Shown here: piece by piece, positions 1 to 64,000 of the stretch | How positions within the stretch are numbered: position 1 is the first letter of the stretch | Layout of the letters: each line of letters starts with the position of its first letter | Source of the DNA: Candidatus Marinamargulisbacteria bacterium SCGC AG-410-N11 | Lineage (GTDB): Bacteria > Margulisbacteria > Marinamargulisbacteria > GCA-2716485 > AG-410-N11 | DNA: 64,000 nt | Assembly (NCBI GenBank): GCA_003265895.1 | Contig: QFBS01000001.1 | Location: 1 to 64,000 of the forward strand | Direction of reading: 5' to 3' | Made by a program: the position numbers and the translations under genes | The notes under the pieces: generated by a model | Databases searched by the model: none | What the model saw: only the letters and a program-made list of their open reading frames with translations | What the model was told of the DNA's origin: nothing

Positions 1-1031
1 GCGTCATTACCCATAACTTGAGCAGCAATCATAGTTAAAGCTTCACATTGAGTTGGATTGACTTTTCCTGGCATAATACTTGATCCAGGTTCATTTTCTG
101 GAATTAATAGTTCCCCAATCCCACATCGTGGACCCGAAGCAGACCATCGAATATCATTTCCAATTTTAAATAAAGCACCAGCAATAGTTTTAAGTACACC
201 GCTCAGTTCAACTAAGGCATCATGAGCCGATAGCGCTTCAAACTTATTAGGGGCAGATTTAAAGGGTAAACCTGTTAGCTCTGCAATTTTTTGAGATACC
301 TTTTCAGAATACCCTTTAGGCGTATTTAATCCAGTTCCAACAGCGGTACCTCCAATTGCTAACTCATATACATAAGGCAAAGATTTATGTAACCGGTTAA
401 TACCATTTTCAAGTTGAGTAGCATATCCCGAAAACTCTTGTCCTAATGTTAATGGCGTCGCATCCATTAAATGAGTTCTCCCAATTTTAATAACTTCATT
501 AAACTGAGTCGATTTTTCAATAAACGTTTGCTTCAATAGTTCTAATTTAGGAATAAGAGTTTCATTAATTTGCATAGCCGTTGCAATATGCATAGCTGTT
601 GGAAATGTATCATTTGAAGATTGAGATTTATTGACATCATCATTAGGATGAACAGGTGTTTTACTGCCTAGTTCGCCACCTGCAATTTCGATTGCTTTGT
701 TAGATATTACTTCGTTAGTATTCATATTAGTTTGAGTTCCGCTACCTGTTTGCCAAACCGAAAGAGGAAAGTGATCATTTAGCTCTCCATTAATAACACA
801 GTCGGCAGCTTGATTAATTAAAGATGCTTTTTCGTTTGTTAAAACTCCTAATTCTTGATTAACTATTGCACATGATTTTTTTAAAATACCAAATGCTTTA
901 ATAAATTCAGGGGGAAACGTTTCTATTCCAATATTAAAATTATGTAGTGAACGAGTAGATTGAGCACCATAATATTTATTAGCTGGGACGTTTACATCTC
1001 CCATAGTATCGCTTTCTATTCTATATGACAT
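1..1031 (-). CDS. fumC: Class II fumarate hydratase, 3' part cut by window edge
   Basis: Catalyses reversible fumarate to malate hydration in the TCA cycle, in the cytoplasm. About 343 codons are present from the ATG at 1031, and the frame stays open to the left edge; the family is about 460 residues, so the C-terminus lies outside. Visible family motifs are SGTQTNMN near residue 97, the [16 protein letters not shown] region, and the fumarase/aspartase signature [13 protein letters not shown] close to the edge. The start is supported by an AAGGAG Shine-Dalgarno a few bases upstream. It is divergent from sdhA, so two consecutive TCA enzymes share one intergenic region. The iron-independent class II type is certain from the signature. 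The remaining C-terminal part cannot be judged. Confidence 0.95.
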
Positions 1032-1136
1032 AGTAGATCTCCTTAAAATTTATTAAATTTTATATTATGTTACTAGTTTAAATAAAGTTTATCAAACTAA
1101 ATTTAATTCAATTTTAATTTAAAATAATATGTTAAG

Positions 1137-1165
1137 TTGAATCAAACTGACTTACAAGATATAAT
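1137..1165 (+). promoter_or_regulatory. Sigma70-type promoter of the sdhA operon
   Basis: TTGAAT at 1137-1142 and TATAAT at 1160-1165 are separated by 17 bases, close to the bacterial consensus. A leader of about 30 bases follows, with AAGGAG at 1191-1196, seven bases before the sdhA ATG at 1204. Confidence 0.7.
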
Positions 1166-1203
1166 ATAACGAAATTATTAAGGATTCTCAAAGGAGTAAA
1201 AAT

Positions 1204-3117
1204 ATGTCTTTAAACTCGAATATTCCATCAGGTCCAATTGAGTCAAAGTGGTCAACGCATAAATTTAATAGTTCACTAGTAAATCCCGCAAACAAGCGAA
1301 AGTTTAGTGTAATAATTGTAGGGACAGGGCTCGCAGGCGCTTCTGCAGCTGCAACTTTATCCGAACTTGGCTATAATATTAGTGTATTTTGTTATCAAGA
1401 TTCGCCAAGAAGAGCACATAGTATCGCTGCTCAAGGTGGTATTAATGCCGCAAAAAACTATCAAAATGATGGCGATAGTGTCTATAGATTATTTTATGAC
1501 ACAGTAAAAGGTGGCGATTTTAGGTCAAGAGAAGCCAACGTTCATCGATTAGCCGAGCTAAGTGTTAATATTATTGACCAATGTGCGGCTCAAGGCGTTC
1601 CATTTGCTAGAGAATATGGCGGATATTTGGCAAATCGTTCATTTGGAGGAGCTCAAGTATCGCGAACATTTTATGCAAGAGGACAAACAGGGCAGCAGTT
1701 GTTATTAGGAGCCTATTCTGCATTAATGAAAGAAGTTGAGAATGGATCAGTTAAAATGCATCCAAGAACTGAAATGTTAGATGTAGTAGTGATAGATGGT
1801 AAAGCACGAGGAATTATTGTAAGAAATTTAGAGACTGGAGAAATTGAATCACATTTAGCAGATGCTGTTATTTTAGCTAGTGGTGGATATGGAAACGTAT
1901 TTTATTTATCAACAAATGCTATGGGATGTAATGTAACCGCTGCTTGGAAAGCGCACAAAAAAGGTGCCTTTTTTGCCAATCCATGTTACACGCAAATTCA
2001 TCCAACGTGTATTCCAGTTCATGGCGATTTTCAATCTAAATTAACATTAATGAGTGAAAGTTTACGTAATGATGGACGTGTTTGGGTACCTAAAAGTGGA
2101 GATGATAAACGTCATCCAAACGAAATTCCAGAAGAAGAAAGAGATTACTATTTAGAACGAAAGTATCCAAGTTTCGGCAATTTAGTACCTCGAGACTTAG
2201 CCTCTAGAAATGCAAAGTATATGTGTGATGAAGGACGGGGTGTTGGATCGACAAAGTTAGCTGTTTATTTAGACTTTGCTGCATCTATTAAGCGATTAGG
2301 ACGAGATGCGATAGAGGCAAGATATGGGAACTTATTTGAAATGTATGAACGAATAACCGATTCTAATCCTTATACCGAACCCATGAGAATATTTCCAGCC
2401 GTCCATTATACAATGGGAGGACTATGGGTTGATTACAATTTAATGAGTAATTTACCAGGTTTATTTGTATTAGGTGAAGCAAACTTTTCAGATCATGGGT
2501 CTAATCGATTAGGAGCAAGTGCCTTAATGCAGGGATTATGTGATGGATATTTTGTTATTCCTTATACCTTAGGTAATTATTTAGCGAATACAAAGCTAAA
2601 ATCGACAACAACAGATGACGAAGCATTTAAATATGCCGAAAATGAACAAAACCAAAAAATTAAAAAGATGTTAAACATAAAAGGTGAAAAAACAGTTGAT
2701 GAGTTTCATCGAGAATTAGGATTATTAGTGTGGGATAAATGTGGGATGTCTCGTTCTGAACAAGGCCTATCTGAAGCATTAGGTAAAATCCCAAAAATTA
2801 GAGAAGAGTTTTGGAATAATGTGAAAATACCAGGAAATGACAATGAACTAAATCAAACACTAGAAAGAGCTGGCCGAGTAGCTGACTTTTTAGAATTTGG
2901 AGAACTAATGTGTCGAGATGCTTTAGAGAGAAGAGAGTCTTGTGGTGGACATTTTAGAGAAGAAAGTCAAACTCCTGAAGGTGAAGCCTTAAGAGATGAT
3001 GAAAATTTCTCACATGTATCTGCTTGGGAGCATACTGGCGAAGGGAAGCCTGAAGTTCTACATAAAGAAGACCTAGTATTTGAGAATGTAAAGTTATCAC
3101 AAAGGAGTTATAAATAA
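1204..3117 (+). CDS. sdhA: Succinate dehydrogenase/fumarate reductase flavoprotein subunit (type B)
   Basis: Flavoprotein of complex II: oxidises succinate to fumarate (or the reverse) and passes electrons to SdhB. The 637-residue protein has the FAD-binding GTGLAG turn at residues 40-45, the conserved His72 in the HSIAAQGG motif that normally carries covalent FAD, an HPT active-site motif at 266-268, and a typical C-terminal helical domain. The sequence style ([18 protein letters not shown], long C-terminal region) is that of the type B enzymes of Bacteroidota and epsilonproteobacteria rather than the E. coli type. It is followed after 1 bp by sdhB. Type B enzymes normally have one di-haem cytochrome b subunit (SdhC) encoded upstream; none is present here, and upstream lies the divergent fumC. 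Confidence 0.95.
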
Positions 3118-3118
3118 A

Positions 3119-3880
3119 ATGGAACATCGAACATTAAACTTTACGTTAAAAATTTGGCGCCAAAAAAATAAAGAAACCAGAGGTTATTTTGATACAATAA
3201 AAGCTGATAAAATTGATGAAAATGCCTCTTTTTTAGAAATGTTAGATATTCTTAATGAAAAACTGACCCATGATGGCGAAGAGCCTATCGCATTTGATTC
3301 AGACTGTCGAGAGGGTATTTGTGGTACCTGTGGCGCCGTTGTAAATGGGTATGCTCATGGACCTCAAGCACGAACGACATTATGTCAATTACATATGAGA
3401 CAGTTTAATGATGGCGATACAATTATTGTAGAACCATTTAGATCAAGAGCTATGCCTGTAGTCAAAGATTTAGTATTAGACAGAACGTCATTAGATCGTG
3501 TGATTAAAGCCGGAGGGTATATATCGGTAAGAACAGGATCTGCTCAAGATGCAAACGCAATTCCAGTACCTAAAAAAGACGCTGACGAGGCATTTGATGC
3601 AGCTCAGTGTATTGGGTGCTCAGCCTGTGTAGCTGCTTGTCCAAATGCATCGGCGATGTTATTTGTTGCAGCTAAAGTTAGTCATTTAGCCTTATTACCA
3701 CAGGGTCAAGCCGAGCGTCAAAAGAGAGTATTAAAAATGGTAAGTCAGATGGATAAAGAAGGGTTTGGTAACTGTTCAAATGAATATCAATGTGAAGCAG
3801 CTTGCCCAAAAGGTATTAGTGTATCAACAATAGCTAGAATGAACAGTGATTATTTATCGGCGTCTCTTAAATCTGAATAA
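3119..3880 (+). CDS. sdhB: Succinate dehydrogenase/fumarate reductase iron-sulfur subunit
   Basis: Electron-transfer subunit of complex II, 253 residues. A plant-type ferredoxin domain carries the [2Fe-2S] cysteines C63, C68, C71 and C89. The C-terminal domain has [12 protein letters not shown] (C164, C167, C170, C174) and further cysteines C219, C225 and C229 for the [4Fe-4S] and [3Fe-4S] clusters. It begins 1 bp after sdhA and its stop overlaps the start of the next gene as TAATG, so the three genes are translationally coupled. The type B character matches SdhA. The membrane anchor subunit is not encoded in the window. Confidence 0.95.
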
Positions 3881-4464
3881 TGAACAATCCTATTCTAACG
3901 GCATATTTGGACGCTCAAGTTGTATTGAATGAATGGATATCTAATCCTGAATCGATTCAAAAAACAGAAACAGCAGCACTCTTAATTAAAGAAGCTATTG
4001 AAAATGGTAATAAAGGTTTAATTTGTGGAAATGGTGGAAGTTCTTGTGATGCGATGCATTTTGCAGAAGAGTTTACAGGAAGATATCGAAAAAACCGACC
4101 GGCATTACCTGTCATATCATTAACAGATCCGTCACATATTACTTGTGTGGCAAATGATTTTGGGTTTGATCAAATTTTTGCCAGAGGAGTAGAAGCTTAT
4201 GGTAAAGAAAATGATTTTTTTATTGGATTATCAACAAGTGGTAATTCACAAAATGTAATTGAAGCACTTAATCAAGCCAGCAAGAAAAAGTTAAAAACAA
4301 TCTTATTATTAGGAAAAGGTGGCGGCAAATTAAAAGGTAAAGCTGACCTAGAGTTTATAGTCCCAGGAAAGACTCCTGATCGAATTCAAGAAATTCATAT
4401 GATGATATTACATATTATTATCGAAGGTGTAGAAAGACACTTGTACCCTGATCATTACAATTAA
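3880..4464 (+). CDS. gmhA: SIS-domain sedoheptulose-7-phosphate isomerase (GmhA-like), first copy
   Basis: Predicted to convert sedoheptulose 7-phosphate to D-glycero-D-manno-heptose 7-phosphate, the first step to ADP- or GDP-heptose for LPS core or surface glycans. The 194-residue protein is a single SIS domain with the GmhA motifs CGNGGSSCDAMHFAEEFTGR and STSGNS and a C-terminal histidine-rich helix (EIHMMILHIIIEG). Its ATG shares one base with the sdhB stop (TAATG), so it is co-translated with complex II, an unusual partner. A second, clearly different GmhA lies at 31414-32028 inside a GDP-heptose gene set, so this one may serve the core heptose. Substrate is inferred from the family only. 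Confidence 0.8.
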   Translation: MNNPILTAYLDAQVVLNEWISNPESIQKTETAALLIKEAIENGNKGLICGNGGSSCDAMHFAEEFTGRYRKNRPALPVISLTDPSHITCVANDFGFDQIFARGVEAYGKENDFFIGLSTSGNSQNVIEALNQASKKKLKTILLLGKGGGKLKGKADLEFIVPGKTPDRIQEIHMMILHIIIEGVERHLYPDHYN

Positions 4465-4466
4465 AC

Positions 4467-4610
4467 GTGATTGTTAAAGCTAATTTATTAACAAGATACG
4501 CTAACTAATAACGAAAAAGTTATTAATAATAATCAATGTTTAACAGCTATTAAAAATGGGAACGTCCTTATAGATGAAAATAGTATAATTTATTTTTCAA
4601 TGATAAGGAG
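4467..4610 (+). pseudogene. Possible remnant of an amidohydrolase N-terminus
   Basis: After the gmhA stop a GTG opens MIVKANLLTRYAN and then stops; a second frame continues with EKVINNN and then NGNVLIDENSIIYF. Together these resemble the first 40 residues of amidohydrolase-superfamily enzymes (pattern: I-K-A-x-LLT ... V-I-x-N-G-x-VLID-x-x-x-I). The rest of such a gene is missing and the piece ends at the ribosome binding site of the next gene. This is a weak resemblance read by eye; a similarity search of the joined frames would decide. Confidence 0.3.
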
Positions 4611-4616
4611 TAGGGG

Positions 4617-5987
4617 TTGTCTGATTTATTAGCTAAAACATTTTTTAATGACCTTCGTCTAAAAAAAGCCAAGCAATTACTGTTAGATGCGTTACAAGAG
4701 CATAGTTCAAAAATAGTATGCGTAAAACCTAGTAGTTCTCGTTTGAAAACTTCCTATAAAAAATTATTAGATCAATTTGCAAAAAAAAGAGGAGCGCCAT
4801 TATGGTACCCTTATTTAAGTACGGGGCTTGGAAATGGAGCGTTAATTGAACTAGCAGATGGCAGTATTAAATATGACTTTATTAGTGGGATTGGTGTTCA
4901 TTGGTCTCATAGTAAACCTAGTTTAATATCAGCTTCAATAGATGGCGCATTACAAGATGTTATTATGCAAGGAAATCTACAACAAAATGTACGTTCGTTA
5001 GAGTTAAGTCAATTATTAACAAAGATTTCAGGAATGGATCATGTTGTAGTATCTACTTCTGGAGCAATGGCTGCAGAAAATGCATTAAAAATAGCATTAC
5101 AAAAAAATCATCCTAAACAACGAATATTAGCTTTTTCAAATTGTTTTATAGGTAGAACAATAACATTAGCCAATATTACGGATAAAGCTGCAAATCGCGT
5201 TGGTTTACCCAGTGTAATTGATGTTGATTATATTCCATTTTATGATCATAATAAACCAGAAACATCCCTAAAACATAGTTTATGTGTATTAAAAAAATAC
5301 TTAGAACGATACCCAAATCAGCATTCTGTAATGTGTATGGAGTTAATTCAAGGAGAGGGCGGCTATTATAAAGCTCCAAAAGAGTTTTTCATATCATTAA
5401 TGGAAGAATTAAAAAAACATAATATTATTATTATGATTGACGAAATTCAAACATTTGGTAGATCAGGATCATATTTTGCATATCAAGAATTTGGATTACA
5501 AGATTATGTAGATATTGTAACAATAGGAAAATTATCACAAGTATGTGCAACTTTATTTAAAAAAGAAATAAATCCAAAACCAGGTTTAATTAGTCAAACA
5601 TTTACATCTAGTTCAGCAGCAATTGAAACGTCAATTAAGATAATTAATGAACTTAAAGATGATTCATATTTAGGAAAAAATGGCAAAATTCATGAATATC
5701 ATCATATATTTAAAACATTATTAGAAGGTTTAGCTATAGAGTATCCACATTTAGTAGAAGGGCCTTATGGTTATGGTGGAATGATAGCATTTACACCATT
5801 TAAAGGAGATAAAGATAAAGTTTTAATATTTTTAAAAGAGTTATTTATTAATGGTGTAATAGGATTTATAGCAGGGAGAAACCCAGTAAGAGCGCGGTTT
5901 TTATTACCATTAGGGGGTATAACAAAAGAAGATATTTATAAAGGGTTTGAAATAATTAAAAAAACCCTAATTAACACAAGCAAATAA
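4617..5987 (+). CDS. astC: Class III PLP aminotransferase, probable succinylornithine transaminase
   Basis: Probably transaminates N2-succinylornithine with 2-oxoglutarate, step 3 of AST arginine catabolism. The 456-residue protein has the class III fold marks: STSGAMAAENALKIA (phosphate-binding turn), MIDEIQTFGRSG with the PLP aspartate, and the lysine in VTIGKLS expected to bind PLP. It is longer than E. coli AstC (about 406 residues), with an extra N-terminal segment of about 60 residues, and is fairly divergent. The function therefore rests mainly on its position first in a C-A-D-B gene order identical to astCADB. The start is TTG at 4617, chosen because AAGGAG lies about seven bases upstream and no ATG fits better. 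It could instead be another omega-aminotransferase. Confidence 0.65.
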   Translation: MSDLLAKTFFNDLRLKKAKQLLLDALQEHSSKIVCVKPSSSRLKTSYKKLLDQFAKKRGAPLWYPYLSTGLGNGALIELADGSIKYDFISGIGVHWSHSKPSLISASIDGALQDVIMQGNLQQNVRSLELSQLLTKISGMDHVVVSTSGAMAAENALKIALQKNHPKQRILAFSNCFIGRTITLANITDKAANRVGLPSVIDVDYIPFYDHNKPETSLKHSLCVLKKYLERYPNQHSVMCMELIQGEGGYYKAPKEFFISLMEELKKHNIIIMIDEIQTFGRSGSYFAYQEFGLQDYVDIVTIGKLSQVCATLFKKEINPKPGLISQTFTSSSAAIETSIKIINELKDDSYLGKNGKIHEYHHIFKTLLEGLAIEYPHLVEGPYGYGGMIAFTPFKGDKDKVLIFLKELFINGVIGFIAGRNPVRARFLLPLGGITKEDIYKGFEIIKKTLINTSK

Positions 5988-6031
5988 GAAGGGGGAGAGT
6001 ATTAAACAAAAAATTATTTAGGAGGTAATCT

Positions 6032-7246
6032 ATGTTCAATCGATTAGTAATAAGAAAAGCAAATATGAAAGATTTAGATCAAATTGAAGAATTAGCTAAA
6101 ATGGCATATTCGGGATTAACGTCTCTACCCAAAGATAGACGGATGTTAGAGCGGAGATTGAATCAGTCTGAGCGTTCATTTGAAAAAAAGGTAATTACAA
6201 CACCAAACAATGAACTATATCTATTTGTTATGGAAGATGTTGTTTTATCAAAAGTGGTCGGGATTTGTGGAATAGTAGGTAGTATTGGCTGTGACGATTT
6301 ATTTTATACATATAATTTACAAAAAATAAAAAAAGAGTCATGGACATTAAATTCTGAAAAAGAATTAGAAATATTAAGGTTAGAGCGGACTATGAACGGA
6401 CCATCCGAGATAGGAACCTTGTTTTTAAGACCTGAATATAGACAAAAAAATGTTGGTCGTTTTTTATCGTTAAGTCGATTTTTATTTATGGCAGAACATC
6501 AAGATCGATTTAAAAAGCAAGTTATTGCAGAAATGAGAGGTGTGATTGATCAAGATGGCCGTTGCCCTTTTTGGGATCATGTTGGTACACATTTCTTTGA
6601 TATGGATTTTGAACAAGCGGATATTTTAAGTGCTGAAGATAAATCCTTTATTGCTGAGCTAATGCCAAAATATCCAATTTATGTTAATTTATTACCAGAT
6701 AAAATAAAAAACATTATTGGAAAAGCACATAAACATACACTCCCTGCGTTAAAAATTTTACAAAGAGAAGGGTTTCGATTAACAAATTCTGTAGATATTT
6801 TTGATGGGGGGCCAAAAATAGTAGCAGAAGTAAATCAGTTAAGAACAGTTGCAAATAGTCGGTTAGCAAAAGTTAAGTCATTTTCAAAACAAGATATAAG
6901 GTCGAAGTTATTTTTGGTATCTCATGGTGAGCTAAAAGATTTTCGTGTGTGTTGTACTCATTTAGAACAAGAGAGCCATAACGAAGTCATTATTCCTAAT
7001 CATTTAGATCGATTAGAGTGTTCTCCAAAAGAAACGGTTCGATATATAACATTAGAGCCAATAGAAAGAGAGAATCAGTATCGACGTCATTCGTTAGAAA
7101 AGTTGTCAGGTAGTATGGAATTAAATGTTAAGTTATCATCATCCTATTTGGAAGATAATAAAAGTACATCTGTTTCTTTTTTGAGACGATTTTCAGATTG
7201 GTATAAAACAACATCAATTACAAAGGACAAAACACAAAGTAAATAG
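6032..7246 (+). CDS. astA: Arginine N-succinyltransferase
   Basis: Transfers succinyl from succinyl-CoA to the alpha-amino group of L-arginine, first step of the AST pathway. The first ~340 residues follow the family: an N-terminal GNAT-like half (RKANMKDLDQIEELA), the EIGTLFLRPEYRQKNVGRFLS segment, EMRGVIDQDGRCPFWDHVG, and a C-terminal KILQREGFR ... DIFDGGP motif. At 404 residues it is about 60 longer than E. coli AstA, and the extra tail (after about 340) is polar, rich in Ser, Arg and Glu, and of unknown role. A strong AGGAGG ribosome site precedes the ATG. It sits between the aminotransferase (44 bp) and astD (18 bp), as expected for an ast operon. Confidence 0.9.
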   Translation: MFNRLVIRKANMKDLDQIEELAKMAYSGLTSLPKDRRMLERRLNQSERSFEKKVITTPNNELYLFVMEDVVLSKVVGICGIVGSIGCDDLFYTYNLQKIKKESWTLNSEKELEILRLERTMNGPSEIGTLFLRPEYRQKNVGRFLSLSRFLFMAEHQDRFKKQVIAEMRGVIDQDGRCPFWDHVGTHFFDMDFEQADILSAEDKSFIAELMPKYPIYVNLLPDKIKNIIGKAHKHTLPALKILQREGFRLTNSVDIFDGGPKIVAEVNQLRTVANSRLAKVKSFSKQDIRSKLFLVSHGELKDFRVCCTHLEQESHNEVIIPNHLDRLECSPKETVRYITLEPIERENQYRRHSLEKLSGSMELNVKLSSSYLEDNKSTSVSFLRRFSDWYKTTSITKDKTQSK

Positions 7247-7264
7247 TAAAGTGTAAGGAGTTAT

Positions 7265-8728
7265 ATGAAATTTCATGGTCATTATATTCATAATCAGTGG
7301 ATAAAAGGATCAGGAACTATTTTCAAATCATTAAATCCAGCAACTACTAGAGCTGTCTGGAAAGGGTTTGAAGCCAATGCCCAAGATGTTATTTTTGCAG
7401 TAAAGTCTGCTAGAGAAGTATCTTTGAATTGGAGATCCTTATCTTTTTCAGATCGTCAAAAATATATTCTGGAATTTCAATCAATTCTAGAAAAAAATCG
7501 TGACGAGTTAGCTGAAATTATTTCAAAAGAAACAGGCAAACCTACATGGGAAGCCAATCAAGAAGTAAGTGCATCTATAAATAAAATAAAAATATCAATA
7601 GCGGCATATAAAGATCGAACAAATATAAAAAAAATCAAAAAAGGAGACACTGTATCCGTTACTCGTCATATGGCTCATGGTGTTATTGCCGTTATTGGAC
7701 CATTTAATTTTCCACTTCATTTACCGAATGGCCATATTATTCCCGCCTTGTTAGCAGGAAATACAATCATATTTAAACCAAGTGAGTTTACACCGTTAGT
7801 AGCAGAGTTTTATATTAAATTATGGAATAAAGTAAACTTACCTAATGGCGTTCTCAATATGATTCAAGGAGGACGAATGACAGGTGAGTTTTTAGTGACA
7901 CATCCTGATATTAATGGTTGTTTTTTTACAGGAAGTAGTAATACGGGGATTTGGTTATCCCGACTATTTGGAAAAAGTCCTGAAAAAATATTAGCGTTAG
8001 AGATGGGTGGTAATAATCCACTAATTGTTTCAAAAGTTAGAAATATTAAAGCAGCCGTAAGCATTATTATTAAGTCTGCTTTTATTACAGCCGGGCAACG
8101 CTGCACCTGTGCTCGACGATTAATTATGATTGAATCTAAAAAAAATCGTCAGTTATTAAAACTTCTTAAAGATTCGATTCCTCAAATAGTGGTAGGTCCT
8201 TATTTTAGTAAACAACAGCCATTTTTAGGGCCACTAATTAATAAAAGTATACAAGAAACCTTATTAGCAACCCAAGATATGTTGCAAGGGTTAGGAGGAA
8301 ATATACTTGTAAAAATGAAAAATCCTCATCCGAAAGGTTTTTTTCTATCACCGGGACTTATTGATATTTCATTAATTTCGGATCGATTGGATGATGAATG
8401 GTTTGGTCCGTTATTACAAGTGATTTGGGTCGATAATTTAGAACAAGCTATATTAGTAGCCAATGATACTGAATTTGGGTTAGCCGCCAGTATTTTAAGT
8501 GATACAAAAAGTGACTATGACCGATGTTTACAAGAACTCCATGCCGGACTGATTAATTGGAATTTGCCAACAACAGGAGCCGCAAGTGACGCTCCATTTG
8601 GAGGAATCGGACGTAGCGGAAATCATCGACCCAGTGCAAAGTATGCTGCTGATTATTGTGCTTATCCAGTAGCCTCCATGGAAACTAAAAAGGTAGGGGT
8701 ACAAGAGTTACCTGGAGTATCATTTTAG
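7265..8728 (+). CDS. astD: Succinylglutamate-semialdehyde dehydrogenase
   Basis: NAD-dependent aldehyde dehydrogenase that oxidises N-succinylglutamate 5-semialdehyde to N-succinylglutamate, step 4 of the AST pathway. Length 487 matches the family. The catalytic residues are visible: Glu246 in LALEMGGNN and Cys280 in TAGQRCTCARR; the GxTGS-type turn is FFTGSSNTG near 221-228. The HGVIAVIGPFNFP segment at about 139-150 is typical of AstD. The preceding AAGGAG supports the ATG at 7265. It is followed after only 1 bp by astB, so the two are translationally coupled. Confidence 0.92.
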   Translation: MKFHGHYIHNQWIKGSGTIFKSLNPATTRAVWKGFEANAQDVIFAVKSAREVSLNWRSLSFSDRQKYILEFQSILEKNRDELAEIISKETGKPTWEANQEVSASINKIKISIAAYKDRTNIKKIKKGDTVSVTRHMAHGVIAVIGPFNFPLHLPNGHIIPALLAGNTIIFKPSEFTPLVAEFYIKLWNKVNLPNGVLNMIQGGRMTGEFLVTHPDINGCFFTGSSNTGIWLSRLFGKSPEKILALEMGGNNPLIVSKVRNIKAAVSIIIKSAFITAGQRCTCARRLIMIESKKNRQLLKLLKDSIPQIVVGPYFSKQQPFLGPLINKSIQETLLATQDMLQGLGGNILVKMKNPHPKGFFLSPGLIDISLISDRLDDEWFGPLLQVIWVDNLEQAILVANDTEFGLAASILSDTKSDYDRCLQELHAGLINWNLPTTGAASDAPFGGIGRSGNHRPSAKYAADYCAYPVASMETKKVGVQELPGVSF

Positions 8729-8729
8729 A

Positions 8730-10028
8730 ATGATAGATATAATGATTGATGGGCTAATAGGACCGACCCATCATTTTGGAGGGTTATCGTTTGGTAATCT
8801 GGCATCCATGGATCATAAAAAACAGATATCAAACCCCAAAAAAGCAGCCTTAGAAGGGTTAGAGAAAATGAAATTAGTATCTGATCTTGGCGTAAAACAA
8901 TTTATTATGCCTCCACCTAAACGGCCGAACATTTCTTTTTTAAGACAATTGGGATTCAGGGGCCGTAAACAACATCTATTAAAAGAAGTATATAAACAAT
9001 CTCCCCAGTTATTAAGTGTGAGTTGTTCGGCGTCATCAATGTGGGCGGCTAATGCAGCGACCATTACATCCTCAACCGATAGCTTAGATGGAAAGCTTCA
9101 TATCACACCTAGCAATTTGATTTCAAATATCCATCGATCGATTGAAGTTGAGTCAACTAAGCAGTATTTGAAACAGTTATTTCCAAATAAAACGTTAGTA
9201 TACCATCATCCTGAATTACCGATGTCATTACCCGATGAGGGAAGTGCCAATATCATTCGATTAGGAGGCGAAAAAGGGCTATATTTAATGGTCTATGGCC
9301 GGTCATTATTAAGTCATGACCAACAAAAGTTTCCTGCCAGACAGACATTAGAAGCAACAGAGGCTATTATTAGAAATCATCGATTGAATCCTGATCAGTT
9401 TCTGGTTATACAGCAACATCCAGAATCTATTGATGCCGGAGTTTTTCATAATGATGTTATTTCTATGGGGCTTGATAATCTATTAATCATTCATGAAAAA
9501 GCATTTATTGATCAAGAAAATGTCCTATCAAATATTCAAAAGAGATATCAAGAGTTAACTAAAGAGCCGTTAGATATTATTGAAATTAGGAGTAACCAAT
9601 TATCGCTAAAAGAGGCGGTAACAACATATTTGTTTAATTCTCAGTTATTGAAATTAGTCGATGGCACTATTGGTATGATTGCACCGAAGCAATGTCAGAT
9701 AAATCATCGAACATTTAATCTTATTGAAGATATCGTCAAATCAAAGAATAGGTTAGTTAGATGTGACTATGTATCGGTCAAAGAAAGTATGAATAATGGG
9801 GGAGGACCTGCTTGTTTGAGGCTACGAGCCACGTTAACAGAACCAGAATATGAATCGGTTTGTTCTAAGTATTTACTGATAGAGCCATTATATGAAAAGT
9901 TAATTAAGGTTATAGATAACATATATCCTGATCACGTAAAGATAGATAGTGTTTTAGACAAACGTTTTTTAAGTCAGGTTCAAATGTGTGAAAATAACAT
10001 ATGGGCATTGTTTAGGTCGTTAGATTAA
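8730..10028 (+). CDS. astB: N-succinylarginine dihydrolase
   Basis: Hydrolyses N2-succinylarginine to succinylornithine, 2 NH3 and CO2, step 2 of the AST pathway, with the pentein (arginine deiminase-like) fold. The 432 residues match the roughly 440-residue family. Characteristic pieces are the start MIDIMIDGLIGPTHHFGGLS, SMWAANAATITSSTDS, HHPELPMSLPDEGSANIIRL, FHNDVISM, and MNNGGGPACLRLRATL near the C-terminus with the nucleophilic cysteine. It is the last gene of the run. AstE (succinylglutamate desuccinylase), needed to finish the pathway, is absent from the window; the next gene downstream belongs to polysaccharide synthesis. Confidence 0.93.
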   Translation: MIDIMIDGLIGPTHHFGGLSFGNLASMDHKKQISNPKKAALEGLEKMKLVSDLGVKQFIMPPPKRPNISFLRQLGFRGRKQHLLKEVYKQSPQLLSVSCSASSMWAANAATITSSTDSLDGKLHITPSNLISNIHRSIEVESTKQYLKQLFPNKTLVYHHPELPMSLPDEGSANIIRLGGEKGLYLMVYGRSLLSHDQQKFPARQTLEATEAIIRNHRLNPDQFLVIQQHPESIDAGVFHNDVISMGLDNLLIIHEKAFIDQENVLSNIQKRYQELTKEPLDIIEIRSNQLSLKEAVTTYLFNSQLLKLVDGTIGMIAPKQCQINHRTFNLIEDIVKSKNRLVRCDYVSVKESMNNGGGPACLRLRATLTEPEYESVCSKYLLIEPLYEKLIKVIDNIYPDHVKIDSVLDKRFLSQVQMCENNIWALFRSLD

Positions 10029-10074
10029 GCGAATATTAATTAAAATATTTAAATATTTATGTTAAATTTATAAT

Positions 10075-11970
10075 ATGAAAAATTTTCTCATTAATCGTTT
10101 ATCTCCATTCTTTTCTGTCACTAAATTTTCTAAAATATGTATTTTATTTTTAGTAGATAGCCATTTACTAATTATTTCTTCCAGTATAAGCTATTTAATT
10201 ACCTATAAGCAGAACTTATCGCTAATAAATGCAGCAATCATTGGCTCTATTTTAGTAACGGTGAGGTTAAGTTGCTTTATACTGTTTAAGCTATATCAAG
10301 TGTCATGGCGATATGCCTCAACCCGAGAGTTTATGGCGATTTATGCTTCTCTATTTTTAGGGTCTGTGGTTCTTTTAGGAATCAGTCAAACTGTATTTAG
10401 CGGTTTTGTAATTAAAGAAGACTTTTTAAAGTTTTTGATAATAGAGTCTTTATTTTCGTTATTTTTTATTTTAAGTTTTAGAGGATTTATTCGATTAATA
10501 AGAGAAGAAATGTATTTTTTAAATAAAAATCCATCCACAAATTTATTAAATACATTGATAATTGGAGCGGGTAGTGCTGGTGTTATGATAGCTAAAGAAA
10601 TCCAAAAGAATAGTAAACTTGAATATAATTTGATCGGATTTTTAGATGATAATTTAAGTAAAGTAGGGCAACTTATGTGTGGAAAGAGAGTATTAGGAAA
10701 ATCCATGGACTTAAAGAATCTTTATGAAAAACAAGATATTGATGTAGCTATTATTGCAATGCCCTCAGCCAATAGTAAAAAGGTCCGAGAGATATTAGAG
10801 TCGATTAAAGATACGAATTTAAAATTTAAAATTACACCCAGTTTAAATGATTTGATTGATAATAAAGTAGGGGTTCAAGATTTAAGAGAAATTGTTATTT
10901 CAGATTTATTAGGTCGAAACGAGATTGAATCAACAATTATTAATAAAGATAATAACTACATTCGTGATAAATCAGTATTAGTAACAGGTGGCGGTGGTTC
11001 TATTGGTTCTGAGCTATGTCGTCAAATTTTATTTTATCAACCAAAACAGTTAATTATAGTTGATAATTGTGAAGAGCATATTTATCAAGTGGAACGATCT
11101 TTAAAACAAGACTTTTCACAAAGTGATATTATCTATGTTGTAGGCGATATAAAAGATAGAACCGACCTAGAATTCGTATTCACTACCTATCAACCGAATC
11201 TTGTTTTTCATGCAGCAGCATACAAACATGTACCTATCATGGAAGAAAATCCTAAGTCATTGATTAAAAATAATATTTTAGGAACATATAATACATTAGA
11301 GTGCTCTAAAAAATATAACATTGACCGATTTATTTTAATTTCAACTGATAAAGCCGTAAATCCAACCAATATTATGGGTGGCTCTAAACGGTTATGTGAA
11401 GTAATTACGTTGGCAATGGCAAATAGTTATAAATTAAATTTTTCAGCAGTAAGATTTGGTAATGTTCTTAACTCAAAGGGAAGTGTTGTGCCGTTATTTA
11501 AAGAGCAAATTAAAAAGGGAGGTCCCATTACGGTGACGCATCCTGATATTACTCGATATTTTATGACGATTCCAGAAGCTACAAAATTAGTTCTCCAAGC
11601 AGGATTACTATCCACTGGCGGAGAAATATTTACGCTTGATATGGGTAGTCCGGTAAAAATTACAGAATTAGCTAAAGATATGATTAGATTATCTAATAAA
11701 GAAGGACAGATCGATATTAAATTTAGTGGATTAAGGCCTGGCGAAAAGTTGTATGAAGAGTTATCATACAACGAATCAACGTTAATTCGAACGATTCATA
11801 ATAAAATATTTAAAACAAATGAATTTTGCAAGTTCAATATTGATAAAATAGATACAATGATAAATGAATTCACAACACGAACATTATATGATGAACCCAT
11901 TACTCTATCTAAGTTAATTTTAGATTATGTTACTCAATCTAATAACATTGAGTCCCAAGTAATTTCTTAA
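10075..11970 (+). CDS. Membrane UDP-GlcNAc 4,6-dehydratase (PglF/WbpM/FlaA1-like long form)
   Basis: Predicted to convert UDP-GlcNAc to UDP-2-acetamido-4-keto-2,6-dideoxy-glucose, the branch point for QuiNAc, FucNAc and bacillosamine sugars. The 631-residue protein has an N-terminal membrane region with about four hydrophobic helices (residues 20-140), a CoA/NAD-binding-like middle domain (GAGSAGVM near 164) and a C-terminal short-chain dehydratase domain with GGGGSIGSE near 304. The STDKAVNPTNIMGGSKR motif (about 422) replaces the usual YxxxK with Met/Lys, as in this family. It probably supplies the 4-keto sugar for the reductase at 22079-22969. The ATG directly abuts a TATAAT and has no Shine-Dalgarno, so the true start is uncertain. 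It is 12 bp upstream of the oxidase gene and on the same strand. Confidence 0.88.
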   Translation: MKNFLINRLSPFFSVTKFSKICILFLVDSHLLIISSSISYLITYKQNLSLINAAIIGSILVTVRLSCFILFKLYQVSWRYASTREFMAIYASLFLGSVVLLGISQTVFSGFVIKEDFLKFLIIESLFSLFFILSFRGFIRLIREEMYFLNKNPSTNLLNTLIIGAGSAGVMIAKEIQKNSKLEYNLIGFLDDNLSKVGQLMCGKRVLGKSMDLKNLYEKQDIDVAIIAMPSANSKKVREILESIKDTNLKFKITPSLNDLIDNKVGVQDLREIVISDLLGRNEIESTIINKDNNYIRDKSVLVTGGGGSIGSELCRQILFYQPKQLIIVDNCEEHIYQVERSLKQDFSQSDIIYVVGDIKDRTDLEFVFTTYQPNLVFHAAAYKHVPIMEENPKSLIKNNILGTYNTLECSKKYNIDRFILISTDKAVNPTNIMGGSKRLCEVITLAMANSYKLNFSAVRFGNVLNSKGSVVPLFKEQIKKGGPITVTHPDITRYFMTIPEATKLVLQAGLLSTGGEIFTLDMGSPVKITELAKDMIRLSNKEGQIDIKFSGLRPGEKLYEELSYNESTLIRTIHNKIFKTNEFCKFNIDKIDTMINEFTTRTLYDEPITLSKLILDYVTQSNNIESQVIS

Positions 11971-11982
11971 AAATAGAGATTA

Positions 11983-13170
11983 ATGATAAAAACAAATATC
12001 TGTATTATTGGCGCAGGTATTATTGGATTATCGTTAGCTTATGAACTAATCCAAAATGGTCATAAAGATATTCTCATTTTAGATAAAGAACCTCAAAGTG
12101 GGGTTCATGCATCCGGAAGAAATAGTGGTGTATTACATGCTGGTATTTATTATAAAAGTGATTCATTAAAAGCAAAGTTTTGTTTAAAAGGAAATAAATT
12201 ATGGCGGCAATTTTGTTTTGATCACAATATTCCTATTTTAGATACAGGAAAAGTGATAGTAGCTAAAAATGAGTCTGAAAAAGAAACACTAAACCAACTA
12301 TATCATTTAGCAAGTCATAATGGTGCTAGAGTTAGGTTAATTGATTCTAAGGAACTACATAAGATAGAGCCCTTAGCAAAAACAACAGATATTGCATTAA
12401 TGTCTTATGACACAGCCATTATAAATTCAAAGTTAATTATGAGTATTATCGAACAAAAACTAAATGACTCTAAACAAGTAAACATTTTATACAATCAAAA
12501 AGTGGCACAGGTAGAACCGAATATAGTTGTAACCCAAACAACAAAAATAAAGTATCAGTTATTAATTAATTGTGCCGGATCGTATAGTGATAAACTAGCT
12601 CATCAATGTGGAGTAGACAAAAAATATCGATTAATTCCCTTTAAAGGTATTTATAAAAAGTTAATACCAAAATACAATAATCTCATTCATTCAAATATTT
12701 ACCCTGTCCCTGATTTAAGAAACCCTTTTCTTGGTATCCATTTTACTAAATCAATGTCCAAAGAAATTTACGTAGGACCTACTGCGATTCCTGCATTTGG
12801 AGCGGAACATTATGGCTTTTTTAAGGGAATCGATCAAGATTCATTACGAATTTTTATGTCTGATGCATTATTATTTTTCAAAAATAATAAGTTTAGATCA
12901 GTAGCATTATCAGAGCCAAAAAATTATATCCCATATTATTTCTATAAAGAAGCTAAAAAGTTAGTTAAATCACTACATTATTCAGACATCGTAGCTAGTT
13001 CTAAGGTAGGTATCCGTCCTCAATTAGTTAATTGGGATACTAAAGAGTTGGTAATGGACTTTTTAATTGAAAAGAAAGATAATACCATTCACATATTAAA
13101 TGCTATTTCACCAGCGTTTACGTCGGCTCCTGCATTTGTAAAAGAGATCATATCAAAGTATATTAATTAG
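11983..13170 (+). CDS. lhgO: L-2-hydroxyglutarate oxidase/dehydrogenase
   Basis: FAD enzyme that oxidises L-2-hydroxyglutarate to 2-oxoglutarate, passing electrons to oxygen or the quinone pool at the inner membrane. The 395-residue protein has the dinucleotide motif GAGIIG at 9-14, the family pattern ASGRNSGVLHAGIYYKSDSLKA at about 43-64, the INCAGSYSDKLA segment, and the C-terminal KVGIRPQLV and AISPAFTSAPA motifs. It follows the 4,6-dehydratase by 12 bp, and its last 8 bases overlap the convergent wbpE gene. Its neighbours suggest a specific role. WbpB-type dehydrogenases reoxidise their tightly bound NADH by reducing 2-oxoglutarate to 2-hydroxyglutarate, and this enzyme would return that product to 2-oxoglutarate. 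The family assignment is firm; the pathway role is inference. Confidence 0.88.
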   Translation: MIKTNICIIGAGIIGLSLAYELIQNGHKDILILDKEPQSGVHASGRNSGVLHAGIYYKSDSLKAKFCLKGNKLWRQFCFDHNIPILDTGKVIVAKNESEKETLNQLYHLASHNGARVRLIDSKELHKIEPLAKTTDIALMSYDTAIINSKLIMSIIEQKLNDSKQVNILYNQKVAQVEPNIVVTQTTKIKYQLLINCAGSYSDKLAHQCGVDKKYRLIPFKGIYKKLIPKYNNLIHSNIYPVPDLRNPFLGIHFTKSMSKEIYVGPTAIPAFGAEHYGFFKGIDQDSLRIFMSDALLFFKNNKFRSVALSEPKNYIPYYFYKEAKKLVKSLHYSDIVASSKVGIRPQLVNWDTKELVMDFLIEKKDNTIHILNAISPAFTSAPAFVKEIISKYIN

Positions 13171-14296
13171 ATTCAATAAACTGATTAATAACGGCAACAG
13201 TATAATCAAGTTCTGATTGAGTTAGCTCCGGAAAAACCGGGATAGAAACAACTTCTTTAGCTGCTTTTTCAGATACTGGTAAATTACCTTCTTGATAACC
13301 TAAGTGTGAAAAGCAACCTTGCAAATGTAAAGGTACCGGATAATAAATGGCATGACCAATGGTATACTCTTGAAGAACGTCCATTAGTTGGTCGCGTTTT
13401 TCATGTTGAATGGTGTATTGATTATAAATCATATAACTTCCATCACTAACAACCGGTGTCTTAATGTCTTGATGTAAGTGCTGATTGTAGTAAGTGGCAT
13501 TTTTAATTCGTCCTTCATGTTGATCATTCAAGAAAGGTAGTTTAGCTGATACAACAGCGGCTTGGATAGCATCTAATCTAAAATTTCCGCCAATGATATG
13601 ATGATAATATTTAGGTTTAGATCCATGTGCTCGAAGTACCTGACATTTTTCGTAAAGGTCATCACTGTTAGTCGTAACAACACCGCCATCTCCACAACAA
13701 CCTAGATTTTTACTTGGAAAAAAAGAAAAACATCCTAAATCACCAATACTCCCTGCAGCTTGCAGTGGCTTACCATTATACGTTGTTTTAGCACCAATGG
13801 CTTGAGCTGCGTCTTCAATGACATGTAAGTTATGTTTTTTTGCAATAGCCATTATTTGGTTCATATCAGCAAGTTGTCCAAATAAATGAACAGGCATAAT
13901 AACTTTAGTTTTTGATGTGATCTTAGCTTCAATTAAGTTGGGATCAATATTATAGGTTAAGGGATCGATATCAACAAAAACAGGAACAGCTCCAAGACGA
14001 GAGATACTACCAGCCGTTGCAAAAAAAGTAAATGGCGTTGTAATAATTTCATCGCCAGGTTGTATATCTAATGCCATAAGCGAAATAATTAATGCGTCGG
14101 TACCAGATGAAACGCCAATAGCATGTTTAGTCCCACAATAGGCTGCAATATCTGTTTCTAGTTGTGTTACTTTCGGACCATTTATAAAGATCTTAGAGTT
14201 AAAAACATCTTGAATAGAAGACATAACGGTTGACTCAATATCTTGATATTGTCTTTGCAAGTCTAATAATGGTACGTTAATTTTAGTATTAATCAT
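13163..14296 (-). CDS. wbpE: DegT/DnrJ/EryC1 aminotransferase, WbpE-like
   Basis: Predicted to aminate the 3-keto group of UDP-GlcNAc-derived 3-keto-uronate (glutamate donor), giving UDP-GlcNAc(3NH2)A. The 377-residue protein has the DegT family marks: GTDALIISLMAL, EIITTPFTFFATAGSISRLG, VIEDAAQAIGA with the PLP aspartate, and the PLP lysine in FSFFPSKNLGCCGDGG. It lies 12 bp downstream of the fused WbpB-WbpD gene on the same strand and has AAAGGAG before the ATG. Glutamate consumption makes 2-oxoglutarate, the electron acceptor of WbpB, so the two enzymes form the known coupled pair. Its 3' end overlaps lhgO by 8 bp in convergent orientation. Confidence 0.85.
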   Translation of the reverse strand: MINTKINVPLLDLQRQYQDIESTVMSSIQDVFNSKIFINGPKVTQLETDIAAYCGTKHAIGVSSGTDALIISLMALDIQPGDEIITTPFTFFATAGSISRLGAVPVFVDIDPLTYNIDPNLIEAKITSKTKVIMPVHLFGQLADMNQIMAIAKKHNLHVIEDAAQAIGAKTTYNGKPLQAAGSIGDLGCFSFFPSKNLGCCGDGGVVTTNSDDLYEKCQVLRAHGSKPKYYHHIIGGNFRLDAIQAAVVSAKLPFLNDQHEGRIKNATYYNQHLHQDIKTPVVSDGSYMIYNQYTIQHEKRDQLMDVLQEYTIGHAIYYPVPLHLQGCFSHLGYQEGNLPVSEKAAKEVVSIPVFPELTQSELDYTVAVINQFIESN

Positions 14297-14308
14297 AAAA
14301 AATCTCCT

Positions 14309-15922
14309 TTAATGAGCGACCTGTGAGTTAATGGGTAGTTCAGATACTATATTTTTGGTAATCTGATACCATTTATTACATTTTTCACAAAATGCTTTAT
14401 TAGATTTTGAAAAATCTAGTTTTGTTCCTGCTTCAGAAATCCAACCCACAATATTTCCGGGATTACCAACAACAATGGCATAATCGGGTACATCTTTTGT
14501 AATAACAGCACCTGCTCCAATTAAACAGTGCTTACCTAATGTTACACCACATACGATAGTAGCATTAGCACCAATAGAAGCTCCTTCTTTAACGTGTGTT
14601 TTGATATAAAACTTTGATTCCGCTTGCGGATATTTACTACGAGGAATATTAATATTTGTAAATACCATTGAAGGACCACAAAACACATAATCATCTAATT
14701 GAACACCTTCATAAATAGACACATTATTTTGAATTTTACAGTTATTTCCAATCGTAACATTAGGCCCAATATTAACATTTTGACCTAAAATACAATCATT
14801 ACCTATGGTAGCGTTCTTTTGAATATTACTAAAGTTCCATACCTTAGTATGTTGTCCAATTTGAGCGGTTGGATCAACTGTAGCAGAGGTATGAATAAAG
14901 GTGCTTTTGTTTTTAAGTTTAGATTTGAAATGATCTGACTGTGCAGCCGAAATGGACACAGAAGAATGATTTAAACACGCATCCGCACGTTCTAAAATCT
15001 TTAAAACATCATATCCCTTTTCGCCATTAATAAGGGTATTCTTTTCATTTCCTTTAATACATTCAATAAAATGATTCAATTCATTTTTTAAAGGAGGCTC
15101 CTTAGGATAGTCGATTATTTGAGTAGCGCCATCTCGTTTAACGGGTTCTCCATTAATAAAGTCGATCCCTTTTTCATAAAATAATAGTTGTTTATGATCA
15201 CTAGAGTCTTCATAAGATAACATACCTTTTGATCCAATAATAACCAATCGATGTTCTTTAAAGGGGTGCAGCCAACTAACAAAAATATGACCCACGATAT
15301 TATTAGGGTAGTGAAGCATCGTCATTGTAGTATCTTGTATTTTAGGTTGTAAAAAAGAACCACCTTGAGAAATAACGTTAGTCGGTAAATTTTGAGCAAG
15401 GTAATCAAAAATAGAAACGTCATGGGGTGCAAAACTCCACAAACTATTCAAATGAGTTCGAACGGTTCCTAAGTTAAGTCGGTTACTATACATGTATTGT
15501 AATTTTCCTATTTTACCAGACTCTATAAACGATTTTATTTTTCGAATAGCAGGATGAAACAACAGTAAATGACCCGTCATTAAGATTACTTGTTGGTTGT
15601 TAGCCAGCTCGGTTAACTCTTTAGCTTTAGAAGATTGGAGTGTAATGGGTTTTTCAACAAGTAAGTGTTTCTTTTTTAATAATAACGCTTTTGCTAATTC
15701 AAAATGTGTTTTGGCGGGCGTCGCAATTACATAGGCGTCGTATTGATCGGCTCCTAATTCAGAGATCGAACTAAACGTAGAGACATTAGGGTAAAGCGAT
15801 TTAAACTGAGAAAGAGTCTTTTTGTTAGTATCTATGATACCACTCAAATGACCCATCTCAGATAATGTTCGGATATGATTTTTACCCCAACGACCACTGC
15901 CTACAACACATATTTTTACCAT
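14309..15922 (-). CDS. Fused Gfo/Idh oxidoreductase and left-handed beta-helix acetyltransferase (WbpB-WbpD fusion)
   Basis: Two enzymes of UDP-2,3-diacetamido uronic acid synthesis in one 537-residue chain. Residues 1 to about 325 are a Gfo/Idh/MocA oxidoreductase (GSGRWGKNHIRTL at 8-20 for NAD, the LLVEKPITL motif near 92) resembling WbpB, which oxidises C3 of UDP-GlcNAcA. From about residue 342 the chain becomes hexapeptide repeats of a WbpD-like N-acetyltransferase (IGNDCILGQNVNIG, IGANATIVCG, IGAGAVITKDVP), ending in a CxxC pair (FCEKCNKWY). In Pseudomonas aeruginosa and Bordetella these are separate genes. The fusion order B-D skips the intermediate WbpE step, which is encoded immediately downstream. 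The N-terminal start is at an ATG only about 74 bp after metK ends. Confidence 0.88.
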   Translation of the reverse strand: MVKICVVGSGRWGKNHIRTLSEMGHLSGIIDTNKKTLSQFKSLYPNVSTFSSISELGADQYDAYVIATPAKTHFELAKALLLKKKHLLVEKPITLQSSKAKELTELANNQQVILMTGHLLLFHPAIRKIKSFIESGKIGKLQYMYSNRLNLGTVRTHLNSLWSFAPHDVSIFDYLAQNLPTNVISQGGSFLQPKIQDTTMTMLHYPNNIVGHIFVSWLHPFKEHRLVIIGSKGMLSYEDSSDHKQLLFYEKGIDFINGEPVKRDGATQIIDYPKEPPLKNELNHFIECIKGNEKNTLINGEKGYDVLKILERADACLNHSSVSISAAQSDHFKSKLKNKSTFIHTSATVDPTAQIGQHTKVWNFSNIQKNATIGNDCILGQNVNIGPNVTIGNNCKIQNNVSIYEGVQLDDYVFCGPSMVFTNINIPRSKYPQAESKFYIKTHVKEGASIGANATIVCGVTLGKHCLIGAGAVITKDVPDYAIVVGNPGNIVGWISEAGTKLDFSKSNKAFCEKCNKWYQITKNIVSELPINSQVAH

Positions 15923-15996
15923 ATATAGACTATATTATATTTTAATTCAAAGGTAAATAAAAATATCCATAAACATAATAATAGATAACTTAAAAT

Positions 15997-17169
15997 TTAT
16001 GCTAAAACAGCTTCTTTACTGTATTTTTTTAACATATTTACTTTATCTAATTCTTCCCATGGAAACGTTTTATCAATCTGTCCAAAATGACCATAAGTAG
16101 CCGTTTCCTGATAAATAGGTCGTCGTAAACCGAGTGTTTTGATAATACCAGATGGCGTAAGATCAAACTCCTTATTAATAATAGAAACCAATTCAGAGTC
16201 AGATAGTTTACTAGAATTAAACGTTTCAACAGATATAGAAAGAGGTTTAGAAACACCGATAGCATAAGCAAGTTGAATTTCAATTTCGTCAGCTAAACCA
16301 GCAGCAACAATATGTTTAGCTATATACCGGGCCATATAAGCTGCAGAACGATCAACTTTAGTACAATCTTTACCAGAAAAAGCACCGCCACCATGACGAG
16401 CCCATCCACCATAAGTATCAACAATAATTTTTCGACCGGTTAAACCTGCATCGCCATGAGGTCCACCCACAACAAAACGTCCGGTTGGATTAATATAATA
16501 TTGAGTATTTTTATCTAAAAGTGAACTAGGAATAACATGATTAATAACATGTTGTTTAACATCTGCATAAATTTGATCGTTAGTTGCATCTGGGTGATGT
16601 TGCGTTGAAATTACAATAGAATGAATACGTTTTGCTTTTCTACCTTCATACTCCACAGTAACTTGTGACTTAGAATCGGGTCTCAGATAGCTAATTAAGC
16701 CAGATTTTCTAACATCTGCTAATCGTTTTGTTAATCGATGTGATAACGCAATCGGAACAGGCATATATTCTTCGGTTTGATTACAAGCATATCCAAACAT
16801 TAGCCCTTGATCTCCGGCTCCTTGATTTTTATCTAGCCCTTCACCTTCATTAACACCTTGCGCAATATCTGGTGATTGAGCATGAATTTTAGAAATTATC
16901 TCACAAGTATCAGCGTCAATGCCGTAGTCAGGATTGGTATAACCGACTTGCTTGATGACATTTCGAATAACCGGTTCAACGTTAAGATTAGACTCTGTCG
17001 TTACTTCTCCGCCTACTAAAATAAAATTAGTAGAAGCAAATGTTTCTACCGCGACACGTGAAAATGGATCGCTAGAATAAATATAATCTAATATTGCATC
17101 TGAAATTTGATCACATAACTTATCAGGATGTCCCTCAGAAACAGATTCTGATGTAAATAATTGAGTCAT
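15997..17169 (-). CDS. metK: S-adenosylmethionine synthetase
   Basis: Makes S-adenosylmethionine from methionine and ATP in the cytoplasm. Length 390 fits the family. Diagnostic motifs are [18 protein letters not shown] at residues 10-27, the [12 protein letters not shown] hexapeptide region near 117, [19 protein letters not shown], and [19 protein letters not shown]. It follows ahcY by 11 bp with an AAGGAGAT ribosome site, so the two make an activated-methyl-cycle operon: SAM made by MetK, its product S-adenosylhomocysteine removed by AhcY. There is nothing unusual in the sequence. Confidence 0.97.
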
Positions 17170-17180
17170 AAGTATCTCCT

Positions 17181-18590
17181 TTAATATCTGTAATGGTCAG
17201 GTTTATATGGTCCGTTTACATTGATACCTAAGTAATTAGACTGCTCTTTTGTTAACGTTGTCAGTTTAACACCCAAGTTTTTTAAATGCAGACGAGCGAC
17301 TTCTTCATCTAGATGTTTTGGAAGTGTATAAACACCAACCTCATAATTATTTTTCCATAACTCAATTTGAGCTAATACTTGATTTGTAAATGAGTTACTC
17401 ATGACAAAAGAAGAATGACCGGTTGCGCATCCTAAGTTAACTAACCGTCCTTCAGCTAGTAGATATATAGTGTGAGAGTCCTTAAATGTGTAGGAATGAA
17501 CTTGATCCTTGATTTCAGTTTTAGTAACCGATGGATCTGACTCTAAAGCATCAACTTGAATTTCATTATCAAAATGACCAATATTACAAACAATAGCCTG
17601 ATCTTTCATATTTTTTAAATGGTCAAGAGTAATAATATCTTTATTTCCTGTAGCAGTAACAAAAATATTAGCTTCATTTAGAGTTTCTTCAATAGTTTTA
17701 ACTTCGAATCCATCCATTGCCGCTTGTAACGCACAAATAGGATCAATTTCAGTAACGATCACTCGAGCACCAAAACCACGAAGAGACTGGGCACTACCTT
17801 TTCCAACATCTCCATATCCACAAACTACAACAACTTTACCAGCAATCATAACATCGGTCGCTCGCTTAATACCATCAGCTAAAGATTCTCGACAGCCATA
17901 CAAATTATCAAATTTAGTTTTGGTAACCGAGTCATTAACATTAATAGCAGGAAAAAGAAGATCTCCAGATTCTTTCATTTGATAGAGTCTATGAACACCA
18001 GTTGTTGTTTCTTCTGAAACACCTTTAATATTTTTAGCAATAGATTGCCATTTTGTTGGATTAGTTAACAACGATTTTTTTAGGAGCTGATTTACAATTT
18101 TTAATTCTGGATTATTTGTGGGTTCATCAAGAATTGAGGAATCTTTTTCAGCGTGAGCTCCACGATGAATTAAAAGTGTCGCATCTCCACCATCATCAAC
18201 GATTAAATCCGGTCCAGTACCATCTGGAAATGTTAAAGCTTGTTCAGTACACCACCAGTATTCTTCAAGTGTTTCACCTTTCCAAGCAAATACAGGAACA
18301 CCTGTTTTTGCAATAGCGGCCGCTGCATGATCTTGAGTTGAGAAGATATTACAAGATGCCCAACGTACATTTGCTCCTAGCTCGACTAACGTTTCAATTA
18401 AGATAGCCGTTTGAATGGTCATGTGTAAAGAACCCGTAATTTTAACATCTTTAAGAGGTTTTTCAGTTTTATATTGTTTTCTTAGCTCGATTAAACCTGG
18501 CATTTCATATTCATTGATTTCAATTTCTTTTCTTCCAAAAGAAGCTAATGACATATCTTTAACTTTAAAATCAAGTGTTGTGGTATTCAT
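17181..18590 (-). CDS. ahcY: Adenosylhomocysteinase
   Basis: Hydrolyses S-adenosylhomocysteine to homocysteine and adenosine using bound NAD. Length 469 matches the long bacterial form with the extra loop. Motifs: [19 protein letters not shown] near 55-73, [14 protein letters not shown], the NAD site [15 protein letters not shown], the GHFDNEI segment, and the C-terminal YKPDHYRY. An AGAGGAC ribosome site lies before the ATG at 18590. It is first in an operon with metK. No SAH or SAM riboswitch structure is evident in the short leader. Confidence 0.97.
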
Positions 18591-18623
18591 ATTCTTGTCC
18601 TCTCATCATTAATTTTAATATTT

Positions 18624-18653
18624 ATTATATCTAATTTTGGGTAATTCGTCTAA
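18624..18653 (-). promoter_or_regulatory. Promoter of ahcY-metK
   Basis: Read on the minus strand, TTAGAC (18653-18648) and TATAAT (18629-18624) lie 18 bases apart. The predicted start leaves a leader of roughly 25 bases containing the AGAGGAC ribosome site before the ahcY ATG. Confidence 0.55.
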
Positions 18654-18741
18654 AGCACTAATAATGTTGAATTTGATTCTAATAGAAAAATTTTGTAAGA
18701 TTTTATTTCTTTAGTCTAGGTCTTTTAAACAGATTTAATGT

Positions 18742-18754
18742 TATAATTTTAAAA
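18742..18754 (+). promoter_or_regulatory. Minus-10 element placed for a leaderless transcript
   Basis: TATAAT at 18742-18747 puts the expected transcription start at or beside the ATG of the following glycosyltransferase at 18754. No Shine-Dalgarno is present in the gap (TTTAAA only). The minus-35 region is poor, so the element is a suggestion. Confidence 0.4.
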
Positions 18755-19791
18755 TGAAAATTTTTTTATTTGTTTTAAATAGCTTTTTAATTTCAACATT
18801 ACTATGTTTATTAGTCAAAAAAGTTTGTTATAAAGTTGGTTTTTTAGATATTCCTAATAAAAGAAGCTCACACATTAAACCAACAGCACTTTCTGGGGGT
18901 ATTGGATTTTTAACATCATTCTTTATGATATTGGTCGTTATTTTTTGGGGAGAATTGAACCTATATTCTTGGATATTTCTTAGTATATTTTGTTTAGCTG
19001 GAATTAGTTTGTTCGATGATGTTAGACCCTTAAGTAGCAGTATTCGGTTTGCGTTACAAATTTTAGTTGCGTCCATACTATATTTCGAAGGTTTTGCACT
19101 AAAGTCAATTGATATTCCAGGTCTCATTATTCCATTAGATGCGGGTCTTTCATTAATTGCAACGGTATTTTTTATTCTCTCTTTGATAAATATTTATAAT
19201 TTTATGGATGGTATCGATGGTTATGCAGCTGGAACTGGAATCTGTTTTTGTTTGTTCTTTAGTGCTGCGTTTTATGCTTTTGGAGATACAAACTCGTCAC
19301 TCGTTTGCTTAGTGTTAGCAAGCACGTTATGTGGCTTTTTAGTTTTTAATTTCCCCAAAGCTTCTTTATTTATGGGAGATGTTGGGAGTGCTACGTTGGG
19401 ATGTATATTTGCAATATTATCAATTAAGTTTACACAATTACCCATCAGTTCAATAAAAGGTTATTCAAATTCAATTGTAGTTCCTATGATTGTATTAGGC
19501 GTTTTTATATTAGATGCTTCAACGACACTTTTGATTAGAGCATATAAAAAAGAAAAGTTTTGGAAACCACATCGATCACATTTTTATCAAAAACTAAATC
19601 GAATCAATTGGACACACAAGAAAATAATATCCATTGAATATTTACATACATTATTTAACTGTTTGATAGCGTTTATTTGGATTTTAGGTGATTTTCAAAT
19701 CCAAGTTTTATGCATACTGATATTTGTAATTGTATTTTTATTAAAATTTAGTTATATTCAAAAAAAATTCAATAAAAAAGAATTAGTTTAA
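18754..19791 (+). CDS. Undecaprenyl-phosphate HexNAc-1-phosphate transferase (WecA/WbpL family)
   Basis: Initiates the surface glycan by moving a HexNAc-1-phosphate from a UDP-sugar to undecaprenyl phosphate at the inner membrane. The 345-residue, multi-helix protein has the MraY/WecA family motifs: GFLDIPNKRSSH after the first helix, the DD pair in FDDVRPLSS near 88, NIYNFMDGIDG, FNFPKASLFMGDVGS, and HRSHFYQKL near the C-terminus. In the presence of a 6-deoxy-HexNAc pathway (dehydratase at 10075, reductase at 22079) it is more likely WbpL-like (FucNAc/QuiNAc-1-P) than strictly GlcNAc-specific, but the donor cannot be read from the sequence. Its 3' end overlaps the convergent 2-epimerase gene by 9 bp. 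Confidence 0.87.
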   Translation: MKIFLFVLNSFLISTLLCLLVKKVCYKVGFLDIPNKRSSHIKPTALSGGIGFLTSFFMILVVIFWGELNLYSWIFLSIFCLAGISLFDDVRPLSSSIRFALQILVASILYFEGFALKSIDIPGLIIPLDAGLSLIATVFFILSLINIYNFMDGIDGYAAGTGICFCLFFSAAFYAFGDTNSSLVCLVLASTLCGFLVFNFPKASLFMGDVGSATLGCIFAILSIKFTQLPISSIKGYSNSIVVPMIVLGVFILDASTTLLIRAYKKEKFWKPHRSHFYQKLNRINWTHKKIISIEYLHTLFNCLIAFIWILGDFQIQVLCILIFVIVFLLKFSYIQKKFNKKELV

Positions 19792-20871
19792 GTAATCTCG
19801 TAAATGAGAAACAATTCTTTGGGCTGTTTTTCCATCCCAATATTTGGGAGCGCTATTAATTCTTTTGTTCTCGATGTTACTATATACTTTTAAAATATCG
19901 TCTTTAGAAGTACCCGCAAGGGAATTTGTACCTTCTGTAATAGTGATAGGACGTTCAGTATTTTCTCGAACTGTGATACAAGGTATATTTAATACAGTAG
20001 TTTCTTCTTGTAAGCCTCCACTATCCGTAATTACACACTTAGATTTTGAAACCAAGTGCATCATCTCATGGTATCCTAAAGGATTGATGCACTCAATATT
20101 AGATTGTATAGAATCCCATAATCCAAAAGACTTAGCATTTTTTTTGCTTCTTGGATGAATTGGCCAAACAATATTTAATTCTTTAGAAATATGATTAATG
20201 GCCTCTAAAATATTTTTGAAGGCATTTATATTATCAACATTACTAGGACGATGAAGAGTGACTAAACAGTATGGTTTACTAGGATTTTTAATAAGAGAGT
20301 TTAAACTTATTTTTTCAGCAGCTGGAGCCTGTTTCAAAAGTGTATCGATCATAATATTTCCAACAAAAACAATTTTTTCTTTAGGAATACCTTCTTTCAG
20401 TAATTGTTCATCACCATCTAATGAAGGAGTATACAAGATATCTGAAATTGAATCTGTTAAAATTCTATTAATTTCTTCAGGCATTTTTCGGTCAAAACTT
20501 CTAAGGCCAGCTTCAACATGAGCAACAGGGATATTACATTTTTTTGCAGAAATACAGCAAGCTACGGTAGAATTTACATCACCTACGACAATAACAAGAT
20601 CTGTTTTATTTTTGAGTAAATACTCTTCAAATTTAATCATAACCATTCCAGTTTGATAAGCATGAGATCCTCCGCCAATATTAAGATTAATATCAGGTTC
20701 AGGAATATTTAATTGATTAAAAAAAGTATCTGACATTTTATGATCAAAATGTTGACCTGTATGTACAAGTGTATAAGTGAAATCAGAGTGTTTACTTAAT
20801 TCATGCACAATAGGTGCTATTTTCATGAAGTTAGGTCTTGCAGCTGCTACTAAAGTTATATTTTTTATCAT
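19783..20871 (-). CDS. UDP-GlcNAc 2-epimerase, non-hydrolysing type (WecB/WbpI family)
   Basis: Epimerises a UDP-HexNAc at C2. The 362-residue protein has the family motifs ARPNFMKIAPIV at 11-22, TGQHFDHKMSDTFF, VVGDVNSTVA, HVEAGLRS, HPRSKKN and TDSGGLQEET, and is close to the WecB/WbpI group. With WbpA, WbpB-D and WbpE homologues in the window, the attractive assignment is WbpI: conversion of UDP-GlcNAc(3NAc)A to UDP-ManNAc(3NAc)A. WecB (UDP-ManNAc) cannot be excluded, and a second member is at 29550-30680. It is last in a five-gene operon and overlaps the upstream gene by 4 bp. Confidence 0.85.
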   Translation of the reverse strand: MIKNITLVAAARPNFMKIAPIVHELSKHSDFTYTLVHTGQHFDHKMSDTFFNQLNIPEPDINLNIGGGSHAYQTGMVMIKFEEYLLKNKTDLVIVVGDVNSTVACCISAKKCNIPVAHVEAGLRSFDRKMPEEINRILTDSISDILYTPSLDGDEQLLKEGIPKEKIVFVGNIMIDTLLKQAPAAEKISLNSLIKNPSKPYCLVTLHRPSNVDNINAFKNILEAINHISKELNIVWPIHPRSKKNAKSFGLWDSIQSNIECINPLGYHEMMHLVSKSKCVITDSGGLQEETTVLNIPCITVRENTERPITITEGTNSLAGTSKDDILKVYSNIENKRINSAPKYWDGKTAQRIVSHLRDYLN

Positions 20872-22082
20872 AGTTTTATTTTATTTAGATAGTTTTGAGC
20901 TAGTATTTTTCGATTATAATTTTCTGAAACAAACAAAAATCCAGAGTCTGATAATTCTTTTTGTAAATTCTTGTTATTATATAAATTTATAATTGCTTCA
21001 GAAATTTCTGAAACATTTTCAGGAAAGCAAGTAATAGCAGCCTTAGATTTAGTGAGTATATCTTTAGATTCCCCTAAAACACTTGCTATAATTGGCTTTT
21101 TCATAGCTAACATTTCAAACATTTTTGAAGGTATAAATGTTTCAAACAAAGAAATATTCTTTAAAGGAATTAAACCGACGTCCATAATACTATAAAAGCT
21201 AGCAACTTTTTCTTTAGGTTGATTTCCTAAAAAAGTAGTATTATGTAAGTTTAATTCTTTAGATTTATTAATTATACTTTCTTTATCTGCTCCTTCCCCC
21301 ACAAAAAGAAAATGTATATCTGGATAGCCTGAAAGAAAATGCGCTGCATCAATGATAGTATTTAAACCTTGTGAAACGCCATGGGCGCCAATATAAAGAA
21401 CTATAAACTTATTTGATAATTTTAACTCTTTGATCAAATCTTGATTTTTTTCGATTGGAAAAAACCTATTGAGATCTACACCATTTGTTATTGTAAATAC
21501 TTTATCTTTTTCAATTCCTCGTTCACAAATATTTTTTGTGAAACGATCGGTAACCGTAACCACATATTTTGCATTTTTGTATAAAAATAATTCAATTGTT
21601 TCAAGTATCGATAAAATAAAATTATTTTTTAAAATACCTAAATCTTTAAAAATAGCAGGCCATAAATCTCTGACCTCAAAAATATATGGTATTTTATAAC
21701 ACTTTGATAAGAAATAAGCAGAAATTACACAAAAAAATGTTGGAGAGCTAGCAATAATAATATCAGAACCTTTAACATGTTTTCTACCCTGTAATACACA
21801 AGAAAACATAAAAGATAAATGTCCGAGTATTTTTTTTATGAAACCTTTGTTAGGGGTTGCATATACCCATGTACGAACGACTTTATAATGATCATTTTTT
21901 TCAATTAAAAAGCGTTTACCTCTATAGTCTTTATGTATAACTCCATTTGGGTGATTAGGGAAGCATGTTAAAATTGTAACGTCATGTCCTAATTTTGACC
22001 ATTCTAAAGCCATTTCAGACAGTCTAGCTTGAGGTGCTCCAACTTCAGGAGGGAAATAATGAGTAATAATCGTAATTTTCAT
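20868..22082 (-). CDS. Glycosyltransferase family 4 (WbuB-like)
   Basis: Probably adds the second sugar of the repeat on the cytoplasmic face. The 404-residue GT-B protein begins with THYFPPEVGAPQARLSEMA and has the GT4 donor-binding region with an EX7E-like segment (FETFIPSKMFEMLAMKKPIIA near 317). The N-terminal part (LTCFPNHPNGVIHKDYRGK) is typical of WbuB-type FucNAc transferases. Both ends overlap neighbours by 4 bp (ATGA), showing tight translational coupling with the sugar reductase upstream and the epimerase downstream. The donor sugar is not determined. Confidence 0.8.
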   Translation of the reverse strand: MKITIITHYFPPEVGAPQARLSEMALEWSKLGHDVTILTCFPNHPNGVIHKDYRGKRFLIEKNDHYKVVRTWVYATPNKGFIKKILGHLSFMFSCVLQGRKHVKGSDIIIASSPTFFCVISAYFLSKCYKIPYIFEVRDLWPAIFKDLGILKNNFILSILETIELFLYKNAKYVVTVTDRFTKNICERGIEKDKVFTITNGVDLNRFFPIEKNQDLIKELKLSNKFIVLYIGAHGVSQGLNTIIDAAHFLSGYPDIHFLFVGEGADKESIINKSKELNLHNTTFLGNQPKEKVASFYSIMDVGLIPLKNISLFETFIPSKMFEMLAMKKPIIASVLGESKDILTKSKAAITCFPENVSEISEAIINLYNNKNLQKELSDSGFLFVSENYNRKILAQNYLNKIKL

Positions 22083-22969
22083 GAAGTTAATCTCATATCT
22101 TGTAATTGTTTTTTTATTCCTTCTTCAACAGATAATGGTGTAAAGTTTAAGTCATTTATTGCAGCAGAATGGTTGAAGTTTTTATTTTCATTTAAACGTA
22201 AAATTTGTTCTTCTTTAATTGGAAAATTTGGTAGAATTTTTCTAAATGTAGACACAATAAATAATGATAGTTTTTTTGGTATGTAAATGCTTATAGTACT
22301 TGTTTTTATGGTTTTATTTATTATGTTAATTAATTCACGATATGTTACAGGTGATTTTCCACTAACATTATATTCTTTTTTATTACTTTTATTTGTGGTA
22401 GCTGCACTCAATATTGCATCAGCAAGATCTTCTACATAAATAGGTTGTTGTAAAAATAATCCATTACCAAATACAGGTATAATAGGAGATTTTCTTATGA
22501 AGTTTATTAGACGACTTATATTTCTGTCATCTTTTTTTCCATATATCATTGTAGGTCGAATTATTGTGTAATTAAGCTTAGACTCTCTAATTATTTTTTC
22601 AGCGTCAATTCGGATACTTTTTGACTTTGGATTTAGATTAGTAAAGATTCCTGTTGTACTTGTAAATATAACTTTTTCTGGAGCTACCATTTCTAACTTT
22701 TTTACAAGGGCTCTTGCATGACCAAAACCTAAAGATGCAACATAAATCACAATATGTTGATTGTGAAGCGCTTTTTCTAAAGAATTTAGATCATCTAAAT
22801 TCCCTTGAAAAATATTAAATGCTTTTGTATCAAGATTTAATTGGTGTATTTTTTCTTTAGATCTAACAAATAATGAAATATTAAAAACACTAGAATATGA
22901 CGTAATTAATTTTTTTAATATATGTTTACCAGTAAACCCAGTACCACCAATTAACAAAATATTTTTCAT
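22079..22969 (-). CDS. NAD-dependent sugar epimerase/4-ketoreductase (WbpK/WbpV-like)
   Basis: A 296-residue short-chain dehydrogenase with the NAD motif GGTGFTGKHI at 8-17, a TSTTGIF segment in the catalytic Ser/Thr position, and IIRPTMIYGKKDDRN. Members in polysaccharide clusters reduce the 4-keto-6-deoxy sugar from a WbpM-type dehydratase to UDP-QuiNAc or UDP-FucNAc, which matches the PglF/WbpM-like gene at 10075 and the initiating transferase at 18754. The reductase role is inferred from this context; the C4 stereochemistry cannot be assigned. It is coupled by 4-bp overlaps to the heparinase-like gene and to the GT4 gene. Confidence 0.7.
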   Translation of the reverse strand: MKNILLIGGTGFTGKHILKKLITSYSSVFNISLFVRSKEKIHQLNLDTKAFNIFQGNLDDLNSLEKALHNQHIVIYVASLGFGHARALVKKLEMVAPEKVIFTSTTGIFTNLNPKSKSIRIDAEKIIRESKLNYTIIRPTMIYGKKDDRNISRLINFIRKSPIIPVFGNGLFLQQPIYVEDLADAILSAATTNKSNKKEYNVSGKSPVTYRELINIINKTIKTSTISIYIPKKLSLFIVSTFRKILPNFPIKEEQILRLNENKNFNHSAAINDLNFTPLSVEEGIKKQLQDMRLTS

Positions 22970-24621
22970 TTTAAAATACCTTTAAACTCTGTAATATTAT
23001 TACAACTATTATTTCTTACTCCTGAAATTGTTAAGTTGACTCTTTTAACTTTTTTCATAAATTTCGTTGAATAATATGATTCATTTATATTAATAATATC
23101 ATTTATTTCATGATAAATTAATTCTATAGTTTGTTTATTTGTTTCCAAGACTACTATTTGATGGGTTTTCAGTTTTTGTATATATTTAAATTTGACATTA
23201 GGATGAAAATGAAAATTTGATTCAAAATGTACTTTTGTTTTTTTTAAAAAATGAATATTATCGTCAATTAACAAATCTGATTGTGAACAATTTAGATCAA
23301 TCTTTCGATTTAAAATAATATGTTTTGATTTATAACTATTATGAGAAGCTAGACAAGAGTTTTTATTATACGAAAGTATAGATGTTCTGCCACGATTTGC
23401 AACTCTAAAGCTGCCCCATATATCATTTGGTTCTTCATTATCAATAGTTACAACATTATGTGATTTGGAAGATCGAAAAAAAGGTCTCCAATTCAAAGAT
23501 TGACCAGATTCATAATCATAGGTTCCAGAATCTGTAATAATCATTTCATTATTAAGACTTAATTCAAAATTTAAAGAATCATTATGTGCGTGTGCAAGTA
23601 AGAAGTCGGGACCTAAATCACCACAATCAAACCATAGTTTTGTGAATTCATTATTAAAATAAAATATACCAGATTGCTTTAAAAGACCAGAGACATTATT
23701 TTTGAAATTAAATCCATAGTGTTCTTTTAGGTATAGTAAAATCTTTTGTGGAGAATAAGTAATATCAAAACTAGAATCATTAAACAGCGGAAAGTAATCA
23801 GCATCACTAATTTGTTGAAGCCAATTACCCATTTTGTTAATAACATTTAGTAACCAAGGAGGATTTTTTTTGAATTGAGAAAGAGCATCATAGATTGAAA
23901 TTAAATCTGCTAAAATAATAATATGATACATTGGTGTTCTCTCATAATGCCCCCCATCTTCAAGAATTTGTTCTTTTAATTGCTTATTTAATAACTTTAG
24001 GCCCTTATTTAAAAATTTATTTTCTTCAAGAAATAGCCCCCCTATAATAAGTGCCTTGCAATTTTCAATAAGATGATTTCCTAGTACATCAAACTCTAAA
24101 TGATAAGACAAAAAGTGCGATTGCTGATAAATTGAAGTTATAATATTTTTAGGAACTGTCTTTTGGTTTTCCGAGAGAGACCATATCCAATTACAAATAC
24201 GAAGAGAGACTGTATAAGGGTGCCAGGCATCTTTTGCTTTATATGGTACGTTGTTTATCCAGTCTGTAATAAAATTAATCTTTGTGTCATAAGAATTAAA
24301 TTCAAATAAATAATCAAAATAATGTAAGTTGTAAATCCATAGTTGAGAGGCTTGACTAGGAAACCAATTTAATTGATTCGTATCATTATACTTTACACTT
24401 AAAGGTGTGTTTAAAAAAGTAAAAGTATAGTCCTTCTCAAAAAATTTGAAATGAAAATAGTTAGTTCTTAATGTGTTTTTAATAGGATTAGTTGATATAG
24501 CTAATGCTGAAAAGTTAGGTGCAGAATATAAAAAGTTAATTTTTTTATATATTCGAAAAAAAATTTGAGATAGTTTTAGGTATTTAATTGTATTGAAATA
24601 CCTAAAAAGTAAACTTAACAT
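22966..24621 (-). CDS. Heparinase II/III-like protein (alginate-lyase-type toroid plus C-terminal beta domain)
   Basis: A 551-residue protein with an alpha/alpha-toroid N-terminal half (WIYNLHYFDYL near 92, WHPYTVSLRICNWIWSL near 138, HLEFDVLGNHLIENCKALI, GGHYERTPMYHIIIL) and a C-terminal heparinase II/III domain (FLLAHAHNDSLNFELSLN, ITDSGTYDYESG, RSSKSHNVVTIDNEEPND). The conserved N, H and Y residues expected for a uronate lyase are visible. There is no signal peptide, so it would be cytoplasmic, unlike secreted lyases. It sits between a bi-domain oxidoreductase and a sugar reductase, a combination seen in many O-antigen clusters whose chemistry is not established. It may act on a lipid-linked or nucleotide uronate. 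Confidence 0.75.
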   Translation of the reverse strand: MLSLLFRYFNTIKYLKLSQIFFRIYKKINFLYSAPNFSALAISTNPIKNTLRTNYFHFKFFEKDYTFTFLNTPLSVKYNDTNQLNWFPSQASQLWIYNLHYFDYLFEFNSYDTKINFITDWINNVPYKAKDAWHPYTVSLRICNWIWSLSENQKTVPKNIITSIYQQSHFLSYHLEFDVLGNHLIENCKALIIGGLFLEENKFLNKGLKLLNKQLKEQILEDGGHYERTPMYHIIILADLISIYDALSQFKKNPPWLLNVINKMGNWLQQISDADYFPLFNDSSFDITYSPQKILLYLKEHYGFNFKNNVSGLLKQSGIFYFNNEFTKLWFDCGDLGPDFLLAHAHNDSLNFELSLNNEMIITDSGTYDYESGQSLNWRPFFRSSKSHNVVTIDNEEPNDIWGSFRVANRGRTSILSYNKNSCLASHNSYKSKHIILNRKIDLNCSQSDLLIDDNIHFLKKTKVHFESNFHFHPNVKFKYIQKLKTHQIVVLETNKQTIELIYHEINDIININESYYSTKFMKKVKRVNLTISGVRNNSCNNITEFKGILK

Positions 24622-24630
24622 ATTATCAAT

Positions 24631-26802
24631 CTATATAATTAGTTTTCTAATTAGCTCTTCAATATTGATCATTCTTTTTTCATCTAATGATTGTACATGA
24701 GCAAATGTAGTTAGCGTAGTATTAATTAATGATTCAAATGATATAGAACTAGGAGCATTATTTTTTATTGAATCAATAAACTCGTTAACTTCGTTATTGT
24801 GACCTTTATCTTGTACCCAAAGTGATTTACTTGAACATCCATACCCTTTAATTTTTCGCCAATTATCAATTTCTACAGATTTTCCATCTGCAGATATAAA
24901 TACTTTTTCCTTTGGACTCATTTTACTTCCATTACTAAAATATTGTATCGAAGCAATGGCTCCATTTTTCATTTTTAAATTGATAGAAACATTATCATTA
25001 GTTAAATGTGAAACATCAGATTTCAAGGCTGTAGAGTAAATTGACTCAACCTCAGAATTTGTGAATGCGGAAACTAAATCTATTAGATGGCATCCTTCAC
25101 CAATTATTCGGCCCCCTCCACTTTTAGGGTCATGCACCCAAACATCTGCAGGGATAAAACCGGCATTCATAATAATATTTATGACCATACGAGATTCAGA
25201 CCCTTTAAAAATCTTTTTTACTTTTTTTGTTAGAGGCGAGAAACGTCTATTAAACCCAACAAGTAAGTTAGGTTTTTTTTCTAATTTACTATAAACATCT
25301 ACTATATTTTTTAATTCAGAAAGTTGTAAGGCCAATGGTTTTTCTACAAAGACATGTTTTCCAGCTTTTAAGGCCTTTATAACTAAATCTGAATGAGAAT
25401 TATGCCTAGTGGTTATAATGACGGTATTAATAGCATTATCACTAAAAATATCTTCTGAAGATGTGGATGACATTTCAGCTTTTAATTTACGAGCTAATAA
25501 CGTTCCAGAAAGACCTTTTGATGTAACAATAGTTTTAATTTTTGAATTTGATTTAAGCAAGATCGGGCCTAAAGTGACTTTTGAGAAATTTCCTGCGCCA
25601 ATTAAACCAGCAATAATAGTTGATGATTTTTTCTGTGAGTTATTAGTTTCCTTTGTATTGTAAAATTCAATTTTATTAGATTTAATGGTTTGTTTTGATT
25701 CATTATATTCTATTAAATAACTAAAGGCTTTGGTATCTGATAGCATCTCTTTATAAGCAGTATCAATATTTTTAAATTTAATTTTTTTTGATATTAGATA
25801 TTCTAAATTCAAAGTCTTTGAATTTAAAAGCTGTAATATTGCTTGAAAGTTTCTATTTTCAGTCCATCTTACATAGCCTAAAGGATAGTCAACTCCTTTA
25901 ACTTCATAATTAGAATCATATCTTCCAGGACCATAAGATGTTGAAATATAAAACTCTAATTCTTTTTCATAAAATAAAGGCCTAGGAATATCCATATTTA
26001 TTGCGCCAACTGCAACAATACGTCCTTTTTTTCTGCAATATTCAACAGAGTTTTCGATAGGCCCATTACTCTTTGTAGCAGCTGTAATTATTACACCATC
26101 AACACCTTTTGAATTTGTTATTTCGTGAATAATTGCATTAATATTTTCTTTTGATGAGTTAAATACATGATGGTGTCTTTTTTTAGCAATATCTACTTTA
26201 TATTGATCTAAATCAATTCCAATTGGAATACATCCATTAATTTTTAATAGGTCCATTGTTATTTGTCCTAATAAACCAAGACCTATAACAACAACATACT
26301 CGCCCAAAGTCGGTTTAAATACACGTATACCCTGAAGTGAAATTGAACTAACAACTGAAAAAGAAGCTTGATCGTCTGATACATTTTCAGGGATTTTTGC
26401 AACAAGATTTTTATTGATACAAACAATTTCAGCGTGATGTCCATTGGAAATAACTCTATCTCCAACTTTGAATTCGTTTACATTAGACCCAGTCTCAATG
26501 ACAACACCAGCGTTACTATATCCAAGAGGCATAGGGTCGTTCAACTTTGTCAAAACTGCATTAAAAGTGGGAATTAGTCCGTCTGTTTTAATTTTATTTT
26601 GAACCATTTTAACTTTGTCTGGTTGTTGCTTGGCTTTTTGTAAATATGATGATTTTCCAAATTGAACGATGCTTTTTTCTGTGCCAAGCGAGATTACAGA
26701 TCTATTAATTTTAATTAAAATTTCATTAAGACCACAGTTTGGTACAGGAGTATCTTCAATAAATGTTTCACCATTTTTTAAATCTTGTAGCATTATCTTC
26801 AT
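24631..26802 (-). CDS. Bi-domain oxidoreductase: Zn-type alcohol dehydrogenase fused to Gfo/Idh/MocA
   Basis: The 723-residue protein has two dehydrogenase modules. Residues 1 to about 365 are a medium-chain zinc-type dehydrogenase (GYSNAGVVIETGSNVNEFKVGDRV near 94-117, NAD turn VIGLGLLGQI). From about residue 395 a Gfo/Idh/MocA oxidoreductase follows (GLIGAGNFSK, then HVFVEKPLAL near 489 and GGGRIIGEGCHLIDL). The architecture is recurrent next to heparinase-like genes in surface polysaccharide loci. The substrate is unknown, although paired oxidation and reduction at different carbons of one sugar is plausible. It is first in the five-gene leftward operon. AGGA precedes the ATG at 26802. Overall assignment to the architecture is firm, the reaction is not. 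Confidence 0.8.
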   Translation of the reverse strand: MKIMLQDLKNGETFIEDTPVPNCGLNEILIKINRSVISLGTEKSIVQFGKSSYLQKAKQQPDKVKMVQNKIKTDGLIPTFNAVLTKLNDPMPLGYSNAGVVIETGSNVNEFKVGDRVISNGHHAEIVCINKNLVAKIPENVSDDQASFSVVSSISLQGIRVFKPTLGEYVVVIGLGLLGQITMDLLKINGCIPIGIDLDQYKVDIAKKRHHHVFNSSKENINAIIHEITNSKGVDGVIITAATKSNGPIENSVEYCRKKGRIVAVGAINMDIPRPLFYEKELEFYISTSYGPGRYDSNYEVKGVDYPLGYVRWTENRNFQAILQLLNSKTLNLEYLISKKIKFKNIDTAYKEMLSDTKAFSYLIEYNESKQTIKSNKIEFYNTKETNNSQKKSSTIIAGLIGAGNFSKVTLGPILLKSNSKIKTIVTSKGLSGTLLARKLKAEMSSTSSEDIFSDNAINTVIITTRHNSHSDLVIKALKAGKHVFVEKPLALQLSELKNIVDVYSKLEKKPNLLVGFNRRFSPLTKKVKKIFKGSESRMVINIIMNAGFIPADVWVHDPKSGGGRIIGEGCHLIDLVSAFTNSEVESIYSTALKSDVSHLTNDNVSINLKMKNGAIASIQYFSNGSKMSPKEKVFISADGKSVEIDNWRKIKGYGCSSKSLWVQDKGHNNEVNEFIDSIKNNAPSSISFESLINTTLTTFAHVQSLDEKRMINIEELIRKLII

Positions 26803-27188
26803 AAATTAGTTCCTATCTAAGTTAATTATTACATTTTAAATCAACCACTCATAATATGGCAAATATACTACATTGCAAATAATTATTAATTTTGGACTAT
26901 TGTAAGAATTAGATTAATTTATTATAATTTTTTTCTTTTTAAAGACACTAAAAGAAATTAACATAAAATAAATATAGGAATATTTATAATTTTATTAGGT
27001 AATAGAGTAGTCACATATTAGTCTATAAATATTATTAATTGAAATATAGGATATAGTCTTTTAAACTTAAGATCTGTTAAAAGAAATGGATATATAATTT
27101 ATAAATTACTATTATATAAATTAATTTGTGTTTATAATTTTATAAATATATTTAAGGTAAAGACAGCAATATAGCAGGAGTTTTTGTT
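26803..27188 (+). other. Divergent intergenic region without a gene
   Basis: Very AT-rich spacer of 386 bp between the bi-domain oxidoreductase and the divergent AsnB-like gene. Several TATAAT sequences (27095-27100, 27133-27138) lie upstream of the rightward gene, none with a good minus-35. No reading frame of note was seen. Confidence 0.6.
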
Positions 27189-29087
27189 GTGTGTAGCATT
27201 TTTGGGTTTTATGGAAATTTTGAGACTAATTTATTAAGTAAAGCTAATAAAATATTAAGTCATAGGGGCCCTGATAGCAATGGTGTTTGGTTTTCTAAAG
27301 AAAATAAAATAGGCTTAGCACATACTCGATTATCGATATTAGATTTATCAAAGTTAGGTCATCAGCCAATGATAGACACAAATACAAAAAACGTTATTTC
27401 TTATAATGGAGAAATATATAATTTCCGAGAACTTAAAAAAGATTTAATAACCAAAGGGTATAAGTTTTTAAGTAACTCTGATACGGAAGTACTATTAAAA
27501 CTTTATGATTGTTACGGCCACGAATTATTAAACAAATTAAATGGCATTTTTGCTTTTTCAATTTGGGATGATAAAAATAAAGAGTTGTTTGTTGCTAGAG
27601 ATCAATTTGGAGTAAAACCACTTTATTATTCTCAGTCATCAAATGGATATATATTTTCTTCTGAATTGAAAGCATTATTATTAGATAATAGAGTATCAAA
27701 GGAATTAGATATTGAGTCAATTTATTATTACTTATCATTTTTATGGTCCCCAGCACCATCTACAATGTTAAAAAATATTAATAAATTAGAGCCAGGCTAT
27801 GCTCAAGTAATTAAAAATGGCAAAATTAAAAAACAGTGGTCTTACTATGATATACCATTTAATAATAAACTAAGTGAATTCAACGAAATTGAATACATTA
27901 ATAAATCACAAGAGTTATTAGAGCAAGCTGTTGAGCGTCAATTAGTAAGTGATGTTCCTATTGGCGCATTTTTATCAGGAGGGGTTGACTCAAGTACAAT
28001 TGTAGCAATTGCGAGAAAAAAACTACAAAAGCCGATTGATTGTTTTACCATTGATTTAAAAGGGAATAATTTAAATGAAGGTTTTGAGGACGATTATCCT
28101 TATGCGAAAAAAGTTGCAGAAATATTGGATGTAAATTTACATACAATAAATGTAGATCCAATGACAATGTATACTCATATTGAGGATCTTATTTATAACT
28201 TAGATGAACCACAAGCAGACCCTGCTCCTATAAATGCTGGACTTATTTGCTCTTTAGCGAAACAAAGTGGTTATAAAGTATTACTCTCTGGAGCTGGAGG
28301 GGACGATATTTTTAGTGGTTATAGACGTCATTATGCATGTCAACTAGATAAAAATATTATGCGCTTACCTAATATTTTGAGACAAGGTTTATCTAATTTT
28401 TCAACATTAATTAGTCCAAATACCCCAATTAAAAGACGAATAAAAAAGCTTTTTTCGAACATAAATTTAAATGGCCAAGAGAGAATTGCTAGTTATTTTT
28501 TATGGAGTCAGGAAAAAGATTTATTATCATTATTTAATGATGAAATTAATCACAAGCTATTTGAAGGTATGGCAATAAATAAACTAGTAGAAACACTTCA
28601 AAGAGTACCTTTAGAAAAATCAACACTAAATCAAATGCTTTATATTGATAATAAACATTTTTTAACAGATCATAATTTAAACTATACAGATAAAGTTGCA
28701 ATGGCACATAGTCTTGAAGTTAGGGTGCCTTTTTTAGATATTGATCTTGTAAACTTTAGTACAACAATTCCTGATCAATTTAAACAAAAAGGGAAAGTAA
28801 GCAAATATATTTTAAAAAAAGTAGCTGAGAAATATTTGCCTTATTCAATAATACATCGAACTAAATCAGGTTTTGGAGCACCTCTTCGAAAATGGATGAA
28901 AACAAAACCTTTTCAAGATATGATGGCTGAATATTTAAATAAAAGTAGTCTTAATAGAAGAGGCATTTTTAATCCAAATAATGTTCAAAATTTAATAAAG
29001 AATAACCAAGAAGGGAAAGTCGATAGCGCATACTCAATTTTTTCTTTGATGTGTATTGAAATATGGTGTCGAAAATTTTTAGATTAA
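27189..29087 (+). CDS. Asparagine synthase-like glutamine amidotransferase (WbpS-type)
   Basis: A 632-residue protein with an N-terminal class II glutamine amidotransferase domain and a C-terminal ATP-pyrophosphatase domain (LSGGVDSSTIV near 263, AGGDDIFSGYRRH near 374, SLEVRVPFLDID). The start is GTG at 27189 with AGGAG eight bases upstream; this places Cys2 as the Ntn nucleophile after removal of formyl-Met, which fixes the start. In O-antigen clusters such proteins (WbpS of P. aeruginosa O6 and relatives) are thought to amidate the C6 carboxyl of uronic acid residues. This fits the UDP-uronate genes here. A housekeeping asparagine synthetase B is the alternative, but the neighbourhood speaks against it. 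Confidence 0.85.
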   Translation: MCSIFGFYGNFETNLLSKANKILSHRGPDSNGVWFSKENKIGLAHTRLSILDLSKLGHQPMIDTNTKNVISYNGEIYNFRELKKDLITKGYKFLSNSDTEVLLKLYDCYGHELLNKLNGIFAFSIWDDKNKELFVARDQFGVKPLYYSQSSNGYIFSSELKALLLDNRVSKELDIESIYYYLSFLWSPAPSTMLKNINKLEPGYAQVIKNGKIKKQWSYYDIPFNNKLSEFNEIEYINKSQELLEQAVERQLVSDVPIGAFLSGGVDSSTIVAIARKKLQKPIDCFTIDLKGNNLNEGFEDDYPYAKKVAEILDVNLHTINVDPMTMYTHIEDLIYNLDEPQADPAPINAGLICSLAKQSGYKVLLSGAGGDDIFSGYRRHYACQLDKNIMRLPNILRQGLSNFSTLISPNTPIKRRIKKLFSNINLNGQERIASYFLWSQEKDLLSLFNDEINHKLFEGMAINKLVETLQRVPLEKSTLNQMLYIDNKHFLTDHNLNYTDKVAMAHSLEVRVPFLDIDLVNFSTTIPDQFKQKGKVSKYILKKVAEKYLPYSIIHRTKSGFGAPLRKWMKTKPFQDMMAEYLNKSSLNRRGIFNPNNVQNLIKNNQEGKVDSAYSIFSLMCIEIWCRKFLD

Positions 29088-29549
29088 AATTATATTGACT
29101 TAGTAAACTTTTTGTTTATGGTTAAAAGTATCTATAAAGTACTAAAATTACCTGTATGATAACTATTCAAAAAAAGGCATTTTCATAACTTTTAAACTCA
29201 TAAGACAACTTTCAATATTACAAAAATTTCTATTTTTATAGCATTAACTAATGATTAAGTTATTATTTTTGAAAGGTAAAAAGGATATGTGAAATCATAA
29301 TATAACTTTGTATTATGCTATATATTTTTTTAAAAAAGACTCGTTATGGTTATTTAAAAGTATTATATTAAGGTTATTGCGTATATTTAGTGGCTTCCCA
29401 TCAACTTGTTCATTGTATATTGCTGTTAATTCAGTTTTATCAGAAATACATTTAATTTAAAGAAGCGCTAGATATAGTAGAAATAGAAAAGATAGGCGTT
29501 ACTATTCCACGTAATATCATAATTGTTAGGTTTATTTTTTCAATGAAAG
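29088..29549 (+). other. Spacer with no intact gene, possible decayed coding DNA
   Basis: The 462 bp between convergent genes hold no open frame of useful length. Short stretches read like coding sequence (for example EALDIVEIEKIGVTIPRN near 29463-29520 on the plus strand) but are bounded by stops and frameshifts. I could not match this to a family. Confidence 0.35.
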
Positions 29550-30680
29550 TTAATTTGTAATAAAATATTTTAATAAATGGTTTGTAATCTTTATTGAGCT
29601 ATCACCCTTTCCATAAGGGTTTGAAATAGTTGCCATTGTTTGATATTTTTCCTGATTATCTAACAAATTTTGTGTGTTTTTTAAAATAACGTCTTTACAG
29701 GTACCTACTTTAATTGAAGACCCTGCCTTTATAGCTTCTGGACGTTCAGTAGTATTTCTTAAAACTAGCACAGGTTTACCCAATGAAGGAGCTTCTTCTT
29801 GGACACCTCCAGAGTCTGAAAGCACAATAAATGATTTGTTTAATAAGTATATAAAGGAGGGGTAGTTAAGAGGGGAGGTTAATAAAATATTAGGAAAGCC
29901 ATTTAAAAATTCTTTAATTTTTAATTTTATATTAGGATTAGGATGTAGTGGGCAAATAATTTGAACATCGTCATATAGTTTTGCTATCGTTTTTATTGCT
30001 TCAGAAATACTTTCAATAGCTTCACCATAACTCTCTCTACGATGAAGTGTTAAAAGTAAGATTCTTTTATTAAAGTCAACACCTTTTCTTTTGAAAAAAT
30101 CTTCATAAAAATATGAACTTTTGTTTTTTATTGTTTCTAAACCAAGATGAAGAGCATCTATAACAGTATTTCCAACAACATATATATTTTTGGTTATAGA
30201 TTCAGAAATTAGATTGTTTTTTGAAAGTTCTGTAGGAGTAAAATGTAAATTAGTGATAGAGCTAATAAACTTTCTATTAGCTTCTTCAGGGTAAGGTGAT
30301 AAAATATTATTACTTCGTAGACCTGCTTCTACATGAGCTACTGGACAACGATGATAGAAGCTAACCAAAGAACCAATAAAGGCTGTTGTTGTATCTCCTT
30401 GAGTAATAGTAATATCTGGGTTACAACTTGAAAAAACTTTATCTAATGTACGAATACCCTCGGAAGTTAATTGACTTAACGATTGATTAGGTTTCATTAA
30501 ATCTAAGTCATAATCTGGTATAATTTGAAAAAAGGTTAAAACATCATCAAGTAGCTCTCGGTGTTGCGCTGTAATACAAACAAATACTTTTAAAGTTTTT
30601 TGATTAGAGCACTCTTTTATAACAGGGGCAAGTTTAATAGCTTCAGGTCTGGTTCCAAAAATAAATAAAATTTTCTTCAT
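29550..30680 (-). CDS. wecB: UDP-GlcNAc 2-epimerase, non-hydrolysing (WecB-like), second copy
   Basis: A 376-residue member of the WecB family with GTRPEAIKLAPVI at 9-21, TAQHRELLDDVL, TQGDTTTAF, HVEAGLRS, TLHRRESYGE, HPNPNIK and SDSGGVQEEAPSLGKPVLVLRNTTERPE-type motifs (shown in part). These match the classical WecB/MnaA signature more closely than the paralogue at 19783-20871, so UDP-ManNAc formation is the likely role here, leaving the other as a candidate WbpI. It lies downstream of hddC on the same strand with a spacer of 17 bp, so it probably belongs to the hddA operon. Confidence 0.87.
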   Translation of the reverse strand: MKKILFIFGTRPEAIKLAPVIKECSNQKTLKVFVCITAQHRELLDDVLTFFQIIPDYDLDLMKPNQSLSQLTSEGIRTLDKVFSSCNPDITITQGDTTTAFIGSLVSFYHRCPVAHVEAGLRSNNILSPYPEEANRKFISSITNLHFTPTELSKNNLISESITKNIYVVGNTVIDALHLGLETIKNKSSYFYEDFFKRKGVDFNKRILLLTLHRRESYGEAIESISEAIKTIAKLYDDVQIICPLHPNPNIKLKIKEFLNGFPNILLTSPLNYPSFIYLLNKSFIVLSDSGGVQEEAPSLGKPVLVLRNTTERPEAIKAGSSIKVGTCKDVILKNTQNLLDNQEKYQTMATISNPYGKGDSSIKITNHLLKYFITN

Positions 30681-30697
30681 TATTACTCCTATGAATG

Positions 30698-31414
30698 TTA
30701 TTTTCTTTTTATATTATTTAATAAGTATTGTGCACGTATTAAGTCTTCAGGTATTCCAATATCAATAAAAAAATTATCATAAACTTTTCCATAAAAAGAA
30801 AAGTTTTGAGAGTTTTTTTCCAATACAATTTTCTCAAATGAAAAAGGAGATGAGTATTGTAGGTTTGAAAATAAGTTTTTATTTATAAAATAAATACCTC
30901 CATTAATTAAAGTAGAAGTATCTTTAGATTTACTATTAAATTTTATTATTTTAAAGTTGGAATCTGTCGTGACCGATCCAAATCGAATGTTTTTTTTTGA
31001 AAGCTTTTTTAAGGCAACTGTGATCAATGAGTTTTTATTCTTATGAAATTGATATAAATTATCTAAACAAATATCAAAAAAAGTGTCCCCATTCATTAAA
31101 ATAAAATCATCATTTTTTAAATAATCCAATGAATTAAGAATAGCGCCACCTGTTCCTAATGGAAAATCTTCTTTAGAATAAGTGATTTTTAAAGACTTAT
31201 ATCTATTGTTATAAAAGTTCATGATTTTTTCTTTATGATAGCCTACAGATAAAACAACATTAGATATTCCCTGATCAATTAAACGATCAAAAATAAAAGA
31301 TAAAAAAGGCCTATCTTCTATAGGAGCTAACGGTTTTGGTAAATTTTCAGGAAGGTGTCCATTAAGTCGTGTGCCTAGTCCTCCAGCAAGAATTAATACT
31401 GGTTTATTTATCAT
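30698..31414 (-). CDS. hddC: D-glycero-alpha-D-manno-heptose-1-phosphate guanylyltransferase
   Basis: Predicted to form GDP-D-glycero-alpha-D-manno-heptose from the heptose 1-phosphate and GTP. The 238-residue nucleotidyltransferase begins with LILAGGLGTRLNG and PKPLAPIEDRPFL, has DFPLGTGGAILNSL and MNGDTFFD, the Mg-binding region. Its start shares one base region with the gmhA stop (overlap at 31414). The assignment as HddC rather than another sugar-1-phosphate nucleotidyltransferase rests on being in one operon with the heptose isomerase and kinase. Confidence 0.83.
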   Translation of the reverse strand: MINKPVLILAGGLGTRLNGHLPENLPKPLAPIEDRPFLSFIFDRLIDQGISNVVLSVGYHKEKIMNFYNNRYKSLKITYSKEDFPLGTGGAILNSLDYLKNDDFILMNGDTFFDICLDNLYQFHKNKNSLITVALKKLSKKNIRFGSVTTDSNFKIIKFNSKSKDTSTLINGGIYFINKNLFSNLQYSSPFSFEKIVLEKNSQNFSFYGKVYDNFFIDIGIPEDLIRAQYLLNNIKRK

Positions 31415-32028
31415 TAATTTGGAAATAAATTTGCTTCAGTCAATTCGCAAATAATATGCCCAATTAACATATGAACTTCTTGAATTCGTGGGGTATCATT
31501 AGAAGGAACTTTAATACATAAACTACATAAATTTGACATTTTTCCACCCGATTGACCAGAAAGACCAATAGTATAAACATTTTGTTTTTTAGCTTGATTT
31601 AAAGCTTGAATAATATTACTAGAATTCCCTGAAGTGGATAAGCATATTAATATATCATTTATAGTTAATTTTGCTTTAACCATACGAGAATAAACTTGTT
31701 CATACGAGTAGTCATTAGCTACCGCTGTAAGGTAGGAAGTATTAACATGTAATGCTTCAGCAAACAAAGGGTCTCTATCAAAATAAAATCTGCCAGAAAA
31801 TTCAGCAGCTAAGTGTTGCGCATCAGCTGCACTTCCACCATTACCACAAAAGAAAACTTTATTTTTATTTCTAAAACAATGAGTAAGCTTTGTAACAATT
31901 TCTAAAATAGTATTCAGAATAATTTCATCATCTAGTAATAACTTTTTTAAATCTATCGAGCCTTGAATAGACTTTTTAATATCATATAAAGAAGACGTTT
32001 TTAATATGTCTAATTTTTGATTGACCAT
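31414..32028 (-). CDS. gmhA: Phosphoheptose isomerase, second copy
   Basis: Converts sedoheptulose 7-phosphate to D-glycero-D-manno-heptose 7-phosphate for the GDP-heptose branch. The 204-residue SIS-domain protein has FFCGNGGSAADAQHLAAEFSGRF (shown in full family pattern up to GR), SYLTAVANDYSYEQVYSRM, CLSTSGNSSNI and PRIQEVHMLIGHIICE. It overlaps hddA by 19 bp and abuts hddC. It differs clearly from the first GmhA at 3880-4464, so the two are paralogues of different origin rather than a recent duplication. Confidence 0.88.
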   Translation of the reverse strand: MVNQKLDILKTSSLYDIKKSIQGSIDLKKLLLDDEIILNTILEIVTKLTHCFRNKNKVFFCGNGGSAADAQHLAAEFSGRFYFDRDPLFAEALHVNTSYLTAVANDYSYEQVYSRMVKAKLTINDILICLSTSGNSSNIIQALNQAKKQNVYTIGLSGQSGGKMSNLCSLCIKVPSNDTPRIQEVHMLIGHIICELTEANLFPN

Positions 32029-33089
32029 GATTGAGCTCCTTTAGAGTAAAAATGCATTGGCTGATGAGAACCTTTAAACTTTTTTAAACTTTCTATAACT
32101 TTATACTTTGAATTTTCAGGACAATAAAACATAATGTGTCCTCCACCCCCCGCTCCAGATACTTTTCCGCCAATTGCACCGTTCTGAACTGCAGTATTAT
32201 AAACATCATCAATATATGGTGATGTAATTGATGATGTTAGTTTCTTTTTAAACTCCCAACTCTGAGCAAGCCCATTTCCTACTTGATTTAAATCTCCCGT
32301 AATTAAAGCATTCTTCATTTTAATTGAATCTTTCTTTAAGCAATGTAGAGCATTGATAGTATGAATATTTGATTTAGAATTATTAGCTTGTTTTTGTATA
32401 ATAGTAGAAGAATTTCTATTTTGACCAAGGTTGAATAAAACAATATTATGATTTAATTCTTGTAATATTGTGTCTTTAAGACGCAGAGGATTCACAATGA
32501 CTTTATCTCGTGAAAACTCCATAAAATTTACTCCTCCAAAAGTAGCCGCATATTGGTCTTGTTTTCCTCCTTGCATTTGACAATCTTCGCGTTCAATTTT
32601 AAAAGCCAAACTTGCAATATCGTAATCGCTCAATGGCAAATTTAGCCAATGAGAAAAAGCGCTGACCATTGCAACTACTAAGGTTGATGAAGATCCTAAG
32701 CCTGAACCAGGAGGAGCATCAACTTTTGTTGTTAACTCAAACGAAGGTGGGTTAATATTAAAATCTTTAATAATTCTGTTATACGTAGCTTTTGCTAATT
32801 TAAAATTCCCATTTAAGGGGATTTCGTTACATAATTCTATTTCTTCATTTAAATTGTGACAAATACTTTTGAATATAATTAAATTTTGATTTAAGGGCTT
32901 TATAGAAGCATGTGCAAATAAATTAATAGTAATATTTAATACGCTTCCTCCATGGATATCACAGTATGGAGAAACATCAGTTCCACCACCAGAAAATCCT
33001 AATCGTAATGGAGCTTTACTTCTAATTAAACTTACAGAATTAAAAAGTGAACGATCATGGTTAGTTTGAATTTTATTTTTTGTTAACAT
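32010..33089 (-). CDS. hddA: D-glycero-alpha-D-manno-heptose-7-phosphate kinase
   Basis: GHMP-superfamily kinase that phosphorylates heptose 7-phosphate at C1. The 359-residue protein shows the N-terminal substrate motif SKAPLRLGFSGGGTDVSPYC, the GHMP ATP motif PPGSGLGSSSTL near 126, and a C-terminal motif GGKVSGAGGGGHIMFYC. It is first of the leftward operon hddA-gmhA-hddC-wecB. Together with gmhA and hddC it makes the GDP-D,D-heptose route. The bisphosphate phosphatase GmhB, required between kinase and guanylyltransferase, is not encoded in the window and must be supplied elsewhere. Confidence 0.87.
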   Translation of the reverse strand: MLTKNKIQTNHDRSLFNSVSLIRSKAPLRLGFSGGGTDVSPYCDIHGGSVLNITINLFAHASIKPLNQNLIIFKSICHNLNEEIELCNEIPLNGNFKLAKATYNRIIKDFNINPPSFELTTKVDAPPGSGLGSSSTLVVAMVSAFSHWLNLPLSDYDIASLAFKIEREDCQMQGGKQDQYAATFGGVNFMEFSRDKVIVNPLRLKDTILQELNHNIVLFNLGQNRNSSTIIQKQANNSKSNIHTINALHCLKKDSIKMKNALITGDLNQVGNGLAQSWEFKKKLTSSITSPYIDDVYNTAVQNGAIGGKVSGAGGGGHIMFYCPENSKYKVIESLKKFKGSHQPMHFYSKGAQSWSIKN

Positions 33090-33171
33090 TAAATTTCCTT
33101 AGGGGTTTATATCATAATTTAATATGAAAATTGAATAATTAATACTATAATTATATACTTAATTAATGACG

Positions 33172-33209
33172 ATTTACAAATATTATTTAAGTCATTATTT
33201 ACAAATATT
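33172..33209 (+). repeat. 13-bp direct repeat between hddA and wzy
   Basis: ATTTACAAATATT occurs at 33172-33184 and again at 33197-33209, 25 bases apart start to start (about 2.4 helical turns), in the divergent promoter region just before wzy. It could be a paired operator. In DNA this AT-rich chance is a real alternative. Confidence 0.4.
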
Positions 33210-33212
33210 TTT

Positions 33213-34649
33213 ATGAATTTTAAATTTAATTTTAAATTAATCCTAACCACTTTCATTTTATCAATGTTTTTTGAGTACTCATATTCAAATAGCATGTTGA
33301 TGATCGGAATTTTTATCACACTATTTGTACTATTATTATTATTTTCTTTAACTAAGAATTACATAAAATTAATCTATATTGTTATTGGGGCTTTTATTTG
33401 TATTGATTCAAGCCCGAAGCATTTATATGAATTTCAAAAAGAGACATTTTTGGGGATGAGTTCCTACTTAGGCCCACTTCCAATTACATTTTGGATAATT
33501 ATTATATTTTTTGTAACATTTTGTTTCCGACTCATTTCCATTAAAAAATTAAAATTACCACCATTAGTTTTACCAATGGTATTGTTTTTCATTGGAAGTT
33601 CATGTTTAATGTCTTTAATTTTTCAAATTATAGATACCAGTATTTTTTCTCTGAGTTCCCTGAGGTATCTTATTACTATGTTAGCGTTTTGTTTGAGTTT
33701 TTTATATAACCTAAACATTAATTTAAATAAGCAAGATATTTTTAAAGTTATGAGTTTGTTAATTAATGGAAGTATTGGTAAAATTTTGACTTCCCCATTA
33801 ATTTTATTACTAGGACGGGCTGGGTTTCATGGAGACTTGATGAATTTCTCAGGAATTATTAGAACCATATCACCTATGTTCCCAATACTTGTTATTCTAT
33901 ACAGCTTGATTATTTATTTGATCATAAATAAAAAATATATAGCATCTTCAATTATTTTTATCTTTTTCTTATTCCAAAATATTATTTATTTTCAAAGAGG
34001 AACTATTGTCATGTTATTGTGGGGTGCGCTAGTGTGTGTTTTTTTAAGTGTTAAGTTTACATCATTTAGAAAAAAAATAGTAAAAGTTTTTTTAATTATG
34101 TCAGTTATGACGATTACTTTATTAACGATGATTTTTATAAATTTAAATGATTTTCATAAAACTACTTTAAATAGAATTGTACCAGAAATTATATCGACTA
34201 GTAGAGAGTCATTGAGATCTATCCAGTTTAAAAATATTTTTTTTGAACTCAACGAACACCCTGCGACATTATTGTTCGGAGGAGGTGTTTGTAATTTAAT
34301 GAATTATGATTACTATGAATCAAAAAATGAAATTACTACAAGTGCTCATACACAAATAGAACATGATAATAATCAATTTATCCCTCATTCCTTCTTTAAT
34401 ATTATTTTTATGAAATTAGGACTAGTGGGGCTTTTAATATATTTACTTTTTTTTGTCAGATTTTTTTTCATTATCGTGAATCGATACAAACATCTAAGGG
34501 TTGAACAAGAGTCTATAGAGTTTTTAATTTTTTTAACAAGTTTAATCTGTTTAATGTCTCTATGCTGGGTTATGCCCGTTAGTATAGGAGCGTCAATTTC
34601 TTTTGGAATTTTGTATGGGTTAACATTTCATTTAAAACGTAGCCTATAA
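33213..34649 (+). CDS. wzy: O-antigen/polysaccharide polymerase (Wzy-like)
   Basis: A 478-residue inner membrane protein with about ten to twelve hydrophobic helices and one larger loop (about residues 310-390), as in Wzy polymerases that join repeat units on undecaprenyl diphosphate in the periplasm. The loop ends in the Wzy/O-ligase pattern HNxF...GLxG seen here as DNNQFIPHSFFNIIFMKLGL. Sequence conservation in Wzy is low, so the call rests on topology, this motif and the Wzx, Wzz and glycosyltransferase neighbours. No Shine-Dalgarno precedes the ATG. It is strongly AT-rich, consistent with a serotype-specific core. An O-antigen ligase (WaaL) is the alternative. Confidence 0.8.
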   Translation: MNFKFNFKLILTTFILSMFFEYSYSNSMLMIGIFITLFVLLLLFSLTKNYIKLIYIVIGAFICIDSSPKHLYEFQKETFLGMSSYLGPLPITFWIIIIFFVTFCFRLISIKKLKLPPLVLPMVLFFIGSSCLMSLIFQIIDTSIFSLSSLRYLITMLAFCLSFLYNLNINLNKQDIFKVMSLLINGSIGKILTSPLILLLGRAGFHGDLMNFSGIIRTISPMFPILVILYSLIIYLIINKKYIASSIIFIFFLFQNIIYFQRGTIVMLLWGALVCVFLSVKFTSFRKKIVKVFLIMSVMTITLLTMIFINLNDFHKTTLNRIVPEIISTSRESLRSIQFKNIFFELNEHPATLLFGGGVCNLMNYDYYESKNEITTSAHTQIEHDNNQFIPHSFFNIIFMKLGLVGLLIYLLFFVRFFFIIVNRYKHLRVEQESIEFLIFLTSLICLMSLCWVMPVSIGASISFGILYGLTFHLKRSL

Positions 34650-34729
34650 CATTACATCTGAATGGAAAATCTTCGATATTTATCAACTTAAAATATATTT
34701 CTTAAAAAAGGAAAAGGTAGTATGTTTAG

Positions 34730-35413
34730 TTTTTATTAATTAAACTAGCAATTCAATGAAATAGTCTTTTTATGGAGCAAACCAAGATGATATACAATGA
34801 CGTATCAATCTAGAAAATCAATAAAAAATGAACCTAAAAGCAATGAATTCGATAGTTGTAACAGAACTAATTATCAAAGAAAAGTTACAAAAAAACAAAC
34901 AACTAACTGCATATAATTTTTATATCCACTATGATACCCTCACTAAGAAATTTTCGAGAGGTCCCCTTAACGATTAGTTTTATTTGGGTAGTCCGAGAAG
35001 AAAAAGAATTACTTACTTTTTTGAAATTAGCTCAAGCTATTCAGAAATCCCTATTCATTTTAAATTGATTGGGCGGGTATCTAATGAGTGGGCTGAATTA
35101 AATAATCATTAAAAAAAACTACTCAGTTACAAAAGAATTTCCAGTTTAAAAGATAATTGTTACCTGAATTTGAATTAAATTTTGATAGTGTTGCATCAAG
35201 CTATGTTTTGTTACATTATAATCATGATGCTTACTATTGTCATGGAAGTGGTTTCTTATATGAGCTACTAAGAAATCAAACCCCATTTTCAATTAGTACA
35301 AAAAATTGGGTGTTGATTTAATTTATAATTCATTTGAAGATCTTTATACTTTAGTTGTAAGATTATTAAATGAAAAGTCCATTTTTTTCATTTAAAGAAA
35401 TTGAAAAGTTATA
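34730..35413 (+). pseudogene. Decayed glycosyltransferase, paralogue of the next gene
   Basis: No open frame survives, but successive frames parallel the intact neighbour at 35464-36522. GANQDDIQ near 34774 mirrors NGADQDDLIRH; VVREEKELLTFLKLAQAIQ near 34988-35045 mirrors AIREEKGVLDFLQLAQKV; then LIGR-like sequence mirrors FNLIGKYS; and LLHYNHDAYYCHGSGFLYELLRNQTPF near 35208-35285 (given in part) mirrors CLPYDKNSYTFRGSGILYDLL. Stops and frameshifts interrupt every block. The order is collinear with the neighbour, so this is a disrupted tandem duplicate or a related transferase left from an exchanged repeat-unit locus. Confidence 0.8.
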
Positions 35414-35463
35414 ATTTATCAAAGTGATCGTATTAATTATAGAAACTGTAGGGAAGAAATCTT

Positions 35464-36522
35464 TTGAACAAAAACAAAAAAATTAATAAAAAAATATCCC
35501 TATTTTTTATAGATTCAATAAATGAATGTAACGGAGCAGATCAAGATGATTTAATACGACACATAAATTTAGCCAATAACCACGGACTCAAAACCAAGTA
35601 TTTAAAAATTAAAAAAAAAAACAGCAAAAAAATTGGTTTGTTTCTAAATCAATTGTATTTTACGCTAAAGATAAGTCTATTAATTCCTATTTCCATTAAC
35701 AGAAATAGAAAAAAATGGCTTATTTTTTTTACAAACTCATACCCTTATACTACAATTTTATCACTAGTATTATTTAAACTACTCAGAATAAAAACACTCA
35801 TTCATATCCATAGGGTACCTAATAAAAAAGGATTAGCGAATGTTCTCTTTTTAATAAAAATAAAAACAGCAGATAATTTGTTCACTACTGAAACGATAAT
35901 CAAACATAAATTACAAACAATGACAACAAAAAAAATAAGTTGTTATAATTTTTTTATACCAAATAACACCATTATAATAAAGCCTACTAATAAACCCTTT
36001 ACCATTAGTTCTTTAGGAGCTATTCGTGAAGAAAAAGGAGTATTAGATTTTTTGCAATTGGCCCAGAAAGTAAAAAATAAAGATATTTATTTTAATTTAA
36101 TAGGAAAATATTCCCATAAAATAAATGAGTTTGACAAAATATTAACTAAAACTCAACAAGTTCAACCTAATCTAAACTTTTCAAACAAATTTTTATCTGA
36201 AAAAGAATTAAACGAAGAAATCAAAAACTCCAGTTTTGTTTGTTTACCGTATGATAAAAATAGCTATACTTTTAGAGGGAGCGGAATTCTATACGATTTG
36301 CTAAAACACAATACTCCCTTTCTTGGTACCGATATCCCCATTTTTAATCATTATAAAAACCTAGGCATGGGATTTATTTATCAAACATTAGATGAACTTT
36401 GTGACTTGATTCTAAAACTTTATATTAAAAAGCCTAAGTTTAACTTTGAAAAAATTGAAAAAAGAATAATCCAAGAGAGTTATAATTATAATTACAATAA
36501 ATTTATAAAGGAAATTGGATAA
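35464..36522 (+). CDS. Glycosyltransferase, GT-B fold (GT4-like)
   Basis: A 352-residue putative glycosyltransferase for the polysaccharide repeat. It has an N-terminal acceptor domain with THIHRVP near 118 and a C-terminal donor domain: SLGAIREEKGVLDFLQLAQ near 184, FNLIGKYS, and RGSGILYDLLKHNTPFLGTD, corresponding to the GT4 nucleotide-sugar site. The likely start is TTG at 35464 after an AGGGAAG sequence; no ATG fits upstream. It is very rich in Lys, Asn and Ile, and the coding strand is A-rich compared with the flanking metabolic genes, suggesting acquired DNA. A decayed relative lies directly upstream. Linkage and donor are unknown. Confidence 0.75.
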   Translation: MNKNKKINKKISLFFIDSINECNGADQDDLIRHINLANNHGLKTKYLKIKKKNSKKIGLFLNQLYFTLKISLLIPISINRNRKKWLIFFTNSYPYTTILSLVLFKLLRIKTLIHIHRVPNKKGLANVLFLIKIKTADNLFTTETIIKHKLQTMTTKKISCYNFFIPNNTIIIKPTNKPFTISSLGAIREEKGVLDFLQLAQKVKNKDIYFNLIGKYSHKINEFDKILTKTQQVQPNLNFSNKFLSEKELNEEIKNSSFVCLPYDKNSYTFRGSGILYDLLKHNTPFLGTDIPIFNHYKNLGMGFIYQTLDELCDLILKLYIKKPKFNFEKIEKRIIQESYNYNYNKFIKEIG

Positions 36523-36661
36523 ATCTATTCAAAACAATCAATAATCTATAAATTTATATTAAAGGAAGTAAACTTATATAAACAATAAAGAAAAAATAAG
36601 CTATTATATTCATATGAAAATAAAAAAAAGATACTATAAATAACTATAAAAAGGAAAACTA

Positions 36662-37711
36662 ATGGAACAATATAATATTAAACCAGTCTCTGATTTCTAT
36701 GATATTTATACATCAAGTTTGGATGTGGGGAATTATAAATATGGAAATTTATTTAATAGTCATAAGTATGAGCTATATGATAGGATTCAAAATCCTTTAT
36801 TTAGTCTAAAACTAATTGAAGGAGAAAAACCTAATTACAAAACATCAAAAAAAACATTATCATTTTATAATATTGTAGGTGAATTTGGTTGTAACACAAT
36901 AAACTTAACCAGAGAATGGTCAAAAAATAAGTATGGATTTATCGAATTATCAGGACTATTTTCAGAAAAACCAACATTATATTTTAATAAGGCATTTAGA
37001 AAATGGTCTATTTTAAGGATCTCAAAAATAGATCCATTAGGCGCTATTGCAGAAGATATAACAACAATAAAATTATTAGATTGTGATATATTAAGTTTTC
37101 ACGGAGGTGCATTATGTCATAATGAAGATGACGGCTTTATAATCACAGGTCTACCAGATGTTGGAAAAACATACACAACCATAGAACTAATGAATGCTTA
37201 TAATAATCTTTCATTTCTTAGTGAAGATATTGTTTTAATTGATAAAAAGTTTAACGTATACTCTGTTCCTTGTACTCAAACTATAGAAAAAAGAAAAAAA
37301 AGAAACTTTATAGAAAAAGTACATGAGAAATTATATGGGCTTATGTATCAAAAGAATTTTATTAAAAAAGATATTTTTAGCGTTAATAGAAACTTTAAAA
37401 ACCGTGTCGCAAATAAAACAAAAATAAAAAAAATATTTCTATTAAAAAGAGGAGAAAAACAAGAAATTATTTGTTTAAAAGATAAAAAAAAAATAACAGA
37501 GCTAATAATTAAACTGAATAATTTAGAGTTTAATTATTGGAAAAACGATTTGATTTTAACCTATTTATTTTTTAATAAGCTAGACCCAATTGAATATTAT
37601 TTAAAAAAAGAAGCACAATTAATAACAACCCTTATAAAAAATGTAGAAATATACGAAGTATATTCGGACAAAGTGACCGAATATCCAAAATTAATATCAA
37701 AATACATTTAA
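36662..37711 (+). CDS. HPr kinase-like P-loop protein
   Basis: A 349-residue protein whose central part resembles the HPr kinase/phosphorylase (HprK) and PEP carboxykinase fold: LSFHGGALCH near 144, a Walker A P-loop GLPDVGKT at 163-170, and an acidic SEDIVLID segment about 27 residues later. No HPr-binding N-terminal domain of the classical enzyme is apparent; residues 1-140 are novel to me. HprK-like proteins occur inside polysaccharide and peptide-modification clusters where they are suspected to phosphorylate sugars or small molecules. AAGGAAAA precedes the ATG. It is flanked 6 bp downstream by a glycosyltransferase, so a role in modifying the repeat unit is possible. Function is not established. 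Confidence 0.65.
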   Translation: MEQYNIKPVSDFYDIYTSSLDVGNYKYGNLFNSHKYELYDRIQNPLFSLKLIEGEKPNYKTSKKTLSFYNIVGEFGCNTINLTREWSKNKYGFIELSGLFSEKPTLYFNKAFRKWSILRISKIDPLGAIAEDITTIKLLDCDILSFHGGALCHNEDDGFIITGLPDVGKTYTTIELMNAYNNLSFLSEDIVLIDKKFNVYSVPCTQTIEKRKKRNFIEKVHEKLYGLMYQKNFIKKDIFSVNRNFKNRVANKTKIKKIFLLKRGEKQEIICLKDKKKITELIIKLNNLEFNYWKNDLILTYLFFNKLDPIEYYLKKEAQLITTLIKNVEIYEVYSDKVTEYPKLISKYI

Positions 37712-37717
37712 TAGAAG

Positions 37718-38809
37718 ATGAAAAAAAAAATATTATTTATAAAAGCCTCTAATATAGATGTGCGAACTCAAAAATTTATTAATTCATTAAAAGGGAATGA
37801 ATATCAACTATATTTTGCAGGATGGAAACGTGAAAATATAATTGAAAACTCAAACATATTTTCCTACTTTTGGTTGTTAAAACATGCACCTTCACAAAAA
37901 CCATTCCTAGTCGGCTATTATTTGATCTGGATGATAAAGTTATTTTTTTTCTTATTAAGAAACCATAAAAAGTTTGATTATATATACAGTATTAATTTCG
38001 AATGCGCATTTCCAACATTTCTCGCCTACAAAATAACAAAAAAACAATATTACTATGATATTTTTGATGAGTTTGCAATAAGTTACAAGTTCCCGGAAAA
38101 AATAAAATTATTGATAAAAAAAATAGATAAACGGGTAAAAAATAATGCGACTACTGTAATTCATGTGGATCAAAATCGATTATCTAAAAATGAAAAAAAC
38201 TATATTATTATTCAAAATACTCCTGTAGATTTCTATAATAAAAACTATACATATAAAACACCTAAAAAAAAAATAGCTATTACAGGTTGGTTAGTTGAAC
38301 GTCGTGGTGTTTATTCAATAACTAAATTCATAAAAAATAACCCACATATTCACTTCATATTCATAGGGGAGAGTCCAAAACAGATACAATATCACCTTCA
38401 GAATATTATTAAACAATATACTAATATTACATTACACCCTTATCTACCACAAAATAGCGTATTTGAATTAATTAATGACGTTAGTGCAATATTTGCCTTG
38501 TACGACCCTTCAATCGAAATAAATAGAAAGGCAGCATCTAACAAATTATATGATGCAATGATGTTAGGAATCCCTCTAATTACCAATAGAGGGATAAAGA
38601 TGGCCGACTATGTAGTAGATAATAATATTGGAATAGTAGTTGATTACTCATATAATAAATCGTGGGATTCCATTATAGAGCTTCTAGATGATAAATCAAA
38701 CTTAAAAGAAAAAGGATTAAATGGAAGGGATATTTATACAAAGGAGTTTGAGTTTAACAATATTGCAAAGCGGAAATTTTTACCATTATTTAGAAATACT
38801 AAATGTTAA
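37718..38809 (+). CDS. Glycosyltransferase, GT4-like
   Basis: A 363-residue GT-B protein with an N-terminal Rossmann half (KILFIKASNIDVRTQKFINSL; YIYSINFECAFPTFLAYK; YYYDIFDEFA) and a C-terminal half with ITGWLVERRGVYSITKFI, FIFIGESPKQ and the donor site pattern NRKAASNKLYDAMMLGIPLITN near 267, an EX7E-like element in degenerate form. It probably adds one sugar of the repeat. It lies 6 bp after the HprK-like gene in the rightward strand-specific block and converges with the Wzx fragment. Codon use is as A-rich as the neighbours. Confidence 0.75.
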   Translation: MKKKILFIKASNIDVRTQKFINSLKGNEYQLYFAGWKRENIIENSNIFSYFWLLKHAPSQKPFLVGYYLIWMIKLFFFLLRNHKKFDYIYSINFECAFPTFLAYKITKKQYYYDIFDEFAISYKFPEKIKLLIKKIDKRVKNNATTVIHVDQNRLSKNEKNYIIIQNTPVDFYNKNYTYKTPKKKIAITGWLVERRGVYSITKFIKNNPHIHFIFIGESPKQIQYHLQNIIKQYTNITLHPYLPQNSVFELINDVSAIFALYDPSIEINRKAASNKLYDAMMLGIPLITNRGIKMADYVVDNNIGIVVDYSYNKSWDSIIELLDDKSNLKEKGLNGRDIYTKEFEFNNIAKRKFLPLFRNTKC

Positions 38810-38990
38810 CTCAGTTTCCATTCTGTTATAAAAAAAAAATTGATAATTTAAGAGCCATAGCTATGAAATATTCTATTAAATTCTTATACCTGTTATACTA
38901 CATATAAAGGTAGGTATTATCAATTAAATGAAAAATATACACCCTTTAATAAAGTAACAGTAGATAAAAATAAAATAATTGCTGCATTTT

Positions 38991-39443
38991 TTAATTATCA
39001 GAAGATGTAGTGATACTTTTCCAATGAAATTTAGAATGATGATGATAGGTATGAATCAATAAAATCACAAAGGAAAGAAATAATAAAAAAATCGAATTCA
39101 AAAATATAAACCCTCCAAAACATATAAATAATAAAATAGAATATCTTAGAAAACAATGATACCTATAAGTAAAAAATAATCCTGTAAAATAAAATAAATA
39201 TGTTGTAATAATAGTCGCATAAACTATCCCATAAATATTAAAATATTTGTAAAAAATAAAATTCAAAGCCACACTAACCGGAATCAATACAACAAAACAA
39301 ATATTAAGCTTTTTTACTTGATGTAGACCAGATGCAATAGAAAAACTAATATGGTAATGAAACAGTGGAAACACCATAATAATTAAATATTTTGCAAGGG
39401 GAACACTTAACGTATACAGAGGTATAAGAGTATGAATAATCAA
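38991..39443 (-). pseudogene. wzx: C-terminal fragment of Wzx flippase, out of frame
   Basis: This 150-residue open frame, opened only by a TTG, is a run of about four to five hydrophobic helices. It continues the flippase encoded just upstream: with one G fewer in the G9 tract (39480-39488) the upstream frame runs directly into it (LSQWGGLLAGISIYW...). It is not likely to be translated on its own. See the 39463-40383 entry. Confidence 0.8.
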
Positions 39444-39462
39444 ATCAATAGACCAATAAATA

Positions 39463-40383
39463 CTAATACCGGCTAAAAGCCCCCCCCCATTGGCTCAAAA
39501 GTAGCAATGTATTAATCAAGGCATGGTTTGACTGCTTACGATCAAAATTCATAAATAGTTTAGGAGTATAGGACCCAATAAATGCCATTCCTAATGTAAT
39601 CACAACTGTAACAAACTGCAACGCCGTCGAATAATAAGCTAGATATTCAGAACTAAAATAATGTTGAATAAAAAATCGATCTAAACTAAATATAAACTTA
39701 AACAGATAGTTGCAAAACAATAAAACAAATCCAACAGAAAGTATACGTTTAATAATAAGAGAATCTACAGAAAATTTAGTTAAAGAAAAATTAACATATA
39801 GCTTTTTTCGTAACAAATAAAACAAACCTATACAAATAATTAATATAATCAAGCTACCTAATGAATATCCAATGTAATATCCTTTTATTGATGAAATCAA
39901 ACAAAAAATAGCTAATAGACTAAAGAATAACAAAGAACGAATCACATTAAAGACACCACTATATTGAAGAATATTTTGACCTTTAAAAATAAACGTTATT
40001 AATTGAACAAAAGACGACATAATAAAAAAAGGGATAAAACAATAGAAAGCAAACGATTGAAACATTGTATCTGAAAAAAAATAACCCATCATGAAAAAAA
40101 AAATAGAAATAATAAAGGTAAATAGCACCGTTAGCCAAAAAATCGTAATAAAAAAACTTTCATTTTGTTTAGTATCTTGACCCACTGTATAAGTAGGCCC
40201 TAGCCGTTCTAAAGAAGTTCTTAAAAAAGCTAAAGGAATTTCAACAATAATATACACTGCGGACACAAAGACAAACACCCCTATAACCTCTGGAGGAACA
40301 ATTCGTTTTAAATAAATTCCAATAGAAAAGGAAAAGAAAAAGTTCCAAAAATGAGACCCCGCATATATAAGATTACTTCTCAT
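39463..40383 (-). CDS. wzx: Wzx-like polysaccharide flippase, truncated at a G9 tract
   Basis: Translocates undecaprenyl-linked repeat units across the inner membrane. The open frame has about nine hydrophobic helices of the MATE/Wzx type (RSNLIYAGSHFWNFFFSF at the start). The ATG at 40383 is preferred to an upstream in-frame ATG at 40464 because it overlaps the upstream gene by only 11 bp and begins the first helix. The frame ends after LSQWGGAFSRY, immediately past a run of nine G on the coding strand. Removing one G (or adding two) joins it to the frame at 38991-39443 and gives about 463 residues, the normal Wzx length. The gene as written is OFF; a phase-variable tract or a homopolymer sequencing error explain this equally well. 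Confidence 0.75.
   Translation of the reverse strand: MRSNLIYAGSHFWNFFFSFSIGIYLKRIVPPEVIGVFVFVSAVYIIVEIPLAFLRTSLERLGPTYTVGQDTKQNESFFITIFWLTVLFTFIISIFFFMMGYFFSDTMFQSFAFYCFIPFFIMSSFVQLITFIFKGQNILQYSGVFNVIRSLLFFSLLAIFCLISSIKGYYIGYSLGSLIILIICIGLFYLLRKKLYVNFSLTKFSVDSLIIKRILSVGFVLLFCNYLFKFIFSLDRFFIQHYFSSEYLAYYSTALQFVTVVITLGMAFIGSYTPKLFMNFDRKQSNHALINTLLLLSQWGGAFSRY
39480..39488 (-). repeat. G9 homopolymer in wzx (frame-breaking)
   Basis: Nine C on the plus strand (G9 on the coding strand). Eight G keep the wzx frame open, nine close it after 4 codons. G/C homopolymers of eight or more are very rare in DNA as AT-rich as this. Confidence 0.9.
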
Positions 40384-41893
40384 GAATATATGTTTTCCAA
40401 TGTTGAAAATAAGAATTCCCATCATTGATAAGACAATAAGAAATGTAATCAAGATTTTGATCATTTAGTATAGTTTTGTTAGACAAATGTAACCTCACCT
40501 TACATCGCTCGTGTTCTGACAAAAATGAAATTGGAACAATTTTGTAATTAAGTAAATAATTAACAAATTTATACAAATTATCTTTATTTTCTTTCTGAAA
40601 CTCTTTAATAACCTGTGTATTTTCAATCAAATCAAAATACTCTTGCTTATCTTTAAATTCATAACAGATTTTCTTATTATGATACGGAGATAATCCCCCT
40701 GAAAATAGAGGGATATCATTATATAATAATTCCGTCCCAATAGTCCCATTATAAACAAATGCACCATTTAAATAAGGAAACAACTCATAACTTGAAAAAG
40801 GGTTCGATGAATCAACAAATAAGATGTTGTCCTGTTTTTTAAATAGTTTATTAAAAATATCCATCGCCCCAACATTGGATTTCATCCATCTATATTCAGC
40901 AGGATGAACACGAATAATAAGTAACTTGTTCGTATTATTAACAAAATAATCAATAGTTTGAACAAACCAGTCATAATTAGACTGAAACAATATATCACAA
41001 CCAATATAACTATTATCCCAAAAAACATTAGGAAAAATTGCAAACACATTATGACGATAAGCATCTATTTTATTATTCAATTGAATAATAAATTCCTCGT
41101 TTCTATTATTTTTACTTACCCCTTTTAATATGTTTTTTAAATCCATAGATTTACCTTCAAATCTAGACTTTAAATATGTCCTACAAAAAGAGTAGCTTTC
41201 ATCTAAATCTATTTGATGATTAAATTGATTAAAAAAATTATTATCATAAATCCCTGATGCAACAATATTATTTTTACAAAAAACAACCCCATTAGTCTTA
41301 AAGCCACCAAAAGAATAAGTTATCGACATTTTTTTTTGATTCAAAAAAAACTGATAAAAAGGTCCCCAAGTAGAATATATACCATGCGAAGTACATATCC
41401 GAGCAGGATTTTCTTTTTGAAATAAAGATTTTGCTATAAAAATAGAAACCAATGAATTTTGAACAAACATCTTTAAAACATCTGAGTAGTCTCTATGTTC
41501 TAGAGCAAACTTATCTATGGATCTATAATACCTATTAATAGAAGAGTTTATATAAGGATAAAGATCAATAGAATCCATTTTATATAAATCAGATTCTATC
41601 ATATTTTTTGAGATATTCAGGATCCTCTTAAAATCTTCTACATCAACAAACTCACTATAAAATCTTATATATGATAACCTTCTTAAAAAAAAAGTCGATA
41701 CTCGCTTCCTTATTGCTTCATCAAAACAAGTAATGATACCATCAACTTGAACGGTATCATGATGCAACAATACATTATCATCAACAAGCACAATCGCATG
41801 TTTACCCTGTTTCCTTAAATTAAGACACATCATAGACTCTGTAAACATGATATCCAAAGAATGCCCACGTACTAAATTAAATACACAAAACAC
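40373..41893 (-). CDS. Capsule-type glycosyltransferase (possible nonulosonic acid transferase)
   Basis: A 506-residue protein with the pattern of capsule polysaccharide transferases: NLVRGHSLDIMFTESMMCLN near the start, HGIYSTWGPFYQF near 167, IIRVHPAEYRW near 325, and YNGTIGTELLYNDIPLFSGG near 380. GTG at 41893 opens this frame but has no ribosome site, and the frame stays open upstream to 42025, directly after the ptmA stop, reading LRHVKRLASLIKFIFK and onward, which looks like a real N-terminus. A T10 tract at 42018-42009 lies there; with T11 or T8 an ATG at 42045 or 42042 inside ptmA would be in frame. As sequenced, the start is doubtful. Last gene but one of the nonulosonic acid operon, so it may be that transferase. 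Confidence 0.7.
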   Translation of the reverse strand: MFCVFNLVRGHSLDIMFTESMMCLNLRKQGKHAIVLVDDNVLLHHDTVQVDGIITCFDEAIRKRVSTFFLRRLSYIRFYSEFVDVEDFKRILNISKNMIESDLYKMDSIDLYPYINSSINRYYRSIDKFALEHRDYSDVLKMFVQNSLVSIFIAKSLFQKENPARICTSHGIYSTWGPFYQFFLNQKKMSITYSFGGFKTNGVVFCKNNIVASGIYDNNFFNQFNHQIDLDESYSFCRTYLKSRFEGKSMDLKNILKGVSKNNRNEEFIIQLNNKIDAYRHNVFAIFPNVFWDNSYIGCDILFQSNYDWFVQTIDYFVNNTNKLLIIRVHPAEYRWMKSNVGAMDIFNKLFKKQDNILFVDSSNPFSSYELFPYLNGAFVYNGTIGTELLYNDIPLFSGGLSPYHNKKICYEFKDKQEYFDLIENTQVIKEFQKENKDNLYKFVNYLLNYKIVPISFLSEHERCKVRLHLSNKTILNDQNLDYISYCLINDGNSYFQHWKTYIHEK

Positions 41894-42008
41894 CGGTTCA
41901 TTATTCAGATCTTGAGGAGTATGTTCATAAATAACATCTAGTTTCCTACAATATGAATAACATTTGAAAATAAACTTAATAAGCGAAGCTAATCGTTTAA
42001 CGTGCCTT

Positions 42009-42018
42009 AAAAAAAAAA
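42009..42018 (-). repeat. T10 homopolymer at the 5' end of the glycosyltransferase
   Basis: Ten A on the plus strand. The paired ATG codons at 42045 and 42042 run through the tract and stop at TAA right after it; one extra T (or two fewer) connects them to the open glycosyltransferase frame. Confidence 0.75.
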
Positions 42019-42025
42019 TAATAAT

Positions 42026-42781
42026 CTATAAACTCCACCCATCATCAACAATAATATTCTGGCCATTTACAAATTCACTTAATTCAGAAAGCAAGTAAAT
42101 AACTGTACCTGTAATATCTTTAGTATTGAGCATACCTTTATTGTTACAATCTTGTCTATAATTTTTTAAAAATAACTCTGGTTGTTTATCTAATAGCCCA
42201 CCTAAACTTACTGCGTTTACTCTAATATTATTTCCTTTATAATATTTTGATAGATAACGGACCATGTTAATTATTCCAGCTTTTATTGCACTATATTCAA
42301 TAGGAGATGTCATGTCTGTATTTTCGTAATGGTTAAATTTAGGTGCCTGTAAACCTTGAATAGATGCTATGTGTATAAGATTTCCTTTTTTTTGCGTTTT
42401 AAATAATTCAAGTATTTGTTGTGAAAATAATATAGCACCACCTAATTGATTAGATAAGTCTTCTTTTAAGTATTTTTCAGATAGATTTTCAAATTTAGTT
42501 CCCCATTGCTTTGATCTGGGGTAAGCAGAATGAATAGATGCATCAATAAATTTGAATTTCTTTGATACTAACTTAAAAAATGATTTTATTGAGTCTAAAG
42601 ATGATGTGTCTAGTTTGAAATAATAAGCTTTCGAAGGGTTTTCTTTTTCAATTTCAATTCCAATTTTTTCATTAATATCACCAATAATAACAGTTCCATT
42701 TTGTTTAATTATTTCTTGAGCCAAAGCTTTTCCCAATAAGCCACATCCACCTGTTATAATAATTGTTTTATTTTGAAGCAT
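42026..42781 (-). CDS. ptmA: Short-chain dehydrogenase, PtmA-like
   Basis: A 251-residue SDR protein: NAD motif TGGCGLLGKALAQ at 10-22, IHIASIQG with the catalytic serine, the YSAIKAGIINMVRYL segment with the YxxxK pair near 182, and RVNAVSLGG near 205. It overlaps the upstream cytidylyltransferase gene by 14 bp. PtmA homologues accompany PtmE, PtmF and LegF in Campylobacter flagellin legionaminic acid loci, where they serve precursor synthesis; the exact reaction is not settled. Gene order here (neuA, then ptmA) matches that theme. Confidence 0.8.
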   Translation of the reverse strand: MLQNKTIIITGGCGLLGKALAQEIIKQNGTVIIGDINEKIGIEIEKENPSKAYYFKLDTSSLDSIKSFFKLVSKKFKFIDASIHSAYPRSKQWGTKFENLSEKYLKEDLSNQLGGAILFSQQILELFKTQKKGNLIHIASIQGLQAPKFNHYENTDMTSPIEYSAIKAGIINMVRYLSKYYKGNNIRVNAVSLGGLLDKQPELFLKNYRQDCNNKGMLNTKDITGTVIYLLSELSEFVNGQNIIVDDGWSL

Positions 42782-43466
42782 TTAATTTTTCCTTTAATAT
42801 AAATTCAGCAAAACTAAAATCTATTTCATCGTCGATATCAAGAGATCTTAATTTTGGAATTAAAACTCCTTTGACTCGGCCTTCAAATACTGAGTTAAAT
42901 TTTAAAATTGCTTGCGGACGAGAAGCATATGCCACTGTAGTTAAGTCATATACTTTTGGACAATCTTGTCGTCTTGTCAAATCACTTTTTATTACTGTAG
43001 ATAAATAATCGTTTGTAGACTTTACCATATTAAAGTAAGGACTTCGATTTGCTTCAGTCATGGTAACTACAAAATCTGTACTAAGTGTTAATTTATTTAA
43101 TACATTTGTTATGTCTATGTCATTTCTAAATGGTGAAGTTGCTGGTAGTGAAATAAATCTATCAAATTTTATTTTTTGTTTTTCTAAATATTCTATAGCA
43201 TGTTTCCAAGATAAATATTCTGCAGAAGTATCAGTGGCTAATTCTGGAGGGCGACTTATAATATGAATCTGATCATTTTTATATGTTTCTGCAAGTGTCA
43301 TAATTTCTTTATCATCAGTTGATATAAATATTTTAGAAATTAAAGAGTTTTCTAAAGCACTATCTATTGAATAGCAAATTAGTGGTTTGTTATTGAGTAG
43401 CTTGATATTTTTTTTCTTTAACCCTTTAGAACCACTTCTAGCAAAAATAAATGCAAATGTTTTCAT
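42768..43466 (-). CDS. CMP-nonulosonate cytidylyltransferase (LegF/PtmB/NeuA-like)
   Basis: Activates the free nonulosonic acid with CTP. The 232-residue protein begins with the family motif FIFARSGSKGLKKKNIK (residues 5-21), followed by FISTDDKEI, ISLPATSPFRND near 105 and LDIDDEIDFSFAE near the C-terminus. The NeuA-type nucleotide-binding residues are intact. It lies in the leftward operon between a PtmF-like oxidoreductase and ptmA. The substrate is most likely CMP-legionaminic acid or a formyl analogue rather than sialic acid, because LegB and LegC homologues are present upstream. Confidence 0.87.
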   Translation of the reverse strand: MKTFAFIFARSGSKGLKKKNIKLLNNKPLICYSIDSALENSLISKIFISTDDKEIMTLAETYKNDQIHIISRPPELATDTSAEYLSWKHAIEYLEKQKIKFDRFISLPATSPFRNDIDITNVLNKLTLSTDFVVTMTEANRSPYFNMVKSTNDYLSTVIKSDLTRRQDCPKVYDLTTVAYASRPQAILKFNSVFEGRVKGVLIPKLRSLDIDDEIDFSFAEFILKEKLNASK

Positions 43467-43476
43467 AAAGTATATT

Positions 43477-44445
43477 TTAAGAATTAATTTGGTTTTTGTA
43501 AATTTTATTTATCATTTTAAGCACATCTATTGCTGATGATAGGGTGTTTTCTTTTACTAAATTATTATTTATTGCTTCAAAAAAATTTTCTAATTGTTTT
43601 TCAAATATAATGTTTCTATCAAATTTATTTCTAGATGTTATAGGCTTTTTTTTGTTTTCATACCAAACAACTTGCTGGTTGATTAAATCTAACATTAAAA
43701 CACCTTTGCAGGTTAAAACTTCACAGATTCTTGAATTTTTGCGTGAACAAAAATTCATGAATAATGAAATTGGATAATTTTTATTGCTAGTCATTAGTAC
43801 TCTTACCGAGTCTTCAGTGTCAATATCTAGAGTATTTGAATTATAAATAATACTTGCCATGTTTTTTGGTATGCCAAAAAGCCATTGTATGTAGTCAATT
43901 TCATGACTAAGTTCAAGTATTACACCACCGCCTAACGATTTTTTTGCACTTACAGTATTTTTATAATTTTGATCGGGTCTCCAATTAGGTAAATATGAAC
44001 TTGCTGTAATAGAAACATCTAAAATTGTTCCAATATCATATGTATCTAAATACTGTTTAAATTTTATTAAATTGGGGTCATTTCTCAGAACATATCCTAC
44101 CTTACATATTAAATTATTTTTTTTTATTATTTTCTTTAACTTATCTATGTTTTCTAGATTATGAGATAGTGGTTTTTCAATTAATAAATGTATATTGTGT
44201 GATGCTAAAAAAATGGCTTGTTCAATATGAAATGTTGCAGGTGATGCAATTATTGCAGCTTGAATATTAAGTTTGATTACATCTTCAAGAGAATATACAA
44301 TTTTACAATTAATATTTTTATCTTCTTTTTTTTTATTAGATCTAACAATGATTGGTTCTATATTAGGGAATTTATTTTTTATAACTGTAAAATGTCGTTG
44401 CCCTATACTTCCAAACCCTATGATCGCAATTTTTTTAATACTCAT
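43477..44445 (-). CDS. Gfo/Idh/MocA oxidoreductase, PtmF-like
   Basis: A 322-residue NAD(P) oxidoreductase: GFGSIGQRHF at 10-19, ALIIASPATFH-like segment (here AAIIASPATFHIEQA), HLLIEKPLSHN near 93 and GGGVILELSHEIDYIQWLFG near 170, the last with the family histidine. Position between a PtmE-like nucleotidyltransferase (11-bp spacers) and a CMP-sugar synthetase suggests the PtmF role in supplying an amino-sugar precursor for GDP-linked legionaminic acid synthesis. The actual substrate is unproven. Confidence 0.75.
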   Translation of the reverse strand: MSIKKIAIIGFGSIGQRHFTVIKNKFPNIEPIIVRSNKKKEDKNINCKIVYSLEDVIKLNIQAAIIASPATFHIEQAIFLASHNIHLLIEKPLSHNLENIDKLKKIIKKNNLICKVGYVLRNDPNLIKFKQYLDTYDIGTILDVSITASSYLPNWRPDQNYKNTVSAKKSLGGGVILELSHEIDYIQWLFGIPKNMASIIYNSNTLDIDTEDSVRVLMTSNKNYPISLFMNFCSRKNSRICEVLTCKGVLMLDLINQQVVWYENKKKPITSRNKFDRNIIFEKQLENFFEAINNNLVKENTLSSAIDVLKMINKIYKNQINS

Positions 44446-45501
44446 TTATTTAATTAAATCTAATGCCCTTTCATATTCTTTCCATTGCCCAAAATCGATA
44501 AATTCTTTTTCATTAATAAAAAAACAATGGACAGGCAAATTATTTTCAATCAGTTTCTCGATTAAATGAGTCATATGAAATACTTTATCCGTTTCTATAT
44601 AATCGAGAACTTTTTTATTTGCTATATAAACCCCTGTATTAATAGGCATACTTAATTCTGGCTTTTCTTCGATAGACGTTATAGCGCCACCATTTTTATA
44701 GTTTATTTTTCCATATGGAATTTGGTGATGTTGAATTGAACAAACGACTGTAAGTAATGTCTTTTTTTCTTGATGTTGATGAATAATATCAGATAAGTTT
44801 GTTTTAGCAATGCAATCACAATTTGAAATTATAAATTCATTAGGTAATTTATCTTCTAAAAGCTTAATACTTCCAGCTGTTCCCATAAAAAAAGGCTCGA
44901 TTGCAAAATTAATAGAATAGCTTTTATCTAAACTATCAAAATAAGAGATCATTAAGTTAGATTTGTAATTTAATGTTAGAAAATAGTTATCTATCCCATA
45001 TTCCGTAAAATAATCAATAACATGATTAATCATTGGCTTTCCGTTTAATGGAATTAGTGGTTTAGGAAATACATCGGAAATAGGTTTCATCCGGGTTCCT
45101 TTTCCGCCGCCCATGATTACTACTGGTAAAGATAGATTTTTTTTTGTTTTCTGTGAGATATTGTGTTCATTATAATAGCTGTAATATGAAACAATTTTTT
45201 TATTATTTAAAATAGGTAAGCCTATGATTTTATTTTCTTTACACATTTCAATTGCTTTTTCTTTTGTAAACTCATCTTCATTTAAATAGATAAAGCTTTT
45301 ATTAAAAATGCCTTCTATAGATGTTTCTAAAGAAGCATCTTTTAGTAAAGCTCTTCTTATATCTCCATCTGTTAATGTACCTAAAAAGTCAGTATTTTCA
45401 TTGACAACTAAAATTATTTTCTCAGCAGTAGAGTCCAGAGTTTTTAACGCTTGTTTAATAGTTGTATTGTTTTTAATAAGGTTTTGGATATTGTTTTTCA
45501 T
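44446..45501 (-). CDS. ptmE: CBS-domain nucleotidyltransferase (PtmE-like, GlcN-1-P guanylyltransferase)
   Basis: Predicted to make GDP-glucosamine from glucosamine 1-phosphate and GTP, the step that starts the GDP-linked legionaminic acid route in Campylobacter. Two CBS motifs occupy the first ~115 residues (LGTLTDGDIRRALL; KENKIIGLPILNNKKIVS), then a nucleotidyltransferase domain: VVIMGGGKGTRMKPISDVFPKPLIP, FFMGTAGSIKLL, ISNCDCIA. The start at 45501 is chosen because it forms an ATGA overlap with the PIG-L gene and follows AAAGGAAAT; an upstream in-frame ATG at 45555 would overlap by 54 bp more. About 351 residues. Confidence 0.83.
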   Translation of the reverse strand: MKNNIQNLIKNNTTIKQALKTLDSTAEKIILVVNENTDFLGTLTDGDIRRALLKDASLETSIEGIFNKSFIYLNEDEFTKEKAIEMCKENKIIGLPILNNKKIVSYYSYYNEHNISQKTKKNLSLPVVIMGGGKGTRMKPISDVFPKPLIPLNGKPMINHVIDYFTEYGIDNYFLTLNYKSNLMISYFDSLDKSYSINFAIEPFFMGTAGSIKLLEDKLPNEFIISNCDCIAKTNLSDIIHQHQEKKTLLTVVCSIQHHQIPYGKINYKNGGAITSIEEKPELSMPINTGVYIANKKVLDYIETDKVFHMTHLIEKLIENNLPVHCFFINEKEFIDFGQWKEYERALDLIK

Positions 45502-46169
45502 GAATTTATTTCCTTTAATAACATAAAGCTTTCTGCATAATTTACTCCGGCACAAGCACCTCTAACTTTTGCTAATGCTTTGATTGTTTCAATACTTCTA
45601 GGAAAAGGATGTGGCGAAACTTCACTTTCATAAATAGCCATCGCGTTACATTTTTGCTCTATATAGTTACTAATATCAACAAATACATTCGGTACAAAAG
45701 CGTTTTCTTTTGTAGCTAAAGCAAAATCTGTTTCACTTAATGTTTCCATCATTAATATTTTCTTTATAAATGGATAGCGAAATACTTTTGTACAAGCATA
45801 AATTGCATCAAAGCAAATTCTATGATCTGAATGTACATCACTCTTAAATGGCAAATAAATAACAGTTGGTTTTACTTTGTTGATTATAGCTGAAATTCTT
45901 GAAATTAATTTGTTCATCGAGTATTGGTCACATTCTGTCGTCTTTAAATTAAGTTGATGAACAGAGTCAAATGAATATAAATTAGAGATAGTTATAATTT
46001 CTTTATTTCTTTTTTCTATGACTTCATCTGAGTATCCTTGATCTTTAAAAAGGTGCGTTGCAATTAACCAGTGAATTTTATCTCCATCATTTTTATGTTT
46101 TAATAAAGTACCTCCGCAACCTAATGTTTCATCATCGGGGTGGATAGCGAATACTAAAATATTTTTCAT
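45498..46169 (-). CDS. PIG-L/LmbE deacetylase
   Basis: Zinc-dependent N-deacetylase of the PIG-L family, 223 residues. The metal-binding motif HPDDE is at 10-14 and HSDH at 113-116, both intact. Such enzymes remove acetyl from GlcNAc-type sugars. It is coupled to a formyltransferase gene (4-bp overlap at 46166-46169) and to ptmE. I infer that it clears an N-acetyl group, either on a precursor or on the finished nonulosonic acid, so that the adjoining formyltransferase can put on a formyl group. The substrate is unproven. Confidence 0.8.
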   Translation of the reverse strand: MKNILVFAIHPDDETLGCGGTLLKHKNDGDKIHWLIATHLFKDQGYSDEVIEKRNKEIITISNLYSFDSVHQLNLKTTECDQYSMNKLISRISAIINKVKPTVIYLPFKSDVHSDHRICFDAIYACTKVFRYPFIKKILMMETLSETDFALATKENAFVPNVFVDISNYIEQKCNAMAIYESEVSPHPFPRSIETIKALAKVRGACAGVNYAESFMLLKEINS

Positions 46170-47056
46170 AAATAATCTCCTATTTTGGGAAGCGTTTCAA
46201 ATTCATGTTTTAAAATTTCTATAGAATGTGTACCTGATTTTACAATAAATGTATTATTTTTTGAATTTACATCTAAAACTTTTCCTGGCTCAATATTTTT
46301 TTTGTTATTTTTAACCTCTTTAACTTTCCAAATTTTGATTTCTTTATTTAAAAGAACTATATGAGCACCGACATATGGTGTAGTTAGGCCTCTAACTAAA
46401 TTATATATAATATCTGAATGCATCCGAAAGTCTATTTGGCCATCTCTCATTCCACGTTTTCGCCAATAATTTGATTTTGAATGGTTTTGAGGAATTCTAT
46501 CAAAAGTTTTATTTTTTAATTTTGGTAAAAAATATGTTATTTGATTTAATGCTGTTTGGGTCACTTTCTCATATAATGAATCTGCATTGTCACTATATAT
46601 AATGTGAATTTTTTCCTGAGATAAAATATCGCCAGAATCAGCCCCTTGGTCCATAAAAAAGAAAGTAGATGCAGTTTCTTTTAAACCTAGAACTAACGCC
46701 CATATTAGTGGATGCCTGCCTCTATTTTGTGGTAAAGCGGCAGGGTGATATCCTATGATACCTATTTTCGGAATATCTAAAAGATCTTTTTTGATTATTT
46801 CAGACCATCCAAAACAAAAAATAATATCTGGAGATTTTTCTTTAACCCAATTTAAAATATAAGAGTCATTGACTGATGTATTTGAAAAAATAAACGGGAT
46901 ATTATTTTTTTTACATAAAGGCGTTAGATCCTGAAAGTCTGCGTTAAACAGCGATTCTTTTTTTGTAATTACACCAACAATGTTTGCATTTAGCTTACAT
47001 AATAATGCTAGCTTTTTGTAAGAAGATTTCACTGTGCCAATAAAAATTATTTTCAT
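46166..47056 (-). CDS. Formyltransferase family protein, atypical active site
   Basis: A 296-residue protein of the methionyl-tRNA/sugar N-formyltransferase family. The Rossmann-like N-terminal domain ends in the motif GYHPAALPQNRGRHP near 102-116; the conserved His is at 104 and the Asp at 140 (QGADSGDIL), but the usual catalytic Asn of the N-x-H-D triad is Gly at 102. Folate binding is expected from the QNRGRHP segment. An OB-like C-terminal domain (RGLTTPYVGAHIV, then EIKIWKVKEV) follows. It lies between neuC and PIG-L with 4-bp overlaps on both sides. The missing Asn may mean a changed substrate or mechanism, or a distinct subfamily. Confidence 0.75.
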   Translation of the reverse strand: MKIIFIGTVKSSYKKLALLCKLNANIVGVITKKESLFNADFQDLTPLCKKNNIPFIFSNTSVNDSYILNWVKEKSPDIIFCFGWSEIIKKDLLDIPKIGIIGYHPAALPQNRGRHPLIWALVLGLKETASTFFFMDQGADSGDILSQEKIHIIYSDNADSLYEKVTQTALNQITYFLPKLKNKTFDRIPQNHSKSNYWRKRGMRDGQIDFRMHSDIIYNLVRGLTTPYVGAHIVLLNKEIKIWKVKEVKNNKKNIEPGKVLDVNSKNNTFIVKSGTHSIEILKHEFETLPKIGDYL

Positions 47057-48216
47057 TTCAAATTATAAAATTTCTTTTTTATTATATTTTTTGAATTAAT
47101 ATTTATTTTTGAAATCAAGTTTATAATTTCGTCACATGTATTTGGTTTTTCATATGGATTCGATACGGATTGTAAATTTTTTTGAAATTCTTTCGAGTAA
47201 AGTTTTTGAATCGCAGTGTCGATATCTTTTTCTGTGGGGATACATTGTATAACACTTTTTGCTTGAATTCGTCCTTTTTGTCTATCTCCTATGTTAATAG
47301 TACCTATTTTAAATGAGGGAACTTCTATTATACCGCTAGAACTATTACCTATTACCCCATCAATAAACTGCAAACAACTAAAATAGTTTACTTGTCCAAG
47401 AGAAAATGACGCATAAGAATTTTTATTTTTACTTGTGAATGAGTCTATCATTTCGTTTATAACTCTTCCATTAGTATCAGCGTTGCTTTTTGTAAAAATT
47501 AATTGCGTTGATTTTAATTTAGATAAAGAGTTTAGTAAATTTTTAAATTGATTTTTTGCAGTATTATTTTCTAAAGTGACAGGATGAAATGTTATAAGAA
47601 TGTTGTTTTTATTAAATAAAAAGCCTAGCTCTTTTTCTATTTGTTGCTTTGACAACAAACTTAAATGTTTTATATTGTCTACACCTAAACTACCAACATT
47701 AAAAACGCGTTGAGGATTTTCACCAAGTTGTACAACTCTTTTTTTATAATTTTCGGTTGATGTAAAATGATAATGACTCATTTTTGTTATAGAATGTCTA
47801 ATGGGTTCGTCTATTAATCCTTCAGTAGCTTCTCCCCCATGAAGATGAATAATTGGAATTCTTGAAATCATTGCAGCAGATGCCGCAGAAAAAATTTCAA
47901 AACGATCTCCTAATAAAACGATTATATCTGGTTTTAATTCTTCAAATGCTTCTGCAAATGAAATTTGAGCTAATCCCATTGACTTTGAAATGCCAACAGA
48001 TGTATCTGAAGAAAGTAAAATTTCAATTTTTTTATCAATTTTTAAATCATGAGACTCAATTTCTTTGTAGGTTAAGCCAAATTCGGTAGATAAATGCATA
48101 CCCGTAGCAATTAATTGAAGATCTAAAGATTTATCAGAGTTAATTTTACTAATTAATCGAGATAAAATACCAAATTCAGCTCTAGTTCCTGTTACAACAC
48201 AAATCTTTTTGTTCAA
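47053..48216 (-). CDS. Hydrolysing UDP/GDP-HexNAc 2-epimerase (NeuC/LegG-like)
   Basis: Epimerises C2 of a diacylated amino sugar nucleotide and hydrolyses the nucleotide, giving the 6-carbon sugar for condensation with PEP. The 387-residue protein starts with CVVTGTRAEFGIL (5-17), has IVLLGDRFEIFSAASAAMISRIPIIHLHGGE (in part) near 90, HYHFTSTENYKKR, ITFHPVTLENNT near 204, GNSSSGIIEVP near 290. These match NeuC/LegG rather than the non-hydrolysing WecB. It overlaps neuB by 4 bp and the formyltransferase by 4 bp. Expected substrate is the 2,4-diamino-2,4,6-trideoxyhexose from the LegB/LegC pathway. Confidence 0.87.
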   Translation of the reverse strand: MNKKICVVTGTRAEFGILSRLISKINSDKSLDLQLIATGMHLSTEFGLTYKEIESHDLKIDKKIEILLSSDTSVGISKSMGLAQISFAEAFEELKPDIIVLLGDRFEIFSAASAAMISRIPIIHLHGGEATEGLIDEPIRHSITKMSHYHFTSTENYKKRVVQLGENPQRVFNVGSLGVDNIKHLSLLSKQQIEKELGFLFNKNNILITFHPVTLENNTAKNQFKNLLNSLSKLKSTQLIFTKSNADTNGRVINEMIDSFTSKNKNSYASFSLGQVNYFSCLQFIDGVIGNSSSGIIEVPSFKIGTINIGDRQKGRIQAKSVIQCIPTEKDIDTAIQKLYSKEFQKNLQSVSNPYEKPNTCDEIINLISKININSKNIIKKKFYNLK

Positions 48217-49226
48217 ATTAAATTACCTTCTTCATAGTTTTTTTCGGCTTTTTTTCCAAGGATATTATCCCATTCTTTAGGAGATATCCCATTTGCTGGT
48301 CTTTTACAAATTAAATTATGGATAGTGAAAGTTTCTCCTTTTTGAATATTTTCTTTAGCTAAAATACTTTTTCTTACAATTTCAATATTTTTTTGTTCAC
48401 TAAAAGATGGTTCTTTTACACCATTTCCTTTAGCCTTTTCCACAATTCTGATTTGATCGACCATAGCTTTTAATTCTTGTGGATCTAACGACGCTTTATG
48501 ATCCGGGCCAAGCAATGATTTATCAAGAGTGAAATGCTTCTCTATGATAGTTGCTCCCATAGCAACAGCTGCAATTGGAATCGTTATCCCAGGTGTATGA
48601 TCGGAATAACCAACAGGAACTTCAAATTTATTTTGTATTGTTGCCATAGCGTTTAAATTTACATCTTCAAAAGGACATGGGTACTCTGTTGTGCAATGTA
48701 GTAATGACAAGTTTGATTTATCTAGACCCGAATTAAGCAAAGTTGTAACTCCAAATTCGATATCATCCATTGTACACATTCCCGTAGAAAGTATAGTCGG
48801 TTTATTGATAGCCGCAATTTTTCTTAAATAAGGAACATGTAAGATTTCACCAGATGGAATTTTTAAAATAGGTAAATTTAAACGCTCTAAATAAGTTACA
48901 CTATCACAATCAAAAGGAGATGATAAAAACAAAATCTCTTTTTGTTTGCAGTAATTTATTAATTCCATATGCATTTCATGAGTTAATTCTAATTTTTTTA
49001 GCATGTCAAATTGAGATTCATCTGAATTGGTAGTTTCTTTTTGATAAGTTGCTTTTTTAGCATTTTTTGTGGCTAATGTTTCTGATTTAAAAGTTTGAAA
49101 TTTCACAGCTTCAGCACCTGCGCTTTTTGCAACATCTACTAATTGTTTGGCTAAAGACAATTCTCCATTGTGGTTTACTCCTGCTTCAGCAATAATAAAT
49201 GTTTTATCCAATTTCAAATCTATCAC
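48213..49226 (-). CDS. Nonulosonic acid synthase (NeuB/LegI-like)
   Basis: Condenses the 2,4-diacylamido-trideoxy-mannose-type sugar with PEP to the nine-carbon acid. The 337-residue protein has the NeuB family sequence: IIAEAGVNHNGELSLAKQL (11-29), AVKFQTFKSE, LFLSSPFDCDSV, LKIPSGEI, ILSTGM, LLHCTTEYPCP, GYSDHTPG, ATIIEKHFTLD, and a C-terminal antifreeze-like SAF domain (NIQKGETFTIHNLICKRP). The frame opens with GTG at 49226, overlapping the second formyltransferase by 23 bp; a TTG at 49217 is an alternative start. Confidence 0.9.
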   Translation of the reverse strand: MIDLKLDKTFIIAEAGVNHNGELSLAKQLVDVAKSAGAEAVKFQTFKSETLATKNAKKATYQKETTNSDESQFDMLKKLELTHEMHMELINYCKQKEILFLSSPFDCDSVTYLERLNLPILKIPSGEILHVPYLRKIAAINKPTILSTGMCTMDDIEFGVTTLLNSGLDKSNLSLLHCTTEYPCPFEDVNLNAMATIQNKFEVPVGYSDHTPGITIPIAAVAMGATIIEKHFTLDKSLLGPDHKASLDPQELKAMVDQIRIVEKAKGNGVKEPSFSEQKNIEIVRKSILAKENIQKGETFTIHNLICKRPANGISPKEWDNILGKKAEKNYEEGNLI

Positions 49227-50100
49227 CTACTTTAAATTTTCCTACATATTCATATTCAACAACTTTGACAAAAGTATCGGCTGTTTTAACTAAAAATCCA
49301 GACTCATCTTTAAATAAAATTGCTCCAATAATTCCTTTGTACACAGTGGAATTATTTATTTCTAGTACTTTATTGATTTTCATTTCTTTATTATTTAAAA
49401 AAGCTCTTGATTGTGGCCCAGGTGAGCAAATAGCCCTTACAAAATTATATAGTTGTCGACTAGTTTGATTCCAGTTAATATTTTCATCGCCAATAACTCT
49501 GGTTGAGCAATAAGAACCAATAGGGTCAATTTCATTTTGCTTTTTTATTGTAACTTTTCCTTGTTTTAATAAAGTTAAAGATTCAAAAAGGATATTTGCA
49601 CATTCAACATGCGCAATTTTAAGTAATGATGCATAAGTATCATTATTAGATATACTAAAACATTTTTGAAGAATTATATCGCCTGTGTCTATTCCTTCAT
49701 CAATAAAATGAACTGTAATTCCAAAATCCTTTTCATCATTTATTAAGACCCAGTTTAATATGTTTCTTCCTCGATAAAATGGCAGTTTACCTGCATGACA
49801 ATTTATACATTTCAATGGAGGGAGGTTTATTATTCTTTTTTTGAAAATTTGATTAAAGGACATTGAAACAAACAAATCACAATTAAATATTTTTATTTTA
49901 TTAATAAATTCATCAGAATTAATATCTTTATGTTTTAAGTAAGGTATATTATATTCTTCAGAAAATTGCTTTAAAATTTGATCATTTGTATCATACCTTA
50001 CACAGATAAATTTAATTGTTAAGTCTTTATCTTTAATAATTTTTTGAAAAGCATTATGACTCCACGGCCCATCTGCAAAATAGCCTATGCTTAATTTCAT
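49204..50100 (-). CDS. Sugar N-formyltransferase with intact N-H-D site
   Basis: A 298-residue formyltransferase. The catalytic triad of the family is complete: Asn100, His102 (CINCHAGKLPFYRGRN) and Asp138 (DEGIDTGDI). Its place between the LegC-like aminotransferase (4-bp overlap) and NeuB is where other loci have the N-acetyltransferase LegH. I infer that it formylates the C4 amino group made by LegC, so that the product is an N7-formyl nonulosonic acid (hexose C4 becomes C7). This depends on 10-formyl-tetrahydrofolate. A C-terminal domain (EMKINKVLEI, GAILFKDESGF) resembles the OB part. Confidence 0.8.
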   Translation of the reverse strand: MKLSIGYFADGPWSHNAFQKIIKDKDLTIKFICVRYDTNDQILKQFSEEYNIPYLKHKDINSDEFINKIKIFNCDLFVSMSFNQIFKKRIINLPPLKCINCHAGKLPFYRGRNILNWVLINDEKDFGITVHFIDEGIDTGDIILQKCFSISNNDTYASLLKIAHVECANILFESLTLLKQGKVTIKKQNEIDPIGSYCSTRVIGDENINWNQTSRQLYNFVRAICSPGPQSRAFLNNKEMKINKVLEINNSTVYKGIIGAILFKDESGFLVKTADTFVKVVEYEYVGKFKVGDRFEIG

Positions 50101-51248
50101 ATTATCACCGAACTAGGAATATTCACTAGAGTATCTGAAGCAATAGTTGAATTTGATAAATCATCACAATAAGCTTTTTTGTACATTGATAGTGTATTCA
50201 TTAAACACCAACATGGCCTAGTCATTACATTAAGGTTATTGGACATATTTAAAAATGTATCACGGTTACTTTTATTTTTAAATGTCAGAGTATTCAACCA
50301 ATAATTTGATTTACAAGATTCAGGCTCATCAAAAAATAAAAAACTGTTACTTATTAACTTGTTTTTATATGTTTGAGCTAACATTCTTTTAGATTTTATA
50401 AAGCCATCTAAAGTTTCCATTTGAGCACAACCTAAAGCAGCATTAAGATTCGGCAATCGATAATTATAGCCTATTTCATCATGAACATAGTCCCACTTAT
50501 GAGGAGTTTTAGCCGTTGTTGTAATATGCTTAGCTTTTTTAGCTAATTCTTTATCGTTGGTGACAATCATTCCCCCCCCACCAGACGTAATGGTTTTATT
50601 GCCATTAAAACTAAATGTGCCAAATAAACCAAATGTACCCGTATGCTGGTTTTTGTAAGTACTTCCTAAAGATTCAGCGGCATCTTCAATTACGGGGATG
50701 TCAAACTTATCGCATAATGAAATTATTTGGTCAATTTTTGTAGGATGACCAAACGTATGCATCGGCAAGCACGCAGAGATAATTCGTTTTGTATGAATAT
50801 TGATTAAGCCTTTGGTTGTTTTTTTTGTGGAATGTTTTAAGAAATATTCTAATTTTTCTGGGCAGAGCCCAAGTGTTTCTTTATTTATATCTACAAACGT
50901 TGGGAATGCGTTACAATAAGAAACAGCATTACTTGTGGCTACAAACGTTAGAGGTTGCGTAATTACTTCTGTATTGTCAGAAACACCAGATAGTAATAAC
51001 GAGATGTGTATTGCTGCGGTGCCGTTAACTGTTGCAATAGCGTATTTTGCCCCTGTGTAATCAGCGACCATTTTTTCAAATTGATCAACATACTTGCCTA
51101 CAGAAGATACAAAAGTTGAATCAATACAATCAAGAACATATTTTTTCTCATTTCCATTAAAACGTGGTTCATGTAGCGGAATAAATTCCTCTGTTTTATA
51201 TTGGTCTTTAATTATTTTAATAATATTTTCAAATTCACATTTTTGCAT
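50097..51248 (-). CDS. legC: LegC-like PLP aminotransferase
   Basis: Transfers an amino group to C4 of the 4-keto-6-deoxy HexNAc nucleotide. The 383-residue DegT-family protein has EPRFNGNEKKYVLDCIDSTFVSSVG (in part), VNGTAAIHISL, VIEDAAESLGS with the PLP aspartate and the PLP lysine in FGTFSFNGNKTITSGGGG. This agrees with the LegC family. A G8 run encodes the glycine stretch right after the catalytic lysine (50572-50579). It overlaps legB by 14 bp and the formyltransferase by 4 bp. Confidence 0.88.
   Translation of the reverse strand: MQKCEFENIIKIIKDQYKTEEFIPLHEPRFNGNEKKYVLDCIDSTFVSSVGKYVDQFEKMVADYTGAKYAIATVNGTAAIHISLLLSGVSDNTEVITQPLTFVATSNAVSYCNAFPTFVDINKETLGLCPEKLEYFLKHSTKKTTKGLINIHTKRIISACLPMHTFGHPTKIDQIISLCDKFDIPVIEDAAESLGSTYKNQHTGTFGLFGTFSFNGNKTITSGGGGMIVTNDKELAKKAKHITTTAKTPHKWDYVHDEIGYNYRLPNLNAALGCAQMETLDGFIKSKRMLAQTYKNKLISNSFLFFDEPESCKSNYWLNTLTFKNKSNRDTFLNMSNNLNVMTRPCWCLMNTLSMYKKAYCDDLSNSTIASDTLVNIPSSVII
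50572..50579 (-). repeat. G8 homopolymer in legC
   Basis: Eight C on the plus strand (G8 on the coding strand) encode part of the conserved glycine stretch after the PLP lysine. The frame is intact as written; a one-base change would truncate the enzyme. Confidence 0.85.
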
Positions 51249-52425
51249 CTAAATATTTTCCTGTTTCTTTATGTTGAAAATCTGGGATTAATGTAAAGAA
51301 TTCATTTAAAATATCTTGTTTCGACCATGAAGTGCTTTTTTTGAGAGATTGAATTGTTTTTTCAAAGTGGTTTAATTTCTCAGAATCAAATTCAAGTTTA
51401 TTTTTAATAATTCCTAAATTTGTAAATCTCTCCATATCTAATAGTTCTTGGTCAGTGAAAAATTCTTCAAAATCTTTTTCACCTGTGGTATCACTTTTAG
51501 TAAATAAACATGGCCATTTTTTTTGTTGAGGCAAAGAGTGAATAAGTTCACGAGCTTCATTTTCTGATTCACATAAAAACGGCTCATACCCTAAGTTTCT
51601 TAGATATTTAACAGCAATATCAGCGAATGAAATAAGATGAAGTTCTTCACTAAGTTTAGGAAAGAAGATGTCTCTGTTTTCGCCAAAAACACAAGACATC
51701 AAGCATAGTTCTCCACTTTCTTGTGGTGTAACAAAATAGCGTTTAATATCGTTTGGAGCAACAATCGGTTGTCGTTTTTGGATCCGTTGGTTAAACCCAT
51801 GAAGTAATGAACCATCGCTGAAGGCTACATTTGCAAATCGAGCCATCGATATAGAAATACGATTAGATTGTTGCATGGCAAACATTTCCATAATGCGTTT
51901 GCTTGCACCCATCATATTTACTGGGTTTGCAGCTTTATCTGTAGATACACAAAAATATTTTTTTGTTTTATTTTCAATGGATTGTTGAATCGTTTTGTTT
52001 GTATTAAAAATATTAGTGTTAATTAATCTCATTAAGGTAAAAGGATCTTTTTCACTTCTAACATGTTTTAATGCAGATAAATTGAGGACGTAATCATATT
52101 TTCCAAAGTTGGAAATGAAAGCATCATATTCTAATGATCCAATATCTAAAGAAAACGTTTTAAAAACTCCATCAATGTACCCATAGCTACTTCTAATATC
52201 ACGAACTAATTCAACCATATTATTTTCAGAAATATCTACAACATGAAGTGTTTTAGGATTTCGTTTGAAAATTTCTTTTGTAACAGATTGCCCTATTGAG
52301 CCAGCGCCTCCAATAACAAGAAAAGAAGAACTAGATATAATGTCTTTTAATAAATATTCATAATTCGAAATATCTTCTGAAAATAATTCTTTTGAACGAT
52401 TGATTAATTTGATATCAAAAAGCAT
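51235..52425 (-). CDS. legB: Nucleotide-sugar 4,6-dehydratase (LegB/CapD-like, soluble)
   Basis: Makes the 4-keto-6-deoxy HexNAc nucleotide for the nonulosonic acid route. The 396-residue protein has the NAD motif IGGAGSIGQSVT near 38-49, STDKAANPVNMMGASKR near 159, and the PNDIKRYFVTPQESGEL segment. It lacks the membrane part of the paralogue at 10075 and has about 35 extra N-terminal residues. Its ATG shares one base with the Wzz stop (TAATG). Context (legC, neuC, neuB) supports the LegB role; whether the nucleotide is UDP or GDP is not shown, although ptmE points to GDP. Confidence 0.85.
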   Translation of the reverse strand: MLFDIKLINRSKELFSEDISNYEYLLKDIISSSSFLVIGGAGSIGQSVTKEIFKRNPKTLHVVDISENNMVELVRDIRSSYGYIDGVFKTFSLDIGSLEYDAFISNFGKYDYVLNLSALKHVRSEKDPFTLMRLINTNIFNTNKTIQQSIENKTKKYFCVSTDKAANPVNMMGASKRIMEMFAMQQSNRISISMARFANVAFSDGSLLHGFNQRIQKRQPIVAPNDIKRYFVTPQESGELCLMSCVFGENRDIFFPKLSEELHLISFADIAVKYLRNLGYEPFLCESENEARELIHSLPQQKKWPCLFTKSDTTGEKDFEEFFTDQELLDMERFTNLGIIKNKLEFDSEKLNHFEKTIQSLKKSTSWSKQDILNEFFTLIPDFQHKETGKYLDAKM

Positions 52426-53132
52426 TATTCTTTTGAAGAGAAATGATATTTGAAAAGTACAAAAGTAAAGGAAAAGAATAGCCCAACAAGAAAGCTGAAT
52501 ACAATATTTAATTTTAAATTTGGCTTGAAAAACCCTAATGGTTTGTTAGGGGGGTCTATTAACGTCAGTATATTTTTTGAAACACTGAATTCCAAATTTT
52601 CATTAAATTTAGTAATTTGATCAATGTAGTCTTGCAAAACGGATTGAGCTAAATGTTTGTTTGAATTAAAGTAAGACAATTTGAAAAGCCCATCTTTAGT
52701 ATAAACAAAAGAAAAATTTCGATGTAATTTCAAAGTATTAATTAGATAATTTGAAATTAATATTTCATCATCTGTAATTTTATTTTCTAAGATGGCCTTA
52801 TCAATTTTATTTTTAAAAAAGGTTAAATAATTTTTGCTAACTTCTATTTGGATTAAGTTACTTTTCAGTACATTTTTAATCAAAGACTCAATATTTGAGT
52901 TAGATTGAATTCCGATTAAAGAGGTATAAGAAGCGAGTGGGTTTTTATTCTGGTTTGGTGATGAAATAAAAAAACTAGATGTAGATTTATATTGTTTTGG
53001 AGATACATAAAAATAAACGATAGACATTGAAATACAAAATAAAGTTATAGATAATATTAAAAGTTTACTATCCCAAATTATTTTGAATAATTTAATAAGG
53101 TCCAATTCATCATTTGAGGAATGTGTATTCAT
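52425..53132 (-). CDS. wzz: Wzz-type chain length determinant
   Basis: Inner-membrane polysaccharide co-polymerase that sets chain length. The 235-residue protein has two transmembrane helices, at about 25-46 and 206-228, enclosing a periplasmic region with predicted coiled character, and a Pro-rich motif DPPNKPLGFFKPN just before the second helix, the family signature. It has no cytoplasmic tyrosine kinase domain. It is first in the long nonulosonic acid operon, with a promoter placed so that the transcript would start at the ATG; no Shine-Dalgarno is visible. Confidence 0.85.
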   Translation of the reverse strand: MNTHSSNDELDLIKLFKIIWDSKLLILSITLFCISMSIVYFYVSPKQYKSTSSFFISSPNQNKNPLASYTSLIGIQSNSNIESLIKNVLKSNLIQIEVSKNYLTFFKNKIDKAILENKITDDEILISNYLINTLKLHRNFSFVYTKDGLFKLSYFNSNKHLAQSVLQDYIDQITKFNENLEFSVSKNILTLIDPPNKPLGFFKPNLKLNIVFSFLVGLFFSFTFVLFKYHFSSKE

Positions 53133-53139
53133 TTGGAAT

Positions 53140-53169
53140 ATTATATAATAAAACCTATTGTTTTGTTAA
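53140..53169 (-). promoter_or_regulatory. Promoter of the wzz-leg operon, leaderless arrangement
   Basis: On the minus strand TTAACA (53169-53164) and TATAAT (53145-53140) are 18 bases apart. The expected start is near 53133, next to the wzz ATG at 53132. Confidence 0.6.
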
Positions 53170-54021
53170 CATATTTAATAATGATTCAAAATTGAAATGG
53201 TGACATTTTCTATTTTATTAAAGTCAATTATGGCCAAATAATTAATATGCATGCCGTTTATTTTGACACGTTAACTTTAAGTTTATACCAGCCTTAATGA
53301 TATTAAAAATATGCGTTTAGAGTGGATATCATGTGAGTCGTATAGTTTTAGTACCCATCCTTTCATATTAAGAATTTTACTCAACTAAATTCAGATAAAC
53401 ATAAGCTAATAATACTGAATCTAATTAATACAAAGTTTTTATTTTTTGAAAAGGAATTTGGTTACTACGTCAAATGACTGCAGTTTTTTATCATTGTGTA
53501 AAACTAGAATAGTTGTATCTCTGGGGGTTATATAAATTAGTAAACATAAATATTAATTTTTTTGAACATGAAAGCATTCTTATTACCTACTTTTATATTT
53601 AAATAACAAAACATATTTTCTAATAATTTAACTGCATTAGCAAATTTAGTAGAAAACGGAGTAGTAATCAGCTTAATCGCTTTTTATTTATTTTAAAATA
53701 TTAAGAACGGTTTATGCTTTATTTTAATTAAAACAAGATTGGCTAGGAAAGAAAACTCTTAAAAAGTCCAAGTACCTAATACTAGATAAGTTAATTATAA
53801 GTTTAACTAAATTTTGAAAAAGAATATGAAACAACAAAGTTTGGTAGATATGATTGATTCATTAGTAGAGGTAGTTTTAACTGTATTTTTCCAAATTAAG
53901 TAATATTAAATTCTAAATCTGTATGCAATCAAGAATAACATAAGCTATTAACATGAATTTGAATAAACTTAGATTCTATTTTTTAAACCTAAATAATAAT
54001 GGTATAAATTTAAAATTTAAG
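53170..54021. pseudogene. Decayed region, possibly a former bacterial sugar transferase
   Basis: About 850 bp without an intact gene. Plus-strand fragments look formerly coding: NSDKHKLIILNLINTKFLFFE near 53390-53450 (in part), NGLCFILIKTRLARKEN near 53707-53757, and YETTKFGRYD near 53826. The last two recall the GPVFFxQxRxGKNG and GRF(I)RxxSLDELPQ blocks of WecP/PglC-type sugar transferases, but stops and frameshifts break every piece. The match is weak and by eye only. Confidence 0.35.
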
Positions 54022-54969
54022 CTAAGAAAAGTATTTAAGGGTTAAAATTAATCCTTCTTCAACGGAAATCTTATTTTCATATCTTAAAATTTGTTTTGAA
54101 AGACTAATATCAGCTAAACTATCTTTAACATCACCAGGGCGTACAGACTTATAATCAGGTTTGATATTTAATTTTAGTAAATCATTCAAATATTTAACTA
54201 GTAAATTTATACTAATAGTTTGACCATTTCCAATATTAAATGAGCGACCAAAAGCTTTATTAGAAGCATTTAAGAAGCTACTAATATTTGCTTGAACAAC
54301 ATTATCAATATAAGTGAAATCACGAGTTTGATTGCCATCACCAAATATAATTGGCGATTTTTTTTGAAGTAACAAAGAAATAAATTTAGGAATGACAGCT
54401 GCATATTGTGAATGAGGGTTTTGTCTGGGACCAAAAACATTAAAATATCTGAGACCTATAGTTGGTAATCCATAAACATCATTAAATAACTTTGCATAAC
54501 ATTCATTAGTATATTTTGTAAGCGCATAGGGTGATTTTGGGTTTGGCATCATTTCTTCCTTTTTAGGAAGCGTAGGCGTATCTCCATATACTGATGAGGA
54601 AGATGCATAAATAAACCTCTTAACTTGTTGGTCTCGAGCAGCTATAAGTAAATTTAAAGTTCCTGTAATATTATTATCATTATATAACGATGGTTCTTTG
54701 AGAGATCGAGGAACAGATCCCAAGGCGGCTTGATGAGATACATAATCAATATTAGAGCATGCCCGATGACAAAGCTTTTGATCTCTAATATCCCCTTCAA
54801 TGAAAGTGAAGTTATATTTATATTTATGGTCACTGATAAACGATAAATTTTCGTTTGTACTAGACGAAAAGTTATCTAAACCTGTAACAAGATATCCTTT
54901 ATTTAATAGAGCATTAACTAAATGAGATCCAATAAACCCCGAAGCTCCAGTTACTAAAAAACGATACAA
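54022..54969 (-). CDS. UDP-GlcNAc(A) 4-epimerase (WbpP/TviC-like)
   Basis: Extended SDR epimerase, 315 residues: NAD motif GASGFIGSHLV (8-18), DNFSSS, EGDIRD, HQAALGSVPRS, YASSSSVYGD, YALTKYTNE with the YxxxK pair, LRYFNVFGPRQNP, and GDGNQTRDFTYIDN. The GSVPRS and RQNPHSQYAAVIPKF segments are typical of WbpP/TviC, which act on UDP-GlcNAc or UDP-GlcNAcA. It lies 23 bp downstream of the WbpA-like dehydrogenase, the partner seen in Vi antigen and O6 loci, so UDP-GalNAcA may be a product. Confidence 0.87.
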   Translation of the reverse strand: MYRFLVTGASGFIGSHLVNALLNKGYLVTGLDNFSSSTNENLSFISDHKYKYNFTFIEGDIRDQKLCHRACSNIDYVSHQAALGSVPRSLKEPSLYNDNNITGTLNLLIAARDQQVKRFIYASSSSVYGDTPTLPKKEEMMPNPKSPYALTKYTNECYAKLFNDVYGLPTIGLRYFNVFGPRQNPHSQYAAVIPKFISLLLQKKSPIIFGDGNQTRDFTYIDNVVQANISSFLNASNKAFGRSFNIGNGQTISINLLVKYLNDLLKLNIKPDYKSVRPGDVKDSLADISLSKQILRYENKISVEEGLILTLKYFS

Positions 54970-54992
54970 AATATCTCCTAATTGATTTTATT

Positions 54993-56342
54993 TTATATTT
55001 TTATTATATGATCTTTAGATATGCCTTTAGTCATATTACGAGTATCAATAATTAACTTAGAATGATTAATTATTAAATCCTTATCAAGATAATCATGATT
55101 CGTAACAATCACACAACAGTCATAACGACTTAAACTTGATTGATCTAAAGACACACTTTTAAATGATTGTTTAGCTAACTCTAAAGAATCATTAAACTTA
55201 TCATGATAATCAATATTAGCACCTAAGCTTAATAACTCCTGAATAATATCCAATGCAGGAGACTCTCTCATATCATCGATATTAGGTTTATAAGCAATCC
55301 CAATAATTAAAATCTTAGAACCGTTAACACTTTTTTCATGTTGATTTAGTCCATGAATAACTTTATTAACAACATGATGAGGCATCGAACTATTAATATC
55401 ACTGGCTAAATTAATAAATCTAGCATCATAATTTAATGTTTTTAATTTCCAAGATAAATAAAATGGATCAATTGGAATACAATGTCCGCCTAATCCTGGT
55501 CCTGGATAAAAAGGCATAAAGCCAAAGGGTTTGGTCGCTGCCGCTTCAATAACTTCCCACACATCGACATCTAATTTATCACACATTAAAGCAAGTTCAT
55601 TCGCAAGACCAATATTGATAGATCGAAACGTATTTTCTAATAACTTCACCATTTCAGCTGCTTTTGTAGAAGAAACAGGGATAACTTGATCAATAGCTTG
55701 AGAATATAATAGTTCAGAAACTTGAGTACATGCTTCAGTAACGCCGCCAATAACTTTAGGTGTATTTTTTATTTTATAGGTTTCATTACCTGGATCGACT
55801 CGTTCAGGAGAGAATGCAAGAAATATATCCGTTCCAATAGTAAACTCAGATAGCTCAGGAACAATAATTTCTTCTGTAGTACCTGGGTAGGTTGTACTTT
55901 CTAATACAATAAGTTGTCCTTTTTTGGCATATTGTTTAATGGTTTGAATAGAATTAACAACATAAGAAAGGTCGGGATCTTTTGTTTTACTGAGTGGCGT
56001 TGGTACACAAATAATAAGGACATCCATCGTTCTTATATTAGAAAAATCAGTCGTAGCACGAAACAGTTTTTGGTCTACACAGTCGGCCACTTCTTGATCG
56101 GATATATCAGGAATATACGATTTTTGTTGATTAATTAAACTAGCTTTTTGGGCATTTTTTTCAAAGCCCGTAACATTAAATCCATTTTTTGAAAATTCGA
56201 TACCTAATGGTAAACCGACATAACCTAAACCAATAATCCCAATATGTAATGTTTTTGTTTCAATTTTTTCTTTAAACAATGTTATATTCATTTGATTTTC
56301 ATCTTGCCCTTTAAAATTAATTGTTGTTGATTCTGTATTCAT
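54993..56342 (-). CDS. wbpA: UDP-N-acetylglucosamine 6-dehydrogenase (WbpA/TviB-like)
   Basis: Oxidises UDP-GlcNAc to UDP-GlcNAcA, entry to the uronic acid sugars made by WbpB-D and WbpE. The 449 residues include an N-terminal 32-residue extension before the NAD motif GIIGLGYVGLPLGIEF, then CVPTPLSKTKDPD near 118, VLESTTYPGTTEE, FSPERVDPGN, AEMVKLLENTFRSINIGLANE (in part), the catalytic cysteine in GPGLGGHCIPIDP and IGIAYKPNIDDMRESP. The motif set identifies the WbpA/TviB subgroup rather than Ugd. Confidence 0.9.
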   Translation of the reverse strand: MNTESTTINFKGQDENQMNITLFKEKIETKTLHIGIIGLGYVGLPLGIEFSKNGFNVTGFEKNAQKASLINQQKSYIPDISDQEVADCVDQKLFRATTDFSNIRTMDVLIICVPTPLSKTKDPDLSYVVNSIQTIKQYAKKGQLIVLESTTYPGTTEEIIVPELSEFTIGTDIFLAFSPERVDPGNETYKIKNTPKVIGGVTEACTQVSELLYSQAIDQVIPVSSTKAAEMVKLLENTFRSINIGLANELALMCDKLDVDVWEVIEAAATKPFGFMPFYPGPGLGGHCIPIDPFYLSWKLKTLNYDARFINLASDINSSMPHHVVNKVIHGLNQHEKSVNGSKILIIGIAYKPNIDDMRESPALDIIQELLSLGANIDYHDKFNDSLELAKQSFKSVSLDQSSLSRYDCCVIVTNHDYLDKDLIINHSKLIIDTRNMTKGISKDHIIKI

Positions 56343-56437
56343 AATAACATCCTTATTGTAAGAGTTGGAGAAGTTTTAACCCCTTTTAAGTTTTATAATA
56401 ATATCAAACCATTTAAGATATAACAAAATTAAAAGTA

Positions 56438-57757
56438 TTAATATTGATTACCAATAACATAAGATTTAAAACCTAAACAATCTAAATTCTCTTTTGAATA
56501 AAGACCTCTAAAGTCAAAAAAGTAAGCCTGTTTCATTAAAGTTTTTACTTTTTTGAGGTCTAAATTCTTAAATAAATTCCATTCTGTTAAAATAACCACA
56601 GCATCACTGTTTTGAACCGCGTCATAAGAGTTATCTGCATATTCAATAGTATCTCCCAAAATCAATGTCGTATTTGGCATACCCTTAGGGTCAAAAACTT
56701 TTATTTTGCATTGACGATCTAATAGCTGTTGAATTAAAAACAAAGACGACGATTCACGAACGTCATCTGTATTAGCTTTAAACGTTAGGCCTAAAATACT
56801 AATGGTTAAGCCTTGATAACCGTTTGGAAAAAAAGCATCTAAGTATTTGATTAATTTTTCTTTTTGTTTTTTATTAACAGATAAAACAGAATCTAACGTA
56901 TCAAATTGATAATGATGTTTAAGTGACTGATTGCGTAATGATAATGTATCTTTAGGAAAACAAGATCCCCCAAACCCTGGCCCTGGCATTAAAAAGTGTG
57001 GACCAATACGTTTATCCGATCCTAATATTTTAGATACATCTTTTATATTACCCCCTACATGCTCGCATAAGTTGGATATTTCATTGATAAAAGATACTTT
57101 GATAGATAGAAAAGTATTGGCCGCATATTTAGCTAATTCGGCCGTTTCAAATGATGTTAAAAAAATAGGCGGAATATCTTTCATCGACATATACAGTTGT
57201 TTAAGACTGTCTTTTGAATCATCATTATTTCCACCGATAACAATACGGTCAGCATTAAAAAAGTCATGTAAAGCAGATCCTTCACGTAAAAACTCAGGAT
57301 TGGATATCACATTAAGAACATCTTTAAGACCATAATCCTTAATAAGGTCTACCAGTTGTTGATTAAAACCAATAGGTACAGTGCTTTTAATAACAATGAT
57401 TGATTTTTGACTACATTGAGACTGTTTATACCAATTAAGAATATCGGTTACAACAGCTATGGCATCATTAACATAAGTATCCCCATTTTCAAGTGTCGGT
57501 GTCCCAACAGCAACAAAAATAAATTCAGAATGTAAACAATCCGAAAGTTCTGAAAAAAAAGAAATACGATTAAGTTGTGTTAAATCTTGTAGTTTTTCTT
57601 GAAGGCCTGGCTCAAAAAAAGGAGAATACCCTTGTTTTAATTGGTCTATTTTAGATTGGTTTTTATCAACAAATTTAACTTGGTTACCTAAATCGGCTAA
57701 ACATACTCCCGTTACTAAGCCAACATATCCGGTCCCAATAACTGTAATCGATTTCAT
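56438..57757 (-). CDS. ugd: UDP-glucose 6-dehydrogenase
   Basis: Oxidises UDP-glucose to UDP-glucuronate with two NAD. The 439 residues carry VIGTGYVGLVTGVCLADLG at 5-23, VAVGTPTLENGD, STVPIGF, NPEFLREGSA, KYAANTFLSIKVSFINE, the catalytic cysteine in GFGGSCFPKD and LGLTFKANTDDVRESSS. It follows the OPX gene by 32 bp and precedes wbpA by 95 bp. The presence of both UDP-Glc and UDP-GlcNAc dehydrogenases indicates an acidic polysaccharide with at least two uronic acid sources. Confidence 0.93.
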   Translation of the reverse strand: MKSITVIGTGYVGLVTGVCLADLGNQVKFVDKNQSKIDQLKQGYSPFFEPGLQEKLQDLTQLNRISFFSELSDCLHSEFIFVAVGTPTLENGDTYVNDAIAVVTDILNWYKQSQCSQKSIIVIKSTVPIGFNQQLVDLIKDYGLKDVLNVISNPEFLREGSALHDFFNADRIVIGGNNDDSKDSLKQLYMSMKDIPPIFLTSFETAELAKYAANTFLSIKVSFINEISNLCEHVGGNIKDVSKILGSDKRIGPHFLMPGPGFGGSCFPKDTLSLRNQSLKHHYQFDTLDSVLSVNKKQKEKLIKYLDAFFPNGYQGLTISILGLTFKANTDDVRESSSLFLIQQLLDRQCKIKVFDPKGMPNTTLILGDTIEYADNSYDAVQNSDAVVILTEWNLFKNLDLKKVKTLMKQAYFFDFRGLYSKENLDCLGFKSYVIGNQY

Positions 57758-57789
57758 AATTTAAAACAAAACTGAAACGTTTTCATTAT

Positions 57790-60213
57790 CTATCTAATAA
57801 GATTAAACACATTCATAATAGAAACAACTTCAAAGATAACTTTGATAACATCTTTGGTTTCTTTCCAAACATTAAGTTTAACTTTAACTTCTTCTGGAAT
57901 ATATATTGTATCCCCTTTTTGAATATTAACGTTATTCTTAGCAATTTGGCCATTCGATTTAAACACATAAAACGTATCTTTGATACTAAATTCTGACAAA
58001 CCACCTGCTTTTTTAATATAGTAGTTAAGCCCTTTACCGTTAACATAGCGAAGGGATGTGGGGTAGCTAACGCCCCCGACGATTTGAATAGAGTCTGGAA
58101 CCGTTGGTACTGTAAGTGTATCGCCATCCTCTAAATTAAATTCAATAGTATCATTAAGAATCTCATTTAAATCAATAACCACTCGGCCATCACTAGATTC
58201 TATTTTTGTTTGAAGGAATGAAATCGCTTGTTGATAGGCTTGTTTGTTACCTTCATTTAAATTTTCTAAACGTCTCTGATCATAAATTAAACGTTTTTGC
58301 TCTTCATCTACAATTCGTTTGTTTCCTTGTTCTTCGGCTACTTTGACACTTTGTCTTGTAAATACAGCACCAGTAATAAAGGCATTATCTGATAAACCAC
58401 CCGCTCGCTTAATAACCGAATTTAATGTTTCATTTTCTCGAAAAAAGTAGGTGCCTGGCTGTTTGAATGCGCCAGATAATTGAATCTGCCGTTTCTCAAC
58501 TAAGAATTTGTTTTCTTGGACCATAATAAGATCATTCGGATGTAAATATAAATTTTCGTCAGAGTCAGGGTTTGCTATGATTTCAGATAAAGAAACCGTA
58601 ATAATCGACTCTCCTAAACTAGATTGTCGGTAAACTTCACAGGCCGATAATTCGGCCGTAGCATCTAGCTGAGATAATTCAATGACATCTGAGACTTTCA
58701 TATTCGCTAATAATTTATATTTTCCTGGCTTGATAACACTTCCTTTAACAGTAACAAAGCCATATTGATTCTCTTCGACATTAACAATATCCCATTTTTT
58801 TAATGTAAACGATTTCGCACGATCTTGACTAACTAATAACAATTCTCGTTGGGTATGGGTAAGATAACGATAGACTTGGATATCCCTGTTTAATGAAATT
58901 TCTTTTAAATCTTGTGCTTTTGAAAGAAGCTGATCTAATGTCATTCCTTTCTTAAATTGATAGGAGCCTGGCCGATTGACAGATCCTTTAACAGTAACCA
59001 CATTGTCTTTTTCATTTAATATAGGAAGAACATGAATTCGATCGCCATCTTTAATCAAAAACCGTTTCGCTATTTTTTTGAATTCAGCTTGTTTACTAGA
59101 TACATTAATAACTTCTACTTTTTTACCATTAGAAAGTCGCTCAACTTGGATTAGGGAAGGATAACTAGACGCGTGAAAGCCTCCTGAAAGCTGAATAGCT
59201 GATAATAATGATACTTTATGTTTAAGTTCATAAATGGCAGGCCGCTTAACAAGACCCTTAATCTGACAAACAGGGCCAATAGCAGGAACAAAAATAGTGT
59301 CATAAGCACGAAGCTGGATATCTTGCGATTGGTCACCTTTTAATAAATAATCGTATAAATCGACAGTTTTAAACGTTTTTCCTTTACGCTTAAGTTGAAT
59401 ATTTCGTAAAGAACCAGTTTTAGAAGGCCCGCCAGCTTCATGGATAGCCGTAAATAATGTTGATAACGATGATACATTATAAGATCCTGGTTGGTTAACA
59501 TCCCCTAAAATAAATACTTTAATCGATCGTAGTTGGCTAATGGAAACACTAGTTTCTATGTTAACGAACTTTTTATCTAAATGTTTTCGGATAATATTAT
59601 TAACTTGGCCAAACCGAACACCATTGAGCGGGATATGACCCAGTTGAGGGATAAAGATTCGTCCTCGTTTGTCTACAGTAACCATAAACGTCTCGGTAAG
59701 TTTACCCCAAATATTAATGACTAAAGAGTCGCCAGGTCCAATTATATAGTCGTCTGCGACAGGGATATTAAAATCAGTAGATTCATCTTGACTGGAACTA
59801 AAAAAGTCATAGCCAAACTGTTTAGCCTTTTGGATAAGAGGTGAAACAAACGAATCAGATTTTTTTGTTGTAAACGGTTCATCATAATAAATCTGAAAAA
59901 GATTTGTTTTGGTATCTAAGGATTCGGTGGTTGAAAAAATGGTCTCAATTTGAGATGTATCCGAAGGATCCTTTGTATCTATATCTTTTTGATTAATTTC
60001 TTTTTTTTTGTTTGTTTCTTTTTTTGTGGTTGTTTTAGATAAAAGTTGTTGCGCGTCTCCTGGCGAAATAGAATTTAATATATTTGGGTTACTTTGAATA
60101 ATCGCTTGTGCCTTTGATTGCTGTTGAGGGGTTAAGTTAGCTGGAATATTAGCGAAACAAGTAGAATAAATAACAAATAAATGAACTATAAATAATAAAA
60201 AAATACGATACAT
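57790..60213 (-). CDS. Polysaccharide export outer membrane protein with multiple SLBB domains (OPX)
   Basis: Outer membrane/periplasmic export channel for the polysaccharide. The 807-residue protein has a signal peptide (residues 1-22, ending CFA), a low-complexity linker rich in Lys/Asp/Thr (about 68-95), the PES domain beginning DYIIGPGDSLVINIWG near 152, and then six SLBB-like repeats recognisable by a G-(x)-PGxY pattern (for example GDVNQPGSYNV, GLVKRPAIYEL, GSVNRPGSYQF, GSVIKPGKYKL, GAFKQPGTYFF, GGVSYPTSLRY). This is longer than Wza (about 380) and closer to KpsD-like large OPX proteins. GAAAGGAATGG is the ribosome site. It is first in an operon with ugd. No Wzc-type kinase is nearby. 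Confidence 0.88.
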   Translation of the reverse strand: MYRIFLLFIVHLFVIYSTCFANIPANLTPQQQSKAQAIIQSNPNILNSISPGDAQQLLSKTTTKKETNKKKEINQKDIDTKDPSDTSQIETIFSTTESLDTKTNLFQIYYDEPFTTKKSDSFVSPLIQKAKQFGYDFFSSSQDESTDFNIPVADDYIIGPGDSLVINIWGKLTETFMVTVDKRGRIFIPQLGHIPLNGVRFGQVNNIIRKHLDKKFVNIETSVSISQLRSIKVFILGDVNQPGSYNVSSLSTLFTAIHEAGGPSKTGSLRNIQLKRKGKTFKTVDLYDYLLKGDQSQDIQLRAYDTIFVPAIGPVCQIKGLVKRPAIYELKHKVSLLSAIQLSGGFHASSYPSLIQVERLSNGKKVEVINVSSKQAEFKKIAKRFLIKDGDRIHVLPILNEKDNVVTVKGSVNRPGSYQFKKGMTLDQLLSKAQDLKEISLNRDIQVYRYLTHTQRELLLVSQDRAKSFTLKKWDIVNVEENQYGFVTVKGSVIKPGKYKLLANMKVSDVIELSQLDATAELSACEVYRQSSLGESIITVSLSEIIANPDSDENLYLHPNDLIMVQENKFLVEKRQIQLSGAFKQPGTYFFRENETLNSVIKRAGGLSDNAFITGAVFTRQSVKVAEEQGNKRIVDEEQKRLIYDQRRLENLNEGNKQAYQQAISFLQTKIESSDGRVVIDLNEILNDTIEFNLEDGDTLTVPTVPDSIQIVGGVSYPTSLRYVNGKGLNYYIKKAGGLSEFSIKDTFYVFKSNGQIAKNNVNIQKGDTIYIPEEVKVKLNVWKETKDVIKVIFEVVSIMNVFNLIR

Positions 60214-60538
60214 GGACCCATTCCTTTCAAAATAAAAAATAAAACTAACTTAAATTTTAGACTGAATTACTAAATAATACTAGTTTCTAAGTACAAAAAT
60301 TTATCATTTAACACCAAAATTATTATCAAAATTAAAATATTTTCAAATAATTTATTCCCATTTTTAAAATTCGATGAATCTTAGTAGTCTTTAATAAATA
60401 TGAGAGAGTTATAAGAGGGTGCTCTAATTAATGACATATTAGGTGAAACATATCAGAAAAAAATTCTATTAGATTTTTGTTAAATAAAGAAAAAATAATA
60501 CCAAGAAAGCATAAAAGAAAATAAAGAAAAAAAATTTC
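60214..60538 (-). other. Intergenic region upstream of OPX
   Basis: AT-rich spacer of about 325 bp that must contain the OPX promoter on the minus strand. I found no convincing minus-35/minus-10 pair and no reading frame. Confidence 0.5.
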
Positions 60539-60568
60539 TTTACAATCAATTATTCAATTTCATATAAT
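60539..60568 (+). promoter_or_regulatory. Promoter in front of the C10 hairpin
   Basis: TTTACA at 60539-60544 and TATAAT at 60563-60568 are 18 bases apart on the plus strand. The expected start at about 60575 is immediately before the hairpin at 60577. Confidence 0.5.
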
Positions 60569-60576
60569 AACTTATG

Positions 60577-60616
60577 AAAAGCTCTCGGAGACCCCCCCCC
60601 CTATTCGAGGGCTTTT
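60577..60616 (+). ncRNA. Hairpin with C10 loop: terminator or small RNA
   Basis: AAAAGCTCTCG (60577-60587) pairs with CGAGGGCTTTT (60606-60616): 11 base pairs with one wobble. The 18-base loop contains ten consecutive C (60592-60601). On the minus strand it would end the secretin operon as an intrinsic terminator (stem then TTTT). On the plus strand a TTTACA/TATAAT promoter begins just upstream, so a roughly 45-base RNA made almost entirely of this hairpin would result. Such a C-rich loop could pair with G-runs in mRNA. Terminator function is likely; the small RNA is a proposal. Confidence 0.5.
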
Positions 60617-60653
60617 CCTTGAAATATAGTTGAAAAATTTAAGAATGTATTTT

Positions 60654-61637
60654 TTACATAATATTACCCTTTGCAATTGTTGGTTTCAAATATAGATAGA
60701 TATAGCTCATTAAAGTCTTTCGTAAACGTCGTTTAAAATATTGTCCAATAAAGGGAACTTTAGAGAATGTTTCAATCATCCAGTGATGATCACGCTGTTT
60801 ATGTTGTTGAAAGCTACCAATTAAAATAGATTCGTTGTTAGCTACATTAAACGATGTATTTAATGATCGGTTAGCAACCACTGGATATTGAGATGATCCA
60901 ATATCTTTCCACATATTTACATTATCAATCGATGACTTTAATTGGATAGCAATATAGTTTTGAGTACTAATAGTGGGTGTGATATCAATCGAAATTCCAG
61001 TTTGAATTTGTTTGAACGAGGTTGATGTAACGGTTTGGTTAGTATGGGATGTAATATAAGGGAATTGATTGCCAATAGAAAGTGATGCCGGCTGATTGTG
61101 TTGAGCTAAAATCATCGGAGTAGCTACTATTTTAACGGTTGCCATTGTACATAGTGGACCTAATAATCTTTCAAATTCGTCTTGAGAAAAACTTGTAAAA
61201 GATTGTCTTAAAAGTTTCGAGCTTGTTTTGAATTGATCGATTACGGACGGTTGATTCCTTGAGTAATCAAAAGTGACTTCAATTATTTTGAACTCTAATT
61301 GAATCGTCTTGATAGGTTTATCTAACATGCTGACTGTTTTTAAAATATCACGCTTTAATTGAGACGGTGATTTAATACAAAGCTGATTATAATTTGCATG
61401 TTTTTTAACTAATATATTGGTATAAAGCGATGTTAAGATCGTTTGGATATGCTCAATGTCAGCATAAAGAATGGTTAAAAAAAACACGGATTCAGATTGT
61501 GATTTAGCATTGTTAACAGTAGAAATTTTATGATTAAAAAAATCAGCATCAAATGCATTACTATACTGCATAATAGTATTGGCATTGAGAGTAGAAAATA
61601 AGAAGGTAATTAATATTATAATAATTAGGTGATTCAT
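60654..61637 (-). CDS. Short secretin-domain protein (PilQ/GspD-like)
   Basis: A 327-residue protein with a signal peptide (MNHLIIIILITFLFSTLNA) and a C-terminal secretin domain: VPF-type motif KVPFIGQYFKRR near the end, ATPMILAQHNQPASLSIGNQFPYIT and TGISIDITPTIS segments of the secretin fold. Before this is one N-domain-like region (IQTILTSLYTNILVKK). At about 327 residues it is far shorter than PilQ (600-700) or GspD, so it lacks most N-domains. The start at 61637 gives an ATGA overlap with the upstream gene; the earlier in-frame ATG at 61673 is less likely. It ends a three-gene operon with PilO-like and PilN-like genes. Confidence 0.75.
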   Translation of the reverse strand: MNHLIIIILITFLFSTLNANTIMQYSNAFDADFFNHKISTVNNAKSQSESVFFLTILYADIEHIQTILTSLYTNILVKKHANYNQLCIKSPSQLKRDILKTVSMLDKPIKTIQLEFKIIEVTFDYSRNQPSVIDQFKTSSKLLRQSFTSFSQDEFERLLGPLCTMATVKIVATPMILAQHNQPASLSIGNQFPYITSHTNQTVTSTSFKQIQTGISIDITPTISTQNYIAIQLKSSIDNVNMWKDIGSSQYPVVANRSLNTSFNVANNESILIGSFQQHKQRDHHWMIETFSKVPFIGQYFKRRLRKTLMSYIYLYLKPTIAKGNIM

Positions 61638-62032
61638 AATAAATAAGGAGTTCTTTGAAATACTACATGACAATTTAAATTAGTTATATCCAGTTCCACA
61701 GATTTAATAGCTAATTCAGCGGAATGTAAGGCATCCATCAAAATGTCGAAAAAGACGGCAGTATCTTGATGTGGGATTGTAAACTGATAATGTAAAGGAG
61801 ATACGGTTTGGAACGTGAGATCTTTAACTTTAATTAAGAAAGTCTTATTAGAGGATATAGACTTTAATTTAGGAGATAGCCTCATTGTCTTATGGAAAGT
61901 ATCTGCAAGACGTTGTTGATGGGTATTTTGTTGGTTTAGGCAATAAAACATATAGCCCAAAAATAATAAGCAAAAACAAAAGAATAACGTGAATAATCGC
62001 TTGTTAAGTTTAGGTTTGCAAATTAAAGTCAT
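61634..62032 (-). CDS. Small single-helix protein, PilO-like
   Basis: A 132-residue protein with one transmembrane helix at about residues 13-31 (TLFFCFCLLFLGYMFYC) and a short periplasmic domain with a beta-alpha pattern. Size, topology and place between a PilN-like and a secretin gene suggest PilO (or GspM) function, the inner membrane platform next to the secretin. The primary sequence gives no firm match. It overlaps the PilN-like gene by 23 bp and the secretin by 4 bp. Confidence 0.5.
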   Translation of the reverse strand: MTLICKPKLNKRLFTLFFCFCLLFLGYMFYCLNQQNTHQQRLADTFHKTMRLSPKLKSISSNKTFLIKVKDLTFQTVSPLHYQFTIPHQDTAVFFDILMDALHSAELAIKSVELDITNLNCHVVFQRTPYLL

Positions 62033-62717
62033 AAAAAATGTATCCCCCTGTTGGTTTGACGGTGTTAACTGTTAATGTATAAGGGTTAAGTTCTAACCAT
62101 TCTAAAATACTTTGTTTAAATAAAGTCAAGTTTTCAACTAAGCAAAAACCTTGAAACATAATATTGGTTTTAGAAAGAGAAAGTGACTGAATAATAACAG
62201 GTTGTGTTTTTAAAAACTCGTAAAAAGATAATAACTCTGTATTAGCTGTTTTTGAAATATCAATCGTATTAGCAAGTTTTATATGAAATGTTTTTATAGT
62301 TTGTTCCACACGTTGATTTTGATTTACTTGACGTTGATTTGAGTAATAATACAAAAAATATCCAGATTGAAATGAAAAGACTAACAGGAATAGTATTGTG
62401 ATAGCATAGTGAATTGAAAATTGAGATAAATGATATTTAATTCTTTCTATTAAAGATTGAGTATATATATGACGTAAATGATATCCGTATTGTTTGAATA
62501 AATCTCGTAATGTTTGAGTAATGGATTGAAGCTCAACTTTAGAAAATTGATTCGCTAATGAAGAATCAATGGTAATGGAGTAGCTGTATTGCGATTGAAG
62601 CGAGTTAAAGAAAATAGCATGCGATGAAGTATCGTTTAAAAGTGTAAATAACGATAGATCCAGTAGTTGATGGGTGTTTATAGATGATATTGTAAATGTG
62701 ATATTTTTTGATCTCAT
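62010..62717 (-). CDS. Bitopic membrane protein, PilN-like
   Basis: A 235-residue protein with a cytoplasmic N-terminal region (about 1-100), one transmembrane helix at about 104-124 (HYAITILFLLVFSFQSGYFLY) and a periplasmic part with a coiled-coil stretch and a C-terminal alpha-beta domain. This is the topology of PilN, or of a PilM-like N-domain joined to PilN: the N-terminus is larger than in PilN, about 100 residues against 20. No PilM gene is seen next to it. The promoter geometry implies a leaderless message and no ribosome site is visible. Confidence 0.5.
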   Translation of the reverse strand: MRSKNITFTISSINTHQLLDLSLFTLLNDTSSHAIFFNSLQSQYSYSITIDSSLANQFSKVELQSITQTLRDLFKQYGYHLRHIYTQSLIERIKYHLSQFSIHYAITILFLLVFSFQSGYFLYYYSNQRQVNQNQRVEQTIKTFHIKLANTIDISKTANTELLSFYEFLKTQPVIIQSLSLSKTNIMFQGFCLVENLTLFKQSILEWLELNPYTLTVNTVKPTGGYIFYDFNLQT

Positions 62718-62726
62718 GTAAATAAT

Positions 62727-62755
62727 ATTTTATAAATTAAAAAGTATTACGTCAA
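62727..62755 (-). promoter_or_regulatory. Promoter of the pilN-pilO-secretin operon
   Basis: On the minus strand TTGACG (62755-62750) and TAAAAT (62732-62727) are 17 bases apart, with the expected start near 62720, three bases before the ATG at 62717. Confidence 0.55.
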
Positions 62756-62935
62756 TAAAAATAATTTAATGTAAATTCTTTCTTTTTATGAACTATTAAT
62801 AATTGATAGTCGTGATGCAGTTTTGATTTAAGGGATAGCGTTAATTGGAAGGTTTTCATAAATTAAATATATAATGATAGTATAATAAAGATTTGAACCT
62901 TATTATTTGATGAAAGAAACGAGACATATAAGATA

Positions 62936-64000
62936 ATGCAATGGGTAAAGCAATTTTTTAATTTTGATTTTTTAGAAATTTTAGATCGAAACGAAAAAAA
63001 AGTGTTTTGGTTAATCATAATACTAATGAGTGTTTTTTCATTGGTAGAGGCGTTCACTTATACACTAATAGTACCTTACATTAATGTTATTATAGATCCA
63101 GACCGTATTTATTCGATTGCTAAATTACAACCCATTTTAAAATGGCTAAATTTAACTGAGTCTAAGCAGTTAGTAATCCTTATTTCAATCATTTTTTTAG
63201 GTATGTATTCCATTAAGTCAGGATTACAATTAATAACTAATTATTTTATTGCTAAATTTCCCCAAACAATTTCGCAACATAGAATGGCGTTTATGTATTC
63301 TAAATACTTAAAGATGAACTACAGATCGTATTTAGAAAAAAATACAAAAGAGATGGTAAAGGTATTAACTCAAAACGTTTATCAAGTCGGAGTTTTAATA
63401 CAATCGTCGTTATTTTTTATATCATATCTCATTACATGTATAGGTTTAGTCTTGATTCTTATAAATAAGTCGTTAATAACCACCGTGATTATTATGATCT
63501 TTTTTGTTTTATCTGGTTCCGTTGTTCATTTATCTATTAAAAATCGTCAAAAAAAAGCCGGTGTTGATCTAGATAAATCTTATAATACAGTTTATAAAAT
63601 AACATCAGACTCGTTAACGTTAATTAAAGATATTCGATTATATAAAAAAACAGAGTATTTTATTGATAAGGTAGCAGCTGTTGTTAAAAATGTCTGTGGT
63701 GCCTATAAGGTTAACGCATTCTTATCGGGTTTGCCAGGAGTTTTACTAGAATATTTAGTAATCATATTTTTGGTTTTATTTAGTTTAATATTTATATTAA
63801 AAGGGATTGATATAAAGTCGTATGGAACCTTATTTATTTTTTATGCGGTAGTTGGGAGACGTTTATTAAGCTGTTTAGGGCAGGTGATATCGGCCAAGAA
63901 TACAATTAATTTTTGTAAAGCATCATATGAAACGTATAAGTCAGAGCTTCAATATATTGAATCAGAAAAGTTTGAAATAACAGAAAATATAGCAGAAAAA
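62936..64000 (+). CDS. ABC exporter, transmembrane part, cut by window edge
   Basis: The frame opens at ATG 62936 and runs 355 codons to the right edge. It encodes the membrane domain of a type I ABC exporter of the PglK/MsbA kind: helices near 22-45 (KKVFWLIIILMSVFSLVEAF), 80-100, 145-175 and 240-280, with coupling-helix-like segments RLYKKTEYFIDKV and RMAFMYSKYLKMNYRSYL (in the PglK family style). The ATP-binding domain would follow outside. Oligosaccharide-lipid flipping is possible, but lipid A or other substrates are equally likely. A TATAAT at about 62880 may be its promoter. Confidence 0.75.
   Translation, partial: MQWVKQFFNFDFLEILDRNEKKVFWLIIILMSVFSLVEAFTYTLIVPYINVIIDPDRIYSIAKLQPILKWLNLTESKQLVILISIIFLGMYSIKSGLQLITNYFIAKFPQTISQHRMAFMYSKYLKMNYRSYLEKNTKEMVKVLTQNVYQVGVLIQSSLFFISYLITCIGLVLILINKSLITTVIIMIFFVLSGSVVHLSIKNRQKKAGVDLDKSYNTVYKITSDSLTLIKDIRLYKKTEYFIDKVAAVVKNVCGAYKVNAFLSGLPGVLLEYLVIIFLVLFSLIFILKGIDIKSYGTLFIFYAVVGRRLLSCLGQVISAKNTINFCKASYETYKSELQYIESEKFEITENIAEK

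Follow-up and report, generated by a model that had tools for sequence, protein, structure and literature searches.

A Wzx-type flippase gene interrupted at a nine-G tract in a polysaccharide locus: a candidate slippage OFF allele

Introduction

Is a flippase gene that is interrupted, as assembled, at a run of nine G residues the OFF state of a slippage-prone gene, or does the interruption reflect an error of the assembly? The question is raised by the last gene of a polysaccharide locus in the 64,000-nucleotide stretch of DNA that was analysed here as a whole (the window). The original prediction had seen in the tract a candidate ON/OFF switch of a Wzx flippase. Here we describe the break, the identity of the gene and its setting, and compare the tract with the G/C runs of the source genome and its relatives (Table 1).

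Table 1. Coordinates of the flippase gene, its tract and the neighbouring genes in the window
Feature	Coordinates	Strand	Evidence
wzx-type flippase gene, 5' part; 306 codons as assembled, early stop just past the tract	39463..40383	minus	ORF, translation, PF01943
wzx-type flippase gene, 3' part; 162 residues and stop, +1 frame, lacking a good start of its own	38991..39479	minus	translation, codon usage, profile
G9 mononucleotide tract, coding strand	39480..39488	minus	direct reading
Upstream gene, 506 aa, without a hit in Pfam or NCBIfam; overlaps the flippase start with its stop	40373..41893	minus	
Nonulosonate (legionaminic-type) pathway and Wzz, all open	42026..53132	minus	Pfam, NCBIfam
UDP-sugar epimerase, two UDP-sugar dehydrogenases and Wza-like Poly_export/SLBB gene, same locus	54022..60213	minus	Pfam

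The tract and the break in the reading frame

Direct reading confirmed the predicted nine G's on the minus strand. The G+C content of the window is 29.7%, and there are three G/C runs of at least 8 in it: a C8 at 50572, which lies in frame inside a gene for a LegC-type aminotransferase, the C9 at the flippase (as read on the forward strand) and a C10 at 60592. The tract had rightly been called conspicuous, a third-order Markov model predicting 0.03 runs of at least 9 per 64 kb; that the G9 arose by chance in the AT-rich DNA of the window is unlikely.

The upstream frame starts with the ATG at 40383 (the start given by the ORF tool, 40464, runs into the upstream gene), and reads through SQWGGAFSRY to a stop at 39465-39463. 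The early stop described in the original prediction is thus present: 301 residues lead up to the tract and are followed by AFSRY and the stop codon. From 39494 on, the downstream frame stays open until its stop at 38991. Counted from stop to stop, the two open frames share just 32 bases (39463-39494), among them all nine G's of the tract, hence the shift must fall in these 32 bases. Codon log-odds, for which 25 other genes of the window served as training set, had a mean of 0.165 in the upstream frame before the tract (vs. -0.30 and -0.29 in the other two frames), and 0.178 in the +1 frame after it (vs. -0.29 and -0.23), the signal after the tract being cleaner over the first 200 bases than at the extreme 3' end. 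When the two frames are joined, as had been proposed, the read-through product is one flippase of 463 residues.

Two of the features by which contingency loci are recognized can be seen here: a hypermutable tract (more than 7 G) lies within the reading frame, and a change of its length would move the gene between an open and a closed frame, the frames meeting at the tract only. The tract encodes Trp-Gly-Gly where a hydrophobic segment begins. GGG makes up 12.9% of the Gly codons, and of the 59 Gly-Gly pairs in the window's training genes 4 are written GGG-GGG. The tract can be accounted for by ordinary codons, Trp-Gly-Gly with GGG, and this counts against the reading as a slippage allele.

A single flippase gene in two frames

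The assignment to the Wzx flippases held up for the 5' part, which scored 31.9 bits against PF01943 (Polysacc_synt; cut-off 28.2). The Pfam model stops short of the 3' part. Both parts were compared with a profile made from 39 Wzx-like ORFs, for which PF01943 relatives had been gathered within the class and in nonulosonate clusters outside it, the query being left out. The two parts matched this profile in collinear order, the 5' part in columns 14-291 and the 3' part in columns 304-411. Because the profile E-values come from a three-sequence search with proteins of biased composition, the order of the matches weighs more than the values. A simple Kyte-Doolittle scan of the read-through protein gave approximately 12 hydropathy peaks, seven before the junction and five after it, which agrees with the 12-14 transmembrane segments of Wzx proteins; with five of the roughly 12 peaks past the break, the truncated product lacks the last third of the protein. 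The two parts belong to one gene of about 463 codons, for a lipid-linked oligosaccharide flippase of the Wzx/MOP family; it is cut after 306, with the last third out of frame.

Two other views of the gene were considered. We reject the view that these are two adjacent genes: the downstream part lacks a convincing start, its codon usage sets in at the tract, and in the Wzx profile that the 5' part matches it aligns with the C-terminal columns. An old pseudogene is not favoured either, both halves being open with coding-like codon usage.

In the comparison set the class is represented by 27 species, among which the source genome is the sole member of its family. A search of 74 genomes of the phylum with the full protein gave no close homologue, and there was none in genome_contigs or viral_contigs either. 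The comparison with homologues that the original prediction had suggested could be made in part: PF01943 relatives, distant ones only, were aligned, and the tract was found in none of them. Near the site these distant members have no G/C run longer than 5, and at the tract itself they carry unrelated hydrophobic residues.

This comparison bears on the notion that the frame is restored at expression, some full-length flippase being made by slippage of RNA polymerase or the ribosome on the G run. In its favour, the run covers the whole shift site and the remaining gene looks conserved, but the site is common to no homologue, and G runs are poorer sites of transcriptional slippage than A/T runs. 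We regard this explanation as very improbable.

The polysaccharide locus

The genes from 60213 to 38991 are all on one strand, with the flippase gene as the last one, and no visible break was found in the other genes of this run. The nonulosonate segment encodes a PtmA-like SDR, a cytidylyltransferase, a GFO/IDH/MocA protein, a CBS-NTP transferase, a PIG-L protein, two formyltransferases, NeuC, NeuB, LegC, a dehydratase and Wzz. A Wzy/ligase-like gene is close by (33213-34649). The setting in a polysaccharide locus that is typical of Wzx is thus given, genes for Wzz, Wza and nucleotide sugars being present. Besides the flippase gene, no PF01943 gene was found in the available sequence of the source genome, which is 56% complete.

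A terminator-like hairpin at 60577-60617, with the C10 run at 60592 as its loop, lies between a gene for a 339-aa secretin and the Wza-like exporter gene. In G001 (L237), a genome from another family of the order, the 41-base hairpin recurs with 95% identity and the same gene context. Two further genomes have similar hairpins, with C8 (L238) and C6 (L239), 3' of the secretin gene; the C8 hairpin also adjoins a Poly_export gene. The same stem, with loops of G7 to G11, is found near other genes elsewhere in the class. The length of the run in the hairpin loop differs between species.

G/C tracts in the source genome and in the order

The source genome has eight G/C runs of at least 9 in 1.5 Mb, the longest being 13; this is above what the base composition predicts, and most of these runs are intergenic. 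Two of the 13 runs of at least 8 are in intact genes (the aminotransferase gene at 50572 and a gene for a coiled-coil protein of 1600 residues), one interrupts the flippase gene, and 10 are intergenic or uncertain. Together with six other genomes of the same order, there are approximately 84 G/C tracts of at least 8, and none but the flippase tract splits a gene; nearly all other in-gene tracts of this length in the seven genomes keep the frame. The share of the six other genomes, approximately 46 runs of at least 8 across open frames, is an approximate count, since for some of them the ORF lies antisense to the actual gene or the run falls in a stretch by which the ORF extends beyond the coding part. 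Four breaks that were flagged automatically turned out, on inspection by hand, to be gene starts, gene ends or junctions and overlaps of genes. An overlap scan of 219 kb of the source genome found no further frame breaks at long runs.

Contingency loci are further recognized by a repertoire of tracts at frame breaks in the genome or lineage, and such a repertoire was not seen here. The break is exceptional, and the tract pattern is not that of a lineage in which poly-G contingency loci are in use. We reject lineage-wide poly-G switching, the tracts being in frame in the seven genomes. Genes for MutS and MutL are present and open.

Some of the other tracts deserve mention on their own account. 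A second in-gene G9 (L036:4094-4102; G000:C14:23093-23101) lies in frame in the proline-rich linker of the coiled-coil protein, which has at least 1600 residues and a weak IQ (calmodulin-binding-like) motif; this protein is possibly directed at eukaryotes. Intergenic runs include a G11 (L033:3483-3493), a G9 (L034:4663-4671) and a G13 (L035:4264-4276). The intergenic G9 is about 11 bases ahead of an ATG, i.e. at Shine-Dalgarno distance, and its length could affect translation. Another genome of the class (G025, 69% complete) has 135 G/C runs of at least 8 in approximately 1.0 Mb, many more than are found in its relatives; it has no MutS_V match, and one run of 9 lies within an open PF01943 gene (L146). 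In a further genome (G003, L227:2498-2530) a G8 stands, in frame, right behind the ATG of a long gene with a signal peptide, a position typical of phase-variable genes.

Origin of the break

We consider slippage on the tract the most likely cause of the break. To the reading that the frame of a Wzx/MOP flippase was disrupted by a one-unit change in a slippage-prone G tract, and that the gene is a real, recent and in principle reversible OFF allele, we assign a probability of about one half; the allele is known from one consensus sequence of one draft genome. The assembled length would then be that of the sampled cells, and strand slippage during replication would have produced a recent OFF allele that could, in principle, revert. 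Cells in the OFF state would make the repeat unit, this Wzx protein would not flip it, and the polysaccharide would be absent unless another flippase serves. A review (PMC4235727) counts G tracts of more than 7 among the hypermutable ones, with rates of 1e-5 to 1e-2 per division. A real slippage allele is favoured because such tracts were assembled in frame nearly everywhere else. The intact MutS and MutL, which lower slippage, count against it.

Long single-base runs are a classic place for length errors, and it is possible, though in our estimate distinctly less probable, that in the cells the tract is in frame and the flippase intact, the metagenome-type draft consensus being wrong by one unit. 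The assembly is a draft of 52 contigs, and every other gene of the cluster that was checked is open. Against such an error speaks that the other in-gene tracts of 8 to 10 are in frame in the source and the six related drafts, which indicates that assemblies of tracts of at least 8 are usually right and errors are rare; the lack of a second homopolymer frame break in the 219 kb points the same way.

To lose Wzx while the remaining pathway is intact should be costly, and this expectation also speaks for a length error. The original prediction had warned that such a loss can be harmful, in agreement with work cited in PMC13111663, in which flippase deletions that accumulate O-antigen intermediates led to shape defects and lysis through sequestration of undecaprenyl phosphate. 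The expected cost argues against a fixed OFF state, and thereby for a transient or mixed state, for a second flippase in the part that the 56%-complete genome lacks, or for an error in the assembled length.

A selected ON/OFF phase variation, in which phage or host pressure on the polysaccharide maintains a standing mixture of tract lengths, appears rather unlikely to us. It is true that the length of the tract and the class of the gene match known contingency loci (PMC4235727, PMC4965091), and that the flippase gene is the last of its run, so that a switch there would have no polar effect on the pathway. However, the break is the sole one of its kind, the in-gene tracts of the order keep the frame, unlike a phase-variable repertoire, mismatch repair is intact, and the tract is common to no homologue. 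Our literature searches turned up phase variation of genes for glycosyltransferases, capsule and LOS, and no Wzx switched by poly-G. It would be an improbable arrangement to have a selected poly-G switch on Wzx itself, with mismatch repair intact and no other such switches, in which OFF cells would make the units and not export them.

If the cells do carry both lengths, a legionaminic-type surface polysaccharide could be dropped at a step that is thought toxic to block, and the locus would offer a direct test of how bacteria cope with lipid-linked intermediates that are trapped. If the allele is fixed, or the assembly is wrong, the case advises caution in inferring switches from single draft genomes. 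The flippase break is a legitimate candidate for a switch of a familiar kind, but it is a single case in one draft genome and may just as well go back to a chance mutation or to an error of the assembly.

Comparison with known systems

It is instructive to compare the flippase with the O-unit flippases of the Wzx type (PF01943, MOP superfamily). It resembles them in its whole-length profile match, in its approximately 12 hydrophobic segments and in the Wzx/Wzy-type locus with Wzz and Wza, and it differs from them in that the gene is split as assembled. As to the break, siaD of Neisseria meningitidis (Hammerschmidt 1996, as listed in PMC6249986) is a case of repeat-tract slippage in a gene of a capsule pathway, as proposed here; there the target is a polysialyltransferase and the switching was demonstrated, whereas here the target is a flippase and the switching putative.

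Surface-glycan genes are the usual targets of such tracts, and the AT-rich Campylobacter jejuni NCTC11168 has 29 poly-G/C tracts of at least 7 (PMC4965091). C. jejuni has no mismatch repair, an absence that was tied to very high mutation rates of the tracts (PMC4235727). In comparison with the C. jejuni contingency loci, the present locus has one broken gene and not a repertoire, the target is a flippase, mismatch repair is present, and switching is putative. What it shares with them (PMC4965091) is the AT-rich genome, the G/C run of at least 7 in a surface-glycan gene, and a frame that shifts with the length of the run.

Follow-up and report, generated by a model that had tools for sequence, protein, structure and literature searches.

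Introduction

Small RNAs that act through C-rich loops are a known functional kind. The Firmicutes RNAs RoxS, IsrR and LhrC have C-rich unpaired segments, aimed in some of them at Shine-Dalgarno regions, and are not known to carry a long homopolymer in the loop of one terminator. The 6C RNA occurs in other actinobacteria as well as in mycobacteria and has a family of its own in Rfam, and Helicobacter pylori, the source of RepG, is not known to have Hfq. RepG has its own gene, carries a C/U-rich terminator loop in the second of its stem-loops and recognizes G-run targets in the leader and the intergenic region of the tlpB-hp0102 mRNA, with homologues reported in gastric Helicobacter (PMC8295292). 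The mycobacterial 6C/B11 RNA pairs via a nine-C loop in a Rho-independent terminator with G tracks beside ribosome-binding sites, acts without Hfq or ProQ and includes surface glycolipids among the functions it controls; B11 folds into three stem-loops, of which two are C-rich, and its hosts are high in GC (PMC12395582, PMC10470900). GsrN of Caulobacter has a C-rich loop at its 5' end that pairs with G-rich mRNA leaders, is general-stress-dependent and activates its target katG, and its homologues are found beside a constant set of regulator genes (PMC5869019).

Our searches of the literature on Margulisbacteria and small RNAs yielded no small RNA described for this phylum. Margulisbacteria are relatives of the cyanobacteria. 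A 2019 description characterizes the phylum as one without isolated representatives (PMC6784892). Here, we analysed a promoter and hairpin found in a 64,000 nt stretch of DNA, referred to throughout as the window, from an uncultured member of this phylum. The assembly (G000) is 1.507 Mb (rounded to 1.51 Mb) in 52 contigs and 55.7 % complete, with a GC content of 30 %, and the closest genomes compared belong to the same order.

A predicted promoter-hairpin unit and its closest counterparts

The unit and the genes around it are as follows.

60539..60568, + strand: predicted sigma-70-type promoter, -35 TTTACA at 60539-60544, 18-nt spacer, -10 TATAAT at 60563-60568; 11 of 12 positions match and the shuffle p is 0.002, with equivalents 5' of the hairpin in most relatives.
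60575..60621, + strand: predicted small RNA, some 45 nt long; its probable start, about 7 nt past the -10, and its probable end, just beyond the hairpin, are placed from the promoter and hairpin.
60576..60617, + strand: terminator-like hairpin with a 14-bp stem (60576-60589 with 60604-60617), recognized from sequence, fold and covariation.
60590..60603, + strand: exposed loop GA-C10-UA (C10 at 60592-60601), the predicted pairing region.
60654..61673, - strand: secretin gene (Pfam PF00263, E 2.3e-27, and relatives), convergent with the small RNA; a genomic partner and not part of the RNA.
57790..60213, - strand: Wza-type polysaccharide export gene on the other flank (Poly_export and SLBB domain matches).
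61634..62032, - strand: small gene of the secretin operon, a weak candidate target; GGGGG ending 11 nt before the ATG, predicted duplex -13.0 kcal/mol, not kept in relatives.

The first-pass annotation had proposed a promoter followed on the + strand by a hairpin with a C10 loop, and this was confirmed. The gap between TATAAT and the hairpin is 7 nt, and the + strand hairpin folds at -19.0 kcal/mol (z -3.45, equalled by none of 200 shuffles); the - strand fold of the same stretch is ordinary (z -0.60). The promoter ranks first among 37 promoter-like sites in 56000-64000, where 46.7 were expected from shuffles. As such sites are not enriched, the promoter by itself is no evidence, and it is its conservation that counts. 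The hairpin is missing from the list of our terminator scanner because its loop exceeds the limit of 8 that the scanner accepts. The terminator of the window copy is weak, as only four T's follow the GC stem and all of them are paired, and in this copy the T content after the hairpin does not differ by strand (6 versus 7). The window RNA is shorter than those of its relatives and has a single hairpin, with no separate 5' stem-loop predicted. C10 is the longest G/C run of the window, and the source genome has 38 G/C runs of at least 7 and 13 of at least 8.

Like RepG, the predicted RNA is short, has a predicted gene of its own and carries a C-run loop in a terminator hairpin. RepG has two stem-loops; a separate 5' stem-loop of differing sequence is predicted in 11 of 15 copies from the same class, and the window copy has one hairpin. 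The proposal that the RNA is RepG-like is partly supported, as a likeness of layout. Unlike RepG, the run is one of pure C (C6 to C11), the phylum is another, the gene is linked to a secretin locus and the targets are candidates; where RepG finds its G run in a 5' leader and exerts length-dependent control, G6 to G9 occur at ten start sites in G000, none of them found conserved. With GsrN the RNA shares a C-rich loop, G-rich mRNA partners (candidates here) and a recurrent genomic neighbourhood, though the C run of the window RNA lies in the terminator loop rather than at the 5' end, and repression is what we propose. It differs from 6C/B11 in having one hairpin (two in relatives, one with a C loop) and a 30 % GC host, and from RoxS, IsrR and LhrC in its phylum. 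Rfam scans of the window (gathering threshold), of 60480-60680 (E up to 5) and of loci L133, L134, L137 and L141 (E up to 1) returned no family above threshold and no match to 6C. With no Rfam match and one C loop instead of two, membership of 6C is unsupported. The RNA would represent a new family within the C-loop small RNAs, grouped with RepG and 6C/B11 by its proposed way of working and not by kinship. If real, it adds a further, apparently separate C-run seed in a terminator loop in Hfq-less bacteria, after RepG and 6C/B11, and such repeated C-run seeds suggest a recurring solution.

Distribution in the Margulisbacteria

A search for secretins across 56 genomes of the phylum supplied the first relative loci. 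The hairpin was visible beside the secretin in five genomes of the same order (G001, G002, G004, G005 and G006) and six others of the class (G009, G011, G012, G018, G021 and G024), and a covariance model, R1, was built from these 11 relatives and the window copy. Applied to G000, R1 had one strong match (60573-60621, + strand, E 2e-16), followed by the reverse strand of the same site (E 0.02) and two matches at E above 0.2. A single strong copy (E below 1e-12) was found by R1 in each of 15 of the 27 genomes of the class, whose assignment to it follows taxonomy and not a tree of our own; three of these (G010, G017 and G025) were added by this search and took no part in building the model. G008 has a divergent sixteenth copy with C6, on a contig without a secretin match. 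The R1 search gave no credible copy in the remaining 11 class genomes, including G007 and G016, which are listed as at least 90 % complete.

A search of 74 genomes of the phylum revealed a variant hairpin in all five genomes of family f23 (the fifth being G040). Its loop contains C9 to C11 and TGTACGAAC, its cores read GCYCYC and its promoters resemble TAGCCA-17-TATAAT. When the GTDB collection was scanned for the exact pattern, 12 matches came up, all on contigs equal in length to those of class genomes already found by the model and none elsewhere. Weak model matches that were inspected in f22, f25-f29 and the class genomes G007, G015, G022 and G026 were ordinary terminators lacking a C run. 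A phage origin was also considered and rejected, with no match in viral contigs and a single copy in G000.

Conserved structure and strand polarity

In the alignment, 91.7 % of stem cells are paired over 19 distinct sequences. Changes on both sides affect 10 of the 14 pairs and 24 cells, a level reached by none of 500 shuffles, and slid-partner controls gave at most 7 such cells. A run of at least six unpaired C's is present in all 20 aligned copies and all 19 that were folded have one C-run loop per RNA. The earlier suggestion that the run could vary in length was borne out: it ranges from C6 to C11 among species and is C10 or C11 within one genus. The recurrence of C6 to C11 runs in the same hairpin of separately assembled genomes also makes it unlikely that C10 is an assembly artefact, a doubt raised at the outset.

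The promoter signal is kept in relatives and is confined to the C strand, and the idea of an independent promoter-hairpin unit is supported. For the 15 class copies, the top promoter score in the 75 nt preceding the hairpin was 9.62 for the C strand and 7.71 for the G strand, and the combined shuffle p for these copies was 2.7e-8 versus 0.69, the former being optimistic as the rows are related and three copies share one genus; for four f23 copies the values were 0.001 versus 0.77. For single copies the promoter p is often not significant (0.36 in G017, 0.40 in G010). T residues after the hairpin are also more numerous on the C strand (7.8 of 12 versus 6.3 on the G strand, p 0.003, 19 copies). 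At the level of sequence, then, the locus has the promoter and terminator of its own that mark C-loop trans-acting small RNAs. It probably goes beyond a terminator and is best read as a gene for a small RNA whose terminator loop carries the C run.

Linkage to the secretin gene and alternative explanations

In all 15 class genomes the RNA gene is no more than 5.2 kb from a secretin match, and in 11 of them the distance is at most 150 bp, the more distant copies being those in G021 (1.1 kb), G018 (1.2 kb), G010 (1.6 kb) and G017 (5.2 kb). In f23 the distance is 3.5 kb (G043 and G040) or 6.7 kb (G046 and G034), and G049 is without a secretin match. Though twelve copies were first found by looking beside secretins and their linkage is thus ascertained, those found by the genome-wide model search alone (G010, G017, G025 and f23 except G049) are also linked. 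Hence, linkage is not merely a product of ascertainment. It persists over strongly diverged secretins (approximately 25 % identity), and a homologue of the Wza-type export gene is also near the RNA in seven relatives (G001, G002, G004, G005, G006, G011 and G012). From this linkage, the RNA may act in step with the pilus-type or secretion machinery, though no conserved target was found there.

In the window, both flanking genes are on the strand opposite to the small RNA. The RNA is adjacent to and convergent with the secretin in nine of the 15 class genomes (G000, G004, G005, G006, G009, G011, G012, G024 and G025) and shares its strand with the secretin in G001, G002 and G018, and this variation argues for a separate gene. 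It bears directly on the alternative that the hairpin yields no RNA of its own and simply ends transcription of the secretin operon, as an intrinsic terminator that may work in both directions and whose loop holds a slippery C/G run. The proximity to secretins and the short T tails on both strands of the stem are as expected of such a terminator, and G000 has further G runs placed shortly after the 3' ends of genes, some of them within hairpin loops. However, a terminator of the secretin should always follow the gene at one place and in one orientation, with a U-run on the gene strand, which is not the pattern found, given the three same-strand copies and the four that are 1-5 kb away (G010, G017, G018 and G021). 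Nor would termination require the conserved stem core and C run or a promoter signal on the C strand only, and the G strand of the window folds poorly. We consider this explanation unlikely.

The nine convergent, adjacent copies would also fit a cis-antisense RNA that pairs with the 3' end of the secretin mRNA, where G10 in a loop would be its perfect complement, and so tunes the secretin, or for which the mRNA serves as a sponge. This is also unlikely, as the RNA is not antisense in G001, G002 and G018 and the two genes are apart in G010, G017 and G021, and a perfect antisense would require neither a conserved C run nor a conserved stem sequence.

The stem core GCTCTCG is invariant over the 12 class copies of alignment A3, beyond structural demand, and could be taken to indicate that the locus is a protein-binding RNA or DNA element, such as a decoy for a C-binding protein, instead of a base-pairing RNA. 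The f23 cores, however, are altered with compensatory changes while the C run is retained, and we regard a protein-binding element as improbable. The wzx G9 and legC G8 tracts, named as targets by the first-pass annotation, are very improbable sites of control by the RNA: both genes are in the same surface-sugar region and the predicted duplexes with these perfectly complementary tracts are strong (-28.2 and -26.0 kcal/mol), but any G8 or G9 pairs equally well with C10 wherever it is placed, so that these energies prove nothing, and the tracts lie 976 and 669 nt within the coding sequences, far from start sites, which is where RepG and B11 act, and the tracts examined in five genomes of the same order include no orthologous one.

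Candidate targets and proposed mode of action

By analogy with known C-loop RNAs, the small RNA of the window should repress mRNAs that have G runs at their start sites. A search of G000 for G6 followed by ATG at 2-12 nt gave 32 rows, inspected in the window and 23 fetched stretches, 16 of which have an ORF of at least 60 aa; ten of the 16 resemble true starts. In these ten candidate target genes, G6 to G9 end 3-12 nt before the ATG; at a control spacing of 15-25 nt there were two genes, one being the same G9 gene. Predicted duplexes of the loop with the ten range from -16.9 to -28.9 kcal/mol, versus a median of -4.9 for 49 start sites of the window. None of the ten proteins reached the Pfam cut-off (four were cut by the end of the stretch), versus ten of 17 distinct genes sampled near other G/C runs in G000 (18 queries, one protein appearing twice; Fisher p 0.003).

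Ribosome-binding sites are G-rich in any case, and a G6 there need not mean regulation. Of 35 loci inspected in G005, only two show G6 ahead of a start-like ATG, and these are not orthologous to any of the ten G000 genes. As no target is common to the genomes, the ten are a prediction for G000 and not a conserved regulon. Conserved targets with long G runs were also sought among the 38 G000 tracts of at least 7 and tracts of at least 8 in G001, G002, G004, G005 and G006 and were rejected, as no gene family had a start-site tract in several genomes; in the sole close homologous pair of tract-bearing genes (G004 and G006), the tract is inside long ORFs. Each of the 69 genomes searched has G/C runs of at least 8, whether or not it carries the RNA, and no relation was apparent by eye. 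Among the 49 genes of the window, only the small secretin-operon gene at 61634..62032 has a G run of at least 5 near its start. Starts in the secretin operon have GGGGG or GGGGGG in the window, G018 and G025, and these are absent in other relatives, making them a weak lead as potential targets.

No Hfq was found in the 23 class genomes searched, and five of 14 control genomes were positive. We propose, with moderate confidence, that the locus is a small-RNA gene in single copy, that a sigma-70-type promoter of its own drives + strand transcription, and that the RNA would end with the hairpin whose loop is the C run. The C run would act as the seed, pairing with G runs at or beside the ribosome-binding sites of several mRNAs, and this pairing would block ribosome binding and lower expression without Hfq. 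The proposal draws on the promoter, hairpin, covariation, conservation, strand polarity, single copy and secretin linkage, all read from the sequences, and from these we infer transcription, pairing, the direction of regulation and the target list. A broader reading, which we hold only tentatively, is that a separate small-RNA family of Margulisbacteria, retained beside the pilus-type secretin locus in much of the class and in family f23, is an Hfq-free C-run regulator whose seed length changes by slippage and whose regulon is joined, species by species, by a rapidly changing set of lineage-specific genes that gain a G run at the ribosome-binding site. The secretin linkage and the G-run starts of orphan genes provide testable predictions on the phylum.

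Other observations in these genomes

The intergenic G runs of G000 are on the strand of the upstream gene in 15 of 18 cases, opposite in two and without a neighbour in one, with base composition uncontrolled. Many are 7-27 nt past the upstream stop codon and some are in hairpin loops (L061 and L066). The wzx-like gene of the window (38991-40464, - strand) encodes 333 aa with a Pfam Polysacc_synt match and stops a few codons past G9; a 150-aa ORF comes next on that strand. The two together are presumably about the length of a whole flippase. On this account, the gene looks to be interrupted at a tract that is either phase-variable or mis-assembled. In G012, a second C9 run lies just 3' of the small-RNA hairpin (contig C531, L140:9029-9037). 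A CRISPR direct-repeat match in G001 (RF01324, L137:7421-7456, - strand) is sub-threshold, at 27.7 bits versus a gathering threshold of 45. One G000 gene (contig C23, L075:164-1351) encodes a eukaryote-type U-box domain (PF04564, E 1.1e-9), which hints at a host-associated life.
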